From Phyllobacterium sophorae (GTDB lineage Bacteria; Pseudomonadota; Alphaproteobacteria; Rhizobiales; Rhizobiaceae), in the NCBI RefSeq assembly GCF_003010965.1, contig NZ_PGGM01000010.1:62001-126000 (forward strand): a stretch of DNA of 64,000 nt, in the 5' to 3' direction. Positions 1-64,000 of this stretch are shown here, piece by piece. Numbering within the stretch: the stretch's first letter is position 1; every line of letters begins with the position of its first letter. The notes below the pieces were generated by a model. It saw only the letters and a program-made list of their open reading frames with translations. It was not told where the DNA came from and made no database searches. The translations under genes were made by a program, and so were the position numbers.

Positions 1-177
1 AAGTTCATCCGGGTCGAGCGAGAAGCCTTCGCCGATATTGGTGCTGCCCGCATAGACGGACTGCCCCCCTTCACATAGGCGGGCGAGGTGTTTCCGCAGC
101 GCTGGCTCATCCAGAGCACCCCTATCATCAAAGGGTGTCAGACTGACCACCCACGCAGTTTTTTCTGGCTTAGACAT
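1..177 (-). CDS. DapA-family aldolase/lyase, N-terminal part (cut by window edge)
   Basis: The first 59 codons of a dihydrodipicolinate synthase/N-acetylneuraminate lyase family protein, running off the left edge. The ATG at 177 opens a frame with the family's N-terminal pattern: a strand ending VVSLTPFDD, then a helix with AALRKH-like spacing (DEPALRKHLARL) and a G-(S/T)-T-N-I-GEG turn where the family's GTTGE loop lies. Members form a Schiff base and condense or cleave 2-oxo acids, often with pyruvate as one partner. The Schiff-base lysine is outside the window. It lies next to the GntR-controlled catabolic genes, so a retro-aldol role is plausible but inferred. The family is clear; the substrate is unknown. 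Confidence 0.8.
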   Translation of the reverse strand, partial: MSKPEKTAWVVSLTPFDDRGALDEPALRKHLARLCEGGQSVYAGSTNIGEGFSLDPDEL

Positions 178-314
178 GTGTTAGCCAACCTGGCCGAGGA
201 TGCTCGTAACGACGCCCGAACCCGTTCGCATATAGACACATCGGTCCGGGGTCCGCGAACATTGTTTTCTCCCTCATAGCTGCGTATCCTCCGATACGGG
301 GCGGCCGTTCCCGG

Positions 315-668
315 TCAGGGCCGGCGGACCGTCACAGAAATGTATGTGACCGGTTCATCAGTTTCGTTCGCGATTGAATGAGTGACACCATCAGTCATGC
401 TGATCACCTCGCCAGGGCCATAGTTCGTTTCCGTTCCGCCTCGCCGATCCGTAAAGATTCCCTCGAGCACATAAATGACCTCAGGCCGTCCCGCATGGGA
501 ATGCGGAGCATATGATCCTCCGGCCTCTATGGTCGTTTTGCTCATGCGCAGGACGTGACCCTCCAAAGCGCCGATCTCCCCAGCAAGCTCTACCACCGCA
601 AGTCTGCTGGTCATAAATCCGACCGGTTGAGGTTCCTTGCGCGAATCCGGCAATTCAGTGTTATTCAT
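315..668 (-). CDS. small single-domain cupin protein
   Basis: A 117-residue protein made almost entirely of one cupin barrel. Motif 1 is visible around residues 53-72 (PHSHAGRPEVIYVLEG), with two His and one Glu as likely metal ligands. Motif 2 is around 84-100 (YGPGEVISMTDGVTHSI), with the last metal His. Such small cupins act as isomerases or dioxygenases or bind ligands, and the sequence does not say which. There is no signal peptide, so it should be cytoplasmic. The start at 668 lies just behind a GntR-type operator and a candidate promoter, which ties it to the regulon of the neighbouring GntR gene. A role in the same carboxylate pathway is inferred from that shared site. Confidence 0.8.
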   Translation of the reverse strand: MNNTELPDSRKEPQPVGFMTSRLAVVELAGEIGALEGHVLRMSKTTIEAGGSYAPHSHAGRPEVIYVLEGIFTDRRGGTETNYGPGEVISMTDGVTHSIANETDEPVTYISVTVRRP

Positions 669-683
669 TTTTGGTCCACCATT

Positions 684-707
684 TTGGTATCCAAGTTAAT
701 ATACCAA
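684..707 (-). promoter_or_regulatory. GntR-type operator 1 (cupin gene)
   Basis: Half-sites TTGGTAT (684-690) and ATACCAA (701-707) are separated by 10 bp. The right half overlaps a candidate -10 (TATTTG, complement of 705-710), which lies 17 bp from a -35 TTGACA (complement of 728-733). Binding here would block the cupin promoter. The same geometry recurs before gntR and before the Bug operon. Confidence 0.7.
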
Positions 708-919
708 ATACATGGCCCTGTGACGACTGTCAATTTGCAATATGACAACCAATTTTAGGCTTAGAAACGTAATTTGGCCGGGCCATCCCCGCAAACGTTG
801 TACAAGCGGCCGCCGAGAGCTTATATTGCGGGATGTGCGCGTGAAACGCGCGGTTTCCGCCTTACACCCAAACTGGCAGCCCGGTCTGCTTGGAGCCTTC
901 ACGGCAGCATATGATCCGC

Positions 920-948
920 GCGCGTTGCCCAGGCATCGGGCAACGCGC
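920..948. terminator. 11-bp hairpin downstream of gntR
   Basis: Arms GCGCGTTGCCC (920-930) and GGGCAACGCGC (938-948) match perfectly around a 7-nt loop, about 40 bp beyond the gntR stop. No strong T-run follows, so it may be a weak or Rho-aided terminator. Apart from the operator, nothing else was recognised between 669 and 989. Confidence 0.55.
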
Positions 949-989
949 GAAGCCTTCGCAGGGACGATCAGTGCGCGGGTCCTTGATTA

Positions 990-1676
990 TCAGGCGCTGA
1001 CTTTGAGACCGCGCATGCGCAGGCCTTGTGCCTGCGCCTTGATGGCCGACAATAACCGGTCACGCGAGTGCGCCACGTGGCGTTCCATCATGGCAGCGGC
1101 CTCATCCCCTTTGCCTGCTTCCACCAAGTCGATCAACGCCTCATGCTCGCGCGCGCCAACGTCATCTTTATCGGTCTTGAGATCCAGCCAACGTGCGCGG
1201 TAAACCACACGCATGATATCCTCCAAAGCCCGGAGCGTGAAAGCGTTGTTCGCGATACGGGCGAATTCAAGGTGGAATTCTTCCGCCTTCGGTGCGCGCT
1301 CCTCTACCTCATGCGACGCGGCAGACGACTCTTTAGCCAACGCTCTCAAGCGCGCGATGTCCTCCGACGTTGCGACCTGCGCGGCCTGCCGGACAGCCGC
1401 ACATTCAAGAAGAGCACGAAACGCAAACGCCTGCTCCAGCTCCCCTAATTCAATCGGCGCAACGGTGTAACTCCGCTCTCCCTTGCGAACGAGGCCATCG
1501 CTTTCCAATTTGACCAGGGCTGCCCGAATTGGCGTGCGGGAGGACTCCAGAAAGGTTTCGAGAGCCCGTTCAGCCAAAGCTTGTCCGGGCAAGAGTTCAA
1601 GTGACAGTATGGCCTTCTTCAACCGGTCATAGGTGGCGGCAGTTGCAGATCGGTTTTCCGTCGATTCATAGCGCAT
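990..1676 (-). CDS. GntR-family transcriptional regulator (FadR/FCD subfamily)
   Basis: A 228-residue regulator. Residues about 10-75 form the GntR winged helix: YDRLKKAILSLELLPG, then SRTPIRAALVKLESDGLV. Residues about 85-210 form the all-helical FCD ligand domain, with Asp/His positions typical of metal-dependent acid sensing. The ATG at 1676 has an AGAGGTG ribosome site. FCD regulators usually bind an organic acid and leave DNA when it is present. An operator copy lies inside its own promoter (TTGACC complement of 1724-1729, TATTCT complement of 1702-1707), so autoregulation is likely. Copies of the same half-sites precede the cupin, the FMN reductase and the Bug operon, which define its probable regulon. 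Confidence 0.92.
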   Translation of the reverse strand: MRYESTENRSATAATYDRLKKAILSLELLPGQALAERALETFLESSRTPIRAALVKLESDGLVRKGERSYTVAPIELGELEQAFAFRALLECAAVRQAAQVATSEDIARLRALAKESSAASHEVEERAPKAEEFHLEFARIANNAFTLRALEDIMRVVYRARWLDLKTDKDDVGAREHEALIDLVEAGKGDEAAAMMERHVAHSRDRLLSAIKAQAQGLRMRGLKVSA

Positions 1677-1687
1677 AGTTTCACCTC

Positions 1688-1711
1688 TTGGTATCCATTA
1701 CAGAATACCAA
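1688..1711 (-). promoter_or_regulatory. GntR-type operator 2 (gntR autoregulation)
   Basis: TTGGTAT (1688-1694), 10 bp, ATACCAA (1705-1711). It covers the candidate -10 of gntR (complement of 1702-1707) and ends about 12 bp before the start codon. Confidence 0.7.
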
Positions 1712-1790
1712 ACCAGCCCGTCTGGTCAATGCAACACGACCTATAAAGTCAAAAGGTGCGCGAAGCGATTGCAAACCACGAACGCTTGAG

Positions 1791-1805
1791 ATACCAATTT
1801 GGTAT
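1791..1805 (+). promoter_or_regulatory. GntR-type operator 3, half-sites back to back (FMN reductase gene)
   Basis: ATACCAA (1791-1797) and TTGGTAT (1799-1805) form a perfect 15-bp palindrome with a single central base. The half-sites match operators 1, 2 and 4 but the order is reversed and the spacing is short. It lies immediately upstream of the AGGAG ribosome site of the rightward FMN reductase gene. Confidence 0.6.
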
Positions 1806-1823
1806 CCAAATAGGAGCGTGGAT

Positions 1824-2414
1824 GTGACTGACCGGAGAGAGATAAACGCTATTGGCCTTTGCGGCAGCCTCAGGAGAGGCTCATACAATATGCTGGCGCT
1901 TCGCGCTGCCCAGAAACTTGCCCCGCATGGGATGACTGTCAGCATTGAAAGTATTGCTGAAATTCCGCTTTACAATGAGGATCTGCGAACCACGGATACA
2001 CCCGACGCCGTTGTCATTCTCAAAAACAAGATTGCTGCGGCGGACGCGATACTTCTGGTATCCCCGGAATACAACTATTCAATTCCAGGGGTCCTGAAGA
2101 ACGCTCTGGATTGGCTGTCACGCCCCCCGGAACCACCCTTCAACGGAAAACCCGTTGCAATCATGGGTGCAAGCATCGGCCATCTCGGGACGGCTCGTGG
2201 TCAATATCACTTACGTCAGGTGCTCGTTTATATGAACACGTTCACACTGAACAAGCCCGAAGTCTTCATCGGCCAGGCAGACAGAAAGTTCGACGCAAAC
2301 GGACACCTGATTGATGAAACAACAATCAGACACATCGCGGAACAGTTGAAGAGCCTGGACCAGCTTGTGAGGCGATTGAACCCTGAGCGTTTCGCCCTGA
2401 GTTTAAATCATTGA
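1824..2414 (+). CDS. NADPH-dependent FMN reductase family protein
   Basis: A flavodoxin-fold reductase of about 196 residues. The N-terminal phosphate-binding loop reads GLCGSLRRGSYN. SPEYNYSIPGVLKNALDWLSR near residues 78-98 is the flavin/NADPH signature of the YieF/ChrR/SsuE group, split here as SPEYNYSIPG and LKNALDWLSR. Such enzymes reduce FMN, quinones or chromate with NAD(P)H. GTG at 1824 is the best start: AGGAG at 1812-1816 sits 7 nt before it, whereas the GTG at 1818 would be only 1 nt away. The operator just upstream suggests control by the adjacent GntR. It may serve a flavin-dependent step or protect against quinones; the substrate is not visible. Confidence 0.88.
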   Translation: MTDRREINAIGLCGSLRRGSYNMLALRAAQKLAPHGMTVSIESIAEIPLYNEDLRTTDTPDAVVILKNKIAAADAILLVSPEYNYSIPGVLKNALDWLSRPPEPPFNGKPVAIMGASIGHLGTARGQYHLRQVLVYMNTFTLNKPEVFIGQADRKFDANGHLIDETTIRHIAEQLKSLDQLVRRLNPERFALSLNH

Positions 2415-2421
2415 ATGCGGC

Positions 2422-2447
2422 TGCCGGACATGAACGCCTGTCCGGCA
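2422..2447. terminator. bidirectional hairpin between convergent genes
   Basis: TGCCGGACA (2422-2430) pairs perfectly with TGTCCGGCA (2439-2447) around an 8-nt loop. It lies between the ends of the rightward FMN reductase and the leftward gamma-carbonic anhydrase, where a shared terminator is expected. Confidence 0.65.
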
Positions 2448-2501
2448 CGGGGACAGGGGTCTCAGGCCAGCGTGTCGCGCGACTGACTGACGTTCAAATG
2501 T

Positions 2502-3032
2502 TCATTGGCTGATACGCTGCAGACCAGCTGCAAAATGCCGGGCGCGGATGGCGTAATCTTCTGCCGATCTGCGCAGCATTGCTTCACCGTTACCGTCAAT
2601 CTGGCGGATGACTTTCGCAGGCGCTCCCACGACCAGCGAATTGTCCGGTATTTTCTCACCCTCTCGAACCAGCGCGCAGGCACCGATCAGGCAGTTGTTG
2701 CCGATCATGGCACCGTTCAGGACGGTGGCACCCATACCGACAAGTGTGTTGTCGCCGATCGTGCAACCGTGAACGATCGCCTGGTGTCCGATGGTGCAGC
2801 CCTGCCCTATCGTGACGGGAAAGCCCGGATCGGTGTGGATTATGCAGTTCTCCTGGATGTTGGTCATCGCACCGATGGTTATGTTTTCGTTGTCACCACG
2901 CAGAACCGCCCCAAACCATATACCGACACCTTCATTAACCTCCACCTTGCCGATCAGCACCGCAGTTTCGGCAATCCACGAAAACGAGCCTTCAAATCTC
3001 GGCCCGGTACCATCCAGCGAATAAATTGCCAC
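2502..3032 (-). CDS. gamma-carbonic anhydrase-like hexapeptide-repeat protein
   Basis: A 176-residue left-handed beta-helix protein with repeated hexapeptides such as VTIGQG, CTIGHQ and CTIGDN. The three metal histidines of the YrdA/PaaY/CaiE class are visible: IIHTDPG, then IGHQAIVHG. The GTG at 3032 preceded by GAGGAAAA gives the usual family length; an ATG at 3140 would add 36 unrelated residues overlapping the next gene. Members of this group lie in CoA-ester operons (paaY, caiE), where they act as thioesterases or metal-dependent helpers. Here it is the last gene of an operon with a CoA-transferase and an HMG-CoA-lyase-like enzyme, so a housekeeping thioesterase role is a reasonable inference. 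Confidence 0.87.
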   Translation of the reverse strand: MAIYSLDGTGPRFEGSFSWIAETAVLIGKVEVNEGVGIWFGAVLRGDNENITIGAMTNIQENCIIHTDPGFPVTIGQGCTIGHQAIVHGCTIGDNTLVGMGATVLNGAMIGNNCLIGACALVREGEKIPDNSLVVGAPAKVIRQIDGNGEAMLRRSAEDYAIRARHFAAGLQRISQ

Positions 3033-3136
3033 AGCATTTTCCTCTACAACTTGGAAATGGAACCAGCATTCGCGGTATGCTGGCACAGTCACAACCGACC
3101 GGCGACGCTTTCCGTCGGACGGGACACTTACGCAAT

Positions 3137-4069
3137 TCATGCGGCGTGGGAGTTCTCCCGGTAGGTGAGCGGCAACCCGGCGTGGGCCATTTTGCTGAAG
3201 AATGTTTGGCCCGGCAGTATCTCCGTCAGCATCCGCTGTGTTTCGATCAATTGATCAAGATTGATTCCCGTGTCCAGTCCCATTGATTCCAGCATGTAGA
3301 CGAGGTCTTCCGTTGCGATGTTGCCGCTTGCGCCGGGAGCAAATGGACATCCGCCGAGCCCGCCGAGTGAAGAATCGAACGAACGAATACCGGTATCAAG
3401 CGCGGCAACAACATTAGCGAGACCTGTCCCTCGCGTATCATGAAAATGTGCAGAGTTGACTCTGTCGCCGACGGCGTCCCGCACCTTCCCAAACAGTCGG
3501 CGCACCTGTCCCGGCGTTGCATAACCGACTGTGTCGGCAAGGCCGATCTCGTCCGCGCCCGCCTCGACCGCCGCAACAGACAAACGCACAACTTCATCCT
3601 CGGACACCGCGCCCTGCAAAGTGCAGCCGAAAGCCGTAGCAATCCCGGCTTCCAGACGAAACCCCAATCCTGTCTCCCTACGCATCATGGCGACACGTCC
3701 CACTTCGGCCACCATCTCGTCGGGCGTCTTGCGGACATTGGCAGAAGAGTGCGCTTCGCTTGCCGATACGGGCATAACGATAATGTCTGCACCGGCTTCC
3801 GATGCGGCAATTGCCCCCTTCATATTGGGTGCCAGGGCCGCCACGTGAATCTTGCTTATTCCGAGCGAGGCTTTGACGACGGCAGCGGCATCTGCCATCT
3901 GCGGCAGATTCTTCACCGGAACAAACGAAGCGACCTCAAAACGTTTAACTCCACATGCTTGCTCAGCGGATAACCACCTCAGTTTCTCCGCCGTTGGCAC
4001 GACAATGGGCAGCATCTGCAAGCCATCCCGAAGACCGACCTCGACAACCTCAACTCTTTCTCTGTTCAT
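3137..4069 (-). CDS. hydroxymethylglutaryl-CoA lyase family protein
   Basis: A 310-residue TIM-barrel lyase of the DRE-TIM (HMGL-like) superfamily. It has VEVGLRDGLQ at the N-terminus (metal Asp), HFHDTRGTG near residue 205 (metal His pair) and GGCPFAPGASGNIATED near residue 235, where the Cys is the mobile-loop catalytic residue of HMG-CoA lyase. The reaction type is retro-Claisen cleavage of a 3-hydroxy-3-alkylacyl-CoA to acetyl-CoA plus a 2-oxo product. The RDGLQNE consensus reads RDGLQML, so the substrate may differ from HMG-CoA. The ATG at 4069 with GGGAGAG is preferred to upstream starts. It follows the CoA-transferase by 10 bp and probably cleaves the thioester that enzyme makes. Confidence 0.9.
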   Translation of the reverse strand: MNRERVEVVEVGLRDGLQMLPIVVPTAEKLRWLSAEQACGVKRFEVASFVPVKNLPQMADAAAVVKASLGISKIHVAALAPNMKGAIAASEAGADIIVMPVSASEAHSSANVRKTPDEMVAEVGRVAMMRRETGLGFRLEAGIATAFGCTLQGAVSEDEVVRLSVAAVEAGADEIGLADTVGYATPGQVRRLFGKVRDAVGDRVNSAHFHDTRGTGLANVVAALDTGIRSFDSSLGGLGGCPFAPGASGNIATEDLVYMLESMGLDTGINLDQLIETQRMLTEILPGQTFFSKMAHAGLPLTYRENSHAA

Positions 4070-4079
4070 GCGGCTCTCC

Positions 4080-5318
4080 CTATGCTGATTGCGCGGCTCG
4101 GGCGCCGTTGCCTGCTGCTGGCACGGCCGGAAGCGGCACATCAGAAACGACGCCAGCTTGAAGCAATTTGCTGACGCTCGCTTCGTCTAGTCCGCAGGCG
4201 AGCAGAACCTCTCTCGTGTCGGCACCAACGGCGGGTAGTCCTCCTGGGGGGTTCAGCCGAGATCCGCCAAAAGTAATCGGAAGCGCCGGGGTGCGCGCCG
4301 CGGTACCATCCGGCAGCTTGATATCGATCAGGCCGCCTGACGCCAGAAGATGCGGATCGTTCAGCAGTTCTCCGGGCCGCCGCACGGGTGCAAACGGCAG
4401 GCCAATCGCTTCAAGACGTGCAATAAGATCATTGACTGGTAGAGTTCTCAGCATTTCGCGGACCTCCGGCAGCAGCCAGTAGCGTTGTTTCGCCCGCTCG
4501 TTGTTGCTTTGAAGCCGGGCATCCTTCAACCACTCCTCGCGTCCGAATTCGACGCAGAAGTCGTGCCATTGCCCATCGCCAATGATGCCGACAAAGAGTT
4601 GCGTGCCATCAGGCATGTCAAAGAGATCGTAAACAGGCCAGGGTCGCTCTTTCACCGACCATGGTTCGGATGGCTCCCCGGTAACCGCTTCGGCCAGCAT
4701 CGCCTGCGCCATTAAAAATACGTTGTTCTCGAACAGCGATGCTTGCACTTCCTGCCCCTTACCGGTGGACTCGCGTTGACGAACAGCTGCCTGGATCGCA
4801 ATAACACCAAACATGGCTCCCATAACATCGTTTACCGAGGCTCCGGCCCGCATGGGCTTACCTGGAAGGCCTGTCATGTATGCGAGCCCGCCCATCATTT
4901 GCACCACTTCATCAAGCGCTGAACGGTGTTCATAGGGCCCCGGGAGAAATCCTTTCAACGAACAATAGATCAGTTTCTCATTGAGCCCTGACAAAGTGTC
5001 ATAGGCTAGTCCCAGACTCTCCATACGGCCCGGGCGGAAATTCTCAATAACGACATCCGAATCGGCCATAAGCCTTTTCACGACTTCCAATCCTTCAGGA
5101 CTTTTCATATCCACCGCGATGCTTTTTTTATTCCGGTTGAAAGCCGCGAAAAAACCCGCCGCAAGGCCGCTGAGGTATCTGGTGCGGTCGCCCCGCGGCA
5201 ACGGTTCAATTTTGATCACTTCGGCACCGAGATCAGCGAGAATCAGGCCGCAGCAAGGGCCCATAACCATCTGGGTGAACTCGAGCACACGCAGGCCCTT
5301 GAGGGGGAGGTTTTTCAT
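4080..5318 (-). CDS. CaiB/BaiF family (class III) CoA-transferase
   Basis: A 412-residue class III CoA-transferase. It opens LKGLRVLEFTQMVMGPCCG, continues with LGAEVIKIE and NRNKKSIAVDM, and has VIENFRPGRM, all standard family blocks. The catalytic Asp is likely in SALDEVVQMMGG, around residue 139. These enzymes move CoA between carboxylates through mixed anhydride and thioester intermediates. The start at 5318 follows GGAGA. It sits between the aldehyde dehydrogenase (which makes an acid) and the HMG-CoA-lyase-like gene (which needs a thioester), so it probably activates the acid. The acid's identity is not readable from sequence. Confidence 0.93.
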   Translation of the reverse strand: MKNLPLKGLRVLEFTQMVMGPCCGLILADLGAEVIKIEPLPRGDRTRYLSGLAAGFFAAFNRNKKSIAVDMKSPEGLEVVKRLMADSDVVIENFRPGRMESLGLAYDTLSGLNEKLIYCSLKGFLPGPYEHRSALDEVVQMMGGLAYMTGLPGKPMRAGASVNDVMGAMFGVIAIQAAVRQRESTGKGQEVQASLFENNVFLMAQAMLAEAVTGEPSEPWSVKERPWPVYDLFDMPDGTQLFVGIIGDGQWHDFCVEFGREEWLKDARLQSNNERAKQRYWLLPEVREMLRTLPVNDLIARLEAIGLPFAPVRRPGELLNDPHLLASGGLIDIKLPDGTAARTPALPITFGGSRLNPPGGLPAVGADTREVLLACGLDEASVSKLLQAGVVSDVPLPAVPAAGNGARAAQSA

Positions 5319-5353
5319 CTATGTCTCCGTTTTTCTTAGCCTGGCATCCGAAA

Positions 5354-6862
5354 CTATTGGTAGCGGATCATGACTGTTTTTGTTTCGAGATAATGCTCCA
5401 GGCCTTCCCGGCCATGTTCCCGGCCAAGACCAGACTGCTTCATCCCGCCAAATGGAAGATTTGCATCAAGCACATTGTGAGTATTGACCCAGACAGTGCC
5501 CGCCCGAAGAGCCTTGGTCACACGCATCGCGCGGTCAAGATTGGATGTCCAGACCGAAGCCGCCAGCCCGAACGACGTGTCATTCGCGAGTGCCACGGCT
5601 TCCTCTTCATCATCAAACGGCATGGCCACGATTACCGGTCCGAATACCTCGTCGCGGACTACTTCCATGTCGGGGGTGACGTGGCTCAGCAACGTCGGAG
5701 CCACAAAGAATCCGTGCTCGGGCACCGTGCGCTGACCACTCGCGAGATGGGCGCCAGCCTGTGCTGCACGTTGAATAAAGCCCGAGACGCGATCACGCTG
5801 TTTTGCAGATACTACGGGGTTGAGTTCGGACTCCGGATCCAGTCCGGAGCCGAAAGTCAGGCTATCAGCGACCTTGCCAAGCCTCTCAACCATCTCATCG
5901 TGAATGCGGCGGTCGATCAGAACGCGCGTTGCTGCGGTACAGACCTGTCCCTGGTTAAAAAAGAGACCAAGCCGGGCAACAAGCTGGTCCTGGTTGGATC
6001 CCATGTCGGGGAACAGCAGCATCGGGGATTTGCCCCCGAGTTCCAGGGTGAAACGCTTCATACCATCAATGGCCGCGTGACCGATCAATTTTCCGACCTC
6101 TGTCGAACCCGTGAACGCGAGTTTGTCGACTCCTGTATTCCTTGCGAGGGCCGCACCGGCAACATCGCCCCGGCCCGTGACGATATTGACGACGCCGGAC
6201 GGCAGCCCGGCATCCTGGCAAAGCCGTCCGAAAAGAAGCGCAGTCAGCGGCGTTTCCTCGGAAGGTTTGACGACAATCGTGCATCCGGCCGCCAGGGCAC
6301 TCGCCACCTTCCACACCAGCATAGAGAGGGGGAAATTCCACGGGATGATCGCACCCACGACGCCGACAGGCTCCCGCAGCGTGTATGTCATGTAGCGACT
6401 TCCCGCGGGTGGCGCCTGGATCGAGCTTTGGAGTGTATGTCCCTCAATCTTCGTCGCCCATCCGGCCATGTAGCGCAGATAGTCGACGGAGGCGCCGACC
6501 TCGATTGCCCGCGACAGCCCGATATTCTTGCCGTTATTCAATGATTCCAGTTGTGCGAATGTTTCACCCTGAGCTTCCAGACAATCAGCGAGCTTCAGAA
6601 TCAACCGTTCTCGGTCGGCGGGCCTCAGCCGTGACCACTCGCCGGTCAGAGCCGCGCGTGCTGCCCTCACCGCCTGGTCGATTTCCGCCTCGCCGCAAGC
6701 TGGAACACTCGCAATAACCTGCCCGGTCGCCGGATCGAATACCTCAAGGCGATCGGTCCCGGGGGTAGGCTGGAACACTCCGTCGATGAAGATTTCATGC
6801 GGCCCCTTGAGAAAGGTCCGCACCTCCGCACTCACATGCGCGAGGGTTTGGTCTGTCGCCAT
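5354..6862 (-). CDS. NAD(P)-dependent aldehyde dehydrogenase
   Basis: A 502-residue class I/II-like aldehyde dehydrogenase. It has the Rossmann pattern GFTGSTEVGK (written here as AFTGSTEVGK), the general-base Glu in LELGGKSP, the catalytic Cys in NQGQVCTAATR and the C-terminal PFGGMKQSGLGRE block. It oxidises an aldehyde to a carboxylate in the cytoplasm. AAAGGAA precedes the ATG. The upstream neighbour is a ThDP enzyme related to 2-oxo-acid decarboxylases, whose product would be an aldehyde; the downstream neighbour is a CoA-transferase. The order decarboxylase, dehydrogenase, CoA-transferase, lyase reads as consecutive steps, which is inference from position. Confidence 0.95.
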   Translation of the reverse strand: MATDQTLAHVSAEVRTFLKGPHEIFIDGVFQPTPGTDRLEVFDPATGQVIASVPACGEAEIDQAVRAARAALTGEWSRLRPADRERLILKLADCLEAQGETFAQLESLNNGKNIGLSRAIEVGASVDYLRYMAGWATKIEGHTLQSSIQAPPAGSRYMTYTLREPVGVVGAIIPWNFPLSMLVWKVASALAAGCTIVVKPSEETPLTALLFGRLCQDAGLPSGVVNIVTGRGDVAGAALARNTGVDKLAFTGSTEVGKLIGHAAIDGMKRFTLELGGKSPMLLFPDMGSNQDQLVARLGLFFNQGQVCTAATRVLIDRRIHDEMVERLGKVADSLTFGSGLDPESELNPVVSAKQRDRVSGFIQRAAQAGAHLASGQRTVPEHGFFVAPTLLSHVTPDMEVVRDEVFGPVIVAMPFDDEEEAVALANDTSFGLAASVWTSNLDRAMRVTKALRAGTVWVNTHNVLDANLPFGGMKQSGLGREHGREGLEHYLETKTVMIRYQ

Positions 6863-6890
6863 AATCGTCTGTTCCTTTCGCGGGTTTCCG

Positions 6891-8567
6891 TCAACGCACT
6901 TTCGGCATCAAGATGAGCGGCCACGGACTGGGCATCTCTCCGCACGGGACATGCACCAAGGTGGGCCTTCCGCTTGCAAAGCCGGCCTTTACAGCCTCCT
7001 CCAGCTCTTCGGCCGTACGGGCGCGCAGGCCCATTGCGCCGAAGGATTCCGCCAGTTTGACAAAATCGGGGCTCGCGAGATCTGCGGCAATTACGCGGTT
7101 GCCGTAACGCTCCTGTTGAATGCGCTTGACGTTGCCGTACATGGCATTGTCGAAAACCACGAAGACAACGTTCAGATTGTGTTTAACCGCCGTCGCAAGT
7201 TCGCCAACCTGGTACAGAAAGCCGCCGTCTCCCGAGATGGCGAGCACGGGGCGGTCCGGCATGGCGGCCTTGACCCCCAACGCGGTCCCGATGCCCCAGC
7301 CGAGATTGTCCTGGTAACCGGGGGACAAAAACGAGCGTGGGGCGAATACGGGAAAGGCAAGTCTGCTGACAAATCCGACTTGCGTCACCTCGTCCACGAA
7401 GATGCCTTCCTTTGGCAACGCTGCCCGAAGGGCCTTGAGAAAGCTCATCTGAGGCTCGAGGGCACGCAGCTTGTCCGCCAGCCAATTATTATGCATCGAG
7501 AGTTCACCATCTCGATGCAACCGTTGCCTGTTGAATGCGGGCAGCATTTCGAGAAGGGCCCTTGCGTATGCCGACGCGTCCCCGACCAGGGCCACGGTCG
7601 CCTTCCGGAACCGGTCCGGCTCCTCGGGATTGATATCGACCCGGATGATCTTCAGGTCATCTGAAACTCCCCACATGCTTTGTTGCGTGTGCAGCCGTGT
7701 GCCGATTGCCAGCACGACATCCGCCTCCGCCCAAAGGCGGTGTGCAACCGGCAACCGGACATTCAGACGGTGATCCGATGGAATAACGCCCGTGCCGCGG
7801 CGATAACCGGAAACCGGTGCTTCGAGCATCTCCGCCAGTGCCGCCACTTGCGCGCCCGCATCCTGGGCACCGCCTCCGACTATGATGAGAGGCCGTTCAG
7901 CTTCGGCCAGAATTCTGGCCGCTCGGTCGACAGCCTCGACATCTATCGAGACGGCACGCTCAACATATGGCGGAATGTCGAGATCAATTCTCGCTTGCTG
8001 GGCAAGGACATCCATCGAGCACTCCAGCACGACGGGACCCTGGCGTCCGGAACTGGCCGACCTGATCGCTTCATCCACAATTCCCGGAGCCTCCTGTGGC
8101 GTGCGGATGCGCGTGGCCTGTTTGGAGAAATGACGAGCTATCCCCAGTTGATCGTGCAATTCATGCAGATGGCCATGGCCGCGGTCGATGTCTGCCTGCG
8201 GGATCTGGCCAACGAGTGCGATCACCGGCGCGTTCATACTGTAGGCCGTGAGCAATGCCGCCGACGCATTGAGGAACCCGGGGCCCGGAACCACCGCGCA
8301 GACTTGCGGCCTTCCCGTCACGAGGGCCGCGCCGAGCGCCATATAGGCGGCTGCTTGCTCGTGGCGCGGGTGAATAACCCGCAAGCGATCCCCTGCCCGG
8401 TAGAATGCGTCGAACAAGGGATCACTCTGGAGGCCCGGCAGCGCGTAAACAGTGTCGACGCCCTGCCGGATCAACGTTTCGACGATGGCGTCGGCGGTGG
8501 TCACCGGAGCCGGATACTGGTCACCGGCCTCAAGGCCCGCTATCGCTTTCGAAGCCGGTTGTATCAT
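6891..8567 (-). CDS. thiamine diphosphate-dependent enzyme (acetolactate synthase/decarboxylase-like)
   Basis: A 558-residue three-domain ThDP enzyme. The N-terminal PYR domain carries the cofactor-activating Glu in PRHEQAAAYMA (around residue 70). A central Rossmann domain follows (about 205-340). The C-terminal PP domain has AISGDGGFLYQ followed by FDNAMYGN, the metal/ThDP-binding motif (around 440-475). The family includes acetolactate synthase, benzoylformate and oxalyl-CoA decarboxylases, and many catabolic decarboxylases or lyases. No acetolactate synthase small subunit is nearby. The start at 8567 has only a weak ribosome site (TGGA). In this operon a non-oxidative 2-oxo-acid decarboxylation feeding the aldehyde dehydrogenase is the most economical reading. 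Confidence 0.9.
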   Translation of the reverse strand: MIQPASKAIAGLEAGDQYPAPVTTADAIVETLIRQGVDTVYALPGLQSDPLFDAFYRAGDRLRVIHPRHEQAAAYMALGAALVTGRPQVCAVVPGPGFLNASAALLTAYSMNAPVIALVGQIPQADIDRGHGHLHELHDQLGIARHFSKQATRIRTPQEAPGIVDEAIRSASSGRQGPVVLECSMDVLAQQARIDLDIPPYVERAVSIDVEAVDRAARILAEAERPLIIVGGGAQDAGAQVAALAEMLEAPVSGYRRGTGVIPSDHRLNVRLPVAHRLWAEADVVLAIGTRLHTQQSMWGVSDDLKIIRVDINPEEPDRFRKATVALVGDASAYARALLEMLPAFNRQRLHRDGELSMHNNWLADKLRALEPQMSFLKALRAALPKEGIFVDEVTQVGFVSRLAFPVFAPRSFLSPGYQDNLGWGIGTALGVKAAMPDRPVLAISGDGGFLYQVGELATAVKHNLNVVFVVFDNAMYGNVKRIQQERYGNRVIAADLASPDFVKLAESFGAMGLRARTAEELEEAVKAGFASGRPTLVHVPCGEMPSPWPLILMPKVR

Positions 8568-8597
8568 TGCAAATTATCCAGGTTTGAGTACCGCCGG

Positions 8598-9575
8598 TCA
8601 GATCTGTTCGATCTTCGCGACCTTGACGAGATCAGTCCACTTGGCGACATCAGCCGCGACGCGCGCCCGGAACTCCTCCGGCGTTGCCGACATCGCCGTA
8701 GAGCCCAGGCCCCTGATCCGGTCGATGCTTGCTGGCTCAGCAACCGTTGCTTTGATTCCGTCGTGGAGCTTGGCCACAACGTCAGCTGGCAGATCCTTCG
8801 GCGCTGCAACGCCGTAATAGGATGTCACGTCGTAGCCCGGCAAAACTTCCGCTATTGCCGGCACATCAGGCAGATCGGCGTAGCGCGTCGGACTTGTCAC
8901 CGCAATTGCCTTGATTTCCTTGGATTGTATCTGAGGAAACACAGACGCTGGTCCATTGATCACGAAATCGATCCGTTTGCCCAGGAGATCCACCATTGAC
9001 TGCGAATTCTGCTTGTAGGGCACATGCTGCAGCTTGATCCCGGCCTTCGAGGCCAAGAGTTCCATTGCGAGATGCAGCGTCGTACCGATCCCGGAGGAGG
9101 CATATGTAAACAGCCGGTCGCTCTTCTTAGCCTGCTCGATCAGTTCAGCTGGATTGTTGACCGGATGGTCCGGATACGTCGCAATTGTAAATGGCGTGCC
9201 GCCCGCGACGAGGCTGATGAAGGTAAAGTCATCAACTGTTTTATATGGCAGTTGTTTGTAAATCGCAGCTGCCACCGCGTGGGCGCCCGTCAGCATGATC
9301 AGCGAATACCCGTCGGCGCTGGCGCGTGCAATTTGGTCCGCAGCTGTGGTCCCGCCTGCGCCAGGGCGCGGGTCAACAACCACGCTCCCAGCCAGTTGCT
9401 TGGTTAATCCTTCCGCCGCGACTCGTGCAATTCCGTCACTGTTTCCGCCTGGCCCGAATCCGTGCACCAGAGTTATCGGTCGCTCGGGCCATCCTGCTGC
9501 CCGGGCGATAGCTGGCATAAGTACCGCTGCGGCGCCGCCCGCAAGGATGCTACGGCGCGTTAATTTAAAGGTCAT
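8598..9575 (-). CDS. Bug-family periplasmic carboxylate-binding protein (TctC-like)
   Basis: A 325-residue tripartite tricarboxylate transporter receptor. The export signal (LTRRSILAGGAAAVL, ending near ARA) has a twin-arginine look. The mature part starts WPERPITLVHGFGPGG, and GSVVVDPRPGAGGTTAADQI is the ligand-loop region, seen as PRPGAGG followed by AADQIA. Bug proteins bind small carboxylates such as citrate, adipate or terephthalate in the periplasm. It is the first gene of the leftward operon, behind GGGAGG and a GntR operator. No TctA/TctB membrane subunits lie in the window, so it must use subunits encoded elsewhere or act as a sensor. Its ligand is probably the substrate of the downstream pathway. 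Confidence 0.93.
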   Translation of the reverse strand: MTFKLTRRSILAGGAAAVLMPAIARAAGWPERPITLVHGFGPGGNSDGIARVAAEGLTKQLAGSVVVDPRPGAGGTTAADQIARASADGYSLIMLTGAHAVAAAIYKQLPYKTVDDFTFISLVAGGTPFTIATYPDHPVNNPAELIEQAKKSDRLFTYASSGIGTTLHLAMELLASKAGIKLQHVPYKQNSQSMVDLLGKRIDFVINGPASVFPQIQSKEIKAIAVTSPTRYADLPDVPAIAEVLPGYDVTSYYGVAAPKDLPADVVAKLHDGIKATVAEPASIDRIRGLGSTAMSATPEEFRARVAADVAKWTDLVKVAKIEQI

Positions 9576-9703
9576 GGTATCCTCCCTGATACAATGTTCG
9601 AAACGTCGTCACTTCCCGAATCTAAGTGCACCATAACGGATGTGCCGGTCAGCAATGGCGAAGCTCCCGCTCTCATTTTCGGTATCTTAACTGTACAACC
9701 AAT

Positions 9704-9727
9704 TTGGTATCCATTTCAAGATACCAA
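9704..9727 (-). promoter_or_regulatory. GntR-type operator 4 (Bug operon)
   Basis: TTGGTAT (9704-9710), 10 bp, ATACCAA (9721-9727): exactly the geometry of operators 1 and 2, about 130 bp upstream of the Bug gene. A partial extra half-site CGGTAT lies at 9680-9685. Confidence 0.7.
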
Positions 9728-9738
9728 ATGAAAATGAT

Positions 9739-9782
9739 GGGGTTCCCAAAATATTGCCGCTCCCGCGTCACTTGGGAACCCC
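9739..9782. repeat. 11-bp inverted repeat of unknown role
   Basis: GGGGTTCCCAA (9739-9749) and TTGGGAACCCC (9772-9782) are perfect inverted copies, 22 bp apart. Each arm is itself nearly palindromic (TTGGG-AAC-CCCAA on the right). It may be a second operator or a hairpin; no gene starts immediately next to it. Confidence 0.5.
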
Positions 9783-10062
9783 AAGTGGTCAGCAATCTGC
9801 TCTGTGTTCAGTGGTTGCGGACAGCCAACTGGCGTGGTTCGCGATCACGGCAATGGCGAGGTCGTGCAGGTCCGCCGGCCCGCGGAGAGGAGATGACCAG
9901 CTTGCCTATTTGATCCGCTCATCAGGTGAAGAATATTTCAATGCGACAGCCAGATACCCAAATCAGTCGTTCCAAAAGGGCTGTTGAACTGGATTAGGTT
10001 TTCGCAGCAAGTTTGATGCTATCAACAACTACTCGACAGTATGCTCGTTTAGACACCTGACC
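9783..10062. other. non-coding stretch, no gene recognised
   Basis: Short open frames exist on both strands but none has a recognisable motif or a supported start. It lies between the Bug operon promoter and a set of gene remnants, and probably holds further decayed sequence. Confidence 0.5.
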
Positions 10063-10605
10063 CTAACAGCGAACCGCCAGAGTCATTCGAATGCACCACA
10101 CTCTGCACTGTTCAACTTCGCCCTCGAATTGCGGCTGCCAACGAAGGCAGTAGGCCCGAATCCGTCGGACCACCACCGCCAAGAGAATTCCCACGACCAT
10201 AAGTACGAAAATCGCAACCATCATTCCAACAGAATGGGCGCGAGCTTCGGATTCGACGATCAGCTTTCCGACGCCGCGCTCCGCTCCAACGAATTCGCCA
10301 ACGAGGGCAAAGGAAACTGGGATCAAGGACGCGAACACCAATGCCAGCGCCGACGGCACTACGACGCTGCGAAGTATCTTAGCTTTGGTTGCACCGAGCA
10401 GCCGGGTAGCTGCAATCTGGTCGCGGTCGACAGCCCTCGTCAGCAAGCTCATATCCCGACTGGAGATGCGGCTCGGCGTACGGCCGCTGGCTCGTACGGC
10501 CAGAGCGCTCACGCCGAGGCTTATTACGACCGCAGTCTGCAGATTCTCGCTGATGCCGATGAGGCTGAGCGCGCCGCGTTTCAGGGAGCAATTCCAATCG
10601 GCCGT
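10063..10605 (-). pseudogene. remnant of an ABC transporter permease (SsuC/TauC-like), C-terminal part
   Basis: The frame reads through the inner-membrane permease signature: VDRDQIAATRLLGATKAKI resembles the EAA loop (x-A-A-x-x-LGA), followed by VVVPSALALVFASLIPVSF and a final membrane helix (MVAIFVLMVVGILLAVVV). The upstream part runs to a stop near 10620 and lacks the first half of a permease. No ATPase or binding protein adjoins it. At about 10605 the sequence changes into LysR-derived sequence on the other strand, so the join is a rearrangement point. A broken nitrate/sulfonate/taurine-type importer is the best reading. Confidence 0.7.
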
Positions 10606-10615
10606 CTGCGAGTGA

Positions 10616-10922
10616 ATGCCTCACTCCTGTTCGGAAATCACCGATGATGTGATCGATATTGTCGGGGAGGCTGCCGATGTGGCTATCCGGTTAGGGCCTC
10701 TCACCAGTTCCAGTCCCAAAACGAGGAACTGGGAGAGAGCCGCCGTTATGTTGTCGCTGCGCCCTCCTATCTGTCGCGGCACGCTACACCCGTCAAGCCG
10801 CAGGATCTGGCCGATTGCCTTGCGATCAACTTCCCCCGGACGCTCGGTCCGTGGCGCTTCGCTGAAGACGTCGTCCAGCGTCCGTTGAAAGGCGCTGCGC
10901 TTCAAGCTCCGGCCGGGTCGTG
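10616..10922 (+). pseudogene. remnant of a LysR-family regulator, effector domain
   Basis: Two frames together give part of a LysR substrate-binding domain: DIVGEAADVAIRLGPLTSSS, then after a shift near 10712, LGESRRYVVAAPSYLSRHA and LADCLAINFPRTLGPWRF. These match the standard blocks of the family (DVAIR-G, R--VAAP-YL---G). The N-terminal helix-turn-helix is missing and a stop ends the frame near 10922. It is a decayed gene fragment, not expressed as a regulator. Confidence 0.75.
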
Positions 10923-11075
10923 ACATGCCGTCCGTAAGCAGCTGCCCGATATCGCTTTTCCGCCCCGGTCCGAAGCGTGTGCGATGCGCAAGATCGCCAT
11001 CGTTGCTCTTCCGCGGCGGCCGTAAGGATCATGCGCCGAAATATGAGGAATCTGCGCCCAAGGCCACGCCCCACT

Positions 11076-11927
11076 TCACTCAGGATGTTCGGTCGGCGCA
11101 AGGACAAAGTTAAAGAGGGAACGCCATTGCGTCGGGCCTTGCGCAACGCGCTGGAAGGGTGCAACCAGTGTTTTTTTTACGCCGAACACCGTGTCCGAGT
11201 CCAGATAGGCGTCGTCGCCGACGAAGGTGTGTGTCACGAGCTTTTGATAGCCATCTGCAGTCACAAGGTAATGCATGTGCGCCGGGCGATATGGGTGACG
11301 GCCGAGACTGGCTAGCATCTGACCCACTGGACCGTCATCGGGGATCGGATAGGACACCGGCTTGACGCCTATGAAGCGGTACGTGCCGTCTGAACCGGTG
11401 ACGAAGATGCCACGATTGTTCCATTTGGGCTGGATCTCGGGCTGCTGAACATCATAGTAGCCTTCCGCGTTGTCCGACCAGACATCGACTTTTGCGCCCT
11501 CAATCGAGTTGCCGTCAAGATCGATCACCCTGCCCTCGTAAAGGCAGCTTTCACCCTTTCCGTCCAGGCTGATGTTTTCGCCCATCTGCCGGACGGGCGC
11601 GCCCTTGACGTGGAACGGTCCGAATACCGTATTTTCCGTCGCGCCTGGCGGGCGGCGGTTGTTGATGGCATCCACCAGCATGGAAAAGCCCAAGGTGTCC
11701 GAAAGCAGGATGAATTCCTGTCGCTCGTCGCTGCAAATGCGGCCCGTTCGAGTCAGAAAGTCGATACCAAGCTCCCATTCCTCCTGCGTAAGTTTTGTTT
11801 CCTTTGCAAAAGCGTGAATGTGTTTGATCAAGCAAGCCATGACTTCGGCAAGACGCGGATCGACCTGCTTGCCCATGCGTGCATTGACTGCCTCGACAGA
11901 ACCTTCTTCGGTGAAGTAGCCTTTCAT
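11076..11927 (-). CDS. hydroxyquinol 1,2-dioxygenase (intradiol ring cleavage)
   Basis: A 283-residue non-haem Fe(III) intradiol dioxygenase. The N-terminal helical dimer domain spans about 15-90 and the catalytic beta-sandwich starts at ENTVFGPFHV. Iron ligands are visible: Tyr in EGYYDVQ, Tyr in VSYPIPDDGPVG, and two His in RPAHMHY. The YPIPDDGPVG block points to hydroxyquinol rather than catechol dioxygenases. The reaction opens 1,2,4-trihydroxybenzene to maleylacetate. The ATG at 11927 with GGAG 7 nt upstream is preferred over a TTG at 11957. The upstream gene is maleylacetate reductase, which uses the product directly, so the assignment is strong. Confidence 0.92.
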   Translation of the reverse strand: MKGYFTEEGSVEAVNARMGKQVDPRLAEVMACLIKHIHAFAKETKLTQEEWELGIDFLTRTGRICSDERQEFILLSDTLGFSMLVDAINNRRPPGATENTVFGPFHVKGAPVRQMGENISLDGKGESCLYEGRVIDLDGNSIEGAKVDVWSDNAEGYYDVQQPEIQPKWNNRGIFVTGSDGTYRFIGVKPVSYPIPDDGPVGQMLASLGRHPYRPAHMHYLVTADGYQKLVTHTFVGDDAYLDSDTVFGVKKTLVAPFQRVAQGPTQWRSLFNFVLAPTEHPE

Positions 11928-11974
11928 ATCGTCTCCCATGTCATCGTGTTGCGCCAAGCCGGGTGGATCGCCGC

Positions 11975-13036
11975 TTACTGCGGGCGTTCGCCCCTCCAGG
12001 CGCGCTGCAACAGCGAAAGGATGTCATCACGAGTGATAGGGCGTGGATTCCAATAGGAGTTTTCCAACGCCAGTTCGGCAACGGTCTTGATGCCGTCTTG
12101 CGGCATGCCGAGTTGAGAGAGCGCCTGCGGTGCATCCAGCGTTTTGATCAGGTCAAACAGGCCATGTCCCGCATCCGATGTCCCCATGGCGCGAGTAATC
12201 GCGGCCATCGCCTCTGGCGCGGCAGTTGCATTATAGGCGACCGCATGGGGAAGGACGACGGTATGGGTTTCGGCATGCGGGAGGTTGAAGCTTCCGCCCA
12301 GCGTGTGGCAGAGCTTGTGATGCAGCGACATCCCGACTGCCCCAAGGCAACAGCCGCACAGCCAGGCGCCATAGAGCGCTTTCGTGCGGGCTTCCATGTC
12401 AGACGGTTCGCTAACCAGAACAGGCAGCGCTGCAGAAAGCATGCGGATACCATCTTCCGCCATCAGCGAAATCACCGGGTTGCGATCTTCTGCATAAAGG
12501 GCCTCGACCGCGTGGGCGATAGCATTGATACCCGAGGTAGCGGACAACGCCGGTGGCAGGCCTAGCGTCAGGTCTACATCGTAGATCACCGTTTCGGGCA
12601 ATACATCCAACGAACGGATTGTCGTCTTTCGCGCACCTTCGGTTTCGCCTAATATCGGCGTCATCTCCGAACCAGCGTAAGTGGTCGGGATGACAAGCTG
12701 CGCGACCCCCGTTCGCCGTGCCAAAGCTTTGGCGAGCCCCGTCGTGGACCCGCCGCCTATAGCCACGACGCAATCGGCTTTAGCCTCGCGCAAAGCGATA
12801 AGAGCCTGCTCAGTGGTCGCAACGGGCGTATGCATGACGGCACCGGCGAACAGCCCCACAAAGGCCTGCCCAAGCAGCACGCCGACCATCTCCCCTTGTT
12901 CCAACTGTTGAGGCGTCGTTAGCACCAGGGCGCGACTGGTGCCGAGCCGGGACAGCTCATCCCCAGCCTCAGCAATTGTGCCACGTCCAAAACGAACGCG
13001 GATCGGCAAAGCCTCATAGGTGAAAGTCTGAATCAT
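11975..13036 (-). CDS. maleylacetate reductase (iron-alcohol-dehydrogenase family)
   Basis: A 353-residue Fe-ADH-superfamily protein with the MAR N-terminus (FTYEALPIRVRFGRGT), a dinucleotide region ADCVVAIGGGSTTGLAKA, and the His-rich helix SLHHKLCHTLGG followed by HAETHTVVLPHAVAYN. It reduces maleylacetate to 3-oxoadipate with NAD(P)H, joining the hydroxyquinol branch to the beta-ketoadipate pathway. It lies 47 bp upstream of the dioxygenase in the same direction, the usual pairing. A decayed copy of the same N-terminus lies at 20036-20110. Confidence 0.93.
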   Translation of the reverse strand: MIQTFTYEALPIRVRFGRGTIAEAGDELSRLGTSRALVLTTPQQLEQGEMVGVLLGQAFVGLFAGAVMHTPVATTEQALIALREAKADCVVAIGGGSTTGLAKALARRTGVAQLVIPTTYAGSEMTPILGETEGARKTTIRSLDVLPETVIYDVDLTLGLPPALSATSGINAIAHAVEALYAEDRNPVISLMAEDGIRMLSAALPVLVSEPSDMEARTKALYGAWLCGCCLGAVGMSLHHKLCHTLGGSFNLPHAETHTVVLPHAVAYNATAAPEAMAAITRAMGTSDAGHGLFDLIKTLDAPQALSQLGMPQDGIKTVAELALENSYWNPRPITRDDILSLLQRAWRGERPQ

Positions 13037-13127
13037 GCGGATCGTCCCTTATCGAGGTCTCTTAGCTTCTGATCGCGGTGAACGATGGACGAAGGGCGCG
13101 TCCGAAGCTGAGAGCACAGCCAGAACC

Positions 13128-13733
13128 TTACAGGCTTGCCCCGGCCAGCCAATTTTCGCCACGGCGATAAAGTGCCTCGACCTGGGGGCCGACAAGTCCA
13201 GGCATGTCTTTTTTTACCACGTAGCCGATGCGCGACTGCATGTAGGCAAGATGTCGATATCCAACCGGAAACTGTTCAAGCAGATCCGTGTCCAGAAGCA
13301 ACTGCTCCGACGGATCTACAGGATTAACCGTGTCCTTTTCGTAAATCGGCTGACGCAATATCATTCTCCATTGGCCGTTCCTTTTTTCGATGAAATCATA
13401 GAAACGTCCGGTGCAGACCACGTCGCAAAGAACATCTTCTACCAGCCCACGCTGAGATATCGTCATCTTGGTCTGCGAAATGGCCCTATCATCTTTTAGG
13501 TCGATCGAGGTGCCGCCAAGGAAGTGCAATATGTTGACTCCTTTTTCAAAACCTTCCCGGCTGACACGGATGAATTCATCAGCGATTCCCTGAAACCAGG
13601 TCGCCTGCATGACGCCGTCATCGGACCAGACGGTACGAAACCGATCCCAGTCGCCGGCATCGCGCCATACCGCCCAGTTTTCAATCAAGTCACGAATGGC
13701 CAGACGGTCCATAATTTCCTGAGGTATCGACAT
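13128..13733 (-). CDS. SnoaL/NTF2-like protein, probably catabolic
   Basis: A 201-residue alpha+beta barrel protein of the SnoaL-like superfamily. IRDLIENWAVWRDAGDWDRF near the N-terminus is the typical opening (split here as IRDLIENWAV and DAGDWDRF), and WSDDGVMQATWFQG contains the conserved Asp. CTGRFYDFIEKRNGQWRM is the fold's central strand pair. The ATG has GGAG 7 nt upstream. Family members are hydratases, isomerases, decarboxylases or small dioxygenase subunits. Between maleylacetate reductase and an aromatic-acid permease it may act on a ring precursor of hydroxyquinol. The exact reaction cannot be read. Confidence 0.75.
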   Translation of the reverse strand: MSIPQEIMDRLAIRDLIENWAVWRDAGDWDRFRTVWSDDGVMQATWFQGIADEFIRVSREGFEKGVNILHFLGGTSIDLKDDRAISQTKMTISQRGLVEDVLCDVVCTGRFYDFIEKRNGQWRMILRQPIYEKDTVNPVDPSEQLLLDTDLLEQFPVGYRHLAYMQSRIGYVVKKDMPGLVGPQVEALYRRGENWLAGASL

Positions 13734-13772
13734 TTATCTACTCCTTTTACGAAACGGCATCCCGTTCCCGAT

Positions 13773-15157
13773 TTAATAGTTTGCCGGTGTCGGACTGTTT
13801 CGCGGACCCGCCCTTGCGACCGACGGAGCATGATTGCTGACAACAGTAACGGCCATCAGCGCGATCATCAGGGAAACCGCGATCACGCTGAAAAACACGC
13901 TGCTGCCGAAGCCTAAACTGAGGGAACCTACATACGCGCTGGCGATTGCGCCCAGCCGCCCAAAACTTGCGGCACTTCCCACGCCGGTCGATCGAACGGT
14001 CGTTGGGTAGATATGTGTGGCCAAGGCATACAAGGATCCTTGCGCGCCGAGTAGAAAGAACCCTTGCACGCAGAGTGTTACCAAAATCATCGGCTTCAAG
14101 GTGGGTGAGATCGGCATGAGTGCCAGGATTGCCGTACTGATAACCGCCCCTCCCGCGATGGTCACAATGCCAATCTGCGAGCCAAAGCGACCGATTCCCA
14201 AGCCGCGGCAAAGCAGCCGACGGTTCCGCCCAGATTGAAAAGCGCAAGTCCGAAACTGGCAAACTGCACATCGAACCCTTGGCTGGTCAGCAGCGTCGGC
14301 GCCCATCCATAGAGAATAAAGACCGGCATCTGGCAGAAAAAGAACGCCGCCCACATCGCGAGTGTGTTGCGCCGCAGCAGAGGGGCTAGCAGGGCGCCGA
14401 ATGAAGGACGGCTGACACTCACCTCACGTTGATCGACGAATGTGGTGTTGGTGGCGAAATCCGCACCCAGCTTTCGGATAGACGCCGTCAGTCCGGCGAC
14501 GTTGCTCCCGCGTCGCAGGAGATACTGCGGAGATTCCGGCAGCACGAACATCAGGACGGCTGCAAGCACCAGGGGCGCGCTGCCGCTGATGATGAACAGC
14601 GTCCGCCAGCCCTGACTTGGCAGGATCTGGGCGGCGATGACTCCGGCAATCATGCCGCCGATCGGGATACATGCGATGCCTAAGATAACCGACAGGCTGC
14701 GTCGATTCTGTGGGGTGAATTCTGCGGTTAAAGCCATGGCTGCAGGCACAGCTCCGCCAAGGCCAAGACCGGCGATGAAGCGGAACAGGATGATCTGGTT
14801 TACGCTATGGGTAAAGCCGATCATAACGGTGGCAGTTCCGAACACCGCAACCGCTACGATCCGCGCGATCTTGCGGCCGATTCGGTCTGCAAACATGCCG
14901 CCGATCGGGCTGCCGATTGCCATACCCGCGAAACCAAGGGCAAGGGCCGGTGCGAAATCAATGCGGGATACCTGCCATTCGGCGATCAGCGACGGAATAA
15001 CAAATCCCAGAAGTTGGTTATCCAGCCCATCGAACACCAGCGCGAGCGCGCAATAAAGCAGGACCAGCTTCCGCGATGTAACCCAAGGCCCGTCATCGAC
15101 GAGCCTACCGATATCAACAACGGGTTGTTGTCCCGCCTCCGTTTCAAGATGTCTCAT
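13773..15157 (-). pseudogene. aromatic acid:H+ symporter (MFS, AAHS family), single frameshift
   Basis: Two frames together give a complete 12-helix MFS permease of about 461 residues. The AAHS-family DGLDNQLLGFVIPSL motif lies in helix 1 and GSPIGGMFADRIGRK in the loop 2-3. The frame is lost near 14200-14206: the first reads GGTVGCFAAAW, and GIGRFGSQIGIVTIAGG continues in another frame, as expected after one deleted base. The total length is one base short of a whole number of codons. Everything else looks intact, so this is a very recent mutation or a sequencing error. The transporter would import an aromatic acid for the demethylase and hydroxyquinol enzymes around it. GGAGGAG precedes the ATG. 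Confidence 0.85.
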
Positions 15158-15180
15158 GGTATTAGTTCTCCTCCCTAAAC

Positions 15181-16173
15181 CTATTCGTTACCCTTAGAAT
15201 ATTTGGGGGTGCGACCCGCCTCCACTTCTGCCTGGTTGCATCGCTCGGCTGCATCTGCCCGGCTAATGGCATTCCACTGCACCGGCGTAGATTGCGTATC
15301 GCCTCGTGCACGGCGGCACTGCGCAGCGTGCAAAGTATTCGCAAGCAGATATGCGATGGTCATTGGGCCCACACCTCCCGGCACAGGGGTGATGGCGCCA
15401 GCGACCTGACGCGCTTCATCGAAGTTGACGTCACCCGATAGGCGTTCCTTCCCAGTTTCCTGCTGGACCCTGGTAATGCCGACATCGATCACCGTCGCAC
15501 CAAGTTTGATGTAATCGCCACGGATCAAGCCGGGCACCCCCGTCGCGGTCACCAGAATGTCCGCCGTCCGACACAGCCGCGCCAGATCAGCCGTGCGGAT
15601 ATGAGCGATCGAAACCGTGCATTGCGCCTGCAAAAGTAGCCGTGCCATAGGTCGCCCAACCACATTTGATGCACCGACCACTAAAGCGTCCATCCCCGCA
15701 ATGTCCTCATGAACGCTATGGATAAGCCGCATGGCGCCAAGGGGAGTACAAGGTGTCAGCGCATCTCGCGCGCCGTTCGCGACATGTCCGACATTGAGCG
15801 GATGGAAGCCGTCCACATCCTTTTCAGCGGCGATGACGTTTACGACATGGGCAGGATCAATATGCGCGGGCAATGGGAACTGGATCAGAATTCCATCAAT
15901 TGCGTCATCCATGTTCAGCCGCTGAATCAGACTGATCAGCTCTTGCACGCTTGTCTCGGACGAAAGCCTAAAGCATTCTGACCGCATACCGACCGACTGT
16001 GTCTGCCGAATCTTGTTGGCGACATAGATCTGGCTGGCAGGGTTCTCGCCAACCAACACGACAGCCAGGCCCGGCGGTTCAAAACCTTCAACAATGAGGT
16101 CGGCGACGCCCGACGCGACCTCTGCACGCACTTCCGCCGCCATTGCTCTCCCATCGATGATCCGCGCTGCCAT
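15181..16173 (-). CDS. folD: methylenetetrahydrofolate dehydrogenase/cyclohydrolase FolD
   Basis: A 330-residue bifunctional enzyme interconverting 5,10-methylene-, methenyl- and 10-formyl-THF. It shows [17 protein letters not shown] with the catalytic Lys, [14 protein letters not shown], the cofactor loop [16 protein letters not shown] and the C-terminal [16 protein letters not shown]. It is about 40 residues longer than usual, with an Ala/Arg/Glu-rich tail. It lies between the THF-dependent demethylase and the MFS gene and is probably a pathway-specific copy that oxidises C1 units released by demethylation. A second chromosomal folD is likely but not visible here. Confidence 0.93.
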
Positions 16174-16188
16174 GTCTGATCCACCCGA

Positions 16189-17466
16189 CTACAGCTTCGC
16201 CAGATCGGCGCGACGATTGTCATTTTTGTAAGGGGCCCGAGCGACCTTTGCCCGAATCTTCTTCTGGCGTTGGCCAGGTTCTCCCCACACCACGACGACG
16301 TCGGTCCCAACCTCGGCATGGGCGATGTCGATCACGCATAGCGACAGCATCTCGCGAAAGAAATAGCTATAGCCACGCGACGTCGCGACTCCGACATCCT
16401 GACCATCGACAAGCACGCGATCTGCATACATGAAGCCGCGCTGATCGCGGGGCATTTCCATGAATTGATAGGGAACTTCGTCGTTGCGGTATAGGGAGGC
16501 ATAAACATCAGCGATATCTTCGCTATTCCAGACCAGCGTCCGGATCGCCCGTCGGGGATTTGCGACTTCCTCTTCCAGCGCGGCGCGACCGATAAAGTCG
16601 TGATCAAATTTGATATTCTTGCCCCACCCCAATTCTACCGGACTACGATACCAATCCCTGATCTCGTCAGAAGCGAAGCTCCCGGCGATATTGAAGGTGG
16701 CTGCAACACTGGGCATCGCCGCCTGGAATTCGTCCCGGTACTCCTTCAAGTCCTCATCAAAGATCGCCGGCATATAGTCAGTGATGATCGTCGGGAAGCA
16801 GGCTTCAAGATGGTTGATAAATACAGCCCGCCCGCCAAGACGGCGCAGCCCGAATTCAGGCCCTGCCGCGACGATAGCATCGTAGACCTGGGACGCCTGT
16901 TCCCTTGGTCCTTGCAGCTCAAACCCGACTTCGCCCGACATACCCTGGCGCAGGGCAAGCATCGTGCAGCCGGCGATTTCGATTTCGATCGAGCGCATGA
17001 ACTTGACATCACGAAGCGAGCGGTTGGCGACCTTTTCCAGCAAGGCCAGTGCCGTTGGGCCTGCTACCTGAAAGTTGAACCAGTCATCCGCAACAGATTC
17101 GACATCGTAATTCCCCTTGCGACGAATATAATCAACCCAGAAGGTTCCACGGCCGAACAGCATGTATTCGGAATCGGAAAGGCGCGTCAGAATCCCCTCG
17201 GCGATGACTTTTCCGGCCTTATTGGTGTGCGTCACATGCTTTGATTGCAGGACGTCAAACTTCTGGAAACTGTTGATTGAGGTGTCGGAAAACAGCTTCA
17301 GCGCATCAGGGCCTTTGAAGCGACGTTCCCACAGAAAGCTCCAATCCCCGATCGAGCAGGTCTGTTTCCATGACATGCTCTCGTCGATCCAGTCGGTATA
17401 TTCCGGTAGCCCCCAGCGGGTCGTGAAATACCCCTCGGGGGTTTTGCGAATTTCATTGGGGTGCAT
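16189..17466 (-). CDS. tetrahydrofolate-dependent O-demethylase, GcvT/LigM-like
   Basis: A 425-residue protein of the aminomethyltransferase (GcvT) superfamily. It resembles LigM, the vanillate O-demethylase of Sphingobium, more than glycine-cleavage T protein: KGPDALKLFSDTSINSFQKF, RQGMSGEVGFELQGP, and ELGWGKNIKFDHDFIGRAAL near residue 300, with a C-terminal barrel ending RGYSYFFREMLSLCVIDI (split: RGYSYFFREM, LSLCVIDI). It should move a methyl group from a methoxylated substrate to THF. The ATG at 17466 has AAGGA 7 nt upstream and is preferred over 17487. Flanking purU and folD handle the C1 product, which supports the role; whether the substrate is an aryl ether is inferred. Confidence 0.85.
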   Translation of the reverse strand: MHPNEIRKTPEGYFTTRWGLPEYTDWIDESMSWKQTCSIGDWSFLWERRFKGPDALKLFSDTSINSFQKFDVLQSKHVTHTNKAGKVIAEGILTRLSDSEYMLFGRGTFWVDYIRRKGNYDVESVADDWFNFQVAGPTALALLEKVANRSLRDVKFMRSIEIEIAGCTMLALRQGMSGEVGFELQGPREQASQVYDAIVAAGPEFGLRRLGGRAVFINHLEACFPTIITDYMPAIFDEDLKEYRDEFQAAMPSVAATFNIAGSFASDEIRDWYRSPVELGWGKNIKFDHDFIGRAALEEEVANPRRAIRTLVWNSEDIADVYASLYRNDEVPYQFMEMPRDQRGFMYADRVLVDGQDVGVATSRGYSYFFREMLSLCVIDIAHAEVGTDVVVVWGEPGQRQKKIRAKVARAPYKNDNRRADLAKL

Positions 17467-17483
17467 AAGAGTTTCCTTTTTCA

Positions 17484-18347
17484 TCATCGGGCAAAGACGA
17501 CAGTGCGCGCCCCGTTTGGGATTACTCGATCTTCCAGAAAGAGCAGAACCGCCCGGGACAGCACGCGACGTTCTATATCGCGGCCCTTGCGCACAAGATC
17601 GGCCGGGGAATCGCGATGACTGACCCGCTCAATGTCCTGTTCGATGATCGGCCCTTCGTCCAGATCGGCTGTCACGAAATGGGCGGTGGCACCGATCAGC
17701 TTGACGCCACGGTTGTGCGCCTGGTGATAGGGCTTTGCACCTTTAAAGCCAGGCAGGAAACTGTGGTGGATGTTGATGCAGCGCCCTGAAAGACAGGTGC
17801 TAAGATCGTCCGACAGAATTTGCATATAACGGGCCAGAACGATCAGGTCCGGATCCGTTTGCCGGATAATTTCCTTGATCTTCGCTTCCTGTGCGGTCTT
17901 GGATTGCGCTGTTACGGGCAAGTGGTGGAATGGGATATCGCCAATCAAGCTGACCGAAAGCGCCGTGCGGGGATGGTTCGAAACGATCCCCATGATATCC
18001 ATGGGCAATTCACCAAGGCGGTGTCTGTAGAGCAGATCGCCAAGGCAATGGTCGAATTTGGAGACTAGCAGCAGGACCTTCTTGCGTTCTATGTTAAGCC
18101 GCAATGTCCATTCCATGCCGAATCGATCTGCAATCCGCCCAAGGGCTTCGTGCAATCGTTCCTTGCGGTCTGACACAAGGTTAAACCCGACCCGCATGAA
18201 GAAGAGGCCAGTTTCGGCATCGTCGAACTGTTCGGCCTCGACGATGTCGCCTCCCATCCGGAAAATGCAGCCGGACACTTCGGATACTATCCCCGGTACA
18301 TTGCGGCAGAAGAATTTCAAGACAAAATTTTCAACTGAAGGGGTCAA
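17484..18347 (-). CDS. purU: formyltetrahydrofolate deformylase PurU
   Basis: Hydrolyses 10-formyl-THF to formate and THF. It has an N-terminal ACT domain ([20 protein letters not shown]) and a formyltransferase-fold domain with the Asn-His-Asp triad in [17 protein letters not shown] and [15 protein letters not shown]. The TTG at 18347, behind GGGAGAGAAG, gives 287 residues, the family norm; the ATG at 18464 would add 39 residues of unrelated N-terminus. It starts the demethylation operon and regenerates free THF from C1 units, next to folD and the LigM-like gene. The start is less certain than the function. Confidence 0.9.
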
Positions 18348-18558
18348 GGCTAACTTCTTCTCTCCCAAAGAAAGGAACTGGCGACGCGGCGCGGCAGAGC
18401 GTTGGCGCACAAGGGCCGGAGCGACGATTAAGACGAGGAGCGGAAACAAGAAGGTGTCAGACAAAGCAGCAAACCGCGTCGCACCTGCCGTTAAATCACC
18501 CTCCCAGCGTTTCTGGCGGACGCCGCTCCCTTATTGCAAAACTACGGGCAGAAATCGA

Positions 18559-18569
18559 TATTGACAATA
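18559..18569. promoter_or_regulatory. palindrome in the purU-lysR divergent promoter region
   Basis: TATTG-A-CAATA is a perfect short palindrome, 31 bp before the lysR start, and contains a -35-like TTGACA (18561-18566). LysR regulators usually bind such dyads between themselves and the divergent target operon. The evidence is only positional. Confidence 0.35.
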
Positions 18570-18599
18570 CGGATGTTTTTAATAATAGGTATTTGAATT

Positions 18600-19562
18600 A
18601 TGGATATCAGGCGTCTCGATCTCAATCTTCTTCTGCTGCTGAACGGACTCCATCGTCAGCAAAACCTCTCGGCAGTGGCACGCACGCTCGGCCTGAGCCA
18701 ACCTGCCGCAAGCGCTGGGTTACGGAAGTTGCGGGCGTTTTTCGAAGATCCCCTTTTTCTGCCTACGGGCCGGGGAATGAAGCCGACTCCGTTTGCCGAA
18801 TCGATCGCGGCGTCAGTCGCGTCGGTGCTCACCATCGTCGAACGTGATCTGCTGCATAAGCCCGTGTTCTTACCGCTAGAGAGCGACCGCGTGTTCACGA
18901 TCACGACTCCTGATATCGGCGTCCCGATCTTCGTTCCGCCGATCCTTGAGAGAATTCGGGCAGAGGCGCCCAAGGTAAACCTGAAATGCGTGGCCTGCCC
19001 GCATGCCGAACTTGAGGATCGGATGGAACAGGGTGAAATCGACTTGGCGATCGGATATTTTCCCGATCTGGCGGGTCCGAATATCGTAATCGAGGCTCTG
19101 TTCGATCACCCCTTCACATGCATAGTCAGCAAAAGACATCCTACAATCGGCGACACTCTTTCCATTGAACAGTTCCTCGCGGCGGACCATCTGGTCGTTA
19201 CCCAGCAGGGCCGCAGCCAGGAAATCTTTGAACGCCGAGTTCAAGAACTGAAGCTACAACGTCGGATTTTACTACAGCTTCCCCATTTTATGAACGTGCC
19301 GCAAATGATCGCCCAAAGCGACATGATAGCGACTGTTCCGTTATCACTTGGCGCTTGGTATGCACATATCGGCCTGAAACTGCTTCCACCGCCAATAACC
19401 ATACCGGTCATCGAGGTCAAACAGTTCTGGCATAGGCGGATGACAAACGATCCGGCTGTGCACTGGCTGCGAACTATCGTGTCCAAGGAGTTGCGTGGTC
19501 GCGACCCAGTGCAGGCGGCCTCGGATGGATATGCGAATACCAGGACAAATTTTTCGGAGTAG
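18600..19562 (+). CDS. LysR-family transcriptional regulator of the demethylation/hydroxyquinol operon
   Basis: A 320-residue LTTR. The N-terminal helix-turn-helix is RQQNLSAVARTLGLSQPAAS followed by LRKLRAFFEDPLFLPTGRGM. The effector domain spans about 90-300. It is divergent from purU with a 250-bp gap to the chosen purU start (the upstream part of the purU frame lies in it). By LTTR convention it should activate the leftward operon in response to a pathway aromatic. Its closest relative in the window is the LysR at 48275, which shares the same lead motif pattern (SQP-x2-S, DPLF--T--GM-PT). Confidence 0.92.
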   Translation: MDIRRLDLNLLLLLNGLHRQQNLSAVARTLGLSQPAASAGLRKLRAFFEDPLFLPTGRGMKPTPFAESIAASVASVLTIVERDLLHKPVFLPLESDRVFTITTPDIGVPIFVPPILERIRAEAPKVNLKCVACPHAELEDRMEQGEIDLAIGYFPDLAGPNIVIEALFDHPFTCIVSKRHPTIGDTLSIEQFLAADHLVVTQQGRSQEIFERRVQELKLQRRILLQLPHFMNVPQMIAQSDMIATVPLSLGAWYAHIGLKLLPPPITIPVIEVKQFWHRRMTNDPAVHWLRTIVSKELRGRDPVQAASDGYANTRTNFSE

Positions 19563-20035
19563 ATGTGCCGGGACCGTTGGCTGTTGGATGAGATGTCGCT
19601 TGGCAGATAATTGTGAGAATGCTTGCCAACGATTTCACCGGGCCGCGTGGCATTTTGATTGACAATCAGCTCAGCCATTGGAGCTTAATATCGGAGGCAG
19701 GTAAGCGAAGTGGTGGCATTGCACTTGCTAGGTGCTAGCCCATGAACTCCAACCCGCAGCAGCGCGCCGTTTCTCGCAGTTGAGACGGCCAGGTACGAAT
19801 GGGCACTGGCGCCAAAGGCATTTGCTGCACGCTTTTTCGTCGTCGACCATCGCAGCGTCCGGTGGATATTGGATGCATTGACAACCGGCATTCCCACGAC
19901 CGCGTCGAACGTCTGCAAGCGATTGCTTGCAAAGGCGGCTTCCCATTCATCTCACAATGGCAATTGCTCAATGGGGAAACAAATGCCTATCTCCAGACCA
20001 CGTACCAACTGGACGCTAAGTATGCCGGCCATAAT
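19563..20035. other. no gene recognised; probably decayed sequence
   Basis: Several frames of 60-80 codons are open on the minus strand but none has a ribosome site or family motif. The sequence follows a broken maleylacetate reductase start and probably represents the rest of that gene after decay or deletion. Confidence 0.45.
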
Positions 20036-20110
20036 TCCGTGCCGATTAGTAGCCCCTCGCCCCAAAACGATGCGCGCCGGATTCGCTGTCATAGTGAAGA
20101 CTTCAATCAT
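20036..20110 (-). pseudogene. N-terminal stub of a second maleylacetate reductase
   Basis: An ATG at 20110 with GGGAG upstream starts a reading MIEVFTMTANPARIVLGRGA, which aligns with the intact maleylacetate reductase at 13036 (MIxxFT, P-R, GRG). Similarity ends after about 25 codons and a stop follows at about 19952. A real start site attached to a lost gene body shows this was once the gene after the flavin monooxygenase. Confidence 0.6.
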
Positions 20111-20170
20111 TTAGACACTCCCTTGGGCGGGCCCATCACCGTGAACAGACACAAAGCACACGATCGCGCA

Positions 20171-20209
20171 TGCCTTGCTTGGCAGGTGCGCTGGTATGAA
20201 AGCAAGGCA
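20171..20209. terminator. 10-bp hairpin after the broken monooxygenase gene
   Basis: TGCCTTGCTT (20171-20180) pairs perfectly with AAGCAAGGCA (20200-20209) around a 19-nt loop, just beyond the monooxygenase stop at 20225. There is no T-run. Confidence 0.45.
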
Positions 20210-20224
20210 GCGAGCATGAGGCGC

Positions 20225-21753
20225 TCAACTGGCGATTTTCTCCAAACGCGGCATCTGATGCCCGAGCACCGTTTCAATTACACGGCGAGCATCTGCGTCG
20301 TTCGAACCTCGCCATGCAACGATCTGGTCCGGGCGGATGAGTGCTAAGGGCGCTTCGTAGAGTTGCTGCACCTCAGGGAGTGTACAATTGACAATGGTTA
20401 GCTCCATTCCGAGCTGCGCCGCTGCTAAGATGAAGTGATCGACACTTGGAGGCGTTTTGCCGAGGCGAAGGAGTGTCCATTCAAAGCCGAACAGATCGTA
20501 AAGCGACGTTGACGAGTCGATCCAGAAATGTGGAGCGCGCCCACCCGGAGCGGCTGTTGGAGCGTACGCGTTCGGTAGATCTTCCACCTGGACCGTCTGC
20601 TCGGAGAAAATCACGGGAGAGCCGTCGTAACGAGCGCCAAACGTAGTACCCGGGATGTTGAACTCCGCCTTTCCGTGAGACGCGAGATATGCGCCAGCTT
20701 CCTTCCGAATCGCTTGCCCTTCGGCGGTGTCGTCTTCCAGGCAAGGCTGCGGCTTGTATAAGCCAATCGATTCTGCGAATTGCCTAGCGAAGCCTGTGTT
20801 GCGAACGGCAATCGGCCTTCGCTCATGTTCATAGGTCTCCAAAATGGCAGGTGCCGCAACGCCCTTAAGAGCGGCAGCGAGCTTCCATCCCAGATTGACT
20901 GCGTCATCCACGGCCGTGTTATAGCCGAGCCCGCCGGCGGGAGTGAAAAGATGAACTGCGTCACCGCCCAAAAGGATCCTCCCGCGCCCGTAACTCTCTG
21001 CGACAAGCGCATAGCCAGCCGTCCATGTCCCACGAGAGATAATCTCCGCCTCAACGGACAAGCCGACTGCGTGTTGGAACATTGCCAGAGCCTGGTCGTC
21101 GGTGATTTCGTCCTGTTTCTCGTCATCCCTCCGAAGAAGTCCCTCTCGGCTCCAGCATCCCCCTTATAGGATATGCCGAGTTGCCGCCGGGCGAAACTTC
21201 GAGCGCCATCACCTCCGATGAAGTACTTTACGCGCACCTTTCGGCGCGTTGCTTGCGCGACTTCGCTTGCGGTCACGACCACCGCGTCCTGCGCCTCAAT
21301 AAATTCCACAACACGCCAACCGTAATTGATTGACACACCTGGCAACGCCTCAGCATGTCTTCGAAGTACTTGCTCGACATATTTCTGCGATACACGGTGC
21401 GGCAGCTCGGCGGCACTCCACGATCCTGACATCGAGCAAACCGCCTCACGGGCTTCGCGGGCGGACGGCAGGCGGAAACGCCCCAGCTCATGCTTGGCGT
21501 AGCGGGTGAAATAGGCAATATCTGTTGGGAAAGCCTCAGGAAGACCCAACGCTCTGATTTCGTCAGCGAATCCAAGCCGCCGATAGTGTTCCATCGTCCT
21601 CGCCTGGGTCGCATTTACCTGTGGATTGAAAGCCGTTGGGGACTTCTCGTCGAACAGGACGACCGAGATACCCCGTCGCCCAAGCTCATTGGCAAGCATC
21701 AGGCCAAATGGCCCACCCCCGGCAATCCCAACATCGAATACAGCACCTTCCAC
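20225..21753 (-). pseudogene. FAD-dependent aromatic hydroxylase (PheA/TfdB/MhpA type), frameshifted and internally deleted
   Basis: The N-terminal frame has the FAD-binding GIAGGGPFGLMLANELGRRG (from residue 9) and the second Rossmann signature YFIGGDGARSFARRQLGI. It loses frame near 21125-21140, and the C-terminal part continues in another frame with the FAD ribityl motif GRILLGGDAVHLFTPAGGLG and NTAVDDAVNLGWKLAAAL. By comparison with the family, roughly 65 codons of the substrate domain are also missing between FFGG and the DDQALAMFQ block. The GTG at 21753 has GGGAGG 7 nt upstream. Intact relatives hydroxylate phenols such as resorcinol to hydroxyquinol, which would feed the dioxygenase at 11076. 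This copy is very probably inactive. Confidence 0.85.
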
Positions 21754-21777
21754 GGCATATCCTCCCGACATTAGCTC

Positions 21778-21960
21778 TCAGTGGGGTGTGATTGGTACGG
21801 AAACCAGACGATATACATCCGACGGTATTCGGCGAAGCTGATCGAACTCCTTTGCGCGCTCCGCGAGCTCGGGGCCAAGCGCCTTTATATTTGCCAAGAT
21901 TTGCTCTGTGCCCGGATCATCCATCACTGTATCGCCGTTCAGGCTTGTATGCGCGTTCAT
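21778..21960 (-). pseudogene. truncated acyl-CoA-dehydrogenase-fold monooxygenase, N-terminus only
   Basis: An ATG at 21960 with GGAGG 8 nt upstream starts a 60-residue frame. LGPELAERAKEFDQLRRIPS followed by DVYRLV is the first helix pair of group D flavin monooxygenases (HpaB/HsaA-like) and acyl-CoA dehydrogenases. The rest of a normally 380-400-residue protein is gone, and the next gene begins only 25 bp later. The good ribosome site shows a real gene lost its body by deletion. Confidence 0.6.
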
Positions 21961-22125
21961 GTTCAAATCCTCCCTCACTGTCATGAAGTGCGTGGCGCTG
22001 AAGCTAAAGGATCCAGTGCACGATTGGCTGACTGATTTGGCGGATTCCTATGACTGCGGTGTATCTGAGAGCTGAATCTACTAACTTGAGCCAAATTTTG
22101 AGGCCGTAGAACCAGCTGGGCTTTC

Positions 22126-22310
22126 ATGGCCGATAAGCTGAAGCGCCAGTCGAAGGTTGATTTCAGGGGCCGTCATTTCAAAGATTTTGAGGCATGCTTA
22201 ATCGTCCAGGCGGTGCATGGTACTTGCGATGTCCGCTCAGCTATTATGGGCAAACGAACGCGGGTTTCGAGGTAATGCTTGGATGAGGAGAGGTTTCGGC
22301 TTTTCCGTGG
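22126..22310 (+). mobile_element. remnant of an IS6-family transposase
   Basis: The start reads VDFRGRHF, then after a small insertion LIVQAV; after a +1 shift WYLRCPLSY follows. Together these match the IS6 (IS26-like) N-terminal pattern with the zinc-finger/HTH region. Fragments of the next block (EVML, RGFG) persist to about 22310 with stops. The DDE catalytic domain is absent, and no terminal repeats were identified. It marks the border between the decayed catabolic genes and the efflux operon. Confidence 0.75.
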
Positions 22311-22451
22311 CTGGTCTCTCAAGAAAGCTGTGACGCTCAATCGAGTGCCGAACAATTATAGGTCCAGAGTTGCGAAGCGAGGTCGGGAAGGTCCACTTAC
22401 CCCCTCTGAAGCTGACTACAGAATGCGGCCTCTCGCGACTTATATGCGCCC
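22311..22451. other. no gene recognised
   Basis: A short unassigned stretch between the IS6 remnant and the end of the hydrolase gene. No motif or clear terminator is visible. Confidence 0.4.
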
Positions 22452-23690
22452 CTAGTATGCAATTTGCCCGTTGACCGTTTGGGAAAACGAAGTGCCAACC
22501 TGCTGGAACTGCCGGGAGAGCCGGCTGCGGGCGGCTGGACTGACGATGGCGACAGGCGCTGTCACCGCCGCACCCGCAGTCGAACCCACAGCCCGCACCG
22601 TCCCAAGCGCTGTTACCCCGAGCCGGTCGGCAAGCGAGACGTCGCCTGTATCGAGCGATTGCCCGGACAATCTCTGGCCGAGAAGCTGCACCATTTCCGG
22701 ATTGTCGGCAAAGGTGTTGTGGGCGAGCGGATCGCCTGCCTTGATGCCTGTCGTGTCGATAATTGTGATCCCAAGCTGCTTCAGTTCGGATGTGTAGGGG
22801 CGTAAATCCGCGGCACCGACGCGGTCCACATCTCCCGAAACCCATTTTGATACGGCGAGTGCCCGATCGCCCCGGGAGGCAAAGATTGTGAATCGCGGCC
22901 GCTTGGGTCCCATTTCGATGAGCTGCCGCCGGAACACATCGACATCGATATCCGGTGAAGCAAGTACAACGTTCTTGATTTTTGGTGATATGCCATTGCC
23001 CCGCATGGCAACACCCCGCAGTGCCTCCACGGCGAGCCAGCTGCCCATTGAATGGGCAAGTATCGTCACATCAGCGACGTCGGGACTACGTATCGCCTGA
23101 CGAAGCAGCTCTTCCAGTGCGAAACGGGAAAAGTTTGTGCTCTCCTTGTCGTAGACATAGTCGAACATGCTGGCCCGCGACGGCCAGGTGAACAGAACCG
23201 GCGCGGCATTCGTCCGGGCGTCGTGCGCGATCTGCGCAAAACGATAGACCGCATCGGAATAGGTGTTGTTGAAGCCGTGCACATATATGAGCACGCGCTT
23301 CTTTGGACCCCGGTTGCGTTTCAGCCAGGTTAGAACCCGACTTTCGGAGGCAAGCTCTTCAGTTTTGAGCGTGACAAAATCCTTGGCGGGATCACCCGGC
23401 AATCGAGATGGCCACTGAATCTCGCCAATTTTGCGGTTCCTGTCCGGCGGTACAGAGACCACAATGTTGGTCATTGAGATCGCCGTTGCTCGTTCGCCGG
23501 AAAAGAGCGTGCCCGGATCGCTCACCGGTTCACGAGTGGTCGCGACCAGCATGTCCACCTTGTTTGCGCCTGGCGCGGTCTCCGCGACCGGCGCAAGCAC
23601 GTTTCCGGGATGCGTCGCACAGGCCGAGAGCATGAGAGACAACGCGATTGCTAAGCATTTGGAACCTGTCGCCAGTTTGCTCGCCTTCAT
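22452..23690 (-). CDS. alpha/beta-hydrolase lipoprotein (DUF900 family)
   Basis: A 412-residue protein with a lipoprotein signal ending at LMLSAC. The hydrolase core has VLIYVHGFNNTY (oxyanion strand, about 135), the nucleophile elbow TILAHSMGSW with Ser near 222, and ASPDIDVDVF with a likely catalytic Asp; AHNTFADNP probably supplies the His. The C-terminal 60 residues are Ala/Val-rich and may form a helix. Its ATG overlaps the RND pump stop by 4 nt, so it is translationally coupled as the last gene of the efflux operon. A lipoprotein esterase in an RND operon is unusual; it may modify an exported compound or lipid. Confidence 0.85.
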   Translation of the reverse strand: MKASKLATGSKCLAIALSLMLSACATHPGNVLAPVAETAPGANKVDMLVATTREPVSDPGTLFSGERATAISMTNIVVSVPPDRNRKIGEIQWPSRLPGDPAKDFVTLKTEELASESRVLTWLKRNRGPKKRVLIYVHGFNNTYSDAVYRFAQIAHDARTNAAPVLFTWPSRASMFDYVYDKESTNFSRFALEELLRQAIRSPDVADVTILAHSMGSWLAVEALRGVAMRGNGISPKIKNVVLASPDIDVDVFRRQLIEMGPKRPRFTIFASRGDRALAVSKWVSGDVDRVGAADLRPYTSELKQLGITIIDTTGIKAGDPLAHNTFADNPEMVQLLGQRLSGQSLDTGDVSLADRLGVTALGTVRAVGSTAGAAVTAPVAIVSPAARSRLSRQFQQVGTSFSQTVNGQIAY

Positions 23691-26600
23691 GGGCTCTCGC
23701 TCGCGATCGCGCTGTCAACTGCCATCTCCGAATGGCCGGCATTCGTATCCATTCCAGGCGCCTTGATCCGGAACCAGGCGATGTAAAGCGCGGGCAGGAA
23801 GAGAAGCGTCAAAACCGTTCCAACAATAATGCCGCCCATCATCGCATATGCCATTGGCCCCCAGAAGATCTCACGGGCGATCGGAATGAGCGCAAGGCTG
23901 GCCGCGGCGGCCGTCAGCATGATGGGACGCATGCGGTGTTCAGTTGCCTCGACGACGGCGTTCCAGGGGTCCTTGCCCTCCTGTCGCAAATCTTCGATCT
24001 GAACAACGAGAATGACCGAATTTCGGATCAGGATGCCGATCAGCGCAAGGATGCCAAGCAGGGCGACGAACCCGAGCGGTGCACCGCTTGGTAGCAATGC
24101 AGCCACCACACCGATAACTGCAAGTGGGGCAACCGCGAATACGAGGAAGAGCCGCTGGAAACTTTGCAACTGGATCATCAGAAGGGTGATCATGGCAAAC
24201 AACATCAGGGGGGCGACTGCGGCAATCGGTGCCTGAGCCTTGCTGCTCTCTTCGACAGCACCGCCGACAGCGACACCATAGCCAGCCGGAAGCTTGTCGG
24301 CGAATTCCTTCACCCTGGGGGCTAATTGCGAAACAACCGTTGCGGGCTGGAGCGCTCCAAGGACATTTGCCTTCAGGGTTATGGTTGGCTGCCGGTCTCG
24401 ACGCCAGACGACGGGCTGTTCCAGCTCATAATGGAAGTTGGCGACAGCCGCAGCCGGCACAGATTGCCCATTGCTTGCCTGCAATTCGATATTACGGAGT
24501 TGATCAATCGATCCGCGTTCATCGGCACGGGCCCGCGCTACGACGTCCACCAGATAGATGGAATCCCTGACCTGGGTGACCGTGGTGCCTCCAACGACCG
24601 CATTCAATGCTGACGCAATGGTTTCAGACGAAATGCCAAGCTGTCTTGCCTTGTCTTGCATCACATCAACTTTGATGACCCGTGCAGGTTCGTTCCAGTC
24701 GAATGCAATCGCTCCGACCGAGGGATTTTCGGCAACGAGGTTCGCCATCTGTTGAGAAAAATCGCGCACTTGTTGAAAATCGGGACCACTGACACGATAC
24801 TGGACGGGCCGTCCGACCGGCGGACCGATGTCGAGAAGATGCACAAACGCATCGGTCCCGGGAAACTGATCCTTCAGCCATTGCTGGAATTGTTCCCGCA
24901 ACTGGTCACGCGCCTCCAAACTCTTCGTCACGATGATCGTTTGACCAAAGAACGGATTGGCGGGTTGAACGTCAAAGGACAGTAGGAAACGGATAGCGCC
25001 CTGCCCGACATAAGAGCTCCAGTGCTCGATGTCAGGATTTCCCGCTAACTGTTCCGCCTCGAACTTGTCCATCTGCGCCTTGGTTTCAACGATCGAGGCG
25101 TTCTGCGGCAGGTTCCAGTCAACGATCAGTTCGTGACGATCGGAGTTGGGAAAAAACTGCTGCTGGACATGGCCCATGCCATAGAGTGAAAGGGCAAAAA
25201 TGGCGACTGTCACGGCAATTGTCGCCCAACGAAAGCGCATGCAAAGCAAGAGAATGCGTTGAAACAACCGGGCAAACCAACTCGGATTGGCGTGCTTATT
25301 CTTCATGGTCTTCGGCAGCAGCGTCACGCCGATCAATGGCGTAAAGACCACCGCCACGATCCAGGATACGACAAGGGAAACGGCGATAACCACGAACAGT
25401 GTGTAGGTAAATTCACCGGCGGAACTGCTGTTGAGGCCGACAGGAATAAAGCCCGAGACCGTCACCAGCGTTCCCGTCAGCATGGGAAAGGCGGTGGACG
25501 TATAGACGTAGGTGGCCGCTTTTCGCAAAGAGTCTCCCGCCTCTAGGCGAGCGACCATCATTTCGACGGCAATCATGGCGTCATCGACAAGCAAACCAAG
25601 GGCGATGATCAGCGCTCCGAGCGATATCCGCTGGAGAGAGATGCCCATATATTCCATCACCATGAAAGTAATGGCGAGAACAAGCGGGATAGCCAGCGCG
25701 ACGACAAGGCCCGCGCGCATGCCGAGACTGACGAAACTGACGGCCAGTACGATAGCCACGGCTTCAAAGAGGGCCCGTGTGAAACCGGACACCGCCTCTT
25801 CCACGATCTGCGGCTGATCAGAGACCAGATGGACCCCGACGCCGACTGGAAGGTCAGCGGTAATCTGCTCCATCTGTGCTTTGAGATGTTCGCCGAATTC
25901 AAGCAGATTGCCGTTCTGCTTCATGCCAATTGCAAGGCCGATAGCCTCCTTACCATTGACGCGAAATAGGCTTGTCGGCGGATCAACGTAGCCGCGGGTT
26001 ACCTTGGCGACATCGCTCAACCGAAAGAAACGATCGTTGACCCGCAGATTGATCGCCTCAAGGCTTTTTTCCGAGGTAAACTGGCCGTTGACACGTATCA
26101 TTACCCGCTCTGGGCCGGTCTCGACGACGCCAGACGGGGTGATTGCATTTTGTGCCTGCAGCGTGCTGATGATGGCCTGCTGGTCGAGGCCGAGAGCGGC
26201 GATCTGCTTGGTCGAAAACTCGAGATAAATGACCTCGTCCTGTGCCCCAACGAGTTCAACCTTCCCGACATCCGGTACAGTCAGGATTTTCCGGCGCACG
26301 TCTTCGACATAATCGCGCAGTTGCCGCCGGCTCAAACCATCGGCAGTGAACCCATAGACATTTCCGAAAACATCACCGAACTCATCATTGAAGAAGGGGC
26401 CGACAACGCCCTGCGGGAAATCCGACGAAATATCCCTGATCATGTTGCGGACGCGAACCCAGGTCTGCGTTACGGCTTCCCCGCGCACTGTATCCTTCAG
26501 GTTGACGAAAATCGTTGTCGTGCCGGACGAACTGACGCTTTTGGTATAGTCAAGCGAATCCAGTTCCTCAAGCTTCTTCTCGATACGTTCGGTAACCTGG

Positions 26601-26791
26601 GTGGTCGTGTCTTCGATCGACGCACCCGGCCACTGCGCCGAGATCACCATGGTTTTGATGGTGAAGTTGGGGTCTTCCTCACGCCCGAGATTGATGTACG
26701 AAAAAATCCCGGCAATCGTGAAGATAATCATGAAATACCAGACGAGAGAGCGGTGTTCGAGCGCCCACTCGGAAAGATTGAACTTCTTCAT
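23687..26791 (-). CDS. RND-family efflux pump, inner-membrane subunit
   Basis: A 1034-residue hydrophobe/amphiphile-efflux-type RND protein. One N-terminal helix (WYFMIIFTIAGIFSYINLG) is followed by the first periplasmic loop, then helices 2-6 around residues 335-510 with VDDAMIAVEMMVARLEAG in helix 4 (the proton-relay Asp pair region). The second loop and helices 8-12 follow (about 870-1010). It drives proton-coupled export of toxic compounds with two adaptors. Both ends overlap neighbours by 4 nt (ATGA). No outer-membrane channel gene is present, so it must borrow one. The divergent TetR gene is its likely repressor. Confidence 0.95.
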   Translation of the reverse strand: MKKFNLSEWALEHRSLVWYFMIIFTIAGIFSYINLGREEDPNFTIKTMVISAQWPGASIEDTTTQVTERIEKKLEELDSLDYTKSVSSSGTTTIFVNLKDTVRGEAVTQTWVRVRNMIRDISSDFPQGVVGPFFNDEFGDVFGNVYGFTADGLSRRQLRDYVEDVRRKILTVPDVGKVELVGAQDEVIYLEFSTKQIAALGLDQQAIISTLQAQNAITPSGVVETGPERVMIRVNGQFTSEKSLEAINLRVNDRFFRLSDVAKVTRGYVDPPTSLFRVNGKEAIGLAIGMKQNGNLLEFGEHLKAQMEQITADLPVGVGVHLVSDQPQIVEEAVSGFTRALFEAVAIVLAVSFVSLGMRAGLVVALAIPLVLAITFMVMEYMGISLQRISLGALIIALGLLVDDAMIAVEMMVARLEAGDSLRKAATYVYTSTAFPMLTGTLVTVSGFIPVGLNSSSAGEFTYTLFVVIAVSLVVSWIVAVVFTPLIGVTLLPKTMKNKHANPSWFARLFQRILLLCMRFRWATIAVTVAIFALSLYGMGHVQQQFFPNSDRHELIVDWNLPQNASIVETKAQMDKFEAEQLAGNPDIEHWSSYVGQGAIRFLLSFDVQPANPFFGQTIIVTKSLEARDQLREQFQQWLKDQFPGTDAFVHLLDIGPPVGRPVQYRVSGPDFQQVRDFSQQMANLVAENPSVGAIAFDWNEPARVIKVDVMQDKARQLGISSETIASALNAVVGGTTVTQVRDSIYLVDVVARARADERGSIDQLRNIELQASNGQSVPAAAVANFHYELEQPVVWRRDRQPTITLKANVLGALQPATVVSQLAPRVKEFADKLPAGYGVAVGGAVEESSKAQAPIAAVAPLMLFAMITLLMIQLQSFQRLFLVFAVAPLAVIGVVAALLPSGAPLGFVALLGILALIGILIRNSVILVVQIEDLRQEGKDPWNAVVEATEHRMRPIMLTAAAASLALIPIAREIFWGPMAYAMMGGIIVGTVLTLLFLPALYIAWFRIKAPGMDTNAGHSEMAVDSAIASESP

Positions 26792-27873
26792 AGTGATTTC
26801 CCGTCGGTTATCTTGATTTTCTGACCTTCGTTCAGGCTGTTTGCGCCGGCGGTCGCGATCCGGTCGCTGTCGACAAGTCCATCGACCACCAGCGCCTCCG
26901 CGTCGGTACGGCCGCCCAGCTTGACCTCTCTGGTCGAGACCGTCCCAAGCGTGCGATCGATGAGCCAGACAAAGGTTTTGCCGTCCTTGTCCAGAATTGC
27001 AGTGGCCGGAACATGCATCCTCTGATCTGCCGCGGTTGCAAGATAGGCGGTGATCGTTGTGCCCAACCTGAACCCTTCCGGCGGTTGTTCGAGGGTGATG
27101 CGGGTGCGGCGCGTACGCGTTGCCTCGTCGGCTTGCGGTGCGATCTGCCGCACACTGCCCGTCGCACGGATTGTCGGATCGATTTGCAAAGTGACCTGGA
27201 ACTTGCTGCCTACCTTGATAGTCCCGGCAATGGCTTCGGGGATATCAACGACCGCTTCACGAATATCCGGCCGCGCGACAACGGCGACCAACTGGCCCGC
27301 GGTGACTGTCTGTCCAACTTCCGCCTGGAGGGACGTGACGACGCCATCAAAATCGGAGCGCAAGTTGGCGTAGCCAAGATCTTCCTTCGCCTTCGTCAGG
27401 TTTGCTTCGGCCTGGACAACCGCCGCGAGGGCAGCTTCGTGGGCCTGCTGTGCCTGATCGAAAGTCGCCTCGGTTGCCGAACTCTGGCTGAGAAGCGCCC
27501 GTTGGCGCTCTTCCGTCGTGGCCGCATTGGCAAGTTGTGCCCGCGCTGACGACAGGCTCGCCTCTGACGCCTGCACCGCCAGCTCAAGTGCAAGCGGATC
27601 GATCGCCGCCAATTCTTGGCCATTGGTAACCTGATCGCCAACCGAGACATCGCGGCGGACGATACGACCCAGCGTCCGAAAGCCGAGCTGGGTTTCGTAA
27701 CGCGGTTCAACCTTGCCAGCAAACCCCCGAATCTGCAGCGGCTGAATCTTCACGACCGTGGACAGTACCGGTCGCACGATCTCCGGCTCCACAGCATCCT
27801 GTTCTTGCTGGCATGAGGCAAGGACACAAGCCACAAGACCAATACTCCCACCATAGACGAGAAAACGCTTCAT
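26788..27873 (-). CDS. RND efflux periplasmic adaptor lipoprotein (HlyD/MFP family) 2
   Basis: A 361-residue membrane-fusion protein with lipobox LASC near residue 20. It has the lipoyl half-motifs (LGRIVRRDVSVGDQVTNGQ; FDGVVTSLQAEVGQTVTAGQ) flanking a long alpha-hairpin (about 90-165, Ala/Gln-rich), then beta-barrel and membrane-proximal domains ending GANSLNEGQKIKI. It links the RND pump to an outer-membrane channel. Start and stop overlap both neighbours by 4 nt, so its output is coupled to theirs. Confidence 0.93.
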   Translation of the reverse strand: MKRFLVYGGSIGLVACVLASCQQEQDAVEPEIVRPVLSTVVKIQPLQIRGFAGKVEPRYETQLGFRTLGRIVRRDVSVGDQVTNGQELAAIDPLALELAVQASEASLSSARAQLANAATTEERQRALLSQSSATEATFDQAQQAHEAALAAVVQAEANLTKAKEDLGYANLRSDFDGVVTSLQAEVGQTVTAGQLVAVVARPDIREAVVDIPEAIAGTIKVGSKFQVTLQIDPTIRATGSVRQIAPQADEATRTRRTRITLEQPPEGFRLGTTITAYLATAADQRMHVPATAILDKDGKTFVWLIDRTLGTVSTREVKLGGRTDAEALVVDGLVDSDRIATAGANSLNEGQKIKITDGKSL

Positions 27874-29012
27874 GATTGAACCTCGCTCTTGACCGCAACA
27901 ACCTGTGATGGCCGCAGGCGAGTTCCGCCGGAGGTCACAACTTGCTCACCGGCCTTTAGGCCACCCCTGAACACGACGTGCATCGACTCGTATGCCGCCA
28001 CATTGACCTCACGCAGGCTGACGGCGTGGGTTTGCGGATCGATTACCCAGACCGCAGGCCTGCCGTTGTCGGAAGTCAATACCGAGGAAGGAAGGATCGC
28101 CGCGTTGACCGCAGGGAGCTTGGCCGTCCCCACGACAACGGAACCCAGCGTCATTTCCGGACGCGGATTTTGGACAGTTACTTTGACCCGCACGGTTCCG
28201 GATGCGCCGTCTACGGTAGGCGAAACCTCCCTGATTGTCCCCTCACTGGTAATCGATGGGGCGTCAAGCAAAGCAATCTGGACCTGGGGGGCACCCAGGT
28301 TGTTCGTTACCAAACCCTCATAAACATTGAAAACTGCGTCCCGCGGCCCGTCCACGGCAACGGTAAAGGCGGTCGAAGCGACCTGCACTACCTGGCCAAC
28401 CTCGATATTGCGGGCGGTGACAATGCCTGGGGCGTCGGCTTTGAGCTCGGCATAGGAAACCGTATCGCGGGCGGTATCAAGCTGAGCTCTTGCCGCATCG
28501 AGCGACCCTTGCGCGGTTCGCTGCGCCTCCTCAGCGCCGTCGTACGCGCTACGCGTTGTAAAGCCCTGCGCAAGCAACGCTTTTTGCCGGTTGAACGCGG
28601 CCGTCGTTTGGCGAAGCTGCGCTTCGGCAGAGCGTACAGACGCTTCGGCCGCGGCAAGGTCGGCCTGCTGCTGCTTGGGATCGATCCGCGCCAGAACATC
28701 ACCGGCCGCGACATGGTCACCCACATCCACCAGCCGCTCGACCACCTTGCCGCTCACTCGAAATGACAGGTCACTGTCGACCCTGGCACGGATCTCCCCT
28801 GACACGGATACGGTCTGCAGATAGTCCGAGAAGACAACTTTGACCGCCTCCACCGGCGTCGGTGGTCGAGGAGCGGCGGCCTTATCGGGCTGGCAACCGG
28901 AGACCAGCAGAAGCGCAAGAAGGCTGAGCCGCGTCAGGAGTCCGCGGTATCCTTCATTGCATCCACGAAACCGCTCGACGGTTGCATGGAAGATATTTGG
29001 ATCAGATCGCAT
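27870..29012 (-). CDS. RND efflux periplasmic adaptor lipoprotein (HlyD/MFP family) 1
   Basis: A 380-residue adaptor with lipobox LVSGC near residue 40, which suggests the true start may lie a little downstream of 29012. Lipoyl motifs are GKVVERLVDVGDHVAAGDVL and PGIVTARNIEVGQVVQVAS, around a hairpin of about 75 residues. It is the first gene of the efflux operon, directly behind the promoter/operator at 29042-29079. Having two distinct adaptors with one RND pump suggests a mixed adaptor ring, as known for some RND systems. Confidence 0.93.
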   Translation of the reverse strand: MRSDPNIFHATVERFRGCNEGYRGLLTRLSLLALLLVSGCQPDKAAAPRPPTPVEAVKVVFSDYLQTVSVSGEIRARVDSDLSFRVSGKVVERLVDVGDHVAAGDVLARIDPKQQQADLAAAEASVRSAEAQLRQTTAAFNRQKALLAQGFTTRSAYDGAEEAQRTAQGSLDAARAQLDTARDTVSYAELKADAPGIVTARNIEVGQVVQVASTAFTVAVDGPRDAVFNVYEGLVTNNLGAPQVQIALLDAPSITSEGTIREVSPTVDGASGTVRVKVTVQNPRPEMTLGSVVVGTAKLPAVNAAILPSSVLTSDNGRPAVWVIDPQTHAVSLREVNVAAYESMHVVFRGGLKAGEQVVTSGGTRLRPSQVVAVKSEVQS

Positions 29013-29041
29013 GATTTAACATCCCGTGAAAACTTTCGGTC

Positions 29042-29079
29042 GATATAATATTGACTGTGCATTCAGTCAATGTTTAAAT
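29042..29079. promoter_or_regulatory. divergent promoters with a shared TetR-type operator
   Basis: ATTGACTG (29050-29057) and CAGTCAAT (29064-29071) form a 6-bp-spaced palindrome. Each arm contains a -35 TTGACT. Leftward: -35 complement of 29065-29070, 17 bp, -10 TATATC complement of 29042-29047. Rightward: -35 29051-29056, 17 bp, -10 TTAAAT 29074-29079. A dimer bound here would shut both the efflux operon and tetR. Confidence 0.75.
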
Positions 29080-29113
29080 TACGAAGAATTGAACTGAAGA
29101 CAAGGACAAGAAA

Positions 29114-29776
29114 ATGGCCGGAATCCAGGATGCGCGGAGGTCCGCGTTGGAAAACGAACTCGGGCCGCGAGCCCGCCGCAAGGCGCAGCGCCCGCAGGAA
29201 ATTCTTCAAGCTGCCTTCGAAGAATTTGTCGAACGCGGCTATACAGCGACGCGCATTGAAGATGTTGCCACCCGTGCGGGCGTCACCAAAGGGACGATCT
29301 ATCTCTACTTTCAGAACAAGGAGGAGCTGTTCCAGGAGGTCGTTGGCAAGCTCTCGCAGCCGATCTTCGATGAGAAACAGTTCATGGAGCAGCATCAACA
29401 CCGGTCGTGCGATGAGCTCGTTCGACTGTTTCTCGACACCCTTTACCAGCACATGACCGTCAATCCGCATTCGCGCGAAATTCTTCGCTTCCTCATCGCC
29501 GATGGCCGAAGTTTTCCAACACTCGTATCGACTTATTTTGATCAGTTCGTCCAACCGCTGATGACGATGTTCGATCGGATTCTACAGAAGGGCGTGCGTG
29601 AGGGCGTATTTGAAATCTGGGCCGAGGGCCATATCAGCCAAATATTGGTCAGTCCGGCATTAACCTACACGATCGACACACTCCTGAGCCCTGATACAAA
29701 ACTCCCCGAACTTAAGATCTATGTGAACACACACTACGAGATGGTGATGCGCACCATTGGCAAAGCACCGGCTTGA
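29114..29776 (+). CDS. TetR/AcrR-family repressor of the efflux operon
   Basis: A 220-residue TetR protein. The N-terminal HTH is ILQAAFEEFVERGYTATRIE followed by DVATRAGVTKGTIYLYFQNK, the consensus form. The C-terminal ligand domain (about 75-215) resembles the AefR/TetR_C group. It is divergent from the adaptor-RND operon across an operator that covers both promoters, so drug-induced derepression of the pump and of itself is expected. Confidence 0.93.
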   Translation: MAGIQDARRSALENELGPRARRKAQRPQEILQAAFEEFVERGYTATRIEDVATRAGVTKGTIYLYFQNKEELFQEVVGKLSQPIFDEKQFMEQHQHRSCDELVRLFLDTLYQHMTVNPHSREILRFLIADGRSFPTLVSTYFDQFVQPLMTMFDRILQKGVREGVFEIWAEGHISQILVSPALTYTIDTLLSPDTKLPELKIYVNTHYEMVMRTIGKAPA

Positions 29777-29821
29777 TGTGTCGGACACAACGCAGCTTCG
29801 CGGCTATTCGGAGGCACTTCC

Positions 29822-30364
29822 TTGCTGACCAATTCGACCAGACGCAGTGCAGCGACAGTGGATCAGATTCTTGATGCTGCCGAAGACGTTCTGCTGGCGC
29901 ACGGAATCGCCGGTTTGACCTTGAATGCTGTCGCAAAGCAGGCGGGGATCACCAAGGGCGGCTTGCTTTACCATTTTCGCACTAAAAACGATCTGGAGCG
30001 AGGTATTGAAAGACGTTTCATTGCCCGTATCGAGCATAGACTCTCGAAATTGCGACCCGCCACCGATTGCTTCTCTTCCGCTATGATCGCCGAAATCTGG
30101 GACGATTGGCAAAAGGGAAACAATCGCTTTGCTTCTTTGATTCTAAGCGCTGCCAATGGTCACGCCTCAAAGGAATTCCAGGCATTCGGAGCTTCGTTGC
30201 TCGAGCGGTTCGATGCGCGGTCCCCCAGGATCCAGTACGAACACGTCGCCTTCCTCGCCATTATCGGACTCATTCTTGCCGATCTGCTCAAGCTTATCGA
30301 ATTGCCTGATGATGAGGCAGCAAGAATTCACCTTGCTATCCAGATGCTGGTGAACAATGGCTAG
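29822..30364 (+). CDS. second TetR-family regulator
   Basis: A 180-residue regulator with a TetR HTH (ILDAAEDVLLAHGIAGLTLN, then AVAKQAGITKGGLLYHFRTK) and a TetR_C-like C-terminus. The start is a TTG at 29822, supported by GGAGG at 29810-29814 with 7-nt spacing; no ATG lies near. It follows the first tetR by 45 bp and may be cotranscribed. Its target is unclear: it could co-regulate the pump or have come with a lost neighbour. Confidence 0.88.
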   Translation: MLTNSTRRSAATVDQILDAAEDVLLAHGIAGLTLNAVAKQAGITKGGLLYHFRTKNDLERGIERRFIARIEHRLSKLRPATDCFSSAMIAEIWDDWQKGNNRFASLILSAANGHASKEFQAFGASLLERFDARSPRIQYEHVAFLAIIGLILADLLKLIELPDDEAARIHLAIQMLVNNG

Positions 30365-30791
30365 GCGTCTGGCTTCATATGCACATTGTCCGTCGCCTCA
30401 CGACAAGGACTGGACGCGTTGTCAGCGGTGCAAAAGGCGCAAACACGCGATTGCGTGGCAGTCTACCTGGTAAGGCTCGCCCGTACACCCTTCCCCACCG
30501 TATCGTCATTATGATCGAGTCAACAGGCATATGAAGAATTGGTCGCACGATCACCCGAAGGCAAAGGCTATGACGCGCAAGCGCGAAGCGATCCTGGATG
30601 CTGCACGGAACGCCTGATCTACCCGACGGCAACCCGTTTTCCGCTTGAGGAATCCTCTGTTCTCTTAGAAAATGAGTCTATGCGCCGGGGCCTCGGCGCT
30701 TGAATGGATCCAATCGTAGCGCCACTACTTTCGTGGCCGACCTTGACTGCAGGGCGGGCTTTTAGAACGGACTCCAATCGGTAGAAATCGG
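30365..30791. other. gene-poor stretch with a TetR stub
   Basis: It contains only the TetR fragment listed separately and the 3' tail of the first flavoprotein gene. A short segment (GAACGGACTCCAA near 30766) also occurs after the second flavoprotein gene near 40230, showing that the duplicated DNA extends past the stop codon. Confidence 0.5.
30531..30617 (+). pseudogene. N-terminal stub of a TetR-family gene
   Basis: A 28-codon frame reads ...HPKAKAMTRKREAILDAARNA and stops. That is the exact opening of many TetR regulators (basic leader, then ILDAAR), and the remaining helices of the HTH are absent. It is probably a truncated third regulator gene. It is too short to be sure. Confidence 0.4.
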
Positions 30792-32552
30792 TCAATTCGC
30801 CGCGCAGAATTGGGACGCAATCTCGCGTCCAGCAATGTACCCGAACGTGAGCGCGGGACCGAGATTGATGCCGCCCGACGGGTAGTAGCCGCCCATGACG
30901 CTGGACATGTCCGCCCCGACCGCAAACAGATTAGCGATGGCGGTACCCTCCTTACTCAACACTGCGGCTGTGGCATCGGTTTTCAAGCCCATGAACGTGC
31001 CAAAACTCCCGGGCAAAACCTTGATTGCGTAGTACGGGCCTTTTCCGATGGGCGCGACGCAAGGGTTTGGCTTTACGTCCGCATCCCCGCCCTTGCGATT
31101 AAAGGCCGTGCTTCCGCGCTCGAACAGGGGATCTTCGCCCCTTGCTGCATGCCGATTGTAAAACTCGATCGTCGCCTCTAGCCCTGAGGATGAAATTCCA
31201 CAAGCATTCGCGAGCTCTGCTATCGATCTCCCTGTCTTGATATACCCCGAGTTGATGAACGGTTTGACGGGCAAAGGCGATGGCCGGGATGCGCCGAGGC
31301 CATAGCGACGTTGAAAGGCGTGATCACAGATGAGCCAGGAGGTTACTTCCGCGCCCGGCGGTGTCGCTTTGATCATTGCGGTGACATAGTCATAGTATCC
31401 ATGCGCTTCGTTGACGAAGCGACGACCGTCGGCGAGCACAGCGATGATGCCGGGCTTGGCGCGCTCAATGATGTGCGGAAACCGTCCTGTTGTGCCGTCA
31501 GGATAAGGGACGAGTGAAACGGGACACCAAGCGGCCGGCGACGCGATCGAAGGGTCGACAAATCCACCAACGGCTTCCGCCAAACGCAGACCGTCACCAC
31601 ATGCCGACTCGGGCGTGACCGACCAGTGTCGCGTCGGCGTAGAAAACTGGTTCGCAACCTCTGACCAACGCTCTTCATCGTGCGGAAAACCGCCTGTTGC
31701 CAGGACAGTCCCGTAGCGAGCCAGGATGCGCAATGGACCGTTCCCCGTTTCAACGGCCGCTCCGCATACCGCGTACCCGTCATAGATGAGTTCCTTGGCG
31801 CTGCTCGATACCCTGATTTCAACGCCGAGGCGTTCGGCGGACAGCGCAAGGCGGGCAATCAACGCATTGCCGTTCACGAGCTGCGTTGCCCGGCGGTATA
31901 GGCCAAGATCGAAGAGATGTCGCCCGACGCGTTTGGCGACGTGAGCGAATGACTTCAACGAGCGGGTCATCGCAAGGAAGGCTTTCAGATCGTTTCCCGC
32001 CATGATCGGCATTCCCAGGAAAGAAGTCTCCCGCATCGGCCGCCGCAACTTGTCAAACAGGGGACCGAGAGCAAGGCCATTGATCGGAGCCGCGCACACC
32101 TGGTGCCCGCCGGTTGCCGCGCCTTCCGTCCAGCCATGCATATCGGCTATGGCGTTGCCTTCGACGAACTTAAGGTCTGTTTTCGTATGAAAGAACTCCA
32201 CCATCTCCGGCGCCGCGTGGAGGAAGGCTTTCACCCTTGCCGGATCGAAATAGGGGCCGGTCTCATGACGCAGATAGGTGAACGGGCCATCCGGAGCATC
32301 ATCGTACCCGGCTTCCCGAGCCAACGGGTTTCCCGGCACCCACATCCATCCGCCTGACCAGGCGGCCGCGCCCCCAAAGACCGGCTCCTTTTCGACGACG
32401 ATGACCTTCAACCCGTGCCATGCGGCAGTGACGGCCGCCGACAGGCCGCCGGCGCCTGAGCCAACGACAAGCATATCGCAGTGAACAGTTTGGGAGCTGT
32501 TGATCTGACCGTCGTGACGTGCAGTGTCATCTGGAATGGAGGTTTCCATCAT
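30792..32552 (-). CDS. KstD-like FAD-dependent oxidoreductase, copy A
   Basis: A 586-residue flavoprotein of the fumarate-reductase/3-ketosteroid Delta1-dehydrogenase family. It has the FAD fold VVGSGAGGLSAAVTAAWHG with VVEKEPVFGGAAAWSGGWMW, and the C-terminal YYPSGGINLGPALTFGYIAG, which matches the KstD active-site block with its Tyr and Gly. Such enzymes desaturate a ring C-C bond next to a ketone, or reduce one. No signal peptide is present. It overlaps the dehydroquinase-like gene by 4 nt. A near-identical copy lies at 40273. The substrate is probably a cyclic ketone made by the module's SDR (inference). Confidence 0.88.
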   Translation of the reverse strand: MMETSIPDDTARHDGQINSSQTVHCDMLVVGSGAGGLSAAVTAAWHGLKVIVVEKEPVFGGAAAWSGGWMWVPGNPLAREAGYDDAPDGPFTYLRHETGPYFDPARVKAFLHAAPEMVEFFHTKTDLKFVEGNAIADMHGWTEGAATGGHQVCAAPINGLALGPLFDKLRRPMRETSFLGMPIMAGNDLKAFLAMTRSLKSFAHVAKRVGRHLFDLGLYRRATQLVNGNALIARLALSAERLGVEIRVSSSAKELIYDGYAVCGAAVETGNGPLRILARYGTVLATGGFPHDEERWSEVANQFSTPTRHWSVTPESACGDGLRLAEAVGGFVDPSIASPAAWCPVSLVPYPDGTTGRFPHIIERAKPGIIAVLADGRRFVNEAHGYYDYVTAMIKATPPGAEVTSWLICDHAFQRRYGLGASRPSPLPVKPFINSGYIKTGRSIAELANACGISSSGLEATIEFYNRHAARGEDPLFERGSTAFNRKGGDADVKPNPCVAPIGKGPYYAIKVLPGSFGTFMGLKTDATAAVLSKEGTAIANLFAVGADMSSVMGGYYPSGGINLGPALTFGYIAGREIASQFCAAN

Positions 32553-33016
32553 TCTGCGCCCCGCATTTGATGCCTGGTGAAAGTCTGAATTGCTTCGATG
32601 GCAAGCTCGTATCCCAGCGCCCCAAGACCGGCGATGACGCCATTCGCTGCCTTTGACACCAACGAGCGATGGTAGATCTCTGCCCGCTGGTGGATGTTTG
32701 AAAGGTGCACCTCGATCTTGGGACCGTCGAACATCTTGAGCGCGTCGAGGAGGGCGATTGACGTAAAGCTCAATCCCGCCGGATTGATGATGATCCCGCA
32801 GGCCTGTTCTCGTCCTTCATGGACGTAATCTACCAACGTCCCTTCGTAATTGGACTGCCGGAAGTCGACCGTCATGCCGTGATGCTTTGAACGTTCGACG
32901 CAACGGTGCGATATTTCCGCCAGCGTCTCAGTTCCATAGATCTCCGGCTCTCGCTCGCCCAAGAGGTTGAGGTTTGGTCCATTCAATATGAAGATCGGCT
33001 TGTGCATGGTGGTCAC
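32549..33016 (-). CDS. type II 3-dehydroquinase-like protein with altered active site
   Basis: A 155-residue AroQ-fold protein. FILNGPNLNLLGEREPEIYG keeps the lid Arg and catalytic Tyr, and EVHLSNIHQRAEIYHRS keeps the catalytic His and C-terminal Arg. The block that normally reads NPGAYTHTSIAL reads NPAGLSFTSIAL, so the Tyr-Thr-His segment that contacts the dehydroquinate ring is gone. GTG at 33016 overlaps the upstream stop (GTGA); an in-frame ATG lies at 33007. It may be a catabolic dehydratase acting on a dehydroquinate-like ring rather than a biosynthetic aroQ. The operon position, between an isomerase-like gene and a flavoprotein gene, supports catabolism. Confidence 0.85.
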   Translation of the reverse strand: MTTMHKPIFILNGPNLNLLGEREPEIYGTETLAEISHRCVERSKHHGMTVDFRQSNYEGTLVDYVHEGREQACGIIINPAGLSFTSIALLDALKMFDGPKIEVHLSNIHQRAEIYHRSLVSKAANGVIAGLGALGYELAIEAIQTFTRHQMRGAE

Positions 33017-33876
33017 GACAATTTAGCGAATGCCGAAGCTCGCTTCTCAAAGAACTCTCGTGACCTGTCAGCGGCGGACTGCATTCGATCGCTGAGAGGC
33101 CAGGCAAGCTGGTTTGCAATGGGCGTCTCGATGACCAACTGCGTATCGTCAGGTAAAGCATCAAGATAGTCGGAAAGCGGGATCGCCCCGTCCCCGAGAG
33201 CCAGTCTGTCGCCGCGAGCTTCTGCCGGAAGGTCGCCAATACCAGGCGAAACCTTGGTTGCATCGGAAAGTTGAGCATAGGCAATCCGGCTCGACGGAAT
33301 GGATGCAAGATCATCGGCTGTCCCGGCGCCGCGGTAGTGATGAAGAACGTCTACGATCAAGCCGGCATTAGGTCGGCCGGCGCTTTCCACCAGATCAAGA
33401 GCATCTCGCCACGTCGCAACATCCCGATAAAGCATGTACTCGACGCCCACGTGCAGGCCGTAGTCGGCGGCTTGGTCGCAGAGACGACCGAACAAGTCTT
33501 CTCGTTCGCTCTTGGTTAGAAACACGCCCTCCTTCGACAACTGCGTTCCGATCGCCGAGATATGCGTCGCGCCAAGTTCTGCGCCTGTCTCGAGGGCCCT
33601 TCTGAACCTTGCCAAATCCGCTGATGGCGAAAGAACGAAAGCTTCGACGTCAAACACGCGCATGGCATTGCTTTTGAGTGCCGCCTTTAGATCGAGTACT
33701 ACCTCCGGCCTTCCCAGAATCTCGAACTCGAGCGGTTGAGGCGTAGCGGTCATCAACAACAGTCCGACGGCACCAAAACCGGCGGACGCTGCTGTCTCCA
33801 CGAAGCGGACAGGGTCCGTTCTGCCGATGGTCAAGTTGGCAACCGAAACCTGTCTCAGATCGATGTGTTGATGCAT
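33013..33876 (-). CDS. TIM-barrel sugar phosphate isomerase/epimerase-like protein, module A
   Basis: A 287-residue AP-endonuclease-2-fold protein (xylose isomerase-like TIM barrel, COG1082). Metal ligands are visible in order: Glu in HVGVEYML, Asp in GLIVDVLHHYRG, Gln in YAQLSDA and Glu near the C-terminus in LVIETPI. The group holds inosose dehydratases, epimerases and the dehydroshikimate dehydratase QsuB domain. Beside a dehydroquinase-like protein, a dehydroshikimate-type dehydratase is one possibility, and an epimerase of cyclic polyols another. It is coupled to the next gene by a 4-nt overlap. Confidence 0.87.
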   Translation of the reverse strand: MHQHIDLRQVSVANLTIGRTDPVRFVETAASAGFGAVGLLLMTATPQPLEFEILGRPEVVLDLKAALKSNAMRVFDVEAFVLSPSADLARFRRALETGAELGATHISAIGTQLSKEGVFLTKSEREDLFGRLCDQAADYGLHVGVEYMLYRDVATWRDALDLVESAGRPNAGLIVDVLHHYRGAGTADDLASIPSSRIAYAQLSDATKVSPGIGDLPAEARGDRLALGDGAIPLSDYLDALPDDTQLVIETPIANQLAWPLSDRMQSAADRSREFFEKRASAFAKLS

Positions 33877-33913
33877 TTCATTGTCTTTCCGGTCGTTTCG
33901 GTTGCTCAGGCGG

Positions 33914-34978
33914 TCAGCGATACTTGAAGCCGGTGTTATCAGACCACCAGTTCAAAATCTCATCCCGCTGCTTGAGTGCGGCGGCCAAATCCAGTTCGAT
34001 CAGCTTCGTGGAGTTGATATCCGGAAGACCTTTCGGGGATGCAATGCCGACCCTCATGGGGTAGACGCCTGCTTCGGCGAAGGCTGTTTGCATCTCTTGA
34101 CTGAGCGCGAACTCAGCAAGTAGGCGAGCCGCATTCGGATGGGGCGCGTTCTTGTTGATGCCGATAGCGTTGAACTGGGCAACGGCCCCGCTTGCGGGAA
34201 CCAGGAGATCCACCGGTGCTCCCTTGGCCAGCACGCCGGAGACGGCGGTGGTGATATTGAAGAAATCGAGCGGGCGTTCGCCGGTCTGCAACTTCGTCGC
34301 CATGACACCCATGGATGGGTTCAGCTCTGCCTTGGTCTTGCGTAGTCCTTGGAGGATTGCGCCGCCCTTTTCTGGTCCGAACTTCTGGTAGATGCTGGCG
34401 ATCGTGGCGAAGGTGGCGGACGACGAACCTGGATTGGTTGTCGCGATCAGCCCTTCCCAGTCCGCCGGAGGATTGGCAAAGTCGGTCCAGTCAGCCGGCT
34501 TGGCAACCGTTCCGAGAGCCTCCCGATTGAACGCAAACAGGATGAGATTTCCATTGCCGCGGACGTAGGACCCGCCGGCAGGTATCGCCAGTTTGGATAG
34601 ATTAGCGCTCTCCGTTGGCTTGAAGTCTGCGAGAAAACCCGCCTGCTGAGCCGTGATGACGGTATCCTCTGCCTGATACATGACATCCATCAGGGGCCTG
34701 CCGGAGCTATTCTCCGAAACGAAACGATTGTAGATTTGCCAGCCGTCGCCCGTAGCGGACGTCACCCGAATTTTGGGGTATTTCGCGCTGAAGTTCTTGA
34801 GAAGGATCGGAACGACAAAGGGGTCGCCATAGACGGCCAGTTCAGCTTCCTTCTCTGCGGCTGCAATCAGGGCATCCTCAGCCGCATGGGCCGTTCCGAC
34901 ACCTGCCAGTCCTATTGATAGCGTGAGTGCTGCCGCTGCCAGCGACATGAGTCTGCGTCTGCTCTTATTATGATCCAT
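33914..34978 (-). CDS. ABC transporter periplasmic binding protein (family 1, FbpA/AfuA-like)
   Basis: A 354-residue exported solute-binding protein with a signal SRRRLMSLAAAALTLSIGLA ending near AHA. The mature part begins AAEKEAELAVYGDPF and has the two-lobe features of iron/putrescine/phosphonate-type receptors (GRPLMDVMYQAED; NPSMGVMATKL). The iron-binding Tyr pair of FbpA is not obvious, so an organic ligand is more likely. GGGAGG precedes a GTG/ATG pair, and ATG 34978 has the better spacing. It is encoded with its ATPase and fused permease, and should import the ring compound used by module A. Confidence 0.88.
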   Translation of the reverse strand: MDHNKSRRRLMSLAAAALTLSIGLAGVGTAHAAEDALIAAAEKEAELAVYGDPFVVPILLKNFSAKYPKIRVTSATGDGWQIYNRFVSENSSGRPLMDVMYQAEDTVITAQQAGFLADFKPTESANLSKLAIPAGGSYVRGNGNLILFAFNREALGTVAKPADWTDFANPPADWEGLIATTNPGSSSATFATIASIYQKFGPEKGGAILQGLRKTKAELNPSMGVMATKLQTGERPLDFFNITTAVSGVLAKGAPVDLLVPASGAVAQFNAIGINKNAPHPNAARLLAEFALSQEMQTAFAEAGVYPMRVGIASPKGLPDINSTKLIELDLAAALKQRDEILNWWSDNTGFKYR

Positions 34979-35066
34979 CACGGTTCCTCCCTTGGATGAT
35001 TCTACGGTTCATGGTCAGCCATGCACCGCTCGACTTCGAGTGGTTGCTTGGCAATCGCTTTGATTG

Positions 35067-36143
35067 CTACAAACGATCTGGCAGCAGATGAATCTGCTGC
35101 GAGGCGATCGTTAAAGAGATACGAGCGCCGGCAGAGAAGCGCTGGTGGCCGGGCGTCACGACAATCTGTCGCCCGATGGGTGTATCGACGTGCAGTTCGC
35201 GGCGGTCACCAACGAACACAGCCTCCAGCACGGTCGCAGGGAGACCAACGCGGTCGCCTTCAGCGAGGCCGATCTGCCAGGATTCGGGGCGTATCATGCA
35301 AAGCGCTTCATCGCCCCTCGGGCGAACGATGTCACCCTTGGTGATCAGGTGGTCTGATCCCGCGGCATAAATAGCTGTCTGACCGGCCTCGCCTCTCAGC
35401 GTCACTGGAAAGAGGTTTGCCTTTCCGAGAAATTCAGCAACGTAGCGTACCGCTGGACGGAAGTAGAGATCTTCAGGAGATCCCTGTTGTTCGACCTTGC
35501 CCTTGTTGAACAGGAAGATTTCGTCCGCAAGGGACATGGCCTCCTCCTGGTCGTGTGTGACAAACAGGATCGTAGCGCCAATTCGCTGCTGCAACTGACG
35601 AATCTCGTTGCGCATTTCGACCCGCAGCCGCGCGTCGAGGTTGCTCAAGGGTTCATCCATCAAGATGAGGCGCGGGTTTCCTACGAGGCATCGCGCTATC
35701 GAGACGCGCTGCTGCTGGCCGCCGGAAAGCTTCATTGCGCTTTTGTCAGCCTGCTCTGAAAGCCCAACGACTGCGAGAGTCTCCTGGACGCGCCTCTCGA
35801 TTTGCTCCTTTGGCACTTTTTGTGCCCGCAGAGGCATTCCGACATTGCCCTTGACGGTCAGATGCGGCCAGACCGCATAGGATTGAAAGACCATGCCGAG
35901 CCGGCGCTTCTCCGGCGGCAGATCTATCCCGCGCGCTGACGAGAAAACAGGTTCATCCTCGATTCTGATCTCGCCGCCATTCGGGTTCTCCAGACCAGCG
36001 ATGCAGCGCAACGTCGTCGTCTTGCCACAACCGCTGGCGCCGAGCAGCACCGAAATCTTACCAGACTGAAACGTGACGCTGAGGTCATCAATTGCCCGAA
36101 ACGTTCCAAAGCTTTTTACCATTTGCCGGACTTGCACGCTCAT
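35067..36143 (-). CDS. ABC transporter ATPase (FbpC/PotA-like)
   Basis: A 358-residue ATPase. Walker A is LLGASGCGKTTTLRCIAG, the signature LSGGQQQRVSIARCL, Walker B LILMDEPLSNLD, then the H-loop VTHDQEEA and a C-terminal TOBE domain (about 260-355). It powers the importer formed with the 577-residue permease. The ATG at 36143 with GGAGGAAG 6 nt upstream is preferred over an upstream frame that would overlap the permease gene. Confidence 0.93.
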   Translation of the reverse strand: MSVQVRQMVKSFGTFRAIDDLSVTFQSGKISVLLGASGCGKTTTLRCIAGLENPNGGEIRIEDEPVFSSARGIDLPPEKRRLGMVFQSYAVWPHLTVKGNVGMPLRAQKVPKEQIERRVQETLAVVGLSEQADKSAMKLSGGQQQRVSIARCLVGNPRLILMDEPLSNLDARLRVEMRNEIRQLQQRIGATILFVTHDQEEAMSLADEIFLFNKGKVEQQGSPEDLYFRPAVRYVAEFLGKANLFPVTLRGEAGQTAIYAAGSDHLITKGDIVRPRGDEALCMIRPESWQIGLAEGDRVGLPATVLEAVFVGDRRELHVDTPIGRQIVVTPGHQRFSAGARISLTIASQQIHLLPDRL

Positions 36144-36163
36144 GGCTTCCTCCAATGTAAGGT

Positions 36164-37897
36164 TTAGACGGCAGCTGCATGGCGCTGGCGTGTGAAGGTG
36201 GTGACCAACCACATCACTCCGGCGCCCAGGACCAGCTGTAGTAGCGAAAGGGACGCGACCTGCGAGAACTCTCCGACAGCCCAAGTATCGAAACTGAGGA
36301 TCGAAAGCGTTCTCGTGTTCGCCGTGTAGAGCGGCAGCACCATCGACAGCTCAGAGATGTAGATGCTGTAGACCATAACCCAGCTTGAAATGATCGCGGG
36401 CAAGACAAGTGGCAAGGTGATCCGTCCGACCGTGCTCAACCAGCCAAAACCCGAGACTCGCGCGCTTTCCTCCAGTTCGGGATGGATCTGCATCAAGCTG
36501 CTGGTGACGGCCCGCACAGCGTAGCTGACATACCGGCCAATCAGACCTATGATAATGATCCAGATCGTGCCGTAGACACTCCAGGGCATCCAAAGCCAGA
36601 AGAAGCTGACACCCAGGGCAAACGCCAGGCTCGGGATAGACATCGGCAACAGGACGACGAACTGAAGGATTTCCCTGCCGGCCATGCGTGTGCGCACGGT
36701 AATCCAGGACACCACGAACCCCAGTACCGTCGTCGCCGTAGCAGCAATGATCGTGATTACAACGCTGTTCCAAAGCGTGGACCGAACATCCTCGGAAGTC
36801 CAGAGAAAGGTGACATTAGCCCAGGTGAAGGTACCCGACCACGTGAAGGTCGAAAATGCGGCGGCAGTGATGATGATAACCGGGCCGATAACCGTAAGGA
36901 CCAGATAAAGCCAGATCACGGCTGCGACGAGGTAGCGGCTACTGGCAAGAGTGATGATGCGCGGCCTAAAACCCTTGCCGGTAACCGTGACGAATGAACG
37001 TCCTTTCAGCGCCCAGCCTTGGAGGAAGTTGGCGATGACAGAAAGGACCATCAGATAGATTGCCAGCACTGCGACAATGCCGAAGTTCGGGGGAAAATGC
37101 TGCAGTTCCGTGTAGATCCGGGTCGTGACCATATAAATCTCTTTGGTCATCCCAAGAAGTACCGGTGTTCCGAACAACCCGATACAGATAACAAAGGAGA
37201 GCACAGCTCCCGACAGAATGGACGGCGCGACGACGGGCAGCGTGATCAACAGCATGGTGCGGACGCGGTTGAGACCTGAAATCTGCGCGGCCTCTTCCAG
37301 GCTTGGATCCATATTTCGGAGCGCTGCCGCCACAATCATCATCACGTAAGGCGCGATGTAGATGGCTGTCGTCCAGATAATGCCCAGATAGGTGTAAATG
37401 TCGACGAGTTCGCCAGCACCCAAGCCGCGGAACGTGAGGTTGAGAAGCCCCACGCGAGGAGCCCCGATGAGAACCCAGGCAAATGCTCCAATGAAAGGCG
37501 GGATAAATATCGGTAATGTCGCAAGCTGCTCAAGGAGGCGCGCCCAAGGAACATTCGTTCTCACAAGACACCAGGCGAGAATGACGCCGATAACGGTTGC
37601 CAACAGCATCGCGCCAATTGATATGACCACCGTATTCCACATTGCCGCCCAGTAGCTTGGCTCCGCCAGTACCGCAGAGACTGCGTTCAAGGTTAGTACA
37701 ACGCGGCTGTCTTCGGTGTCGACAAAGCCCCGAATAACCAGCGACGCGATGGGCATCACCGCGAAGATGACCAGCACCAGGTAGAAGACCGTCAGCCACA
37801 GGCGACCTGTCAGCGCTCTGCGTGAGAGGAAGCGGCGAACGTTCGACCGTTCGGGCACGCCGATCTCATCAGGTATGTTTACATTGGCTTTCGACAA
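36164..37897 (-). CDS. ABC transporter permease, fused two-domain (FbpB-like)
   Basis: A 577-residue inner-membrane permease made of two fused BPD_transp_1 domains. Each half has about six helices and an EAA loop: LEEAAQISGLNRVRTMLLIT (about 195) and LEESARVSGFGWLSTVGRIT (about 475). This fused form is typical of ferric/phosphonate/thiamine-type importers. It lies between the SDR and ATPase genes in the same direction. With the binding protein and ATPase it forms a complete importer for module A. Confidence 0.93.
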   Translation of the reverse strand: MSKANVNIPDEIGVPERSNVRRFLSRRALTGRLWLTVFYLVLVIFAVMPIASLVIRGFVDTEDSRVVLTLNAVSAVLAEPSYWAAMWNTVVISIGAMLLATVIGVILAWCLVRTNVPWARLLEQLATLPIFIPPFIGAFAWVLIGAPRVGLLNLTFRGLGAGELVDIYTYLGIIWTTAIYIAPYVMMIVAAALRNMDPSLEEAAQISGLNRVRTMLLITLPVVAPSILSGAVLSFVICIGLFGTPVLLGMTKEIYMVTTRIYTELQHFPPNFGIVAVLAIYLMVLSVIANFLQGWALKGRSFVTVTGKGFRPRIITLASSRYLVAAVIWLYLVLTVIGPVIIITAAAFSTFTWSGTFTWANVTFLWTSEDVRSTLWNSVVITIIAATATTVLGFVVSWITVRTRMAGREILQFVVLLPMSIPSLAFALGVSFFWLWMPWSVYGTIWIIIIGLIGRYVSYAVRAVTSSLMQIHPELEESARVSGFGWLSTVGRITLPLVLPAIISSWVMVYSIYISELSMVLPLYTANTRTLSILSFDTWAVGEFSQVASLSLLQLVLGAGVMWLVTTFTRQRHAAAV

Positions 37898-37970
37898 TTG
37901 CTCCTCCCACGGTATTCGTCGACATGGCAGCGATAGTGACCATCACCACCTTAGGATCGACGTCTCGGCT

Positions 37971-38723
37971 TCAGTAGGTCGCGCGTCCTCCTGTCAGGTC
38001 GAAGGTGAAACCTGTGGTAAAACTGCAGTCCGAACCTGCGGCAAACGCGACCATCGCCGCGACTTCCTCTACAGTCACCAAGCGGCCCATCGGTATTTTT
38101 CCCTTAATTGTTGCGATGAACTCGGGCGTCATCTCTTGAAGCAGCTCGGTCTCAGCCATTGTGGGAGCGATGCAATTGACGAGCACTCCCGTCCTGGCGA
38201 GTTCCTTGGCAATCGACTTGGTGTAGGCGATGACGCCTCCTTTTGCGGCTGCATAAGCACTTCCGCCCGGGTTGCCTTCTTTGCCAGCAATCGACGCAAT
38301 ATTGACGATTCTGCCGTAACCGCGCTCGACCATGTGAGGGATCGCGCTGCGGCAGCAATGAAAGACCCCGTCCAGGTCAATCGCCAAAACGCGCTTCCAG
38401 TCCTTCACGGGATATTCCCACGTGTTCGCGATGGGGCCGTTGACACCCGCGTTGTTGACCAAAATGTCGACATGCCCCAGCGCCTCGACGGTGCCGCGAA
38501 ACGCTTTGTCGACCGCATCCATATCAGCGACGTCCACGACTTGCGTCGTCGCCGGTATGAAGCCGGCCTGCGCTTCATCAAACCTGGAAAAGTCGATATC
38601 CCACACTGCGACGCGGTACCCGTCGTCGGCCAGACGTTTGGCGATCGCTAGTCCTAGACCTTTTGCTGCACCAGTGACGATCGCAACCTGATTATTCGCA
38701 GATGCGCCGGCCAAATGATCCAT
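37971..38723 (-). CDS. SDR-family oxidoreductase, module A
   Basis: A 250-residue classical short-chain dehydrogenase. The cofactor loop is TGAAKGLGLAIAKRL, then NNAGVNG, and the Ser-Tyr-Lys triad in IASIAGKEGNPGGSAYAAAK. It ends FTTGFTFDLTGGRATY, identical to the module-B SDR at 43128. An Asp after beta-strand 2 (VWDIDFSRFD) favours NAD(H). It should oxidise a ring alcohol to a ketone as the first step of the module. It is divergent from lacI across two perfect LacI-type operators. Confidence 0.93.
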   Translation of the reverse strand: MDHLAGASANNQVAIVTGAAKGLGLAIAKRLADDGYRVAVWDIDFSRFDEAQAGFIPATTQVVDVADMDAVDKAFRGTVEALGHVDILVNNAGVNGPIANTWEYPVKDWKRVLAIDLDGVFHCCRSAIPHMVERGYGRIVNIASIAGKEGNPGGSAYAAAKGGVIAYTKSIAKELARTGVLVNCIAPTMAETELLQEMTPEFIATIKGKIPMGRLVTVEEVAAMVAFAAGSDCSFTTGFTFDLTGGRATY

Positions 38724-38758
38724 AGAGCTCCTCCAAAGCTAACCATTTCAGCTCCCAT

Positions 38759-38772
38759 TGGAAGCGCTTCCA
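38759..38772. promoter_or_regulatory. LacI-type operator, proximal to the SDR gene
   Basis: TGGAAGCGCTTCCA is a perfect 14-bp palindrome with the central CG typical of LacI/GalR operators. It lies 36 bp before the SDR start. An identical copy lies 54 bp away. Confidence 0.85.
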
Positions 38773-38812
38773 CGGCACATTATTCATTTTCGTTCCTTGG
38801 TCAAGAAAATAA

Positions 38813-38826
38813 TGGAAGCGCTTCCA
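38813..38826. promoter_or_regulatory. LacI-type operator, proximal to lacI
   Basis: A second identical TGGAAGCGCTTCCA palindrome. Centre-to-centre distance to the first is 54 bp, about five helical turns, so both lie on the same face and could be joined by a repressor tetramer or controlled separately for the two divergent genes. Confidence 0.85.
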
Positions 38827-38901
38827 AAAATTGGCTATTGGTATGGTCTACGGACGAGGTGTGGCCGGACGGTTCCGCCACTTGATATTTTGGGGGCCAA
38901 A

Positions 38902-39906
38902 TTGAACAGCACGGTTCGGTTGTCAGACGTCGCTAAATTGGCACAGGTCGGCGTTGGCACGGTTTCGCGTGTTTTGAACAACTCGGCGAATGTTTCGGCC
39001 GCAACACGACAAAAGGTTTTGGACGCGATCGCGGAACTTGGCTACGTTCCCAATCTGGTAGCCCGGAGTTTGGCAGCCAATCGAACGGGTTTGATCGCCG
39101 CCATCATCCCGGTGATTGGCTACACGCAGCATTCTGAAGTCATCCAGGGCATGACCGATGTCCTGCATGCGCATGGCATGAATTTGATGATCGGCGCATC
39201 GGGGTATTCGGACCAGGTCGAACTGCAGGTCATCGAAGCCTTTCTGGCTCGCAGGCCCGATGCCATCTATGTCACAGGGGTCCGTCATACGGATGCCGTA
39301 CGCTCTACCTTGCAGCGATCAGGAATCCCCGTGGTAGAGGGGAGCAACCTGACCGATCGTCCGATCGACACTGTCGTCGGATACTCCAATTTTAATGCCA
39401 GTGTGGACCTGACGAGACTGCTCGTTGATCGTGGCTATCGCCGTATCTGGCACGTGACTGTTACGAGGGATTTTAACGACCGTATCGATGACCGCTTGGA
39501 GGGTTTCCGTTGGGTGGCCTCTACGGAAACCGAACTCAAAACCGATGTCATCCGCTGTGAAAATAGTTTTGATGGCGGAGCGGAGGCAGTTCGGCTGGCA
39601 ATGGCATCCAACATCAGGGTTGAAGCCATGACTTTCGCCACTGATGTCATGGCCGTTGGAGGTTTGTTGGAGTGCCAGCGGCGAGGCATCAATGTTCCGG
39701 CACAGCTTGCGATTGCCGGCTTTGACGACCTCACGATCGCAGCGTCGATAAATCCCTCACTGACAACCGTAAAAGTCGACCGGGTAGACCTTGGTCGAAA
39801 GGCTGCCGAAATTATTATCAACCGGCTTCAAGGCAACGACCACTCCTCCCGGATTGTCGACGTCGGATTCCAAGTGGTGGAGCGGGATAGTACACGGCGC
39901 CCCTGA
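38902..39906 (+). CDS. LacI-family transcriptional regulator of module A
   Basis: A 334-residue LacI/GalR regulator. The HTH and hinge read VRLSDVAKLAQVGVGTVSRV followed by LNNSANVSAATRQKVLDAI; the periplasmic-binding-like ligand domain spans about 65-330. The start is a TTG at 38902 behind GGGGG; upstream ATGs would add an unrelated 48-residue leader that crosses an operator. It should repress the divergent leftward module A until a sugar- or cyclitol-like inducer binds. Confidence 0.93.
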   Translation: MNSTVRLSDVAKLAQVGVGTVSRVLNNSANVSAATRQKVLDAIAELGYVPNLVARSLAANRTGLIAAIIPVIGYTQHSEVIQGMTDVLHAHGMNLMIGASGYSDQVELQVIEAFLARRPDAIYVTGVRHTDAVRSTLQRSGIPVVEGSNLTDRPIDTVVGYSNFNASVDLTRLLVDRGYRRIWHVTVTRDFNDRIDDRLEGFRWVASTETELKTDVIRCENSFDGGAEAVRLAMASNIRVEAMTFATDVMAVGGLLECQRRGINVPAQLAIAGFDDLTIAASINPSLTTVKVDRVDLGRKAAEIIINRLQGNDHSSRIVDVGFQVVERDSTRRP

Positions 39907-40272
39907 TCGAGTCGCTGCAGGGTGAACCAATTGATTGTCGAACTCGCCACGTGGCCAAGGGCGCAAAGCGGCGAAGGGCACGTACCGGGCGGCGTAGCGC
40001 TCAGCGCCGAGTTTGCCGCTTTCAATTTAACGCTGCCAGCAATTTACGCCGCGCGGCAGTTGGACCCTGCCGAAGTGACCTTCGGTGACTTCAGCGCGGC
40101 AGTCGTTCAATACCTCAGTACTTGATACGTCTCGTCGCCACAATGCCATCGGACTCTATGATTTGATGGCGCGCGAAGAGGTCGACTTGCCGGGCCGGCC
40201 CTACACCGGCAGCAACTTTTGACCGCCTTGAACGGACTCCAACCGCCGGCACATGAAAAGGGTAGAAATCCG
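39907..40272. other. intergenic stretch with one coding-like small frame
   Basis: A rightward frame at 39922-40125 (67 codons, ...DPAEVTFGDFSAAVVQYLST) has protein-like composition but no recognised family or ribosome site; it could be a fragment of a lost gene. From about 40230 the sequence matches the tail after copy A of the flavoprotein gene. Confidence 0.4.
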
Positions 40273-42030
40273 TTAATTTGCCGCGCAGAATTGGGACGCG
40301 ATCTCGCGGCCAGCAATGTACCCGAACGTGAGTGCTGGACCGAGATTGATGCCGCCTGAGGGGTAGTAGCCGCCCATGACGCTGGACATGTCCGCCCCGA
40401 CCGCAAACAGATTAGCGATGGCGGTACCCTCCTTACTCAACACTGCAGCTGTGGCATTGGTTTTCAAGCCCATGAACGTGCCAAAACTCCCCGGCAAAAC
40501 CTTGACCGCGTAATACGGGCCCTTTCCGATGGGCGCGACACAAGGGTTTGGCTTTACATCCGCATCCCCGCCCTTGCGATTAAAGGCCGTGCTTCCGCGC
40601 TCGAACAGGGGATCTTCGCCCCTTGCTGCATGCCGATTGTAAAACGCGATCGTGGCCTCTAGCCCTGAGGGTGAAATTCCACAAGCATTCGCGAGCTCTG
40701 CTATCGATCTCCCCGTCTTGATATACCCCGAGTTGATGAACGGTTTGACGGGCAAAGGAGATGGCCGGGATGCGCCGAGGCCATAGCGACGCTGAAAGGC
40801 GTGATCACAGATAAGCCAGGAGGCCACTTCCGCGCCGGGCGGTGTCGCTTTGATCATTGCGGTGACATAGTCATAGTATCCGTGCGCTTCGTTGACGAAG
40901 CGACGACCGTCGGCGAGCACCGCGATGATCCCGGGCTTGGCGCGCTCGATGATGTGCGGAAACCGTCCTGTCGTGCCGTCAGGATAAGGGACGAGCGAAA
41001 CGGGGCACCAGGCGGCCGGCGAGGCGATCGATGGGTCGACAAATCCACCAACGGCTTCCGCCAAACGTAGACCGTCACCACATGCTGACGGGGGCGTGAC
41101 CGACCAGTGTTGTACCGGCGTAGAAAACTTGTTCGCGACGTCTGACCAACGCTCTTCATCATGCGGAAACCCGCCCGTTGCCAGGACAGTCCCGAAGCGT
41201 GCCAGGATGCGCAAGGGACCGTTCCCTGTTTCCACGGCTGCTCCGCCTACCGCGTACCCGTCATAGATGAGTTCTTTGGCGCTGCTCGATACCCTGATTT
41301 CAACGCCGAGGCGTTCGGCGGACAACGCAAGGCGGGCAATCAACGCATTGCCGTTCACGAGTTGCGTTGCCCGGCGGTATAGGCCGAGATCGAAGAGATG
41401 TCGCCCAACACGTTTGGCCACGTGAGCGAATGACTTCAACGAGCGGGTCATCGTGAGGAAGGCTTTAAGATCATCCCCCGCCATGATCGGCATCCCCAAA
41501 AACGAAGTCTCTCGCATCGGCCGCCGCAACTTGTCAAAGAGGGGACCGAGAGCAAGGCCATTGATCGGAGCCGCGCATACCTGATGCCCGCCTGTCGCCG
41601 CACCTTCCGTCCAGCCATGCATATCGGCTATGGCGTTGCCGTCGACGAACTTAAGGTCTGTCTCCGTTTGAAAGAATTCCACCATCTCCGGCGCCGCGTC
41701 CAGGAAGGCTTTCACCCTTGCGGGATCGAAATAAGGGCCAGTCTCATGACGCAGATAGGTAAACGGGCCATCCGGAGCATCATCGTAGCCGGCTTCCCGA
41801 GCCAACGGGTTGCCAGGCACCCACATCCATCCGCCTGACCAGGCGGCCGCGCCCCCAAAGACGGGCTCCTTTTCGACGACGATGACCTTCAACCCGTGCC
41901 ATGCGGCAGTTACAGCCGCCGACAGGCCGCCGGCGCCTGAGCCAATAACAAGAACATCGCAATGAACGGTTTGGAAGCTGTCGCTCTCTCCGTCGCGAGG
42001 TGACCTGTCGTGCAGCCCATATCTATCCAT
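40273..42030 (-). CDS. KstD-like FAD-dependent oxidoreductase, copy B
   Basis: A 585-residue paralogue of the flavoprotein at 30792. From the FAD loop (VIGSGAGGLSAAVTAAWHG) to the last residue the two differ at only about twenty scattered positions; the first 25 residues differ completely. The same KstD-type YYPSGGINLGPALTFGYIAG block is present. ATG 42030 is preferred over 42084. It is followed (in leftward order) by no dehydroquinase gene, unlike copy A. The near identity over about 1.7 kb, including silent positions and part of the 3' flank, points to recent duplication or gene conversion. Confidence 0.88.
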   Translation of the reverse strand: MDRYGLHDRSPRDGESDSFQTVHCDVLVIGSGAGGLSAAVTAAWHGLKVIVVEKEPVFGGAAAWSGGWMWVPGNPLAREAGYDDAPDGPFTYLRHETGPYFDPARVKAFLDAAPEMVEFFQTETDLKFVDGNAIADMHGWTEGAATGGHQVCAAPINGLALGPLFDKLRRPMRETSFLGMPIMAGDDLKAFLTMTRSLKSFAHVAKRVGRHLFDLGLYRRATQLVNGNALIARLALSAERLGVEIRVSSSAKELIYDGYAVGGAAVETGNGPLRILARFGTVLATGGFPHDEERWSDVANKFSTPVQHWSVTPPSACGDGLRLAEAVGGFVDPSIASPAAWCPVSLVPYPDGTTGRFPHIIERAKPGIIAVLADGRRFVNEAHGYYDYVTAMIKATPPGAEVASWLICDHAFQRRYGLGASRPSPLPVKPFINSGYIKTGRSIAELANACGISPSGLEATIAFYNRHAARGEDPLFERGSTAFNRKGGDADVKPNPCVAPIGKGPYYAVKVLPGSFGTFMGLKTNATAAVLSKEGTAIANLFAVGADMSSVMGGYYPSGGINLGPALTFGYIAGREIASQFCAAN

Positions 42031-42252
42031 ATCTTCTGACCCTCGTCTCGACGCCGCCACCGAGCCTCTAGAGCTGCGTGCCATCTTTGATGGTCCGCGG
42101 CCGGCAGAACCTCTGCCTGCTTGGTGGCGCCGTCGGCAGCAAGCGGAACCTTCTCACAAAGCCTATTCTTGAAAGGGTAATCTGAGCCCAATCCAACCAA
42201 ATGAGCTTGAGTGCATGTCCGCCTCAACTCGCGATCCGCGACGCGAAGCGGA

Positions 42253-43065
42253 TCATTTTTGCGAAGTATGCTTGGCGAGCCGCACCATCCCATCATATGC
42301 TCGTTGTATTACAGCCTCGGGGCCAGCTGCTTCGGCATAGGAATTCATAGGAACCTCCAGTGCCAGGGGCGTTCCAGCCGGCAGATGTTGCAAAAACCCT
42401 TTGAGTTCGAGGCCGCCCTCTCCGGGAGGAAGACGTTCTTCGCGCGCCTGAATCAGCAAATCCTCTCGGCTTTGAGGGTGGGCGGCCGGCGCGTCGCAGA
42501 TATGAACGAAAGGAATCCTCTCTGGAGCGACACTTGATAGTTCTTCGAACGAACTTCCGGATCGAGCGAAATGAAGACTGTCTATAAGGATTGCGCCGTT
42601 GGGTCGGTCCACTGCCTCTACGAAGGCATCGGCTTCGGAGAGGGTCTTAATCTCCGCCCACGGAAAAAACTCCATCACCACTTTCATTGAGTAACCTGCG
42701 GCCAGCTCACACAACTGCGCAAAACGATCCGCCAGCCGGTTCCGGTCGGGGTCATAAGGTGCAACGATCACGTTCGAGGCGCCCAGCGACGCACCTGCCT
42801 CGAGAAAGGGGCGGAGCGACTGTGTATCAAGCGCAGGCGTGATCATCACAAACTCTATATCGGAGAGCTTGATGCCGTTGTTCTTGAGCGCCGCCCTTGT
42901 CTCGCGAAACATCGCCGGGTCATCCATGAGAGGATATGCGGGACTGGTGGGGGTAACCTGGATTAATCGTAGGCCGACGGATCGAAAGCCCACCCGGGCT
43001 GCTACTGTGACCAAGTCGGGCGGGGCGAGCGATAGGGCGGTGAGGTGCGCGAGCGATAAATTCAA
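42253..43065 (-). CDS. TIM-barrel sugar phosphate isomerase/epimerase-like protein, module B
   Basis: A protein of about 270 residues with the same AP-endonuclease-2 fold as the module-A gene but clearly diverged. Metal residues are Glu in VVMEFFPW, Asp in LIDSLHFARSGSS, His in PFVHICDA and Glu in ALEVPM. The TTG at 43065 has AGAGG 6 nt upstream; a GTG at 43125 would give 290 residues and start 2 nt after the SDR stop. His here against Gln in module A at the third ligand suggests different chemistry or substrate. It could be an epimerase, isomerase or dehydratase of a polyhydroxylated ring or sugar acid. Confidence 0.83.
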   Translation of the reverse strand: MNLSLAHLTALSLAPPDLVTVAARVGFRSVGLRLIQVTPTSPAYPLMDDPAMFRETRAALKNNGIKLSDIEFVMITPALDTQSLRPFLEAGASLGASNVIVAPYDPDRNRLADRFAQLCELAAGYSMKVVMEFFPWAEIKTLSEADAFVEAVDRPNGAILIDSLHFARSGSSFEELSSVAPERIPFVHICDAPAAHPQSREDLLIQAREERLPPGEGGLELKGFLQHLPAGTPLALEVPMNSYAEAAGPEAVIQRAYDGMVRLAKHTSQK

Positions 43066-43127
43066 TTCAAACCTCTGTTCAATGGCGACTGCAAGCTCGG
43101 GCAGTAATCGCGGTATCCGTTGCACGA

Positions 43128-43859
43128 TCAGTAGGTCGCGCGCCCACCTGTTAAGTCGAATGTAAATCCCGTTGTAAAAGTCATTTCATCGCTGGCCATC
43201 CAGGAAACCATTGCCGCAATTTCCGAAATCGTCAGAAACCGGGCCATGGGAATCTTCCCTTTTGCCGCGGCGATATGCTCCGCAGTCATTTCCTTGAAGA
43301 GATCCGTTTCCGTGATCGCGGGCGCGACACAGTTTGCCAGCACGCCGGTTCCGGCTAGCTCTCGTGCAAGCGATTTCGTGAAGCCGATGACGCCGGCCTT
43401 GGAGGCTGCGTAGGCGCTGATACCAGATCCGCCTTCTTTTCCTGCAATGGATGAGATATTTATCAACCGGCCATAGCCCCGTTCCTTCATCGAGGGCACG
43501 ACAGCTCGGCAGCAATGAAAGACGCCATCCAGGTTTACCGCCATGACACGCTTCCAGTCGTCTTCCGGGTATGACCAGGCCTCGACGACCGGTCCATTTA
43601 TTCCAGCATTGTTGACCAGGATGTCGATGTGTCCAAAGGCGCCCAGGGTTTTCGAAGTTGCAGCCTCCACGCTTGTGGGATCGCACACATCGACTTCGAC
43701 ATGCATATCCGCGTTGATCGGCGCCATATCTCCCGGGAACGCCAGGTCCCAAACTGCAATTCTTGCCCCATCGTCTGAAAGCCGCTTTGCAATGCCGCGA
43801 CCGATGCCGCGCGCACCACCCGTGACCACAGCAGTTTTACCTCTTAATGTACCCGGCAT
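43128..43859 (-). CDS. SDR-family oxidoreductase, module B
   Basis: A 243-residue classical SDR with TGGARGIGRGIAKRL, NNAGING and ISSIAGKEGGSGISAYAASK holding the Tyr-Lys pair. VWDLAFPGD after strand 2 suggests NAD. The last 16 residues (FTTGFTFDLTGGRATY) equal those of the module-A SDR, and internal blocks (VEAWSYPEDDWKRVMAVNLD against NTWEYPVKDWKRVLAIDLD) are close. It probably oxidises a related ring alcohol. Confidence 0.92.
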   Translation of the reverse strand: MPGTLRGKTAVVTGGARGIGRGIAKRLSDDGARIAVWDLAFPGDMAPINADMHVEVDVCDPTSVEAATSKTLGAFGHIDILVNNAGINGPVVEAWSYPEDDWKRVMAVNLDGVFHCCRAVVPSMKERGYGRLINISSIAGKEGGSGISAYAASKAGVIGFTKSLARELAGTGVLANCVAPAITETDLFKEMTAEHIAAAKGKIPMARFLTISEIAAMVSWMASDEMTFTTGFTFDLTGGRATY

Positions 43860-43909
43860 AGAGCCTTACCTTTCGTCCAAAAATGTTTGCTATCTATCCC
43901 GTTGAGACG

Positions 43910-44956
43910 TCAGCATATCGAGGGCCGGAAAACGCCCTCGATTGTCGCTCTCACCGCATCATCGATGGAAGCAACCTTGACGTTTGGAAGGGCAACCGTG
44001 CTCATCGTCCGCTCACCTGGGAGAGGGGCCGATACCTCAGAGGCCCTAGAAACGGAGACCCGCTTATGCGGAAATGCCCCCGCGCCAGCCAAACGTAGCT
44101 GGTATTCATTCCAATGATCGTCGGCGACGACGACGTGATTGATGGAAAAGTCTGGGCGATCCCAACGCATGATTGTTTTGGCAGTCCGACCTAGAAGCCA
44201 CTGCTTCTCGCTGTCGTCAAAGAGCTCGGCCGACCTTACAGAGAAGAGCGCCTCGGCCCATGTCTGATAACCTGCGCTGAGCGTTGCGTCGCTTTCCCAC
44301 ATAACCCGCTCGGGGCCGAAGGCATCAACGACGCGTCGCAATTGCGCCAGCACGTCCGGATAGGGGAAGGCATCCGCGGACAATTTCGTCACGTGTCCCC
44401 ATTTCACGGAAACGTTGGAATAAACGGCCAGGGCAAGCAAGTCCTGCAGCGGTTCAAAGCGCGTAGGGCTGAAATGATCCCATTCCAGCGGCATTCCAGC
44501 GTGATCAATTACGAATGGCAAGGTTTGAAACCGGCGGACGTAAGGTTCGATCTCCTTTAGCCGGTTGGGAAGGATCACCCAGGTGGGAACATTGTATTTT
44601 TCAGCAGCGGCAAAAAGCTTGTCGTGACCACCATCGCGCAGTGTGTCGGCGGAGGGTTGATCGATGCGAATTCCCAGCCGGCCCGGCACGCTGCGGACCG
44701 ACCCCACCATATCGTCGAGGTCTGGATCTCGGTGATCGATCCGCGCGACGTAAGCGAAGCGATCAGGAAACCGCCTCGCCGCTTCTTCGGCGAGCAGGTA
44801 AGAACATCTAAAGGCGCCATTCGGCAAGGTCGACTTGCTTAAAGGCCAGAGATCGACAATGGCTCCATCAATACCAACGGCATCCATGGCAGCGAGACCT
44901 GGCTCGATTCCGAGATAGTTCAGGTGTAATTGGGCATCAATTACCTCGACAGTCAT
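43910..44956 (-). CDS. amidohydrolase-family protein (2-pyrone-4,6-dicarboxylate hydrolase-like)
   Basis: A 348-residue amidohydrolase_2 TIM barrel. VIDAQLHLNYLG replaces the usual D-x-H-x-H with D-A-Q-L-H, VIDHAGMPLEWDHFSPTRF supplies the metal-side His near residue 165, and VMWESDATLSAGY carries the general-base Asp. The relatives are LigI-type lactonases and related decarboxylases. It is unique to module B and could open a lactone or cyclic diketone formed by the SDR and flavoprotein. The 60-residue C-terminal tail after MRW is not typical. It overlaps the permease gene by 4 nt. Confidence 0.8.
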   Translation of the reverse strand: MTVEVIDAQLHLNYLGIEPGLAAMDAVGIDGAIVDLWPLSKSTLPNGAFRCSYLLAEEAARRFPDRFAYVARIDHRDPDLDDMVGSVRSVPGRLGIRIDQPSADTLRDGGHDKLFAAAEKYNVPTWVILPNRLKEIEPYVRRFQTLPFVIDHAGMPLEWDHFSPTRFEPLQDLLALAVYSNVSVKWGHVTKLSADAFPYPDVLAQLRRVVDAFGPERVMWESDATLSAGYQTWAEALFSVRSAELFDDSEKQWLLGRTAKTIMRWDRPDFSINHVVVADDHWNEYQLRLAGAGAFPHKRVSVSRASEVSAPLPGERTMSTVALPNVKVASIDDAVRATIEGVFRPSIC

Positions 44957-46149
44957 CGGAGATCTCCCCGCCGGAGCAACGCATCAACGAGCAGCGCGCC
45001 GACGACGACGCTCCCCTCGACCACATAGACCATGTCGCTGGACAGGTTGAGCAGGTTTAGGCCATTTTGGACTGCACCCAGCAGCAAGGCGCCGGCCAGC
45101 CCGCCCCAGACGGATCCTCTTCCGCCAGATAAGCTGATACCACCCACAACAGCCGCGCCGATGGCTGCCAGCAGAAGGGTCCCAGTTCCGGTCGTGTTGT
45201 CCGCACCGCCGGTATAGGCCAACAATGAAATACCGGCCAATCCCGCGAGCAGACTTGTTGCGCCGAATCCGAACCAGCGGATCATGCTCACGCGAATGCC
45301 ACATTCCTGAGCCGCCCGTACATTGGCGCCGATCGCATAGAGGTGGCGTCCACCCGCCGTCTTTTTGAGTAGATACCAGACCAGACCAGTTATCAGGAGA
45401 ACAATTCCAGTCAGGACAGGAATACCACCGCCGTCACTGAGATAAAGTACCGCCAACGTTGCCATCGTCATCGGCAGAACCACCCGAACCACACCCACCG
45501 GAACGCGTCGATTGTCCAGGTTGCTCTTGAACGGGTCCCTTAGCAGTAACGCTGCGGCAAGACTGGAAACACCAATCGCGATCACGACGCCGAGCGATAG
45601 CCACATAGGTATGCGCATGATCGCCAGATCGGTGACCATCGGGCTGGCCGCCGAAATATAGCCGGACGGCTGAAGAACTCGCTGTTGTAGCCCATAGCAA
45701 ACCAGGAAGCCCGCGAGGGTTACCACAAACGAGCGGATGCCAGCAATAACAACGAGCCCACCGTGAACCAAGCCAATCGCCGCGGCGGCGATCAACGTAA
45801 TAAGAATGGCAGGCAACCAGGGCATGCCGTGGCTCATCAAGCTGGCGGCGATGGCGGCGCTAAGCCCGGCAACCGATCCCAACGAAAGGTCGATCTCGCC
45901 CATGATGATCATGATGCACGATGCGACCGCGACCAGAGCAAGCGGCGATGACTCCGTGAGAAGATTCACCAAGTTTCCCGGCGTAAGGAAAACACTCGAC
46001 AATACCTGAAAAGACGTAGCCGTAATCAACAACGCGGCGGTCAGTGGCAACACTTGGCGCACGGCTCGTGATCCAAGGACCGCGGTATTGGAGCCGGGCC
46101 GCTGGGCCTGCCGCATGCTTTTAGCGGTGGACATGCTGGTATCGTTCAT
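44953..46149 (-). CDS. sugar ABC transporter permease (XylH/RbsC family)
   Basis: A 398-residue permease with about ten or more membrane helices. It has IMGEIDLSLGSVAGLSAAIA near residue 90 and GAAVVGGISLSGGRGSVWGG near 335, both hallmarks of the ribose/xylose branch. The length fits XylH better than RbsC. It is coupled on both sides by 4-nt overlaps. With the ATPase and binding protein it forms module B's importer, a different class from that of module A. Confidence 0.93.
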   Translation of the reverse strand: MNDTSMSTAKSMRQAQRPGSNTAVLGSRAVRQVLPLTAALLITATSFQVLSSVFLTPGNLVNLLTESSPLALVAVASCIMIIMGEIDLSLGSVAGLSAAIAASLMSHGMPWLPAILITLIAAAAIGLVHGGLVVIAGIRSFVVTLAGFLVCYGLQQRVLQPSGYISAASPMVTDLAIMRIPMWLSLGVVIAIGVSSLAAALLLRDPFKSNLDNRRVPVGVVRVVLPMTMATLAVLYLSDGGGIPVLTGIVLLITGLVWYLLKKTAGGRHLYAIGANVRAAQECGIRVSMIRWFGFGATSLLAGLAGISLLAYTGGADNTTGTGTLLLAAIGAAVVGGISLSGGRGSVWGGLAGALLLGAVQNGLNLLNLSSDMVYVVEGSVVVGALLVDALLRRGDLR

Positions 46150-46943
46150 CTCGACGCCTCGCGCTGCACGGAGTTTATCGGGTCGTTCCTATCTAGGCCA
46201 ACGATGGCCGATACGACTTCTTCCTCTGTGGTCTCCCGACGATCGAATGTCCGGACGACCCTTCCATGCAACATGACTGCGACGTAATCAGACACGGCAA
46301 AGACTTCTCGAAGATTGTGTGAGATGATCAAGATGGCGGTGCCGCCATCCCGAAGCTGTTCGACGGCTTTCAAGACCTGCGTCGCCTGCTTGACTCCAAG
46401 CGCGGCGGTCGGCTCGTCAAGGATCAGGAGTCGCGCTTCCTGTCGCACCGCCCGTGCAATCGCGACCGTCTGACGCTGCCCTCCAGAGAGTACTTCTACT
46501 GGTTGGGACAGATCCTGAACGGTCGTTGCGTCAAGCCGGTCGAGCGCTTGTCTGGTAACTTGCGCCATATGGAACCGGTTCAGGAAGGGAAGCTTCACCG
46601 GTCCCATGCGCCAATAAACCTCGTCTCCCAAGAAGCAGTTCTCGACCACGTCCAACGGCCCCACGAGAGCCAAGTCTTGGAAAACTGTGTGAATGCCGCA
46701 GCCACGCGCCATTCGCGGATTTGCGATTTCCACTTTCTCGCCGCCAACGCGCAACGTGCCGCTATCTGGACGGACCACTCCTGAAATGACCTTAACCAGG
46801 GAACTCTTGCCCGCACCGTTGTCCCCAACCAGAGCCGTCACCTTCCCCTTAGGAAGTGCTAGGCTAGCTCCATCAAGCGCTGTGATCGCACCATAACGCT
46901 TGACGATCGAATTTGCCTCAACGGCCAAAACACCATGCATCAT
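46146..46943 (-). CDS. sugar ABC transporter ATPase (single-domain, FrcA-like)
   Basis: A 265-residue ATPase. Walker A is LVGDNGAGKSSLVKVISG, signature LSGGQRQTVAIARAV, Walker B LLILDEPTAALG, and the H-loop ISHNLREV. Unlike most ribose/xylose importers it has one nucleotide-binding domain, as in the rhizobial fructose system FrcA. ATG 46943 is preferred, behind GGGAGGG; the in-frame ATG at 46940 is also possible. Confidence 0.92.
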   Translation of the reverse strand: MMHGVLAVEANSIVKRYGAITALDGASLALPKGKVTALVGDNGAGKSSLVKVISGVVRPDSGTLRVGGEKVEIANPRMARGCGIHTVFQDLALVGPLDVVENCFLGDEVYWRMGPVKLPFLNRFHMAQVTRQALDRLDATTVQDLSQPVEVLSGGQRQTVAIARAVRQEARLLILDEPTAALGVKQATQVLKAVEQLRDGGTAILIISHNLREVFAVSDYVAVMLHGRVVRTFDRRETTEEEVVSAIVGLDRNDPINSVQREASR

Positions 46944-46981
46944 TTGCAATTTGCCCTCCCGCTCTAACGCGCTGCCCGTCA

Positions 46982-48070
46982 TCAATTGCACGGCGCTCCG
47001 ACAGTGGCTGGCATCCCCTCGCAGAGCTGCTCGCGAGTCGCCATGCCATCCTTGAGAACGAGATCAATATTGCTTCGATCGATGACAGTGACGGGCGTGG
47101 GGCGAAATGGAACCTCTTCAGTTCCGATCTTTTGCTGCTTCACATAAAAGTCATTCGGCACCGGCTTGTTCGCAAGCTTATAGGCAGTCGCGGTCGCCAA
47201 CGACTTCGCTTCGAAATAGAGATTGCGATACGCCGTTGCAGTTTGTTTCCCCTCCAGGATATTGCGCAGTCCCGCAATCGATCCGTCCTGACCGAGGACC
47301 ATAACTTTCTTCTCAAGACTGGCCATTCGCAAAGCTGAAAGAGCGCCTTGAGACATGTCATCGTTACCCATGATCAGGACATCAATTCCATCTTGGTTGG
47401 CTGTCAGAATCGAAGACACCTGAGCCTGAGCCTTGGCGGTAAGCCAGCCATCAGCCGAACGATCGGCAACCAGCTTGAAATGACCGCTGTTGAAGGCTGG
47501 CTGAAGAACACTCAGCATTCCCTCATGCTGCAAGCGAGCGTAGGTCGTCGACAGGTCGCCGTTGACGATTGCCACGCGCGCACCTTTGGAGGCATGGTCG
47601 AGTACATACTGGCCCTGTGATTTGCCGATTTCGAAGGGGTCGGTCCCCACGAGTCCTGAAACGGATCCTGGCAGGATCTTGTCCGGGATAAAGATGTAAA
47701 GCAGAACCGGGACCTTGGCCTGCTTGGCCGCGGTTAGAATAGTGGTTGGCGCCTCCTGGAAGGAGGCGATGTTTAGAACGTCGACTCTAGCAACAAGGGC
47801 AGATTTTGCCATCGATACTTGATTGGCGGCATTTCCCTGCGGGTCATAGGTTTTGACTTCCACATTGGGAGCGTAAATTTTCATCCACTTTTTGAACACG
47901 GGAAAGTCGATCGCGTTCCAGCGACTGACAGTTCCGCTATAGCCCACAAAAGCGACCGTCGCTTTTCCTTCAAACAAAACCTCATCGTCAGCCGCTCGCG
48001 ACGCGCTCGCCCCAATGGCGGCAAAGAACGTCATCATCGCGTAAACAGCGCATTTTTTTGCCTTGTGCAT
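46982..48070 (-). CDS. sugar ABC transporter substrate-binding protein (XylF/RbsB-like)
   Basis: A 362-residue periplasmic protein with a signal (CAVYAMMTFFAAIGASASRA) ending before ADDEVLF. The type I fold is clear: TVAFVGYSGTVSRWNAIDFP, NGDLSTTYARLQHEGM and VMVLGQDGSIAGLRNILEG are the hinge and ligand regions. GGGAGG lies 5 nt before the ATG at 48070; 48073 is an alternative. The ligand is probably a sugar or cyclitol. It is the first gene of module B, divergent from a LysR gene. Confidence 0.92.
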   Translation of the reverse strand: MHKAKKCAVYAMMTFFAAIGASASRAADDEVLFEGKATVAFVGYSGTVSRWNAIDFPVFKKWMKIYAPNVEVKTYDPQGNAANQVSMAKSALVARVDVLNIASFQEAPTTILTAAKQAKVPVLLYIFIPDKILPGSVSGLVGTDPFEIGKSQGQYVLDHASKGARVAIVNGDLSTTYARLQHEGMLSVLQPAFNSGHFKLVADRSADGWLTAKAQAQVSSILTANQDGIDVLIMGNDDMSQGALSALRMASLEKKVMVLGQDGSIAGLRNILEGKQTATAYRNLYFEAKSLATATAYKLANKPVPNDFYVKQQKIGTEEVPFRPTPVTVIDRSNIDLVLKDGMATREQLCEGMPATVGAPCN

Positions 48071-48197
48071 CATATCCTCCCGTTGAAGTGTGGCTGGCAT
48101 GCAGATTGAGTGCCTCAATCCTCCATCGAGGCACATTCGCTACCGACCACGTTTATGAGAATGAGTTGCTAATTTGCTTTTGTCGACAAAGGCGGGA

Positions 48198-48212
48198 CAA
48201 TGTTGAATATTG
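48198..48212. promoter_or_regulatory. candidate LysR binding dyad of module B
   Basis: CAATGTTGAATATTG has CAAT/ATTG ends spaced by 7 bp, between the module-B binding-protein gene and the divergent lysR. It is only a weak dyad; its position is the main support. Confidence 0.3.
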
Positions 48213-48274
48213 CGTTTTCCAATAATGGGGTGTGAACCTCTACGAGTAGCTGATCTGAGGGAGAATGAAGTCCC

Positions 48275-49222
48275 ATGCTCAAAAATGACGTCGATCTCCT
48301 CGACTTGAAGATGCTGCTTCTCTTTGAGGCGCTTTACGAAACCCGGAGTGTGACGCGAAGTGCCGTTCGGCTCGGCTGGAGCCAACCGACCGTCAGCATT
48401 TGGCTTAGCCGACTTCGTGATGCGCTCCAGGATCCATTATTCGTTCGGACTGCAAGCGGGATGCAGCCAACGTCACGGGCCGACGCCCTGATAAGTGTCT
48501 GCCGAGCGGCACTCGTGTCCCTGCGTCAGTTTAGCAATGCGGAACTCACATTTGACCCTGCATCTGCACGCCGAACCTTCAACATTTGCATGGCGGATGC
48601 GAGCCACGTTACATTGCTTCCTTCCTTGCTGAAGCGTGTCCAGGCCGTGGCACCAAACGTTCAGATTTCTGTGGGCTGGATTGGCAAGGACGTTGTCGAA
48701 ATGCTGCTCGCTGGTGATGCGGACTTAGCCATCGGACTGCTGCCCAAGCTCGACTCAGGATTTTATCAACAGACACTTTACGTTGAGAATTGGATTTGTC
48801 TGGTGAAACAGGGGCACCCAAGGATTGACGAGAAATTGACACTCGACACATATAGGTCGGAAGAGCATGTAAGCGTCGCATCCGGCCCCAGCCGCATGTT
48901 GCTCGAAGAAGCCCTGACGGCTGCAGACCTGGACCGTCGCAACACCGTTGAGCTTCCTGGTTTTTTGGGAGTTCCTGCAGTGCTCGCAGTTAGTAATATG
49001 ATTGCAACTTTACCCCGTTTGATAGGTGAGACGTTGGCTAACACGGCCAATCTCAGGACGTTTCCATGTCCGGTCAACGTGCCCTCTTACGAAATCAGGC
49101 AATATTGGCACGAACGCTACCATCATGATCCTGCGAGCCAATGGTTGCGCAGCCTTTGCGCCGGGCTGTTTCAGCGAGACTTCCAAATCCAGCATTCGCA
49201 AACGCAATTTTATCAGTCGTAA
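48275..49222 (+). CDS. LysR-family transcriptional regulator of module B
   Basis: A 315-residue LTTR with the HTH YETRSVTRSAVRLGWSQPTV followed by SIWLSRLRDALQDPLFVRT and GMQPTSRAD. The effector domain spans about 90-295. The ATG at 48275 has GAGGGAG about 10 nt upstream. It is divergent from the module-B transporter operon and is its likely activator. It belongs to the same LTTR subgroup as the regulator at 18600. Confidence 0.92.
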   Translation: MLKNDVDLLDLKMLLLFEALYETRSVTRSAVRLGWSQPTVSIWLSRLRDALQDPLFVRTASGMQPTSRADALISVCRAALVSLRQFSNAELTFDPASARRTFNICMADASHVTLLPSLLKRVQAVAPNVQISVGWIGKDVVEMLLAGDADLAIGLLPKLDSGFYQQTLYVENWICLVKQGHPRIDEKLTLDTYRSEEHVSVASGPSRMLLEEALTAADLDRRNTVELPGFLGVPAVLAVSNMIATLPRLIGETLANTANLRTFPCPVNVPSYEIRQYWHERYHHDPASQWLRSLCAGLFQRDFQIQHSQTQFYQS

Positions 49223-49495
49223 ACCGCAGGAGGCATTCATCGGGCATGACATCGAGGTTGTCCGCTGGGCCGATGATATCATCGTCATGAAAAGCATGAA
49301 AATTTGAATTCCGCCCAAGCAACGAGATTAGCAAATCATTTCTTCTTAGCCACCGGCTGCCAATTTATCCTTTCGTTTTCCGACACGATCGGATGTGCGG
49401 TTAATTTACAAGGATAATCTCTATGGTCTCGTTCCGCTCGCTCAACTCCACGCTCACCTCACACAAGATTGCTTCCTGAACCCATAGGATTGACG

Positions 49496-50671
49496 ATGAC
49501 CATCGCTGTTTCAGACAAAATCAAGGTTCTGTGGTTTTTGCCCACGCACGGCGACAGCCGATATCTCGGCACCTCGGAGGGTGGCAGGGCCGTTGACCTT
49601 CCCTATCTCAAACAGGTGGCGCAGGCGGCCGATACACTCGGCTACTATGGTGTGCTGTTGCCGACCGGCCGCAGCTGCGAGGACAGCTGGGTTGTCGCCT
49701 CGGCTCTAGCACCACTGACCGAGCGGTTACGCTTCCTGGTTGCCGTGCGTCCCGGCCTGCAATCCCCGACGCTGGCAGCGCGCATGACCGCAACGCTCGA
49801 TCGCATTTCCGAAGGGCGATTGCTGATCAATGTCGTCACCGGCGGTGATCCGGTCGAGAACAAGGGTGACGGCATCTTCCTCTCGCATGATGAACGCTAT
49901 GAGGTAACGCGCGAATTCCTCGATATCTACAAAGCTGTGCTGCGCGGCGAGACCGTGGAATTCACCGGAAAGCATTTCAGAATCGAGGATGGGCGGCTGC
50001 TCTTTCCGCCGCATCAGAGGCCGCACCCGCCGCTCTATTTTGGCGGCTCATCCGAAGCGGCCAACGCTGTTGCTGCCGAACAGATCGACAAGTATCTGAC
50101 CTGGGGCGAACCGCCCGCGGCGGTGGCTGAAAAGATCAACAGTGTCAGCATTCTGGCTGAAAAAGCTGGACGTAGGGTCAGTTTCGGTATCCGTCTGCAT
50201 GTCATCGTGCGTGAGACCAACGAAGAGGCTTGGGCCGCGGCGGATAAGCTCATCAGCAAGCTCGACGACGACACCATCGCCGCGGCGCAGAAAGTCTTTG
50301 CCCGCATGGATTCGGTCGGCCAGTCACGCATGAGCCAGCTGCATGGCGGGCGCCGTGACCAGCTCGAAGTCAGCCCCAATCTGTGGGCCGGTGTCGGGCT
50401 GGTGCGCGGCGGCGCGGGAACTGCTCTGGTTGGCGATGCGGCAACAGTGGCAGAACGCTTGGACGAGTATCGGCGGATTGGCATCGACACCTTTATCCTG
50501 TCCGGTTACCCTCATCTGGAAGAGGCCTATCGTTTTGGCGAGCTGGTGCTTCCAAATTTGCCGCTCGACCATGAAATTCAATCGCGCCCGACGTCAGTCA
50601 ATATGGGACCCTTTGGCGAAACTGTCGCCGGGGACCATCGCCCGGCAAGCTTGAGGGCAAGCCAATCGTGA
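49496..50671 (+). CDS. ssuD: FMNH2-dependent alkanesulfonate monooxygenase SsuD
   Basis: A 391-residue bacterial-luciferase-like TIM barrel. It opens [20 protein letters not shown], contains the active-site Cys in TGRSCEDSW (near residue 54), [12 protein letters not shown], the His in RLHVIVRET and the mobile-loop Arg/His region SRMSQLHGG. It splits alkanesulfonates to sulfite and an aldehyde with FMNH2 and O2. ATG 49496 is the family start; the frame extends 9 codons upstream without a ribosome site. FMNH2 must come from one of the nearby reductases (59842 or 61203). No ssuABC genes adjoin it. Confidence 0.94.
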
Positions 50672-52086
50672 CAGCAGTCGTCGTTGCGATCATCGGCGGC
50701 GGTTTTTCCGGAACCGCCATTGCCTATCATCTGGCGGCACAGACACGGCGCAGTGATGTCGAGATCGTCGTGATTGAACCGAGGCAGCGGCTTGGCGGTG
50801 GTTTGGCCTATTCAAGTCAGGATCCGGCCCACCGGATTAATGTGCCAGCCGCCAAAATGACGATGATCTCTGCGGAGCCGGAGCATTTTACCCGGTGGCT
50901 GGCAGACGACGCCACCAGCGCCGAAGACGTCCTGGCGCGGACGACCAAGGGCGATGAATTCCCGCAGCGTTCGGTATTCGGTCGCTATGTTCGCAACCAT
51001 GTCGAACCTTTCCTTGAGACGGGCCGTATTCGGCACGAGCGTGCAACGGCATTGAGCATCACACCTGTCGGCGCGCGATATTCGATTGCCCTGACCGACG
51101 AAAAGAACGTCGACGCCGACATTGTCGTCGTCGCCACCACCCACCCGCTCCCCTCCATCCCCAATGCCTTGCGACCCTTGATTGGCTCGCCTCGCTTCAT
51201 AGCCGACCCCTATGCGGAGAATGCGCACCAAGAAATCGAACAGGACCATGCGGTTCTTGTCGTTGGCACTGGCCTGACCGCCGCCGACGTGATCGCCTCG
51301 CTTGACAAAAACGGGCATCGCGGCGCCATCGTCGCGCTCTCGCGTCACGGTTATCGCTCTCGTGGACACGCCACACAGGCAAATGAGCCATTCGGCAGTT
51401 TTGGGTATGATGAAACCGCGTTCAGTTTATTGAAGACAGTGCGTCAGGTATTAAAGGAAGCGCAGAACAAGAGCTTGACCTGGCACCCCGTCCTTGATGC
51501 CCTGCGCGATCAAGCACCGGCCATCTGGACTGCATTGCCTTCCCACGAGCGACGCCGACTGGTTCGGCATCTGCGGGCGCTCTGGGATGTCCACCGCTTT
51601 CGCGTTGCGCCACAAGTGGAGGATGTGCTCGATCGCCGTTTGAGCGAAGGCACGCTTCAAATTCTCGCAGCTTCACTGCATTCAGCGCACGAAACGAGCA
51701 GGCGCTTTACGGTCTCGTATCGACGCCGTTTCACCCAGAACATTGAAAACATCGGCTTCGACGCCATCATTATCACCACAGGCCCTGCCCATGCCGCAAT
51801 TGCCCAAAGCAATCCCGCAGTTCAGTCGCTGTTCAATCAAGGACTGCTTGCGTCTGACCCTGTCGGGCTTGGCCTTCATGCGGCAAAAACCGGCCAGGCA
51901 ATTGGCAAGAAGGAAGAGATTATCGACAATCTCTTCATTGGTGGGCCGCTGGCGCGTGGTACCTTCGGCGAGTTGATGGGCGTGCCGGAAGTCACCCGTT
52001 ACGCCGAATTCATTGCCGAACGTGTCCGAGAAAGAGCCCTTGAAGCCCTTCAGGACAAACAGACTGCCGCTCGGAGAAAGGGTTGA
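50668..52086 (+). CDS. FAD/NAD(P)-binding protein (HpnW/FAD-NAD-binding_9 family)
   Basis: A 472-residue flavoprotein with an N-terminal [20 protein letters not shown] dinucleotide fold and [38 protein letters not shown] is characteristic of the FAD-NAD(P)-binding_9 group. A second Rossmann motif, [17 protein letters not shown], lies near residue 190, and [17 protein letters not shown] closes the protein. GTG 50668 overlaps the ssuD stop (GTGA), so the two are cotranslated. Relatives often sit beside sulfonate or nitrile genes, but their reaction is not established. An auxiliary oxidoreductase in organosulfur use is inferred. Confidence 0.85.
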
Positions 52087-52105
52087 GGGCCATTCCGGCC
52101 CTCAA
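52083..52105. terminator. bidirectional terminator between convergent sulfur operons
   Basis: TTGAGGGCC (52083-52091) and GGCCCTCAA (52097-52105) form a perfect 9-bp stem with a 5-nt loop, followed by AATTT. It overlaps the stop of the FAD/NAD(P)-binding gene and lies 36 bp from the end of the leftward operon. Confidence 0.8.
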
Positions 52106-52141
52106 AATTTAGCTTTCGCAAAGTGTGTCGAATTGAGTCGT

Positions 52142-53389
52142 TCAGCTCCAGGCGTGAAGCGGGGGGGTCTCGCCGTTCAGGAAATAATTTCCAAGGATTG
52201 CATATTTCCAACGAACGGGATCATGCAGGGTATGGGTCCTGGCATTGCGCCAATGCCGATCCAGATTGTGCTCGGCCAGCGTTGAGCGGGTTCCCGCCAG
52301 TTCGAAAAGCTTGTTTGTGGCGGCAATGGCTATCTCGGTCGACAATATCTTGGCCTCTGCCGTGACAATCTGGGCCTCGGCAACTGTTTCTGCATTCGGG
52401 TTCAATACGGCACGGTCGATCGCGTAGCCCGCCTTTTCCAGAAGCGCCTGCGCCGCATGCAGACGCAGAGTGAGATCACCAACCGCCTGGATCGTATAGG
52501 GATCTTCCCAAGCATGATCGACACCGCTGTCGACCCAGGCACGGCTCTTCGTCCGCACGAAATTCACTGTTTCATCGATCGCCGCCTGGGCAATACCCGT
52601 ATCGACAGCCACCTGAATAATCTGGAAAATAGCACCATCCGCGGTTGGCTTGTCGTAGCCCTTGTAGCCGGGCACCAAATGTGATTTCGGCACTTTGACA
52701 TTGTCCAGGATCACTGTTCCGGACAGTGTGGTGCGTTGACCGAAGCTTGACCAATCATCGATGACAGTCAGACCTGGCGCATCGCGTTCGGCTATCGCAT
52801 ACCAGGCTCGACCTTCGTCATCGAGGGCGACGATCGGAACCAGATGGGCCAACAACGCTCCGGAAGAATAAAATTTCTGGCCGTTGACGATGACATGGTC
52901 GCCTTTATCGGTGAACCGCGTCTCGAAATCGGCCGCGCGCTTTGACCCGAATTCAGAAAAGGCATTGCCGAACCGCGTCCCCTTGAGGACTTCGGCAAAT
53001 AGGAGCTTCTGCTGATCCGGATCCGAAACGGTACGGATCGCTGCCACAACGCCAAGATGGTTCTGGGCGATCTGACCAATGGAGGAATCCGCGGCGGAAA
53101 TGATTTCAATCACCTTTGCAAGTGTCGCGTAGGAAACCTCGGGACCCCCGAATTCTTTCGGAACGTTGATTGACCAGAGCCCGCTCTGCGAGAACGCATC
53201 AAGTTCGGCAACAGGCCAAATCCGTTCGCGATCACGCTGCGCGGACTCTTTTACAAATGTCTCTGCCAATGTCCGCGCGATGACTAGTGCCTCGGCATCA
53301 CTGGTGACAATGTGAGCGGGCTCAGCAAGCCGGGGAACCGGCGGGACCGCTTTAGCAGCATTGTCGACGTTGACTTTGGAAATGGTCAT
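52142..53389 (-). CDS. acyl-CoA-dehydrogenase-fold monooxygenase (SfnB/DszC-like)
   Basis: A 415-residue protein of the SfnB group. FSQSGLWSINVPKEFGGPEV, AADSSIGQIAQNHLGVV and DWSSFGQRTTLSGTVILDNV are the FMN-binding and middle-domain blocks; the C-terminal helical domain ends TLHDPVRWKYAILGNYFLNG. Relatives such as DszC use FMNH2 to oxygenate sulfur compounds and SfnB is needed for dimethyl sulfone use. ATG 53389 is preferred over 53482. It is the last gene of the leftward Liv/sfn operon, so it probably attacks the sulfur compound that the transporter brings in. Confidence 0.88.
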   Translation of the reverse strand: MTISKVNVDNAAKAVPPVPRLAEPAHIVTSDAEALVIARTLAETFVKESAQRDRERIWPVAELDAFSQSGLWSINVPKEFGGPEVSYATLAKVIEIISAADSSIGQIAQNHLGVVAAIRTVSDPDQQKLLFAEVLKGTRFGNAFSEFGSKRAADFETRFTDKGDHVIVNGQKFYSSGALLAHLVPIVALDDEGRAWYAIAERDAPGLTVIDDWSSFGQRTTLSGTVILDNVKVPKSHLVPGYKGYDKPTADGAIFQIIQVAVDTGIAQAAIDETVNFVRTKSRAWVDSGVDHAWEDPYTIQAVGDLTLRLHAAQALLEKAGYAIDRAVLNPNAETVAEAQIVTAEAKILSTEIAIAATNKLFELAGTRSTLAEHNLDRHWRNARTHTLHDPVRWKYAILGNYFLNGETPPLHAWS

Positions 53390-53414
53390 GGATTTTCTCC
53401 TTTTCGATATGGGT

Positions 53415-54218
53415 TCAGATGGCAACTGCAGGCGCAGGGTGCACGGGTGCAGAAGCGGCGAATGGCGCGGTCTTCTGGCCAAGGTAAAAGTTCTTTAGGT
53501 CGTCGTTATCGCGAAGCTCGTCTGCCGCGCCGCTCAAGACGGCCATACCGTTTTCAAGGATCGTCGCGCGGTCGGCATATTTGAGCGCAATCGTGGAATT
53601 CTGTTCGGCGACCAGGATGGCGAGACCGGTTTCCCGGTTAAGCCGGCGGAGCGTCTTGAAAATCTCCTGCACGATCAGTGGTGCAAGGCCCATCGATGGC
53701 TCATCGAGCACCAGCAGCCTTGGACGTGACATCAGCGCCCTGCCGATTGCTGTCATCTGTTGCTCGCCGCCTGATGTCAGGCCAGTCGGTGTCCGGCGCT
53801 TTTCTTTAAGACGCGGAAAATGCGCATAGATCTTTTCCAGATCATCGGCAATTTCTGCCCGCCTGGCGCTCCGGCCGATCCCACCGGTGATGAGATTTTC
53901 CTCCACCGTCAGGCTGCGGAAACAATGACGGCCTTCCAGCACCTGTACGAGGCCGGACCGGACGAGATCTGCCGGGCTGATGGCAGACACGTCACGTCCG
54001 TCGAAGGTGATGGAGCCGGCTGTGATCTGCCCCCGCTCGGCCGGAAGCAGGTTCGAGATCCCCTTGAGCGTTGTGGTCTTCCCCGCACCGTTTGCTCCGA
54101 GGAGTGCAACGATTTCGCCGTGCCCGACGGTCAGGCTCACCCCGTGTAATGCCGTGATGGCATGGTTGTAAGTGGCTCTGACACCATCGACAGCAAGCAG
54201 AGAGCTATTGTGCGCCAT
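53415..54218 (-). CDS. branched-chain-type ABC transporter ATPase (LivF-like)
   Basis: A 267-residue ATPase: Walker A LLGANGAGKTTTLKGISNL, signature TSGGEQQMTAIGRALM, Walker B LLVLDEPSMGLA, H-loop region LVAEQN. The short C-terminus ends PVHPAPAVAI. Together with LivG it should energise the LivHM channel. In this operon the usual amino-acid ligand is doubtful; an organosulfur compound is more likely. Confidence 0.92.
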   Translation of the reverse strand: MAHNSSLLAVDGVRATYNHAITALHGVSLTVGHGEIVALLGANGAGKTTTLKGISNLLPAERGQITAGSITFDGRDVSAISPADLVRSGLVQVLEGRHCFRSLTVEENLITGGIGRSARRAEIADDLEKIYAHFPRLKEKRRTPTGLTSGGEQQMTAIGRALMSRPRLLVLDEPSMGLAPLIVQEIFKTLRRLNRETGLAILVAEQNSTIALKYADRATILENGMAVLSGAADELRDNDDLKNFYLGQKTAPFAASAPVHPAPAVAI

Positions 54219-54253
54219 AGGATCATCTCCTGAGGTTGGGTTGAAGCAACGGT

Positions 54254-54288
54254 AGTCGAACCGGGGAGCGGCGCTGCCCGGTTCGACT
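54254..54288 (-). terminator. strong hairpin between livK and livF
   Basis: AGTCGAACCGGG (54254-54265) pairs perfectly over 12 bp with CCCGGTTCGACT (54277-54288), loop 11 nt. Inside an operon, such a stem after a binding-protein gene usually protects its mRNA or thins downstream transcription. Confidence 0.75.
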
Positions 54289-54293
54289 TGGCT

Positions 54294-55628
54294 TCAGTTG
54301 GTTGCAGCTTCGGCCTGTTCGGAGGTGCGCAGTTTGATACCTTTTTCTGCTGCGTAGGCTTCGGCAGACTTCTCGATGATCGGGCGAAGGAGGGTCCAGT
54401 CCGGAGCTATCCAATCCGAGACGACATTCCATTTCTTGCCGTCCCACTGTTGGAAGGTGACGTAGCCATTGCCCTCGTGGTTGTCCCAGGTGACATTGAT
54501 CGAATGGAACAGGCCTTTGGCACCCAGTGCCTCGACGCGTGCCGGATCGAGTTGGAGATGCTCGAAACCCCAACGCACCTCGTCGCCCGTCAGCGTCCGC
54601 TTGCCGAATTTTTCCTGAGCGATGCGGATAGCCTCTACATTCAGGATCCCGTTGACAATGCCAAGATTATGATAGACCGAGCCGATGCGGCTTTTGTCCT
54701 CAAGGTTGCCCTTGCCGTTGTCATAGAGTGTCTTGATGATCTCTTTGACCACAGGATATTCGGCGCCGGATGCCTGTGTGGTGATGGCGGTATAGCCTTT
54801 CGCGGCCTCCCCTGCCGGAATGGCATCTTCTTCGGAGTTCGACCAGACGTTGCCGACAATATGATCAACCGGGAAGCCAACCTTGGCTGCGCTTTTCAAG
54901 GCAACGGGGTTCATCACTCCCCATCCGCGCAGCACCACGTAGTCGGGTTTCGCACGGCGGATCGTCAGCCATTGCGCCTGCTGTTCATTTCCGGGATGCG
55001 GCACTTCGATCTGCTGCAGTTCGAAGCCATATTTCTTCGCCAGAAGTTCGTAGATCGGAATGGTTTCCTTGCCATAGGGTGAGCCGTGATAGAGCACGAC
55101 AAGCTTCTTGCCCTTGAGGTTTTCCAGCCCGCCTTCCTTGGAGGCGATATAATTGACGATGCCTGACGTCTCGCTATAGGGATTGAGCAACAGCGGGAAG
55201 ACGTAAGGGAAGACGCGCCCATCCGTTGAATCGGTACGGCCGTGATTGATGGTGATCAAGGGCACCTTGTCTTGGGTGATGCGGTCGATCATCGCGTAGG
55301 CGATGCCGACGGATAGCGGATTCCAGGCAGCGACGCCGGGATTGTTTTTAAGACGCTCGTAGACCTCGACGCCGCGTTCCACTTCGTACTGCGTTTCGCC
55401 TTCCGACCAGGTGAGCTTGACGCCATTCACGCCGCCGTCGCGCGTGTTGATGAGATTGAGGTAGTCAATGAACCCGCCAAAGAAGCCGGTGCCGCCGGCC
55501 GCATAGGGCCCGACACGGTAGCTTTGCAGCGGAAAATACTGCTCGTCCGCATGGGCTGCCGGCAGCGCGATGGCAAGGCTCAGTCCTGCTGCAATCGCAG
55601 CGACTTTGAGTTTGTTGAAAATCGTCAT
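54294..55628 (-). CDS. branched-chain-type ABC transporter substrate-binding protein (LivK-like)
   Basis: A 444-residue periplasmic protein with a signal (KVAAIAAGLSLAIALPAAHA). The mature part begins DEQYFPLQSYRVGPYAAGG, and GVKLTWSEGETQYEVERGVE matches the amide/branched-chain receptor group. It is longer than LivK (about 345) and resembles receptors of urea/amide or aromatic-acid importers. ATG 55628 is used. Set among sfn and msu genes, its ligand is likely a sulfonate, sulfone or sulfate ester. Confidence 0.9.
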   Translation of the reverse strand: MTIFNKLKVAAIAAGLSLAIALPAAHADEQYFPLQSYRVGPYAAGGTGFFGGFIDYLNLINTRDGGVNGVKLTWSEGETQYEVERGVEVYERLKNNPGVAAWNPLSVGIAYAMIDRITQDKVPLITINHGRTDSTDGRVFPYVFPLLLNPYSETSGIVNYIASKEGGLENLKGKKLVVLYHGSPYGKETIPIYELLAKKYGFELQQIEVPHPGNEQQAQWLTIRRAKPDYVVLRGWGVMNPVALKSAAKVGFPVDHIVGNVWSNSEEDAIPAGEAAKGYTAITTQASGAEYPVVKEIIKTLYDNGKGNLEDKSRIGSVYHNLGIVNGILNVEAIRIAQEKFGKRTLTGDEVRWGFEHLQLDPARVEALGAKGLFHSINVTWDNHEGNGYVTFQQWDGKKWNVVSDWIAPDWTLLRPIIEKSAEAYAAEKGIKLRTSEQAEAATN

Positions 55629-55727
55629 TTCTGGATACACTCCTCTCGTTGACCGGAGAAATTTGCCGGTCGGATGTCGATGGCTAGGCAGTTTTTATTG
55701 CAGGGAACCGTCAGGCTCCGGTATCGA

Positions 55728-56768
55728 TCACATCCGTCCAAAGACGGCGGCAGATCGTTTTCGAATTCTGTCCCAAAGCGACACCAAACCGTCGGGCTCC
55801 AGAATAAGAAACAGAATGATCAAGGCACCCAGAACGATCCGCTGACTCATGTCGAGCACGCCCGAATTAAAAACGTCTCCGAGCAAAAACGAACCGAGCC
55901 TCGAAAGAGCCAATGGCAGGATCACCAGGAGGGCAGCGCCGAAAAACGCGCCGCGAATGGATGCGAGCCCGCCAATGATAATGATGAACAAGATCTGGAA
56001 TGATCGGTCGAGATTGAACCCTGCAGGCTCCACTGTTCTCAAGTAAGCGAAAGCCCAGAGCACCCCCGCGACGCCGATAATGAAAGACGATATGGCAAAG
56101 GCCAGGAGTTTCGTCTTCAGGACGGGAACGCCGATGATCCGCGCTGCCGTTTCATTGTCGCGCACGGCAATGAAATTGCGCCCTGATTGGGAGGACACCA
56201 GCCGATAAGCAAGGAAGGTAAGCAGGGTTACGACCGTCAACGAGAACAGGTAGCGCCCGACGGCTCCGTTGAATGCAATGCCTGCGATCGACAGTGCGGG
56301 CGCATCGATCACACCCGAGGCGGAATCGTTGGAAAACCAACTGAATTTCGTCAGAGCCCATTGCACGAAGAATTGTGCTGCAAGGGTCGATACAGCGAGA
56401 TAGAAGCCTTTGAGACGAAGGCTCGGCAGGCCAAAAACAATGCCGATTGCAGCAGCAGCAAGCCCCGCCAGAATGATACTGCCGATGAGCGGCAACCCCT
56501 CGACGCGAAGGTTGAAATTATACGCGGCGAAGGCACCCACCGCCAAGAATGCTGCGCTGCCGAGCGATACCTGGCCGGCATAACCGGTCAGAATGTTGAG
56601 CCCCACTCCAGCTAGGCTCAAAGCCAGGAATGGCAACAGGATGGCTTCGAACAGATAGCTTGTGCCGATGAAGGGAACAATGAGATAGGCCACGCCAAGC
56701 AGCAGAACTGGGGGGAGCCATCCCGGAATCCGATGGGATGAGGAAAATTCGGAAGCGATTGCGGTCAT
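55728..56768 (-). CDS. branched-chain-type ABC transporter permease (LivM-like)
   Basis: A 346-residue permease with about ten helices. LTGYAGQVSLGSAAFLAVGA is the LivM hallmark, and AFAISSFIIGVAGVLWAFAY with GLASIRGAFFGAALLVILP is the second conserved block. It is the channel partner of the LivH-like gene 3 bp upstream. Confidence 0.93.
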   Translation of the reverse strand: MTAIASEFSSSHRIPGWLPPVLLLGVAYLIVPFIGTSYLFEAILLPFLALSLAGVGLNILTGYAGQVSLGSAAFLAVGAFAAYNFNLRVEGLPLIGSIILAGLAAAAIGIVFGLPSLRLKGFYLAVSTLAAQFFVQWALTKFSWFSNDSASGVIDAPALSIAGIAFNGAVGRYLFSLTVVTLLTFLAYRLVSSQSGRNFIAVRDNETAARIIGVPVLKTKLLAFAISSFIIGVAGVLWAFAYLRTVEPAGFNLDRSFQILFIIIIGGLASIRGAFFGAALLVILPLALSRLGSFLLGDVFNSGVLDMSQRIVLGALIILFLILEPDGLVSLWDRIRKRSAAVFGRM

Positions 56769-56771
56769 TGC

Positions 56772-57668
56772 CTACACCCTTTCCACCAGCTTTTGTCCGA
56801 AAAGACCGGAGGGGTGCACCAGCAAGAAGGCAAGTGCGACGACATAGGCAAACCAGCTTTCAATGCCGCCGCCGACATATTCCCCGATATAGACTTCGGC
56901 AAGCTTCTCCGCGGCTCCAATCAAGAGCCCGCCAACAATAGCTCCCGGAATGGAATCGAAACCGCCCAGAACCAAAACCGGCAGGGCCTTCAGCACGACA
57001 AGAGACAGCGAAAATTGCACGCCCAGCCTTGCGCCCCAGAGCAAACCGGCAACCAGCGCGACGAGCCCCGCGGCGGCCCAGACGGTTGCCCAAATCCATG
57101 GCAAGCGCAATCCGATTGCGAGAGCAGCAAACTGATCATCCGCGACTGCGCGAAAGGCGAGCCCGACACGGGTGTACCGGAAGAAAATCGACAGCAGAAC
57201 TACCATGCTGGCTGCGACAGCGGCAGCAAAGAGATCAAACTGGCTGATGAAAATGCCGCCAAAGTCGAAGGGGATATCTTCTATGCCGAGATCGAGGCCG
57301 TGAACCTGCGTTCCCCATATCAGCTGCGCCGCACCCTCGATGATATAGGAGAGTCCAAGAGTGGCCATAAAGAGTGTCATCGGCGATCTGTTGGTTAGAG
57401 GCCGAAGAACAACGCGCTCGATTGCAATCCCGATGGCGACCATCAATACAAATGTAATCGCCAGCGCCAACGCAAATGGGACAGCTCTTTCCACCAGGCT
57501 GACGAAGGTGAGTGCCGCAAAAAGCAGCATCGCCCCTTGAGCAAAATTCAAGACGCCCGAAGTCTTGTAGATCAGCACAAAACCGATCGCAACGAGGGAG
57601 TACATCACCCCTGAGAGCAGGCCGCCAATCAGTACCTCGAAGAAGAAAAGCCAATCGAACTCAACCAT
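56772..57668 (-). CDS. branched-chain-type ABC transporter permease (LivH-like)
   Basis: A 298-residue permease. VMYSLVAIGFVLIYKTSGVL followed by NFAQGAMLL is the LivH signature; GGFDSIPGAIVGGLLIGAAE marks the second. Its ATG shares one base with the livG stop (TGATG), so the two are tightly coupled. Confidence 0.93.
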   Translation of the reverse strand: MVEFDWLFFFEVLIGGLLSGVMYSLVAIGFVLIYKTSGVLNFAQGAMLLFAALTFVSLVERAVPFALALAITFVLMVAIGIAIERVVLRPLTNRSPMTLFMATLGLSYIIEGAAQLIWGTQVHGLDLGIEDIPFDFGGIFISQFDLFAAAVAASMVVLLSIFFRYTRVGLAFRAVADDQFAALAIGLRLPWIWATVWAAAGLVALVAGLLWGARLGVQFSLSLVVLKALPVLVLGGFDSIPGAIVGGLLIGAAEKLAEVYIGEYVGGGIESWFAYVVALAFLLVHPSGLFGQKLVERV

Positions 57669-58567
57669 CAGATCCCCCCGCCATCGATATTTTCGGGAGC
57701 GACGCCGAGATAGGCATCAATCACGCCCTGATCCGCTCGGATTTCTTCAGGCGTGCCATCGGCGATCTTGCGACCATAGTCGAGAACGGCAATATGGTCG
57801 GACAGGCCCATGACCACGCCGATATCATGTTCAACGAGGATAATTGTCGTGCCGTATTGCCGGTTGGCGGCGCGAATGAATTCGCTCATCTCGGCTTTCT
57901 CTGGAGCGGTCATTCCAGCCATCGGCTCATCAAGCAGCAGGATCGCCGGTTCCGCGACCATCGCGCGTGCGAGTTCGACGCGCTTTTGCAATCCATAGGG
58001 CAAAGTGCCTGCCAGACGATCGCTGACGTGGGTAAGATCGAGGAAATCCAGTATTTGGCCCGCACGTTCGCGGGCATCTAACTCTTCGCGGCGCGAGAGA
58101 CCAAGTCCCAGTACCTGCGCGAGAAAGGTCGAACGGACCTTATATGCTCGACCGGAGATGACGTTGTCGATGACGCTCAATCCCTTGAACAGCGCAAGAT
58201 TCTGGAACGTCCGCGCAATTCCAAGGTGAGCAAGTTTTTGGGTCGGCACCCGCGCGAAGCGATTGGCCCCGATCCGGACCTGGCCGCGATCGGGCCTATA
58301 AACGCCACTGATGATATTGATCAAGGAGCTTTTGCCGGCACCATTGGGACCAATAATCGCGCGTATTTCGCCCGATCGCACAGTGAGGTCGATATCGTGG
58401 AGTGCAACGACGCCGCCAAAGGAGAGGCTGATCCCCTCCAGACCAAGAATAGTATCCGCTTGCTGCTGGGGCTGGACCTGCCTTAACAACTCGATTTCCG
58501 GAGCGGCCACCGGCTCCCGAAAGGCAACGGTGGCGGGACCTTCGTGAAGGTAGTTTATCGAATGCAT
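57668..58567 (-). CDS. branched-chain-type ABC transporter ATPase (LivG-like)
   Basis: A 299-residue ATPase with a 45-residue leader before the domain. Walker A is IIGPNGAGKSSLINIISG, signature LPYGLQKRVELARAMV, Walker B ILLLDEPMAGM, H-loop LVEHDIGVV, and a C-terminal BCA_ABC_TP tail (IRADQGVIDAYLG). ATG 58567, with GGAGAG upstream, is preferred over 58756. It lies 148 bp after sfnG in the same direction. Confidence 0.92.
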   Translation of the reverse strand: MHSINYLHEGPATVAFREPVAAPEIELLRQVQPQQQADTILGLEGISLSFGGVVALHDIDLTVRSGEIRAIIGPNGAGKSSLINIISGVYRPDRGQVRIGANRFARVPTQKLAHLGIARTFQNLALFKGLSVIDNVISGRAYKVRSTFLAQVLGLGLSRREELDARERAGQILDFLDLTHVSDRLAGTLPYGLQKRVELARAMVAEPAILLLDEPMAGMTAPEKAEMSEFIRAANRQYGTTIILVEHDIGVVMGLSDHIAVLDYGRKIADGTPEEIRADQGVIDAYLGVAPENIDGGGI

Positions 58568-58715
58568 TTTCTGCGTCTCTCCAGGCCCATTTCCCGTTTG
58601 ATCAAATCGATACGACAGAGCGCAAAATCCCCTTCGCAGACCGGATGATACGGACGACGATACAGCGCTTAGTTTGGCTGACATATCAGGTCTGCCGGCC
58701 TTGGTCGTTTGTGGA

Positions 58716-59819
58716 TTATTCGGCTGCCACTGCCGTAACCGTTTCCGCCTCTTCAAGTTTCCGGACCAACGGGATCACATGCTTGCCAAAAAACTCGACC
58801 TCTTCCTGGAAATGCAGGAAGCCGAGAAGGATGAGGTCCGCACCAGCATTCTTGAGATCGATCACGCGTTCGGCAATCTGTTCTGGCGTGCCGATGAGAT
58901 TGCTGCGGAAGCCGTCATTGTATTGTACCAAATCCTCGAAAGACGACTTGGCCCAGTTCCCCTCGCCTTCCGGGGAGGCTTTGCCGGCATTCTTCACCTG
59001 ATCGGCAAAACCCTGCACAGCCTCCGGGTTGGCCTTGGCAATGATCTCGTCCAGCACTGTGCGGGCTTCCGCTTCCGTGTCGCGGGCAATCGCAAAGGCA
59101 TTCACGCCAATTTTGACCGAATGACCGTTGGCAACAGCCTTGGCACGGATGTCATCCACCTGCTTCCTGATTTCCGCTGGCGTATTGCCGTTCGTGAAAT
59201 ACCAATCGGAAACACGCGCCGCCATGTCGCGTGCAGCCCGAGAGGAGCCGCCCTGGAAAATTTCCGGTAGTGGATCAATCGGCTTCGGCTTCATCGAGTA
59301 TTCGTTAAACCGGTAAAAATCGCCCTTGAACGTGAAACTGTCCTCTGTCCAGATTCCACGCAGCGCCCGGATGAACTCCTCCGAGCGCCGATAGCGCTCG
59401 TCGTGATCAAGCCAATGCTCGCCAATTGCTGCGAATTCACCCCGGAACCAGCCGCTGACTATATTGACTGCAACACGTCCGTTGGTGAGATGGTTGATGG
59501 TTGCTATCTGCTTCGCCGCCAGCGCCGGATTCCAGGGTCCCGGCAAGAGGGCAGCAATCACTTTCAATTTCGTCGTCGCTGCCAGCAGCGCGTGGCTGAA
59601 GGACACGGATTCATGCTGATTGTCAGCACCATAACCGGCTGTGAATCTGATCTGGCTCAGCGCATAGTCAAAACCGTTGGCTTCGGCGATCTGGGCCAGT
59701 TTGCGATTGTAATCAATATCCCAGCTCGTGCGCTGTTCGATATTGGAAATGACCAGACCACCCGATACGTTCGGCACCCAATAGGCAAATTTAACCGGCT
59801 CTCTTTTTATCTGTGACAT
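58716..59819 (-). CDS. sfnG: dimethyl sulfone monooxygenase SfnG-like (FMNH2-dependent)
   Basis: A 367-residue luciferase-like protein. KFAYWVPNVSGGLVISNIEQ and NGFDYALSQIRFTAGYGADN are characteristic of SfnG; VNIVSGWFRGEFAAIGEHWL and EIFQGGSSRAARDMAARVSD complete the flavin site. SfnG oxygenates dimethyl sulfone to methanesulfinate with FMNH2 and O2. ATG 59819 is chosen. The FMN reductase gene 22 bp upstream should supply FMNH2. A related ssuD lies at 49496, so the cell can attack both sulfones and sulfonates. Confidence 0.92.
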   Translation of the reverse strand: MSQIKREPVKFAYWVPNVSGGLVISNIEQRTSWDIDYNRKLAQIAEANGFDYALSQIRFTAGYGADNQHESVSFSHALLAATTKLKVIAALLPGPWNPALAAKQIATINHLTNGRVAVNIVSGWFRGEFAAIGEHWLDHDERYRRSEEFIRALRGIWTEDSFTFKGDFYRFNEYSMKPKPIDPLPEIFQGGSSRAARDMAARVSDWYFTNGNTPAEIRKQVDDIRAKAVANGHSVKIGVNAFAIARDTEAEARTVLDEIIAKANPEAVQGFADQVKNAGKASPEGEGNWAKSSFEDLVQYNDGFRSNLIGTPEQIAERVIDLKNAGADLILLGFLHFQEEVEFFGKHVIPLVRKLEEAETVTAVAAE

Positions 59820-59841
59820 GTAATTCCCCTTCAAAATGAAA

Positions 59842-60438
59842 TCAGGTTTGCGCCAAAACAACTTCCCGCTGCGCACTTGTGCGGCTGTTGCCGGAATTGG
59901 CATCGGCACGACGAAACAGCTGAGCGAGCTCCGTCACCGAACGATCGATGCGTTTCGCGACGTCGGGATTTGTCAGATCGTACCCGGTGAAGTCGGCCTC
60001 AGTCGCATAGACCGCTGTTGGAATTGTCAGGGCGTTGAAAAAGCCGAAGAGCGGACGGAGCTGGTGTTCGGTAACTAATCCATGCAGCTGCGTGCCGCCG
60101 GTGGCAGCAAGGATGACGTGTTTTCCCGTCAATGCGCGGAAGTGTACAAGATCGAACAGATGCTTGAAAGCACCCGTATAGGAGGCTCTGTACACAGGCG
60201 AGCCGACGACGAGGATATCTGCCGCTTCAAGGGCATCGATAATATCGCGGCCAGCCTTGTCCAGTTGATCTGTTCTTAAAGCACGGAAAAGGACCGGCGC
60301 CGCATCGGCGAGTTCAATAACCCGGCCATCAACATCGAATTGCTTTCCAATCGCCGCGGTAATTGCCCGGACAAGGGATGCCGTGCGCGATGGCCGGCGG
60401 ACATTGCCTGACAAACCCAGAATTTTTAAGCGCTGCAT
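59842..60438 (-). CDS. msuE: NAD(P)H-dependent FMN reductase (MsuE/SsuE-like)
   Basis: A 198-residue flavodoxin-fold reductase. ILGLSGNVRRPSRTASLVRA binds the FMN phosphate, and VVGSPVYRASYTGAFKHLFD is the MsuE/SsuE signature with the partner residues. LAATGGTQLHGLVTEHQLRP follows. It reduces FMN for the adjacent SfnG and possibly SsuD. It is the first gene of the leftward sulfur operon, with AAGG about 9 nt before its ATG. Confidence 0.93.
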   Translation of the reverse strand: MQRLKILGLSGNVRRPSRTASLVRAITAAIGKQFDVDGRVIELADAAPVLFRALRTDQLDKAGRDIIDALEAADILVVGSPVYRASYTGAFKHLFDLVHFRALTGKHVILAATGGTQLHGLVTEHQLRPLFGFFNALTIPTAVYATEADFTGYDLTNPDVAKRIDRSVTELAQLFRRADANSGNSRTSAQREVVLAQT

Positions 60439-60846
60439 ACCACATTGCCTTATTATACCGATTTACTGGAGATTAAGGATTTGGCGGCCTCCGTAAAAGA
60501 AAGACATTCCAAAATGAACGCCTGACGTGAAACGGCTGATGCGTTTATTTGGCAGCGACGATTTAAATGTATGGCTAAGGCTAACTTGAATGCCGTCCAA
60601 TTTCCGTTGGCCCATCAGCGTGGATGCAATGTGTGACCGAGCGAACCGACGTATGAACCACGCGAAGGTGCAGGCGCCCAAATCCGGCCCAATGGATCGT
60701 GACATCTCTGTCAACATGGCGGACACGGCACTGGCCTTAGCCCGTGACCGCAGTCATCCGAATGCTCTCCAGCACGCTGCAAACCACGGTCGCTCTGGGA
60801 AATCGGCTGCAATGAACCGGCTCAGACGAGACCACGGAAATGCTGA
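60439..60846. other. upstream region of the sulfur operon, no gene recognised
   Basis: It should hold the promoter of the msuE-sfnG-liv operon. A TATAAT (complement of 60452-60457) lies very near the msuE start without a convincing -35. No clear sigma-54 site was found. A rightward frame at 60590-60850 has no recognisable content. Confidence 0.4.
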
Positions 60847-61104
60847 TTAAGCGCTCTTTTTCAGATAGTCGTGGAAGATGTTGGCTTCTTTCGCGGCACC
60901 AATGAATGCCGAACGCGCATCCGCAGCGCTCACTTTCCCTTCGAGGGCGTCAAAGCACAACTGGCGGGCAATCTTTAATTTGGGTCCGTCATGTATCGGC
61001 CATTTCATAAGCAGAAACTCGGCTGCTTGTGTGACGGAACAGATATTTATTGGCTTGCCCAGGCGGGCGGCTTCGATAGTAACTGGCGGGAATGCATTGA
61101 TCAT
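60847..61104 (-). CDS. DUF982 family protein
   Basis: An 85-residue protein with the DUF982 pattern: a short strand pair, SVTQAAEFLLMKWPIHDGPK, KIARQLCFDALEGKVSAADA and RSAFIGAAKEANIF. The family is common in rhizobia and its function is unknown. No signal peptide or membrane segment. It lies between two FMN reductase genes; a link to sulfur use is only positional. Confidence 0.8.
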   Translation of the reverse strand: MINAFPPVTIEAARLGKPINICSVTQAAEFLLMKWPIHDGPKLKIARQLCFDALEGKVSAADARSAFIGAAKEANIFHDYLKKSA

Positions 61105-61202
61105 GCGCTAAAAACTTTCCTATGACATTCCGGTTCCACGCCGCTTCGCAAGATAATGCTCCAGTTTCTTCACACACATATGACGCGAAGAGATTGATCC
61201 CA

Positions 61203-61766
61203 TTACTCCGCAGCGCTCGCGACGATGGACCTCTCTGCTGTCACAAAAGGCCGAACTTCAGTTACGGCCTGGGTGATCCGGGCGTTGATGTGGGCGGTTG
61301 CAATTTCATAGTCCAGAAAGTCGCGATCGACAGCAAAAACACCCGTCGGCAATGTGTGTGCCGTGAAGAAGCCGAAGAGCGGTCGCAGCTGGTGCTCGAT
61401 AATCAACGCATGCCGGTCACTGCCTCCTGTGGCGGTCAGGAGAATGGGTTTGCCCTGCAGGGCCAGCGGATCGAGTAGATCGATGAAGTGCTTGAAAAGT
61501 CCCGTGTAGCTGCCCTTGTATGTCGGGGTTCCGACCACAAGGACGTCAGCCGCCAGAATCTTCTCGACAATGTGTGTTGAGGGAGCGTCAAGATCTTTGG
61601 CGTAGCGGGCCGCGCCAAGGCTGTCACCGAAATCAACCAGATCGAAAACTTCAGAAGCAAGCCCATATTGATGACTGATCCGGCTGACCACGTTGGCGAC
61701 AAGTGATCGTGTTTTTGATGGGCGCTGGAAGTTGCCGGAAAGGCCGACGACGGTCGGATTGGACAT
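61203..61766 (-). CDS. NAD(P)H-dependent FMN reductase (SsuE/MsuE-like), second copy
   Basis: A 187-residue paralogue of the msuE-like gene: VVGLSGNFQRPSKTRSLVAN, VVGTPTYKGSYTGLFKHFID and LTATGGSDRHALIIEHQLRP. ATG 61766 is chosen. It may supply FMNH2 to SsuD or to the SfnB-like enzyme, which lack their own reductases. It is transcribed in the same direction as, but well separated from, the sulfur operon. Confidence 0.9.
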   Translation of the reverse strand: MSNPTVVGLSGNFQRPSKTRSLVANVVSRISHQYGLASEVFDLVDFGDSLGAARYAKDLDAPSTHIVEKILAADVLVVGTPTYKGSYTGLFKHFIDLLDPLALQGKPILLTATGGSDRHALIIEHQLRPLFGFFTAHTLPTGVFAVDRDFLDYEIATAHINARITQAVTEVRPFVTAERSIVASAAE

Positions 61767-62143
61767 GGGAGGATCCTTTGAAACAAAACAGCGCACACGC
61801 TGCCGCGCAGGAACACTAACAAGAGCCGTGAGATAAAGAAGAAATCCAAGCCCGAACTTCGCTACTATCCAGACAAAATATTCTCAAACAAGGCGCTCTT
61901 GTGGGACGACGCATGACGAGCATCAGGGAACAGACAGCGCATACGATTGAACGAGAGACCGGTTAGCGGAGGGGGGAAACCGTTTGTTCGATGCGATTGC
62001 GGCAGCAGGCCGCCAGCCATCCGATCCTTCCTCCGGGTACGCGCGCTACCTGCCTTGCAGAAGCTGCCATGCTCGGCCGCCCGCCAGGAAATAGCGCAGA
62101 TGGCAGAGCCCGAATGGGGGACGCGTCCCCACCATGACTCGCC
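61767..62143. other. intergenic region between sulfur and phosphonate genes
   Basis: No gene recognised. It holds the left arm of the inverted repeat that overlaps the phnN end, and presumably the promoter of the FMN reductase gene at 61766. Confidence 0.45.
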
Positions 62144-62162
62144 TCATTTCGCTCTGCCATCT
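62098..62162. terminator. nested inverted repeats at the end of the phn operon
   Basis: AGATGGCAGAGC (62098-62109) and GCTCTGCCATCT (62151-62162) are perfect 12-bp inverted copies; between them lies a perfect 14-bp palindrome GGGGACGCGTCCCC (62117-62130). The right arm lies inside the last codons of phnN. It probably ends or protects the phn transcript. Confidence 0.6.
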
Positions 62163-62716
62163 CGTGCAATAAGCACCGCCAGAAGGCGCTCGCCGGCAAC
62201 CTCCGGCGCACCCGAATTATCGATCTGCAGCACATCGTCACCTTCGATGCTTTGCTGCTTGCTCCGCAGCAGACGCTGCCTGATGCTCTCCAGATTTTCA
62301 CGTCCCCGTTCGACCAGGCGCTTTGCCAATACCTCCATCGGTGCGGTGACGTTGACGACGAGCAGTTGCGGGTAGCGCTCTTGCGCTTCGGATAGAATGG
62401 CCCGGGAGCCGTTGGCGATGACGACATCGCCACGCTTCAGCCACGCGTCGATATCCGAGGGTATCCCATAAGATAGGCCGTGCGCCTGCCAATGCAGCGC
62501 AAAGGCACCTTTGATAACCCGCCGCCGGAATTCGTCATCGTCGACAGGTTCATGGTCCTCTCCGACCGCAGTCGGCCGGCTGATAACACGGCGCACGAAA
62601 TGAACGCGCCGATCATTTTCAAGCCGGCCGCGCGCGTAGTCGATCAGCGTGTCCTTGCCCGCACCACTGGGGCCAACGACAAGCACAAGGCAGCCTCGGA
62701 CTTCCATAGGCATCAT
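62144..62716 (-). CDS. phnN: ribose 1,5-bisphosphate phosphokinase PhnN
   Basis: A 190-residue guanylate-kinase-like enzyme with P-loop LVVGPSGAGKDTLIDYARG, then RVISRPTAVGEDHEPVDDDE as in guanylate kinase folds, and LHWQAHGLSYGIPSDID. It converts ribose 1,5-bisphosphate to PRPP, disposing of the sugar left by C-P lyase. It overlaps the DUF1045 gene by 4 nt and ends the phn operon. Confidence 0.93.
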   Translation of the reverse strand: MMPMEVRGCLVLVVGPSGAGKDTLIDYARGRLENDRRVHFVRRVISRPTAVGEDHEPVDDDEFRRRVIKGAFALHWQAHGLSYGIPSDIDAWLKRGDVVIANGSRAILSEAQERYPQLLVVNVTAPMEVLAKRLVERGRENLESIRQRLLRSKQQSIEGDDVLQIDNSGAPEVAGERLLAVLIARDGRAK

Positions 62717-63429
62717 ACCGCCGACTTGAGGGGTGTGCGGGTCTTCAGCGCGAACTGCGATCGGACCACGAAATCGGCGTCACGGTGTTCCTGCACGAAA
62801 AGCGACAGGGTATCGATACGGTAGTCTTCAGAGAGATGCGGTTCGAACATTTCCTCCAGGCGCGCCCGCGTTGCCGCGCGCCGGTCTTCCGGCACACGAT
62901 CGGTCAACGTCATATGAAACCGGAAGCGATTAAGCACATAAGGATAGCCCCATTGCACGAGATGGGCAGTCTCTGTCTCATCAAGCGGACTTTGCAGCCG
63001 CCGTTGCAGTTCCGGCGCGTTCATCGGCGCGCGGAATTGGTCGAACTCTTCAACGATGTGCGTTGCAAAACCGCGCAAAGTTGGAATGGGACTGGCGGGA
63101 ACGAGCGCGAAGAAGCCGCCGAGAAGATCGATACGCAAAGGCCCGATCGGACAAGGGGACCGTGAGGCGGCAAACCTGCCGAGCGCCTGTTCCAGGTCCT
63201 CGACCAAGGCGCCTTCTCTCATCCGGAACGGTGCCTTGAGGGTGGCATGAAAACCATAGCGGCGCGGCTCTGCGGTTAAACGGACCTCCGCTTCCGGACG
63301 AGCGTCCCCGACAGGATCAGCGCTGAAGGCATTGCGGCCAAGCCAGGAACTCGCTGCTACGGTCAGTGGATGTTCCCGAGCCGGTGTGTAGTAGATGGCG
63401 TAGCGAGGACCGCATTGTTCGGACATCAA
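62713..63429 (-). CDS. DUF1045 protein of phosphonate operons (2H phosphoesterase-like)
   Basis: A 238-residue protein with two H-x-T motifs: HATLKAPF (about 80) and HMTLTDRV (about 172), the layout of 2H phosphoesterases (LigT/CPDase). It starts [22 protein letters not shown]1045 occurs almost only between phnL/phnM and phnN and is thought to open a cyclic phosphate made by C-P lyase, similar to PhnP. Overlaps of 4 nt on both sides couple it to phnL and phnN. Confidence 0.88.
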
Positions 63430-64000
63430 CTCAACACCTCCGCCAGGGCAACAGCCGGCACAGTCCTTGTGGCCGTTTGGTTGCCTATCTCGAAGAGCCT
63501 GTCGGCAACGGCTTCTCGAACTTCCTCGTCATGGAAGATACCGACGATGGCGATGCCGCGCGATTTCGCCTCGTTGATCAGATCAACGACGGTCGCACGG
63601 TTGGCGGCGTCGAGGGATGCGGTCGGTTCGTCGAGCAGCAAGACCGGGTAATCCACGATGAAGCCGCGGGCGATGTTGACGCGCTGCTGCTCGCCACCGG
63701 AAAAGGTGGCGGGCGCCAGCGACCACAGGCGCTGCGGAATATGGAGCCGCATGAGCAATTCTTGTGCTTTCGCTGTCGCTTCGGCGGCGGGCATGCCGTT
63801 GGCGATGGCCGGTTCAGTGACGACGTTAAGGGCCCCGACGCGTGGAATGACGCGCAGGAACTGGCTGACATAGCCGATGGTGCTGCGGCGGATCTCGACG
63901 ACCTCCCAGGGCTCGGCCGCCAAAAGATCAACGGTCTGGCCAAGGTGTTTGACCAGGATCTGCCCGGCATCCGGCTTGTAGTTGGCATAGAGCGAACGCA
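63426..64000 (-). CDS. phnL: phosphonate C-P lyase system ATPase PhnL (5' end outside window)
   Basis: The C-terminal 190 residues of an ABC-type ATPase. [16 protein letters not shown] lies at the edge just after the missing Walker [16 protein letters not shown] is the PhnL-specific Q-loop block, [15 protein letters not shown] the signature and [13 protein letters not shown] Walker B, with [13 protein letters not shown] as H-loop. PhnL is part of the C-P lyase core complex rather than a transporter. The rest of the phn operon presumably lies to the right. Confidence 0.95.

Follow-up and report, generated by a model that had tools for sequence, protein, structure and literature searches.

The window analysed here, a stretch of 64,000 nucleotides of DNA from the soil bacterium Phyllobacterium sophorae, contains seven genes that lie head to tail on the minus strand. 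The first encodes PurU, a 10-formyl-THF deformylase (17484–18347; TIGR00655, 328 bits, cut-off 286), whose start was assumed to be the TTG at 18347 in an ORF open up to 18464. It is followed by a GcvT-like THF-dependent enzyme of 432 aa and of the His226/Val222 type, a putative methylenedioxy demethylenase (16189–17487), and by FolD, a methylene-THF dehydrogenase/cyclohydrolase (15181–16173; 408 bits, above the family cut-off). An AAHS-type aromatic-acid permease (13773–15157), a SnoaL/NTF2-like protein resembling AGDC1/PPP2 (13128–13733), a maleylacetate reductase (MAR; 11975–13036) and a hydroxyquinol 1,2-dioxygenase (HQDO; 11076–11957) complete the series; the HQDO ORF was taken from a TTG, with an alternative ATG start at ~11928. 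The original prediction had placed these genes, folD and purU included, in one operon, and all of them were found in the order that it gave. The PurU and GcvT-like genes overlap and the remaining intergenic gaps measure ~15–95 bp (~40 bp between the permease and SnoaL-like genes), so the genes probably share one transcript.

A LysR-family regulator (18600–19562, plus strand; Pfam HTH_1 and LysR_substrate) is divergent from the operon, and the LysR neighbour in homologous Bradyrhizobium loci is 70–72% identical to it. Alignment of nine homologous loci with the window, read by eye, revealed a conserved stretch adjoining the LysR start codon in the LysR–PurU intergenic region (18348–18599); a pattern search for a LysR box in the window gave no match. 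On the minus strand, at 20225–21771 and ~6.5 kb away, lies a pseudogene of a PRK06126-like FAD monooxygenase with a frame change and ~50 codons absent, intact relatives of which flank hydroxyquinol genes elsewhere. Neither the LysR gene nor this decayed monooxygenase featured in the original prediction. The permease had been predicted as an aromatic-acid transporter, and its first part does match that family (TIGR00895), but the gene is not intact: alignment with a 451-aa Bradyrhizobium homologue runs in two frames, with the break near 14,200. Since both the permease and the hydroxylase are disrupted, the catabolic route may be decaying or impaired in this strain.

The adjacent HQDO and MAR genes (11076–13036) proved to be what the original prediction had called them. 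The best PDB match of HQDO was 6-chlorohydroxyquinol 1,2-dioxygenase (8r2x, 447 bits; Pfam Dioxygenase_N and Dioxygenase_C), and a plain catechol dioxygenase was rejected, catechol enzymes reaching at most 124 bits and the chlorocatechol enzyme 128. MAR matched the maleylacetate reductases 3hl0 (422 bits) and 3w5s (408 bits). Both enzymes thus strongly match solved members of the hydroxyquinol lower pathway, whereas the putative feed differs, consisting of a THF-dependent enzyme and a SnoaL-type protein instead of, or besides, a monooxygenase. A TPP enzyme in the window (6891–8567) was considered as mdlC of the Variovorax/Paraburkholderia hydroxyquinol clusters; tblastn gave no match at 1e-15, and TPP-enzyme genes were therefore excluded from the operon.

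The GcvT-like enzyme had been proposed to be a LigM-like demethylase, an assignment that the analysis did not support. Its scores fell well under the NCBIfam equivalog cut-offs (DesA, 292 versus 800 bits; LigM, 288 versus 580 bits), and a 100/100 branch separated it from the LigM/DesA clade in a tree from which rows shorter than 330 aa and identical rows, besides repeats and fragments of <200 aa, were left out. The position matching LigM Tyr247, the catalytic residue there, is Val222 in the window enzyme; all LigM-type rows have a Tyr at this place, and no relative at ≥62% identity does. His226 occupies the SesA 225 place, and by the published SesA numbering H82, R100, R179, E189 and H225 all have counterparts, with spacings equal to those of SesA except for R100–R179 (78 versus 79). 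Such residues, including the His at SesA 225, are reported for the demethylenases SesA and BrdA, the latter once mislabelled 'vanillate O-demethylase' (PMC5547118), and PipA favours piperonylic acid, yielding protocatechuate (PMC12753220). The His82 and Arg100 counterparts were dropped as discriminators, being carried by many LigM types too. The window enzyme shares with SesA, BrdA and PipA the GcvT fold (by homology), the His at SesA 225, the Arg and Glu at 179 and 189 and most spacings, but has Lys for Arg81, Glu for Asp95 and Val for Tyr221 and differs from all three in being joined to hydroxyquinol genes. With LigM and DesA it shares the fold (LigM, Z 40, 37% identity) and, as predicted, THF use, but it stands in a separate clade, without Tyr247 and without MetF nearby. 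Judged by its sequence, the enzyme is not LigM/DesA.

Methyl transfer to THF gives 5-methyl-THF, which calls for MetF, whereas removal of a methylenedioxy bridge gives methylene-THF, for which MetF is not needed. Within 3 kb of 31 GcvT-like relatives (≥62% identity, window included), MetF was found in 0, FolD in 18 and PurU in 23 cases; within 3 kb of 39 LigM types, the numbers were 10, 2 and 3, respectively. These counts exclude GcvT-like fragments of <200 aa as well as L065 and L151, which repeat L074 and L027, respectively, and many of the counted loci are closely related (e.g. four contigs of Pseudomonas BN411), with short flanks in some. The LigM-type controls comprised all 13 class-search matches outside the window genome, 20 regions hand-picked from a long family-search list (18 of them LigM- or Tyr+His-type) and second copies within already sampled loci. 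MetF also occurred within 3 kb of a more distant, 47% relative (L069), beside a neighbouring LigM-type gene. The window genome encodes one further strong FolD and two further PurU copies over the cut-off, so that those of the operon are extra, and it also encodes MetF elsewhere, plus a weaker MetF-like match. FolD and PurU without MetF near the relatives favour a methylenedioxy (piperonylate-type) acid as the predicted substrate, and what the operon probably takes from a plant aromatic acid as its one-carbon group is a methylenedioxy bridge rather than a methyl group. The methoxylated substrate proposed originally is disfavoured by the same clade, residue and neighbourhood evidence, but may still apply because of the MetF elsewhere in the genome; N- or S-methyl substrates were set aside, the genomic context being aromatic.

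PDB sequence matches of the SnoaL-like protein were headed by PPP2 (2e-32) and AGDC1 (4e-31), the next being 0.016. Its AF2 model (pLDDT 95.9) superposed on these two proteins with Z 27.5/27.4 over 200 of its 201 residues at rmsd 1.7, the next entry having Z 15.8. Eight of nine substrate or catalytic residues of AGDC1 that were checked are kept in the window protein and in all 21 close homologues, and the His-Asp dyad, Trp clamp, Arg39, Thr60 and Gln192 of AGDC1 in 22/22 (window included). The Glu88 place is a Leu in the window protein and all 21 homologues. Glu88 is the AGDC1 potassium ligand, essential there; with this site lost, the protein was not classed as a plain AGDC1-type member. It thus shares full-length fold and eight residues with the fungal gallate/protocatechuate decarboxylases AGDC1 and PPP2, and differs from AGDC1 also in Arg for Tyr146 and Phe for Arg87, and from both in being bacterial and sitting in hydroxyquinol clusters. 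Fold and residues support the earlier suggestion that this protein is a candidate for the missing step: it is likely the decarboxylation step, as a putative cofactor-free decarboxylase. A ring-hydroxylase role was set aside on the AGDC1 match.

Analysis of other genomes revealed that the PurU/GcvT-like/FolD block is conserved in many of them. Of 22 other close SnoaL homologues, 11 had MAR and HQDO no more than 10.5 kb away and 11 were without both; these 22 loci comprise all 11 close family-search ones and 11 of 18 plasmid records at ≥58% identity, omitting L065 and L071 (repeats of L074 and L086). The conserved block and the recurring MAR/HQDO–SnoaL company are more than chance. The GcvT-like scan covered 28 further loci, and none of their retrieved flanks contained a SnoaL homologue, so the GcvT-like and SnoaL modules are mostly separate. 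In Rhodococcus R138, GcvT-like enzyme, FolD and PurU are joined independently with SnoaL, MAR and HQDO; in another genome (G015), a LigM-type gene adjoins a SnoaL homologue; and in legume symbionts true LigM-type genes accompany the FAD monooxygenase, MetF and PurU being present in one such case and MAR and HQDO in two. Folate-dependent enzymes next to hydroxyquinol genes are therefore recurrent in several lineages. Open-licence literature gave just a fungal cell-factory study for the combination of THF O-demethylase, hydroxyquinol and MAR, and a fungal review alone for trihydroxybenzoate decarboxylation/demethylation clusters with hydroxyquinol. Nothing in it was judged relevant for scopoletin with hydroxyquinol or for hydroxyquinol with SnoaL, and no paper in it combined gallic acid decarboxylase, the pea pathogenicity protein and a crystal structure; these results, covering open-licence papers, do not prove absence from print.

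With the gene identities, the clade, the residues and the conserved neighbourhoods established and the fold predicted, we infer the activities of the GcvT-like and SnoaL-like proteins, the substrate, the step order and the co-regulation as follows. The operon would serve catabolism of a hydroxybenzoic acid bearing a methylenedioxy group, via decarboxylation and hydroxyquinol cleavage, a reading to which we give slightly less than an even chance. The GcvT-like enzyme would pass the bridge carbon to THF, giving 5,10-methylene-THF, which FolD would oxidise to 10-formyl-THF and PurU would convert to formate and THF. Our best guess for the ring is 2-hydroxy-4,5-methylenedioxybenzoate, yielding the catecholic acid 2,4,5-trihydroxybenzoate, from which the SnoaL-like protein, with its His70-Asp25 dyad and Trp20/Trp46 clamp, would form hydroxyquinol without an organic cofactor; HQDO would open the ring to maleylacetate and MAR would reduce this to 3-oxoadipate. 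It is a long shot that the operon finishes methylenedioxy-ring breakdown of legume pterocarpans (e.g. maackiain or pisatin) by this very route, which would then be one of several in parallel, LigM-type ones handling methoxy analogues in legume symbionts.

That the GcvT-like enzyme is instead an O-demethylase of a methoxylated hydroxybenzoate, with a general MetF oxidising 5-methyl-THF and the SnoaL-like protein still decarboxylating, is rather unlikely. LigM is its closest solved structure, MetF and the MetF-like match could serve, and the legume-symbiont LigM-type loci offer a parallel; but the absence of Tyr at position 222, the separate clade, the widely missed LigM and DesA cut-offs and the lack of MetF near all 31 relatives argue against it. 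We consider it unlikely that two unconnected modules lie here, one converting a piperonylate-type acid to protocatechuate for the genome's protocatechuate dioxygenase, the SnoaL–MAR–HQDO genes being fed otherwise. Either module does occur elsewhere without the other, an adjacent intradiol dioxygenase pair lies on another contig, and PipA produces protocatechuate; against this stand the common strand, the short permease–SnoaL gap, and the arrangements in Rhodococcus R138 and G015.

It is improbable, finally, that the SnoaL-like protein acts on an alicyclic compound as a dehydratase or aromatase, even if dehydratases share this fold, 8/22 other SnoaL homologues have a TIM-barrel gene no more than 12 kb away, two annotated SnoaL loci contain type II dehydroquinase genes, and the window contains two related TIM-barrel genes, of which the nearer is ~19 kb off. 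Scytalone dehydratases reached Z 14–16, compared with 27.5 for AGDC1/PPP2, and both the Trp clamp and the Arg that grips the carboxylate are retained.

If the methylenedioxy reading is true, it would place in a pathway a bacterial hydroxybenzoate decarboxylase of the cofactor-free kind known from fungal structures. It would also provide a rule separating methylenedioxy-cleaving from methyl-removing GcvT-like enzymes, which easily get mislabelled 'vanillate O-demethylase': His at the SesA 225 place plus FolD and PurU would mark the demethylenases, whereas a Tyr at the LigM 247 place, joined in some loci by MetF, would mark the demethylases. The findings suggest that, in bacteria of soil or associated with roots, hydroxyquinol repeatedly serves as the exit for methoxy and methylenedioxy aromatics from plants.

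Genes for PurU, the GcvT-like THF-dependent enzyme LIGML (16189–17487, minus), FolD, an AAHS-type permease, a SnoaL-like protein (13128–13733, minus), maleylacetate reductase (MAR) and hydroxyquinol 1,2-dioxygenase (HQDO) lie together on the minus strand at 11076–18347; the PurU and LIGML genes overlap, subsequent gaps are about 15–95 bp, and a LysR gene (18600–19562) is divergent from the operon. A single clean frameshift breaks the permease gene in two, and a PRK06126-like FAD monooxygenase pseudogene past the LysR gene (20225–21771) has a frame change and has lost about 50 codons. Close matches to this monooxygenase in the window's genome were limited to the pseudogene itself, besides one partial match of 35% identity. 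Elsewhere the genome contains one further strong FolD match, two more PurU matches above the cut-off, and five intradiol dioxygenases, two of them adjacent and probably forming protocatechuate 3,4-dioxygenase. Downstream of the operon, a short, seemingly truncated ORF (10063–10512) partially matches an ABC-transporter permease domain. At 5354–9575, genes for an aldehyde dehydrogenase, a TPP enzyme and a TctC receptor follow one another; superficially the row resembles the mdlC–ALDH–TctC set in a hydroxyquinol cluster of Variovorax, but comparing the TPP enzyme with mdlC yielded no match at 1e-15.

The predicted fold of LIGML is that of LigM (Z 40, 37% identity; AF2 model mean pLDDT 82). Position 222 of LIGML corresponds to Tyr247 of LigM, a catalytic residue of that enzyme. 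A maximum-likelihood tree of 74 proteins, with an arbitrary root and a long-branch warning, contained a 100/100 branch separating 34 His226 rows (window included) from 40 Tyr222 rows without His226; both residues were present in 5 of the 34. The berberine demethylenase study groups SesA with BrdA, away from LigM, DesA and DmdA, and expects R81, H82, R100, R179 and H225 of SesA to act, with D95, E189 and Y221 serving for THF (PMC5547118). At these places LIGML has K83, H84, E97, R102, R180, E190, V222 and H226, and by published residue numbers the spacings agree except for R102–R180 (78 versus 79). Only positions 222 and 226 discriminate, since H84 and R102 are also found in many LigM types (those with Tyr at position 222 and no His226).

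Methyl removal yields 5-methyl-THF, as described for dicamba demethylases (PMC9404685). Were a methylene bridge removed, the product would be methylene-THF, on which FolD acts. Partner genes within 3 kb were counted by profile searches of six-frame ORFs. Among LIGML relatives of at least 62% identity (n = 31, window included), MetF was found in 0, FolD in 18, PurU in 23 and FolD with PurU in 17, whereas the 39 LigM-type genes had MetF in 10, FolD in 2, PurU in 3 and both in 0; the Fisher values (MetF 0.0017, FolD 1e-6, PurU 7e-9) overstate this contrast, as a large share of the loci are closely related. More distant relatives that have His226 but lack Tyr222 (n = 5, 43–51% identity) had MetF in 1/5, FolD in 0/5 and PurU in 1/5, the lone MetF (locus L069) adjoining a nearby LigM-type gene; the five types with both Tyr and His had 0/5, 1/5 and 1/5, respectively. 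One main alternative to a demethylenase is that LIGML is an O-demethylase relying on the cell's general MetF, of which the genome encodes one, plus a weaker MetF-like match.

A PDB sequence search with the SnoaL-like protein gave only two strong matches, PPP2 (2e-32) and AGDC1 (4e-31), the next best having E 0.016; its AlphaFold model (17-row alignment, mean pLDDT 95.9), also searched with Foldseek, matched them with Z 27.5 and 27.4, respectively, across 200 residues, and the next entry with 15.8. These fungal enzymes are reported to decarboxylate gallate and protocatechuate non-oxidatively without requiring an organic cofactor (PMC7862292). AGDC1 residues W35, R39, D40, T60, W61, H86, Y150 and Q192 are conserved in the window protein and in 21/21 close homologues (59–77% identity). 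Among 12 distant SnoaL proteins, R39, D40, W61 and H86 were present in 12/12 and Q192 in 10/12, but W35 and T60 in 1/12 each and Y150 in 2/12. The Y146 place holds Arg and the Glu88 place Leu in 22/22 (window protein and close homologues), Glu88 being described as an essential potassium ligand in AGDC1 (PMC7862292). The protein is not classed as a plain AGDC1-type member because one defining feature fails; judging from sequence and model, it probably acts as an AGDC1-type decarboxylase. Enzymes of this type act on 3,4-dihydroxybenzoates; by chemical reasoning, the trihydroxybenzoate with a 3,4-dihydroxy pattern that would yield hydroxyquinol is 2,4,5-trihydroxybenzoate.

The other main alternative is that the operon holds two modules without connection. 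In Bradyrhizobium, Mesorhizobium and Methylobacterium the PurU–LIGML–FolD block is accompanied by a LysR gene and, in most cases, an MFS permease, and Pseudomonas also has the block; no SnoaL homologue was found in the fetched flanks of LIGML loci from one scan (0/28). Among 22 other close SnoaL homologues, MAR and HQDO lay within 10.5 kb in 11; a THF-type enzyme lay within 12 kb in 2 and the monooxygenase in 2. Besides the window, joints of a THF-dependent enzyme with hydroxyquinol genes, SnoaL or monooxygenase were found on Rhodococcus erythropolis R138 plasmid pLRE138 (L074, 11388–40029: two GcvT-like Tyr+His types, FolD, PurU, a P450 system, SnoaL, MAR, HQDO); in a marine Rhizobiaceae MAG (LIGML, one LigM type, monooxygenase recognized by eye, MAR, HQDO); in Pseudomonas taiwanensis (a relative at 51% adjoining HQDO); in genome G015 (a LigM type adjoining a SnoaL homologue); in Mesorhizobium amorphae and genome G352 (each with a LigM type, monooxygenase, MAR and HQDO); and in Rhizobium leguminosarum Vaf-108 (LigM type, MetF, PurU and monooxygenase, with MAR and HQDO absent from the stretch). 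The monooxygenase is at most one gene from MAR or HQDO in Cupriavidus P-10, Paraburkholderia sprentiae, M. amorphae and Variovorax, and in P. hospita 1.9 kb separates it from the SnoaL homologue, with MAR and HQDO nearby.

The pLRE138 stretch is an aromatic-degradation island that includes a Rieske oxygenase. A LigM-type enzyme adjoins the FAD monooxygenase in two legume symbionts (L182, L185) and an alphaproteobacterium (L114), with MAR and HQDO in L182 and L114 and MetF and PurU in L185. Pseudomonas sp. BN411 carries a PurU–LIGML copy at or near the ends of each of four contigs (L023–L026), reflecting either one duplicated region or an assembly effect. Two TIM-barrel genes in the window (33013–33876 and 42253–43125) are homologous, mostly at 31–43%, to TIM-barrel genes within 12 kb of the SnoaL homologue at 8 of the 22 other loci, a hint that hydroxybenzoates may also come from a second source, an alicyclic one. 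Two FAD_binding_2 dehydrogenase genes (30792–32552 and 40273–42084), 95% identical across 578 aa, share 33–34% identity with an FAD gene of a Sinorhizobium meliloti plasmid that lies two genes from the SnoaL homologue there.

PipA of Rhodococcus ruber is reported to act on the methylenedioxyphenyl group, preferring piperonylic acid, in a path from piperine to protocatechuate (PMC12753220). On a Rhizobium lusitanum plasmid (L067, 4844–13535), PurU and a LIGML homologue are preceded upstream by a molybdenum-hydroxylase trio that recalls the piperonal oxidase PceSML (PMC5131310); the set is a candidate piperonal-to-piperonylate route. The Variovorax isoflavone cluster is described as a different, A-ring route (PMC11069340), and bacterial conversion of protocatechuate to hydroxyquinol has already been published (Spence et al. 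2020, as cited in PMC10815724).

In the proposed pathway, a methylenedioxy acid would undergo demethylenation, AGDC1-like decarboxylation would produce hydroxyquinol, and this would be converted through maleylacetate to 3-oxoadipate. Given the permease frameshift and the monooxygenase pseudogene, the route may or may not function in this strain. Since the hydroxylase is dead, the operon substrate probably already carries the third oxygen. 2-Hydroxy-4,5-methylenedioxybenzoate, a would-be fragment of methylenedioxy pterocarpans, fits these substrate requirements.
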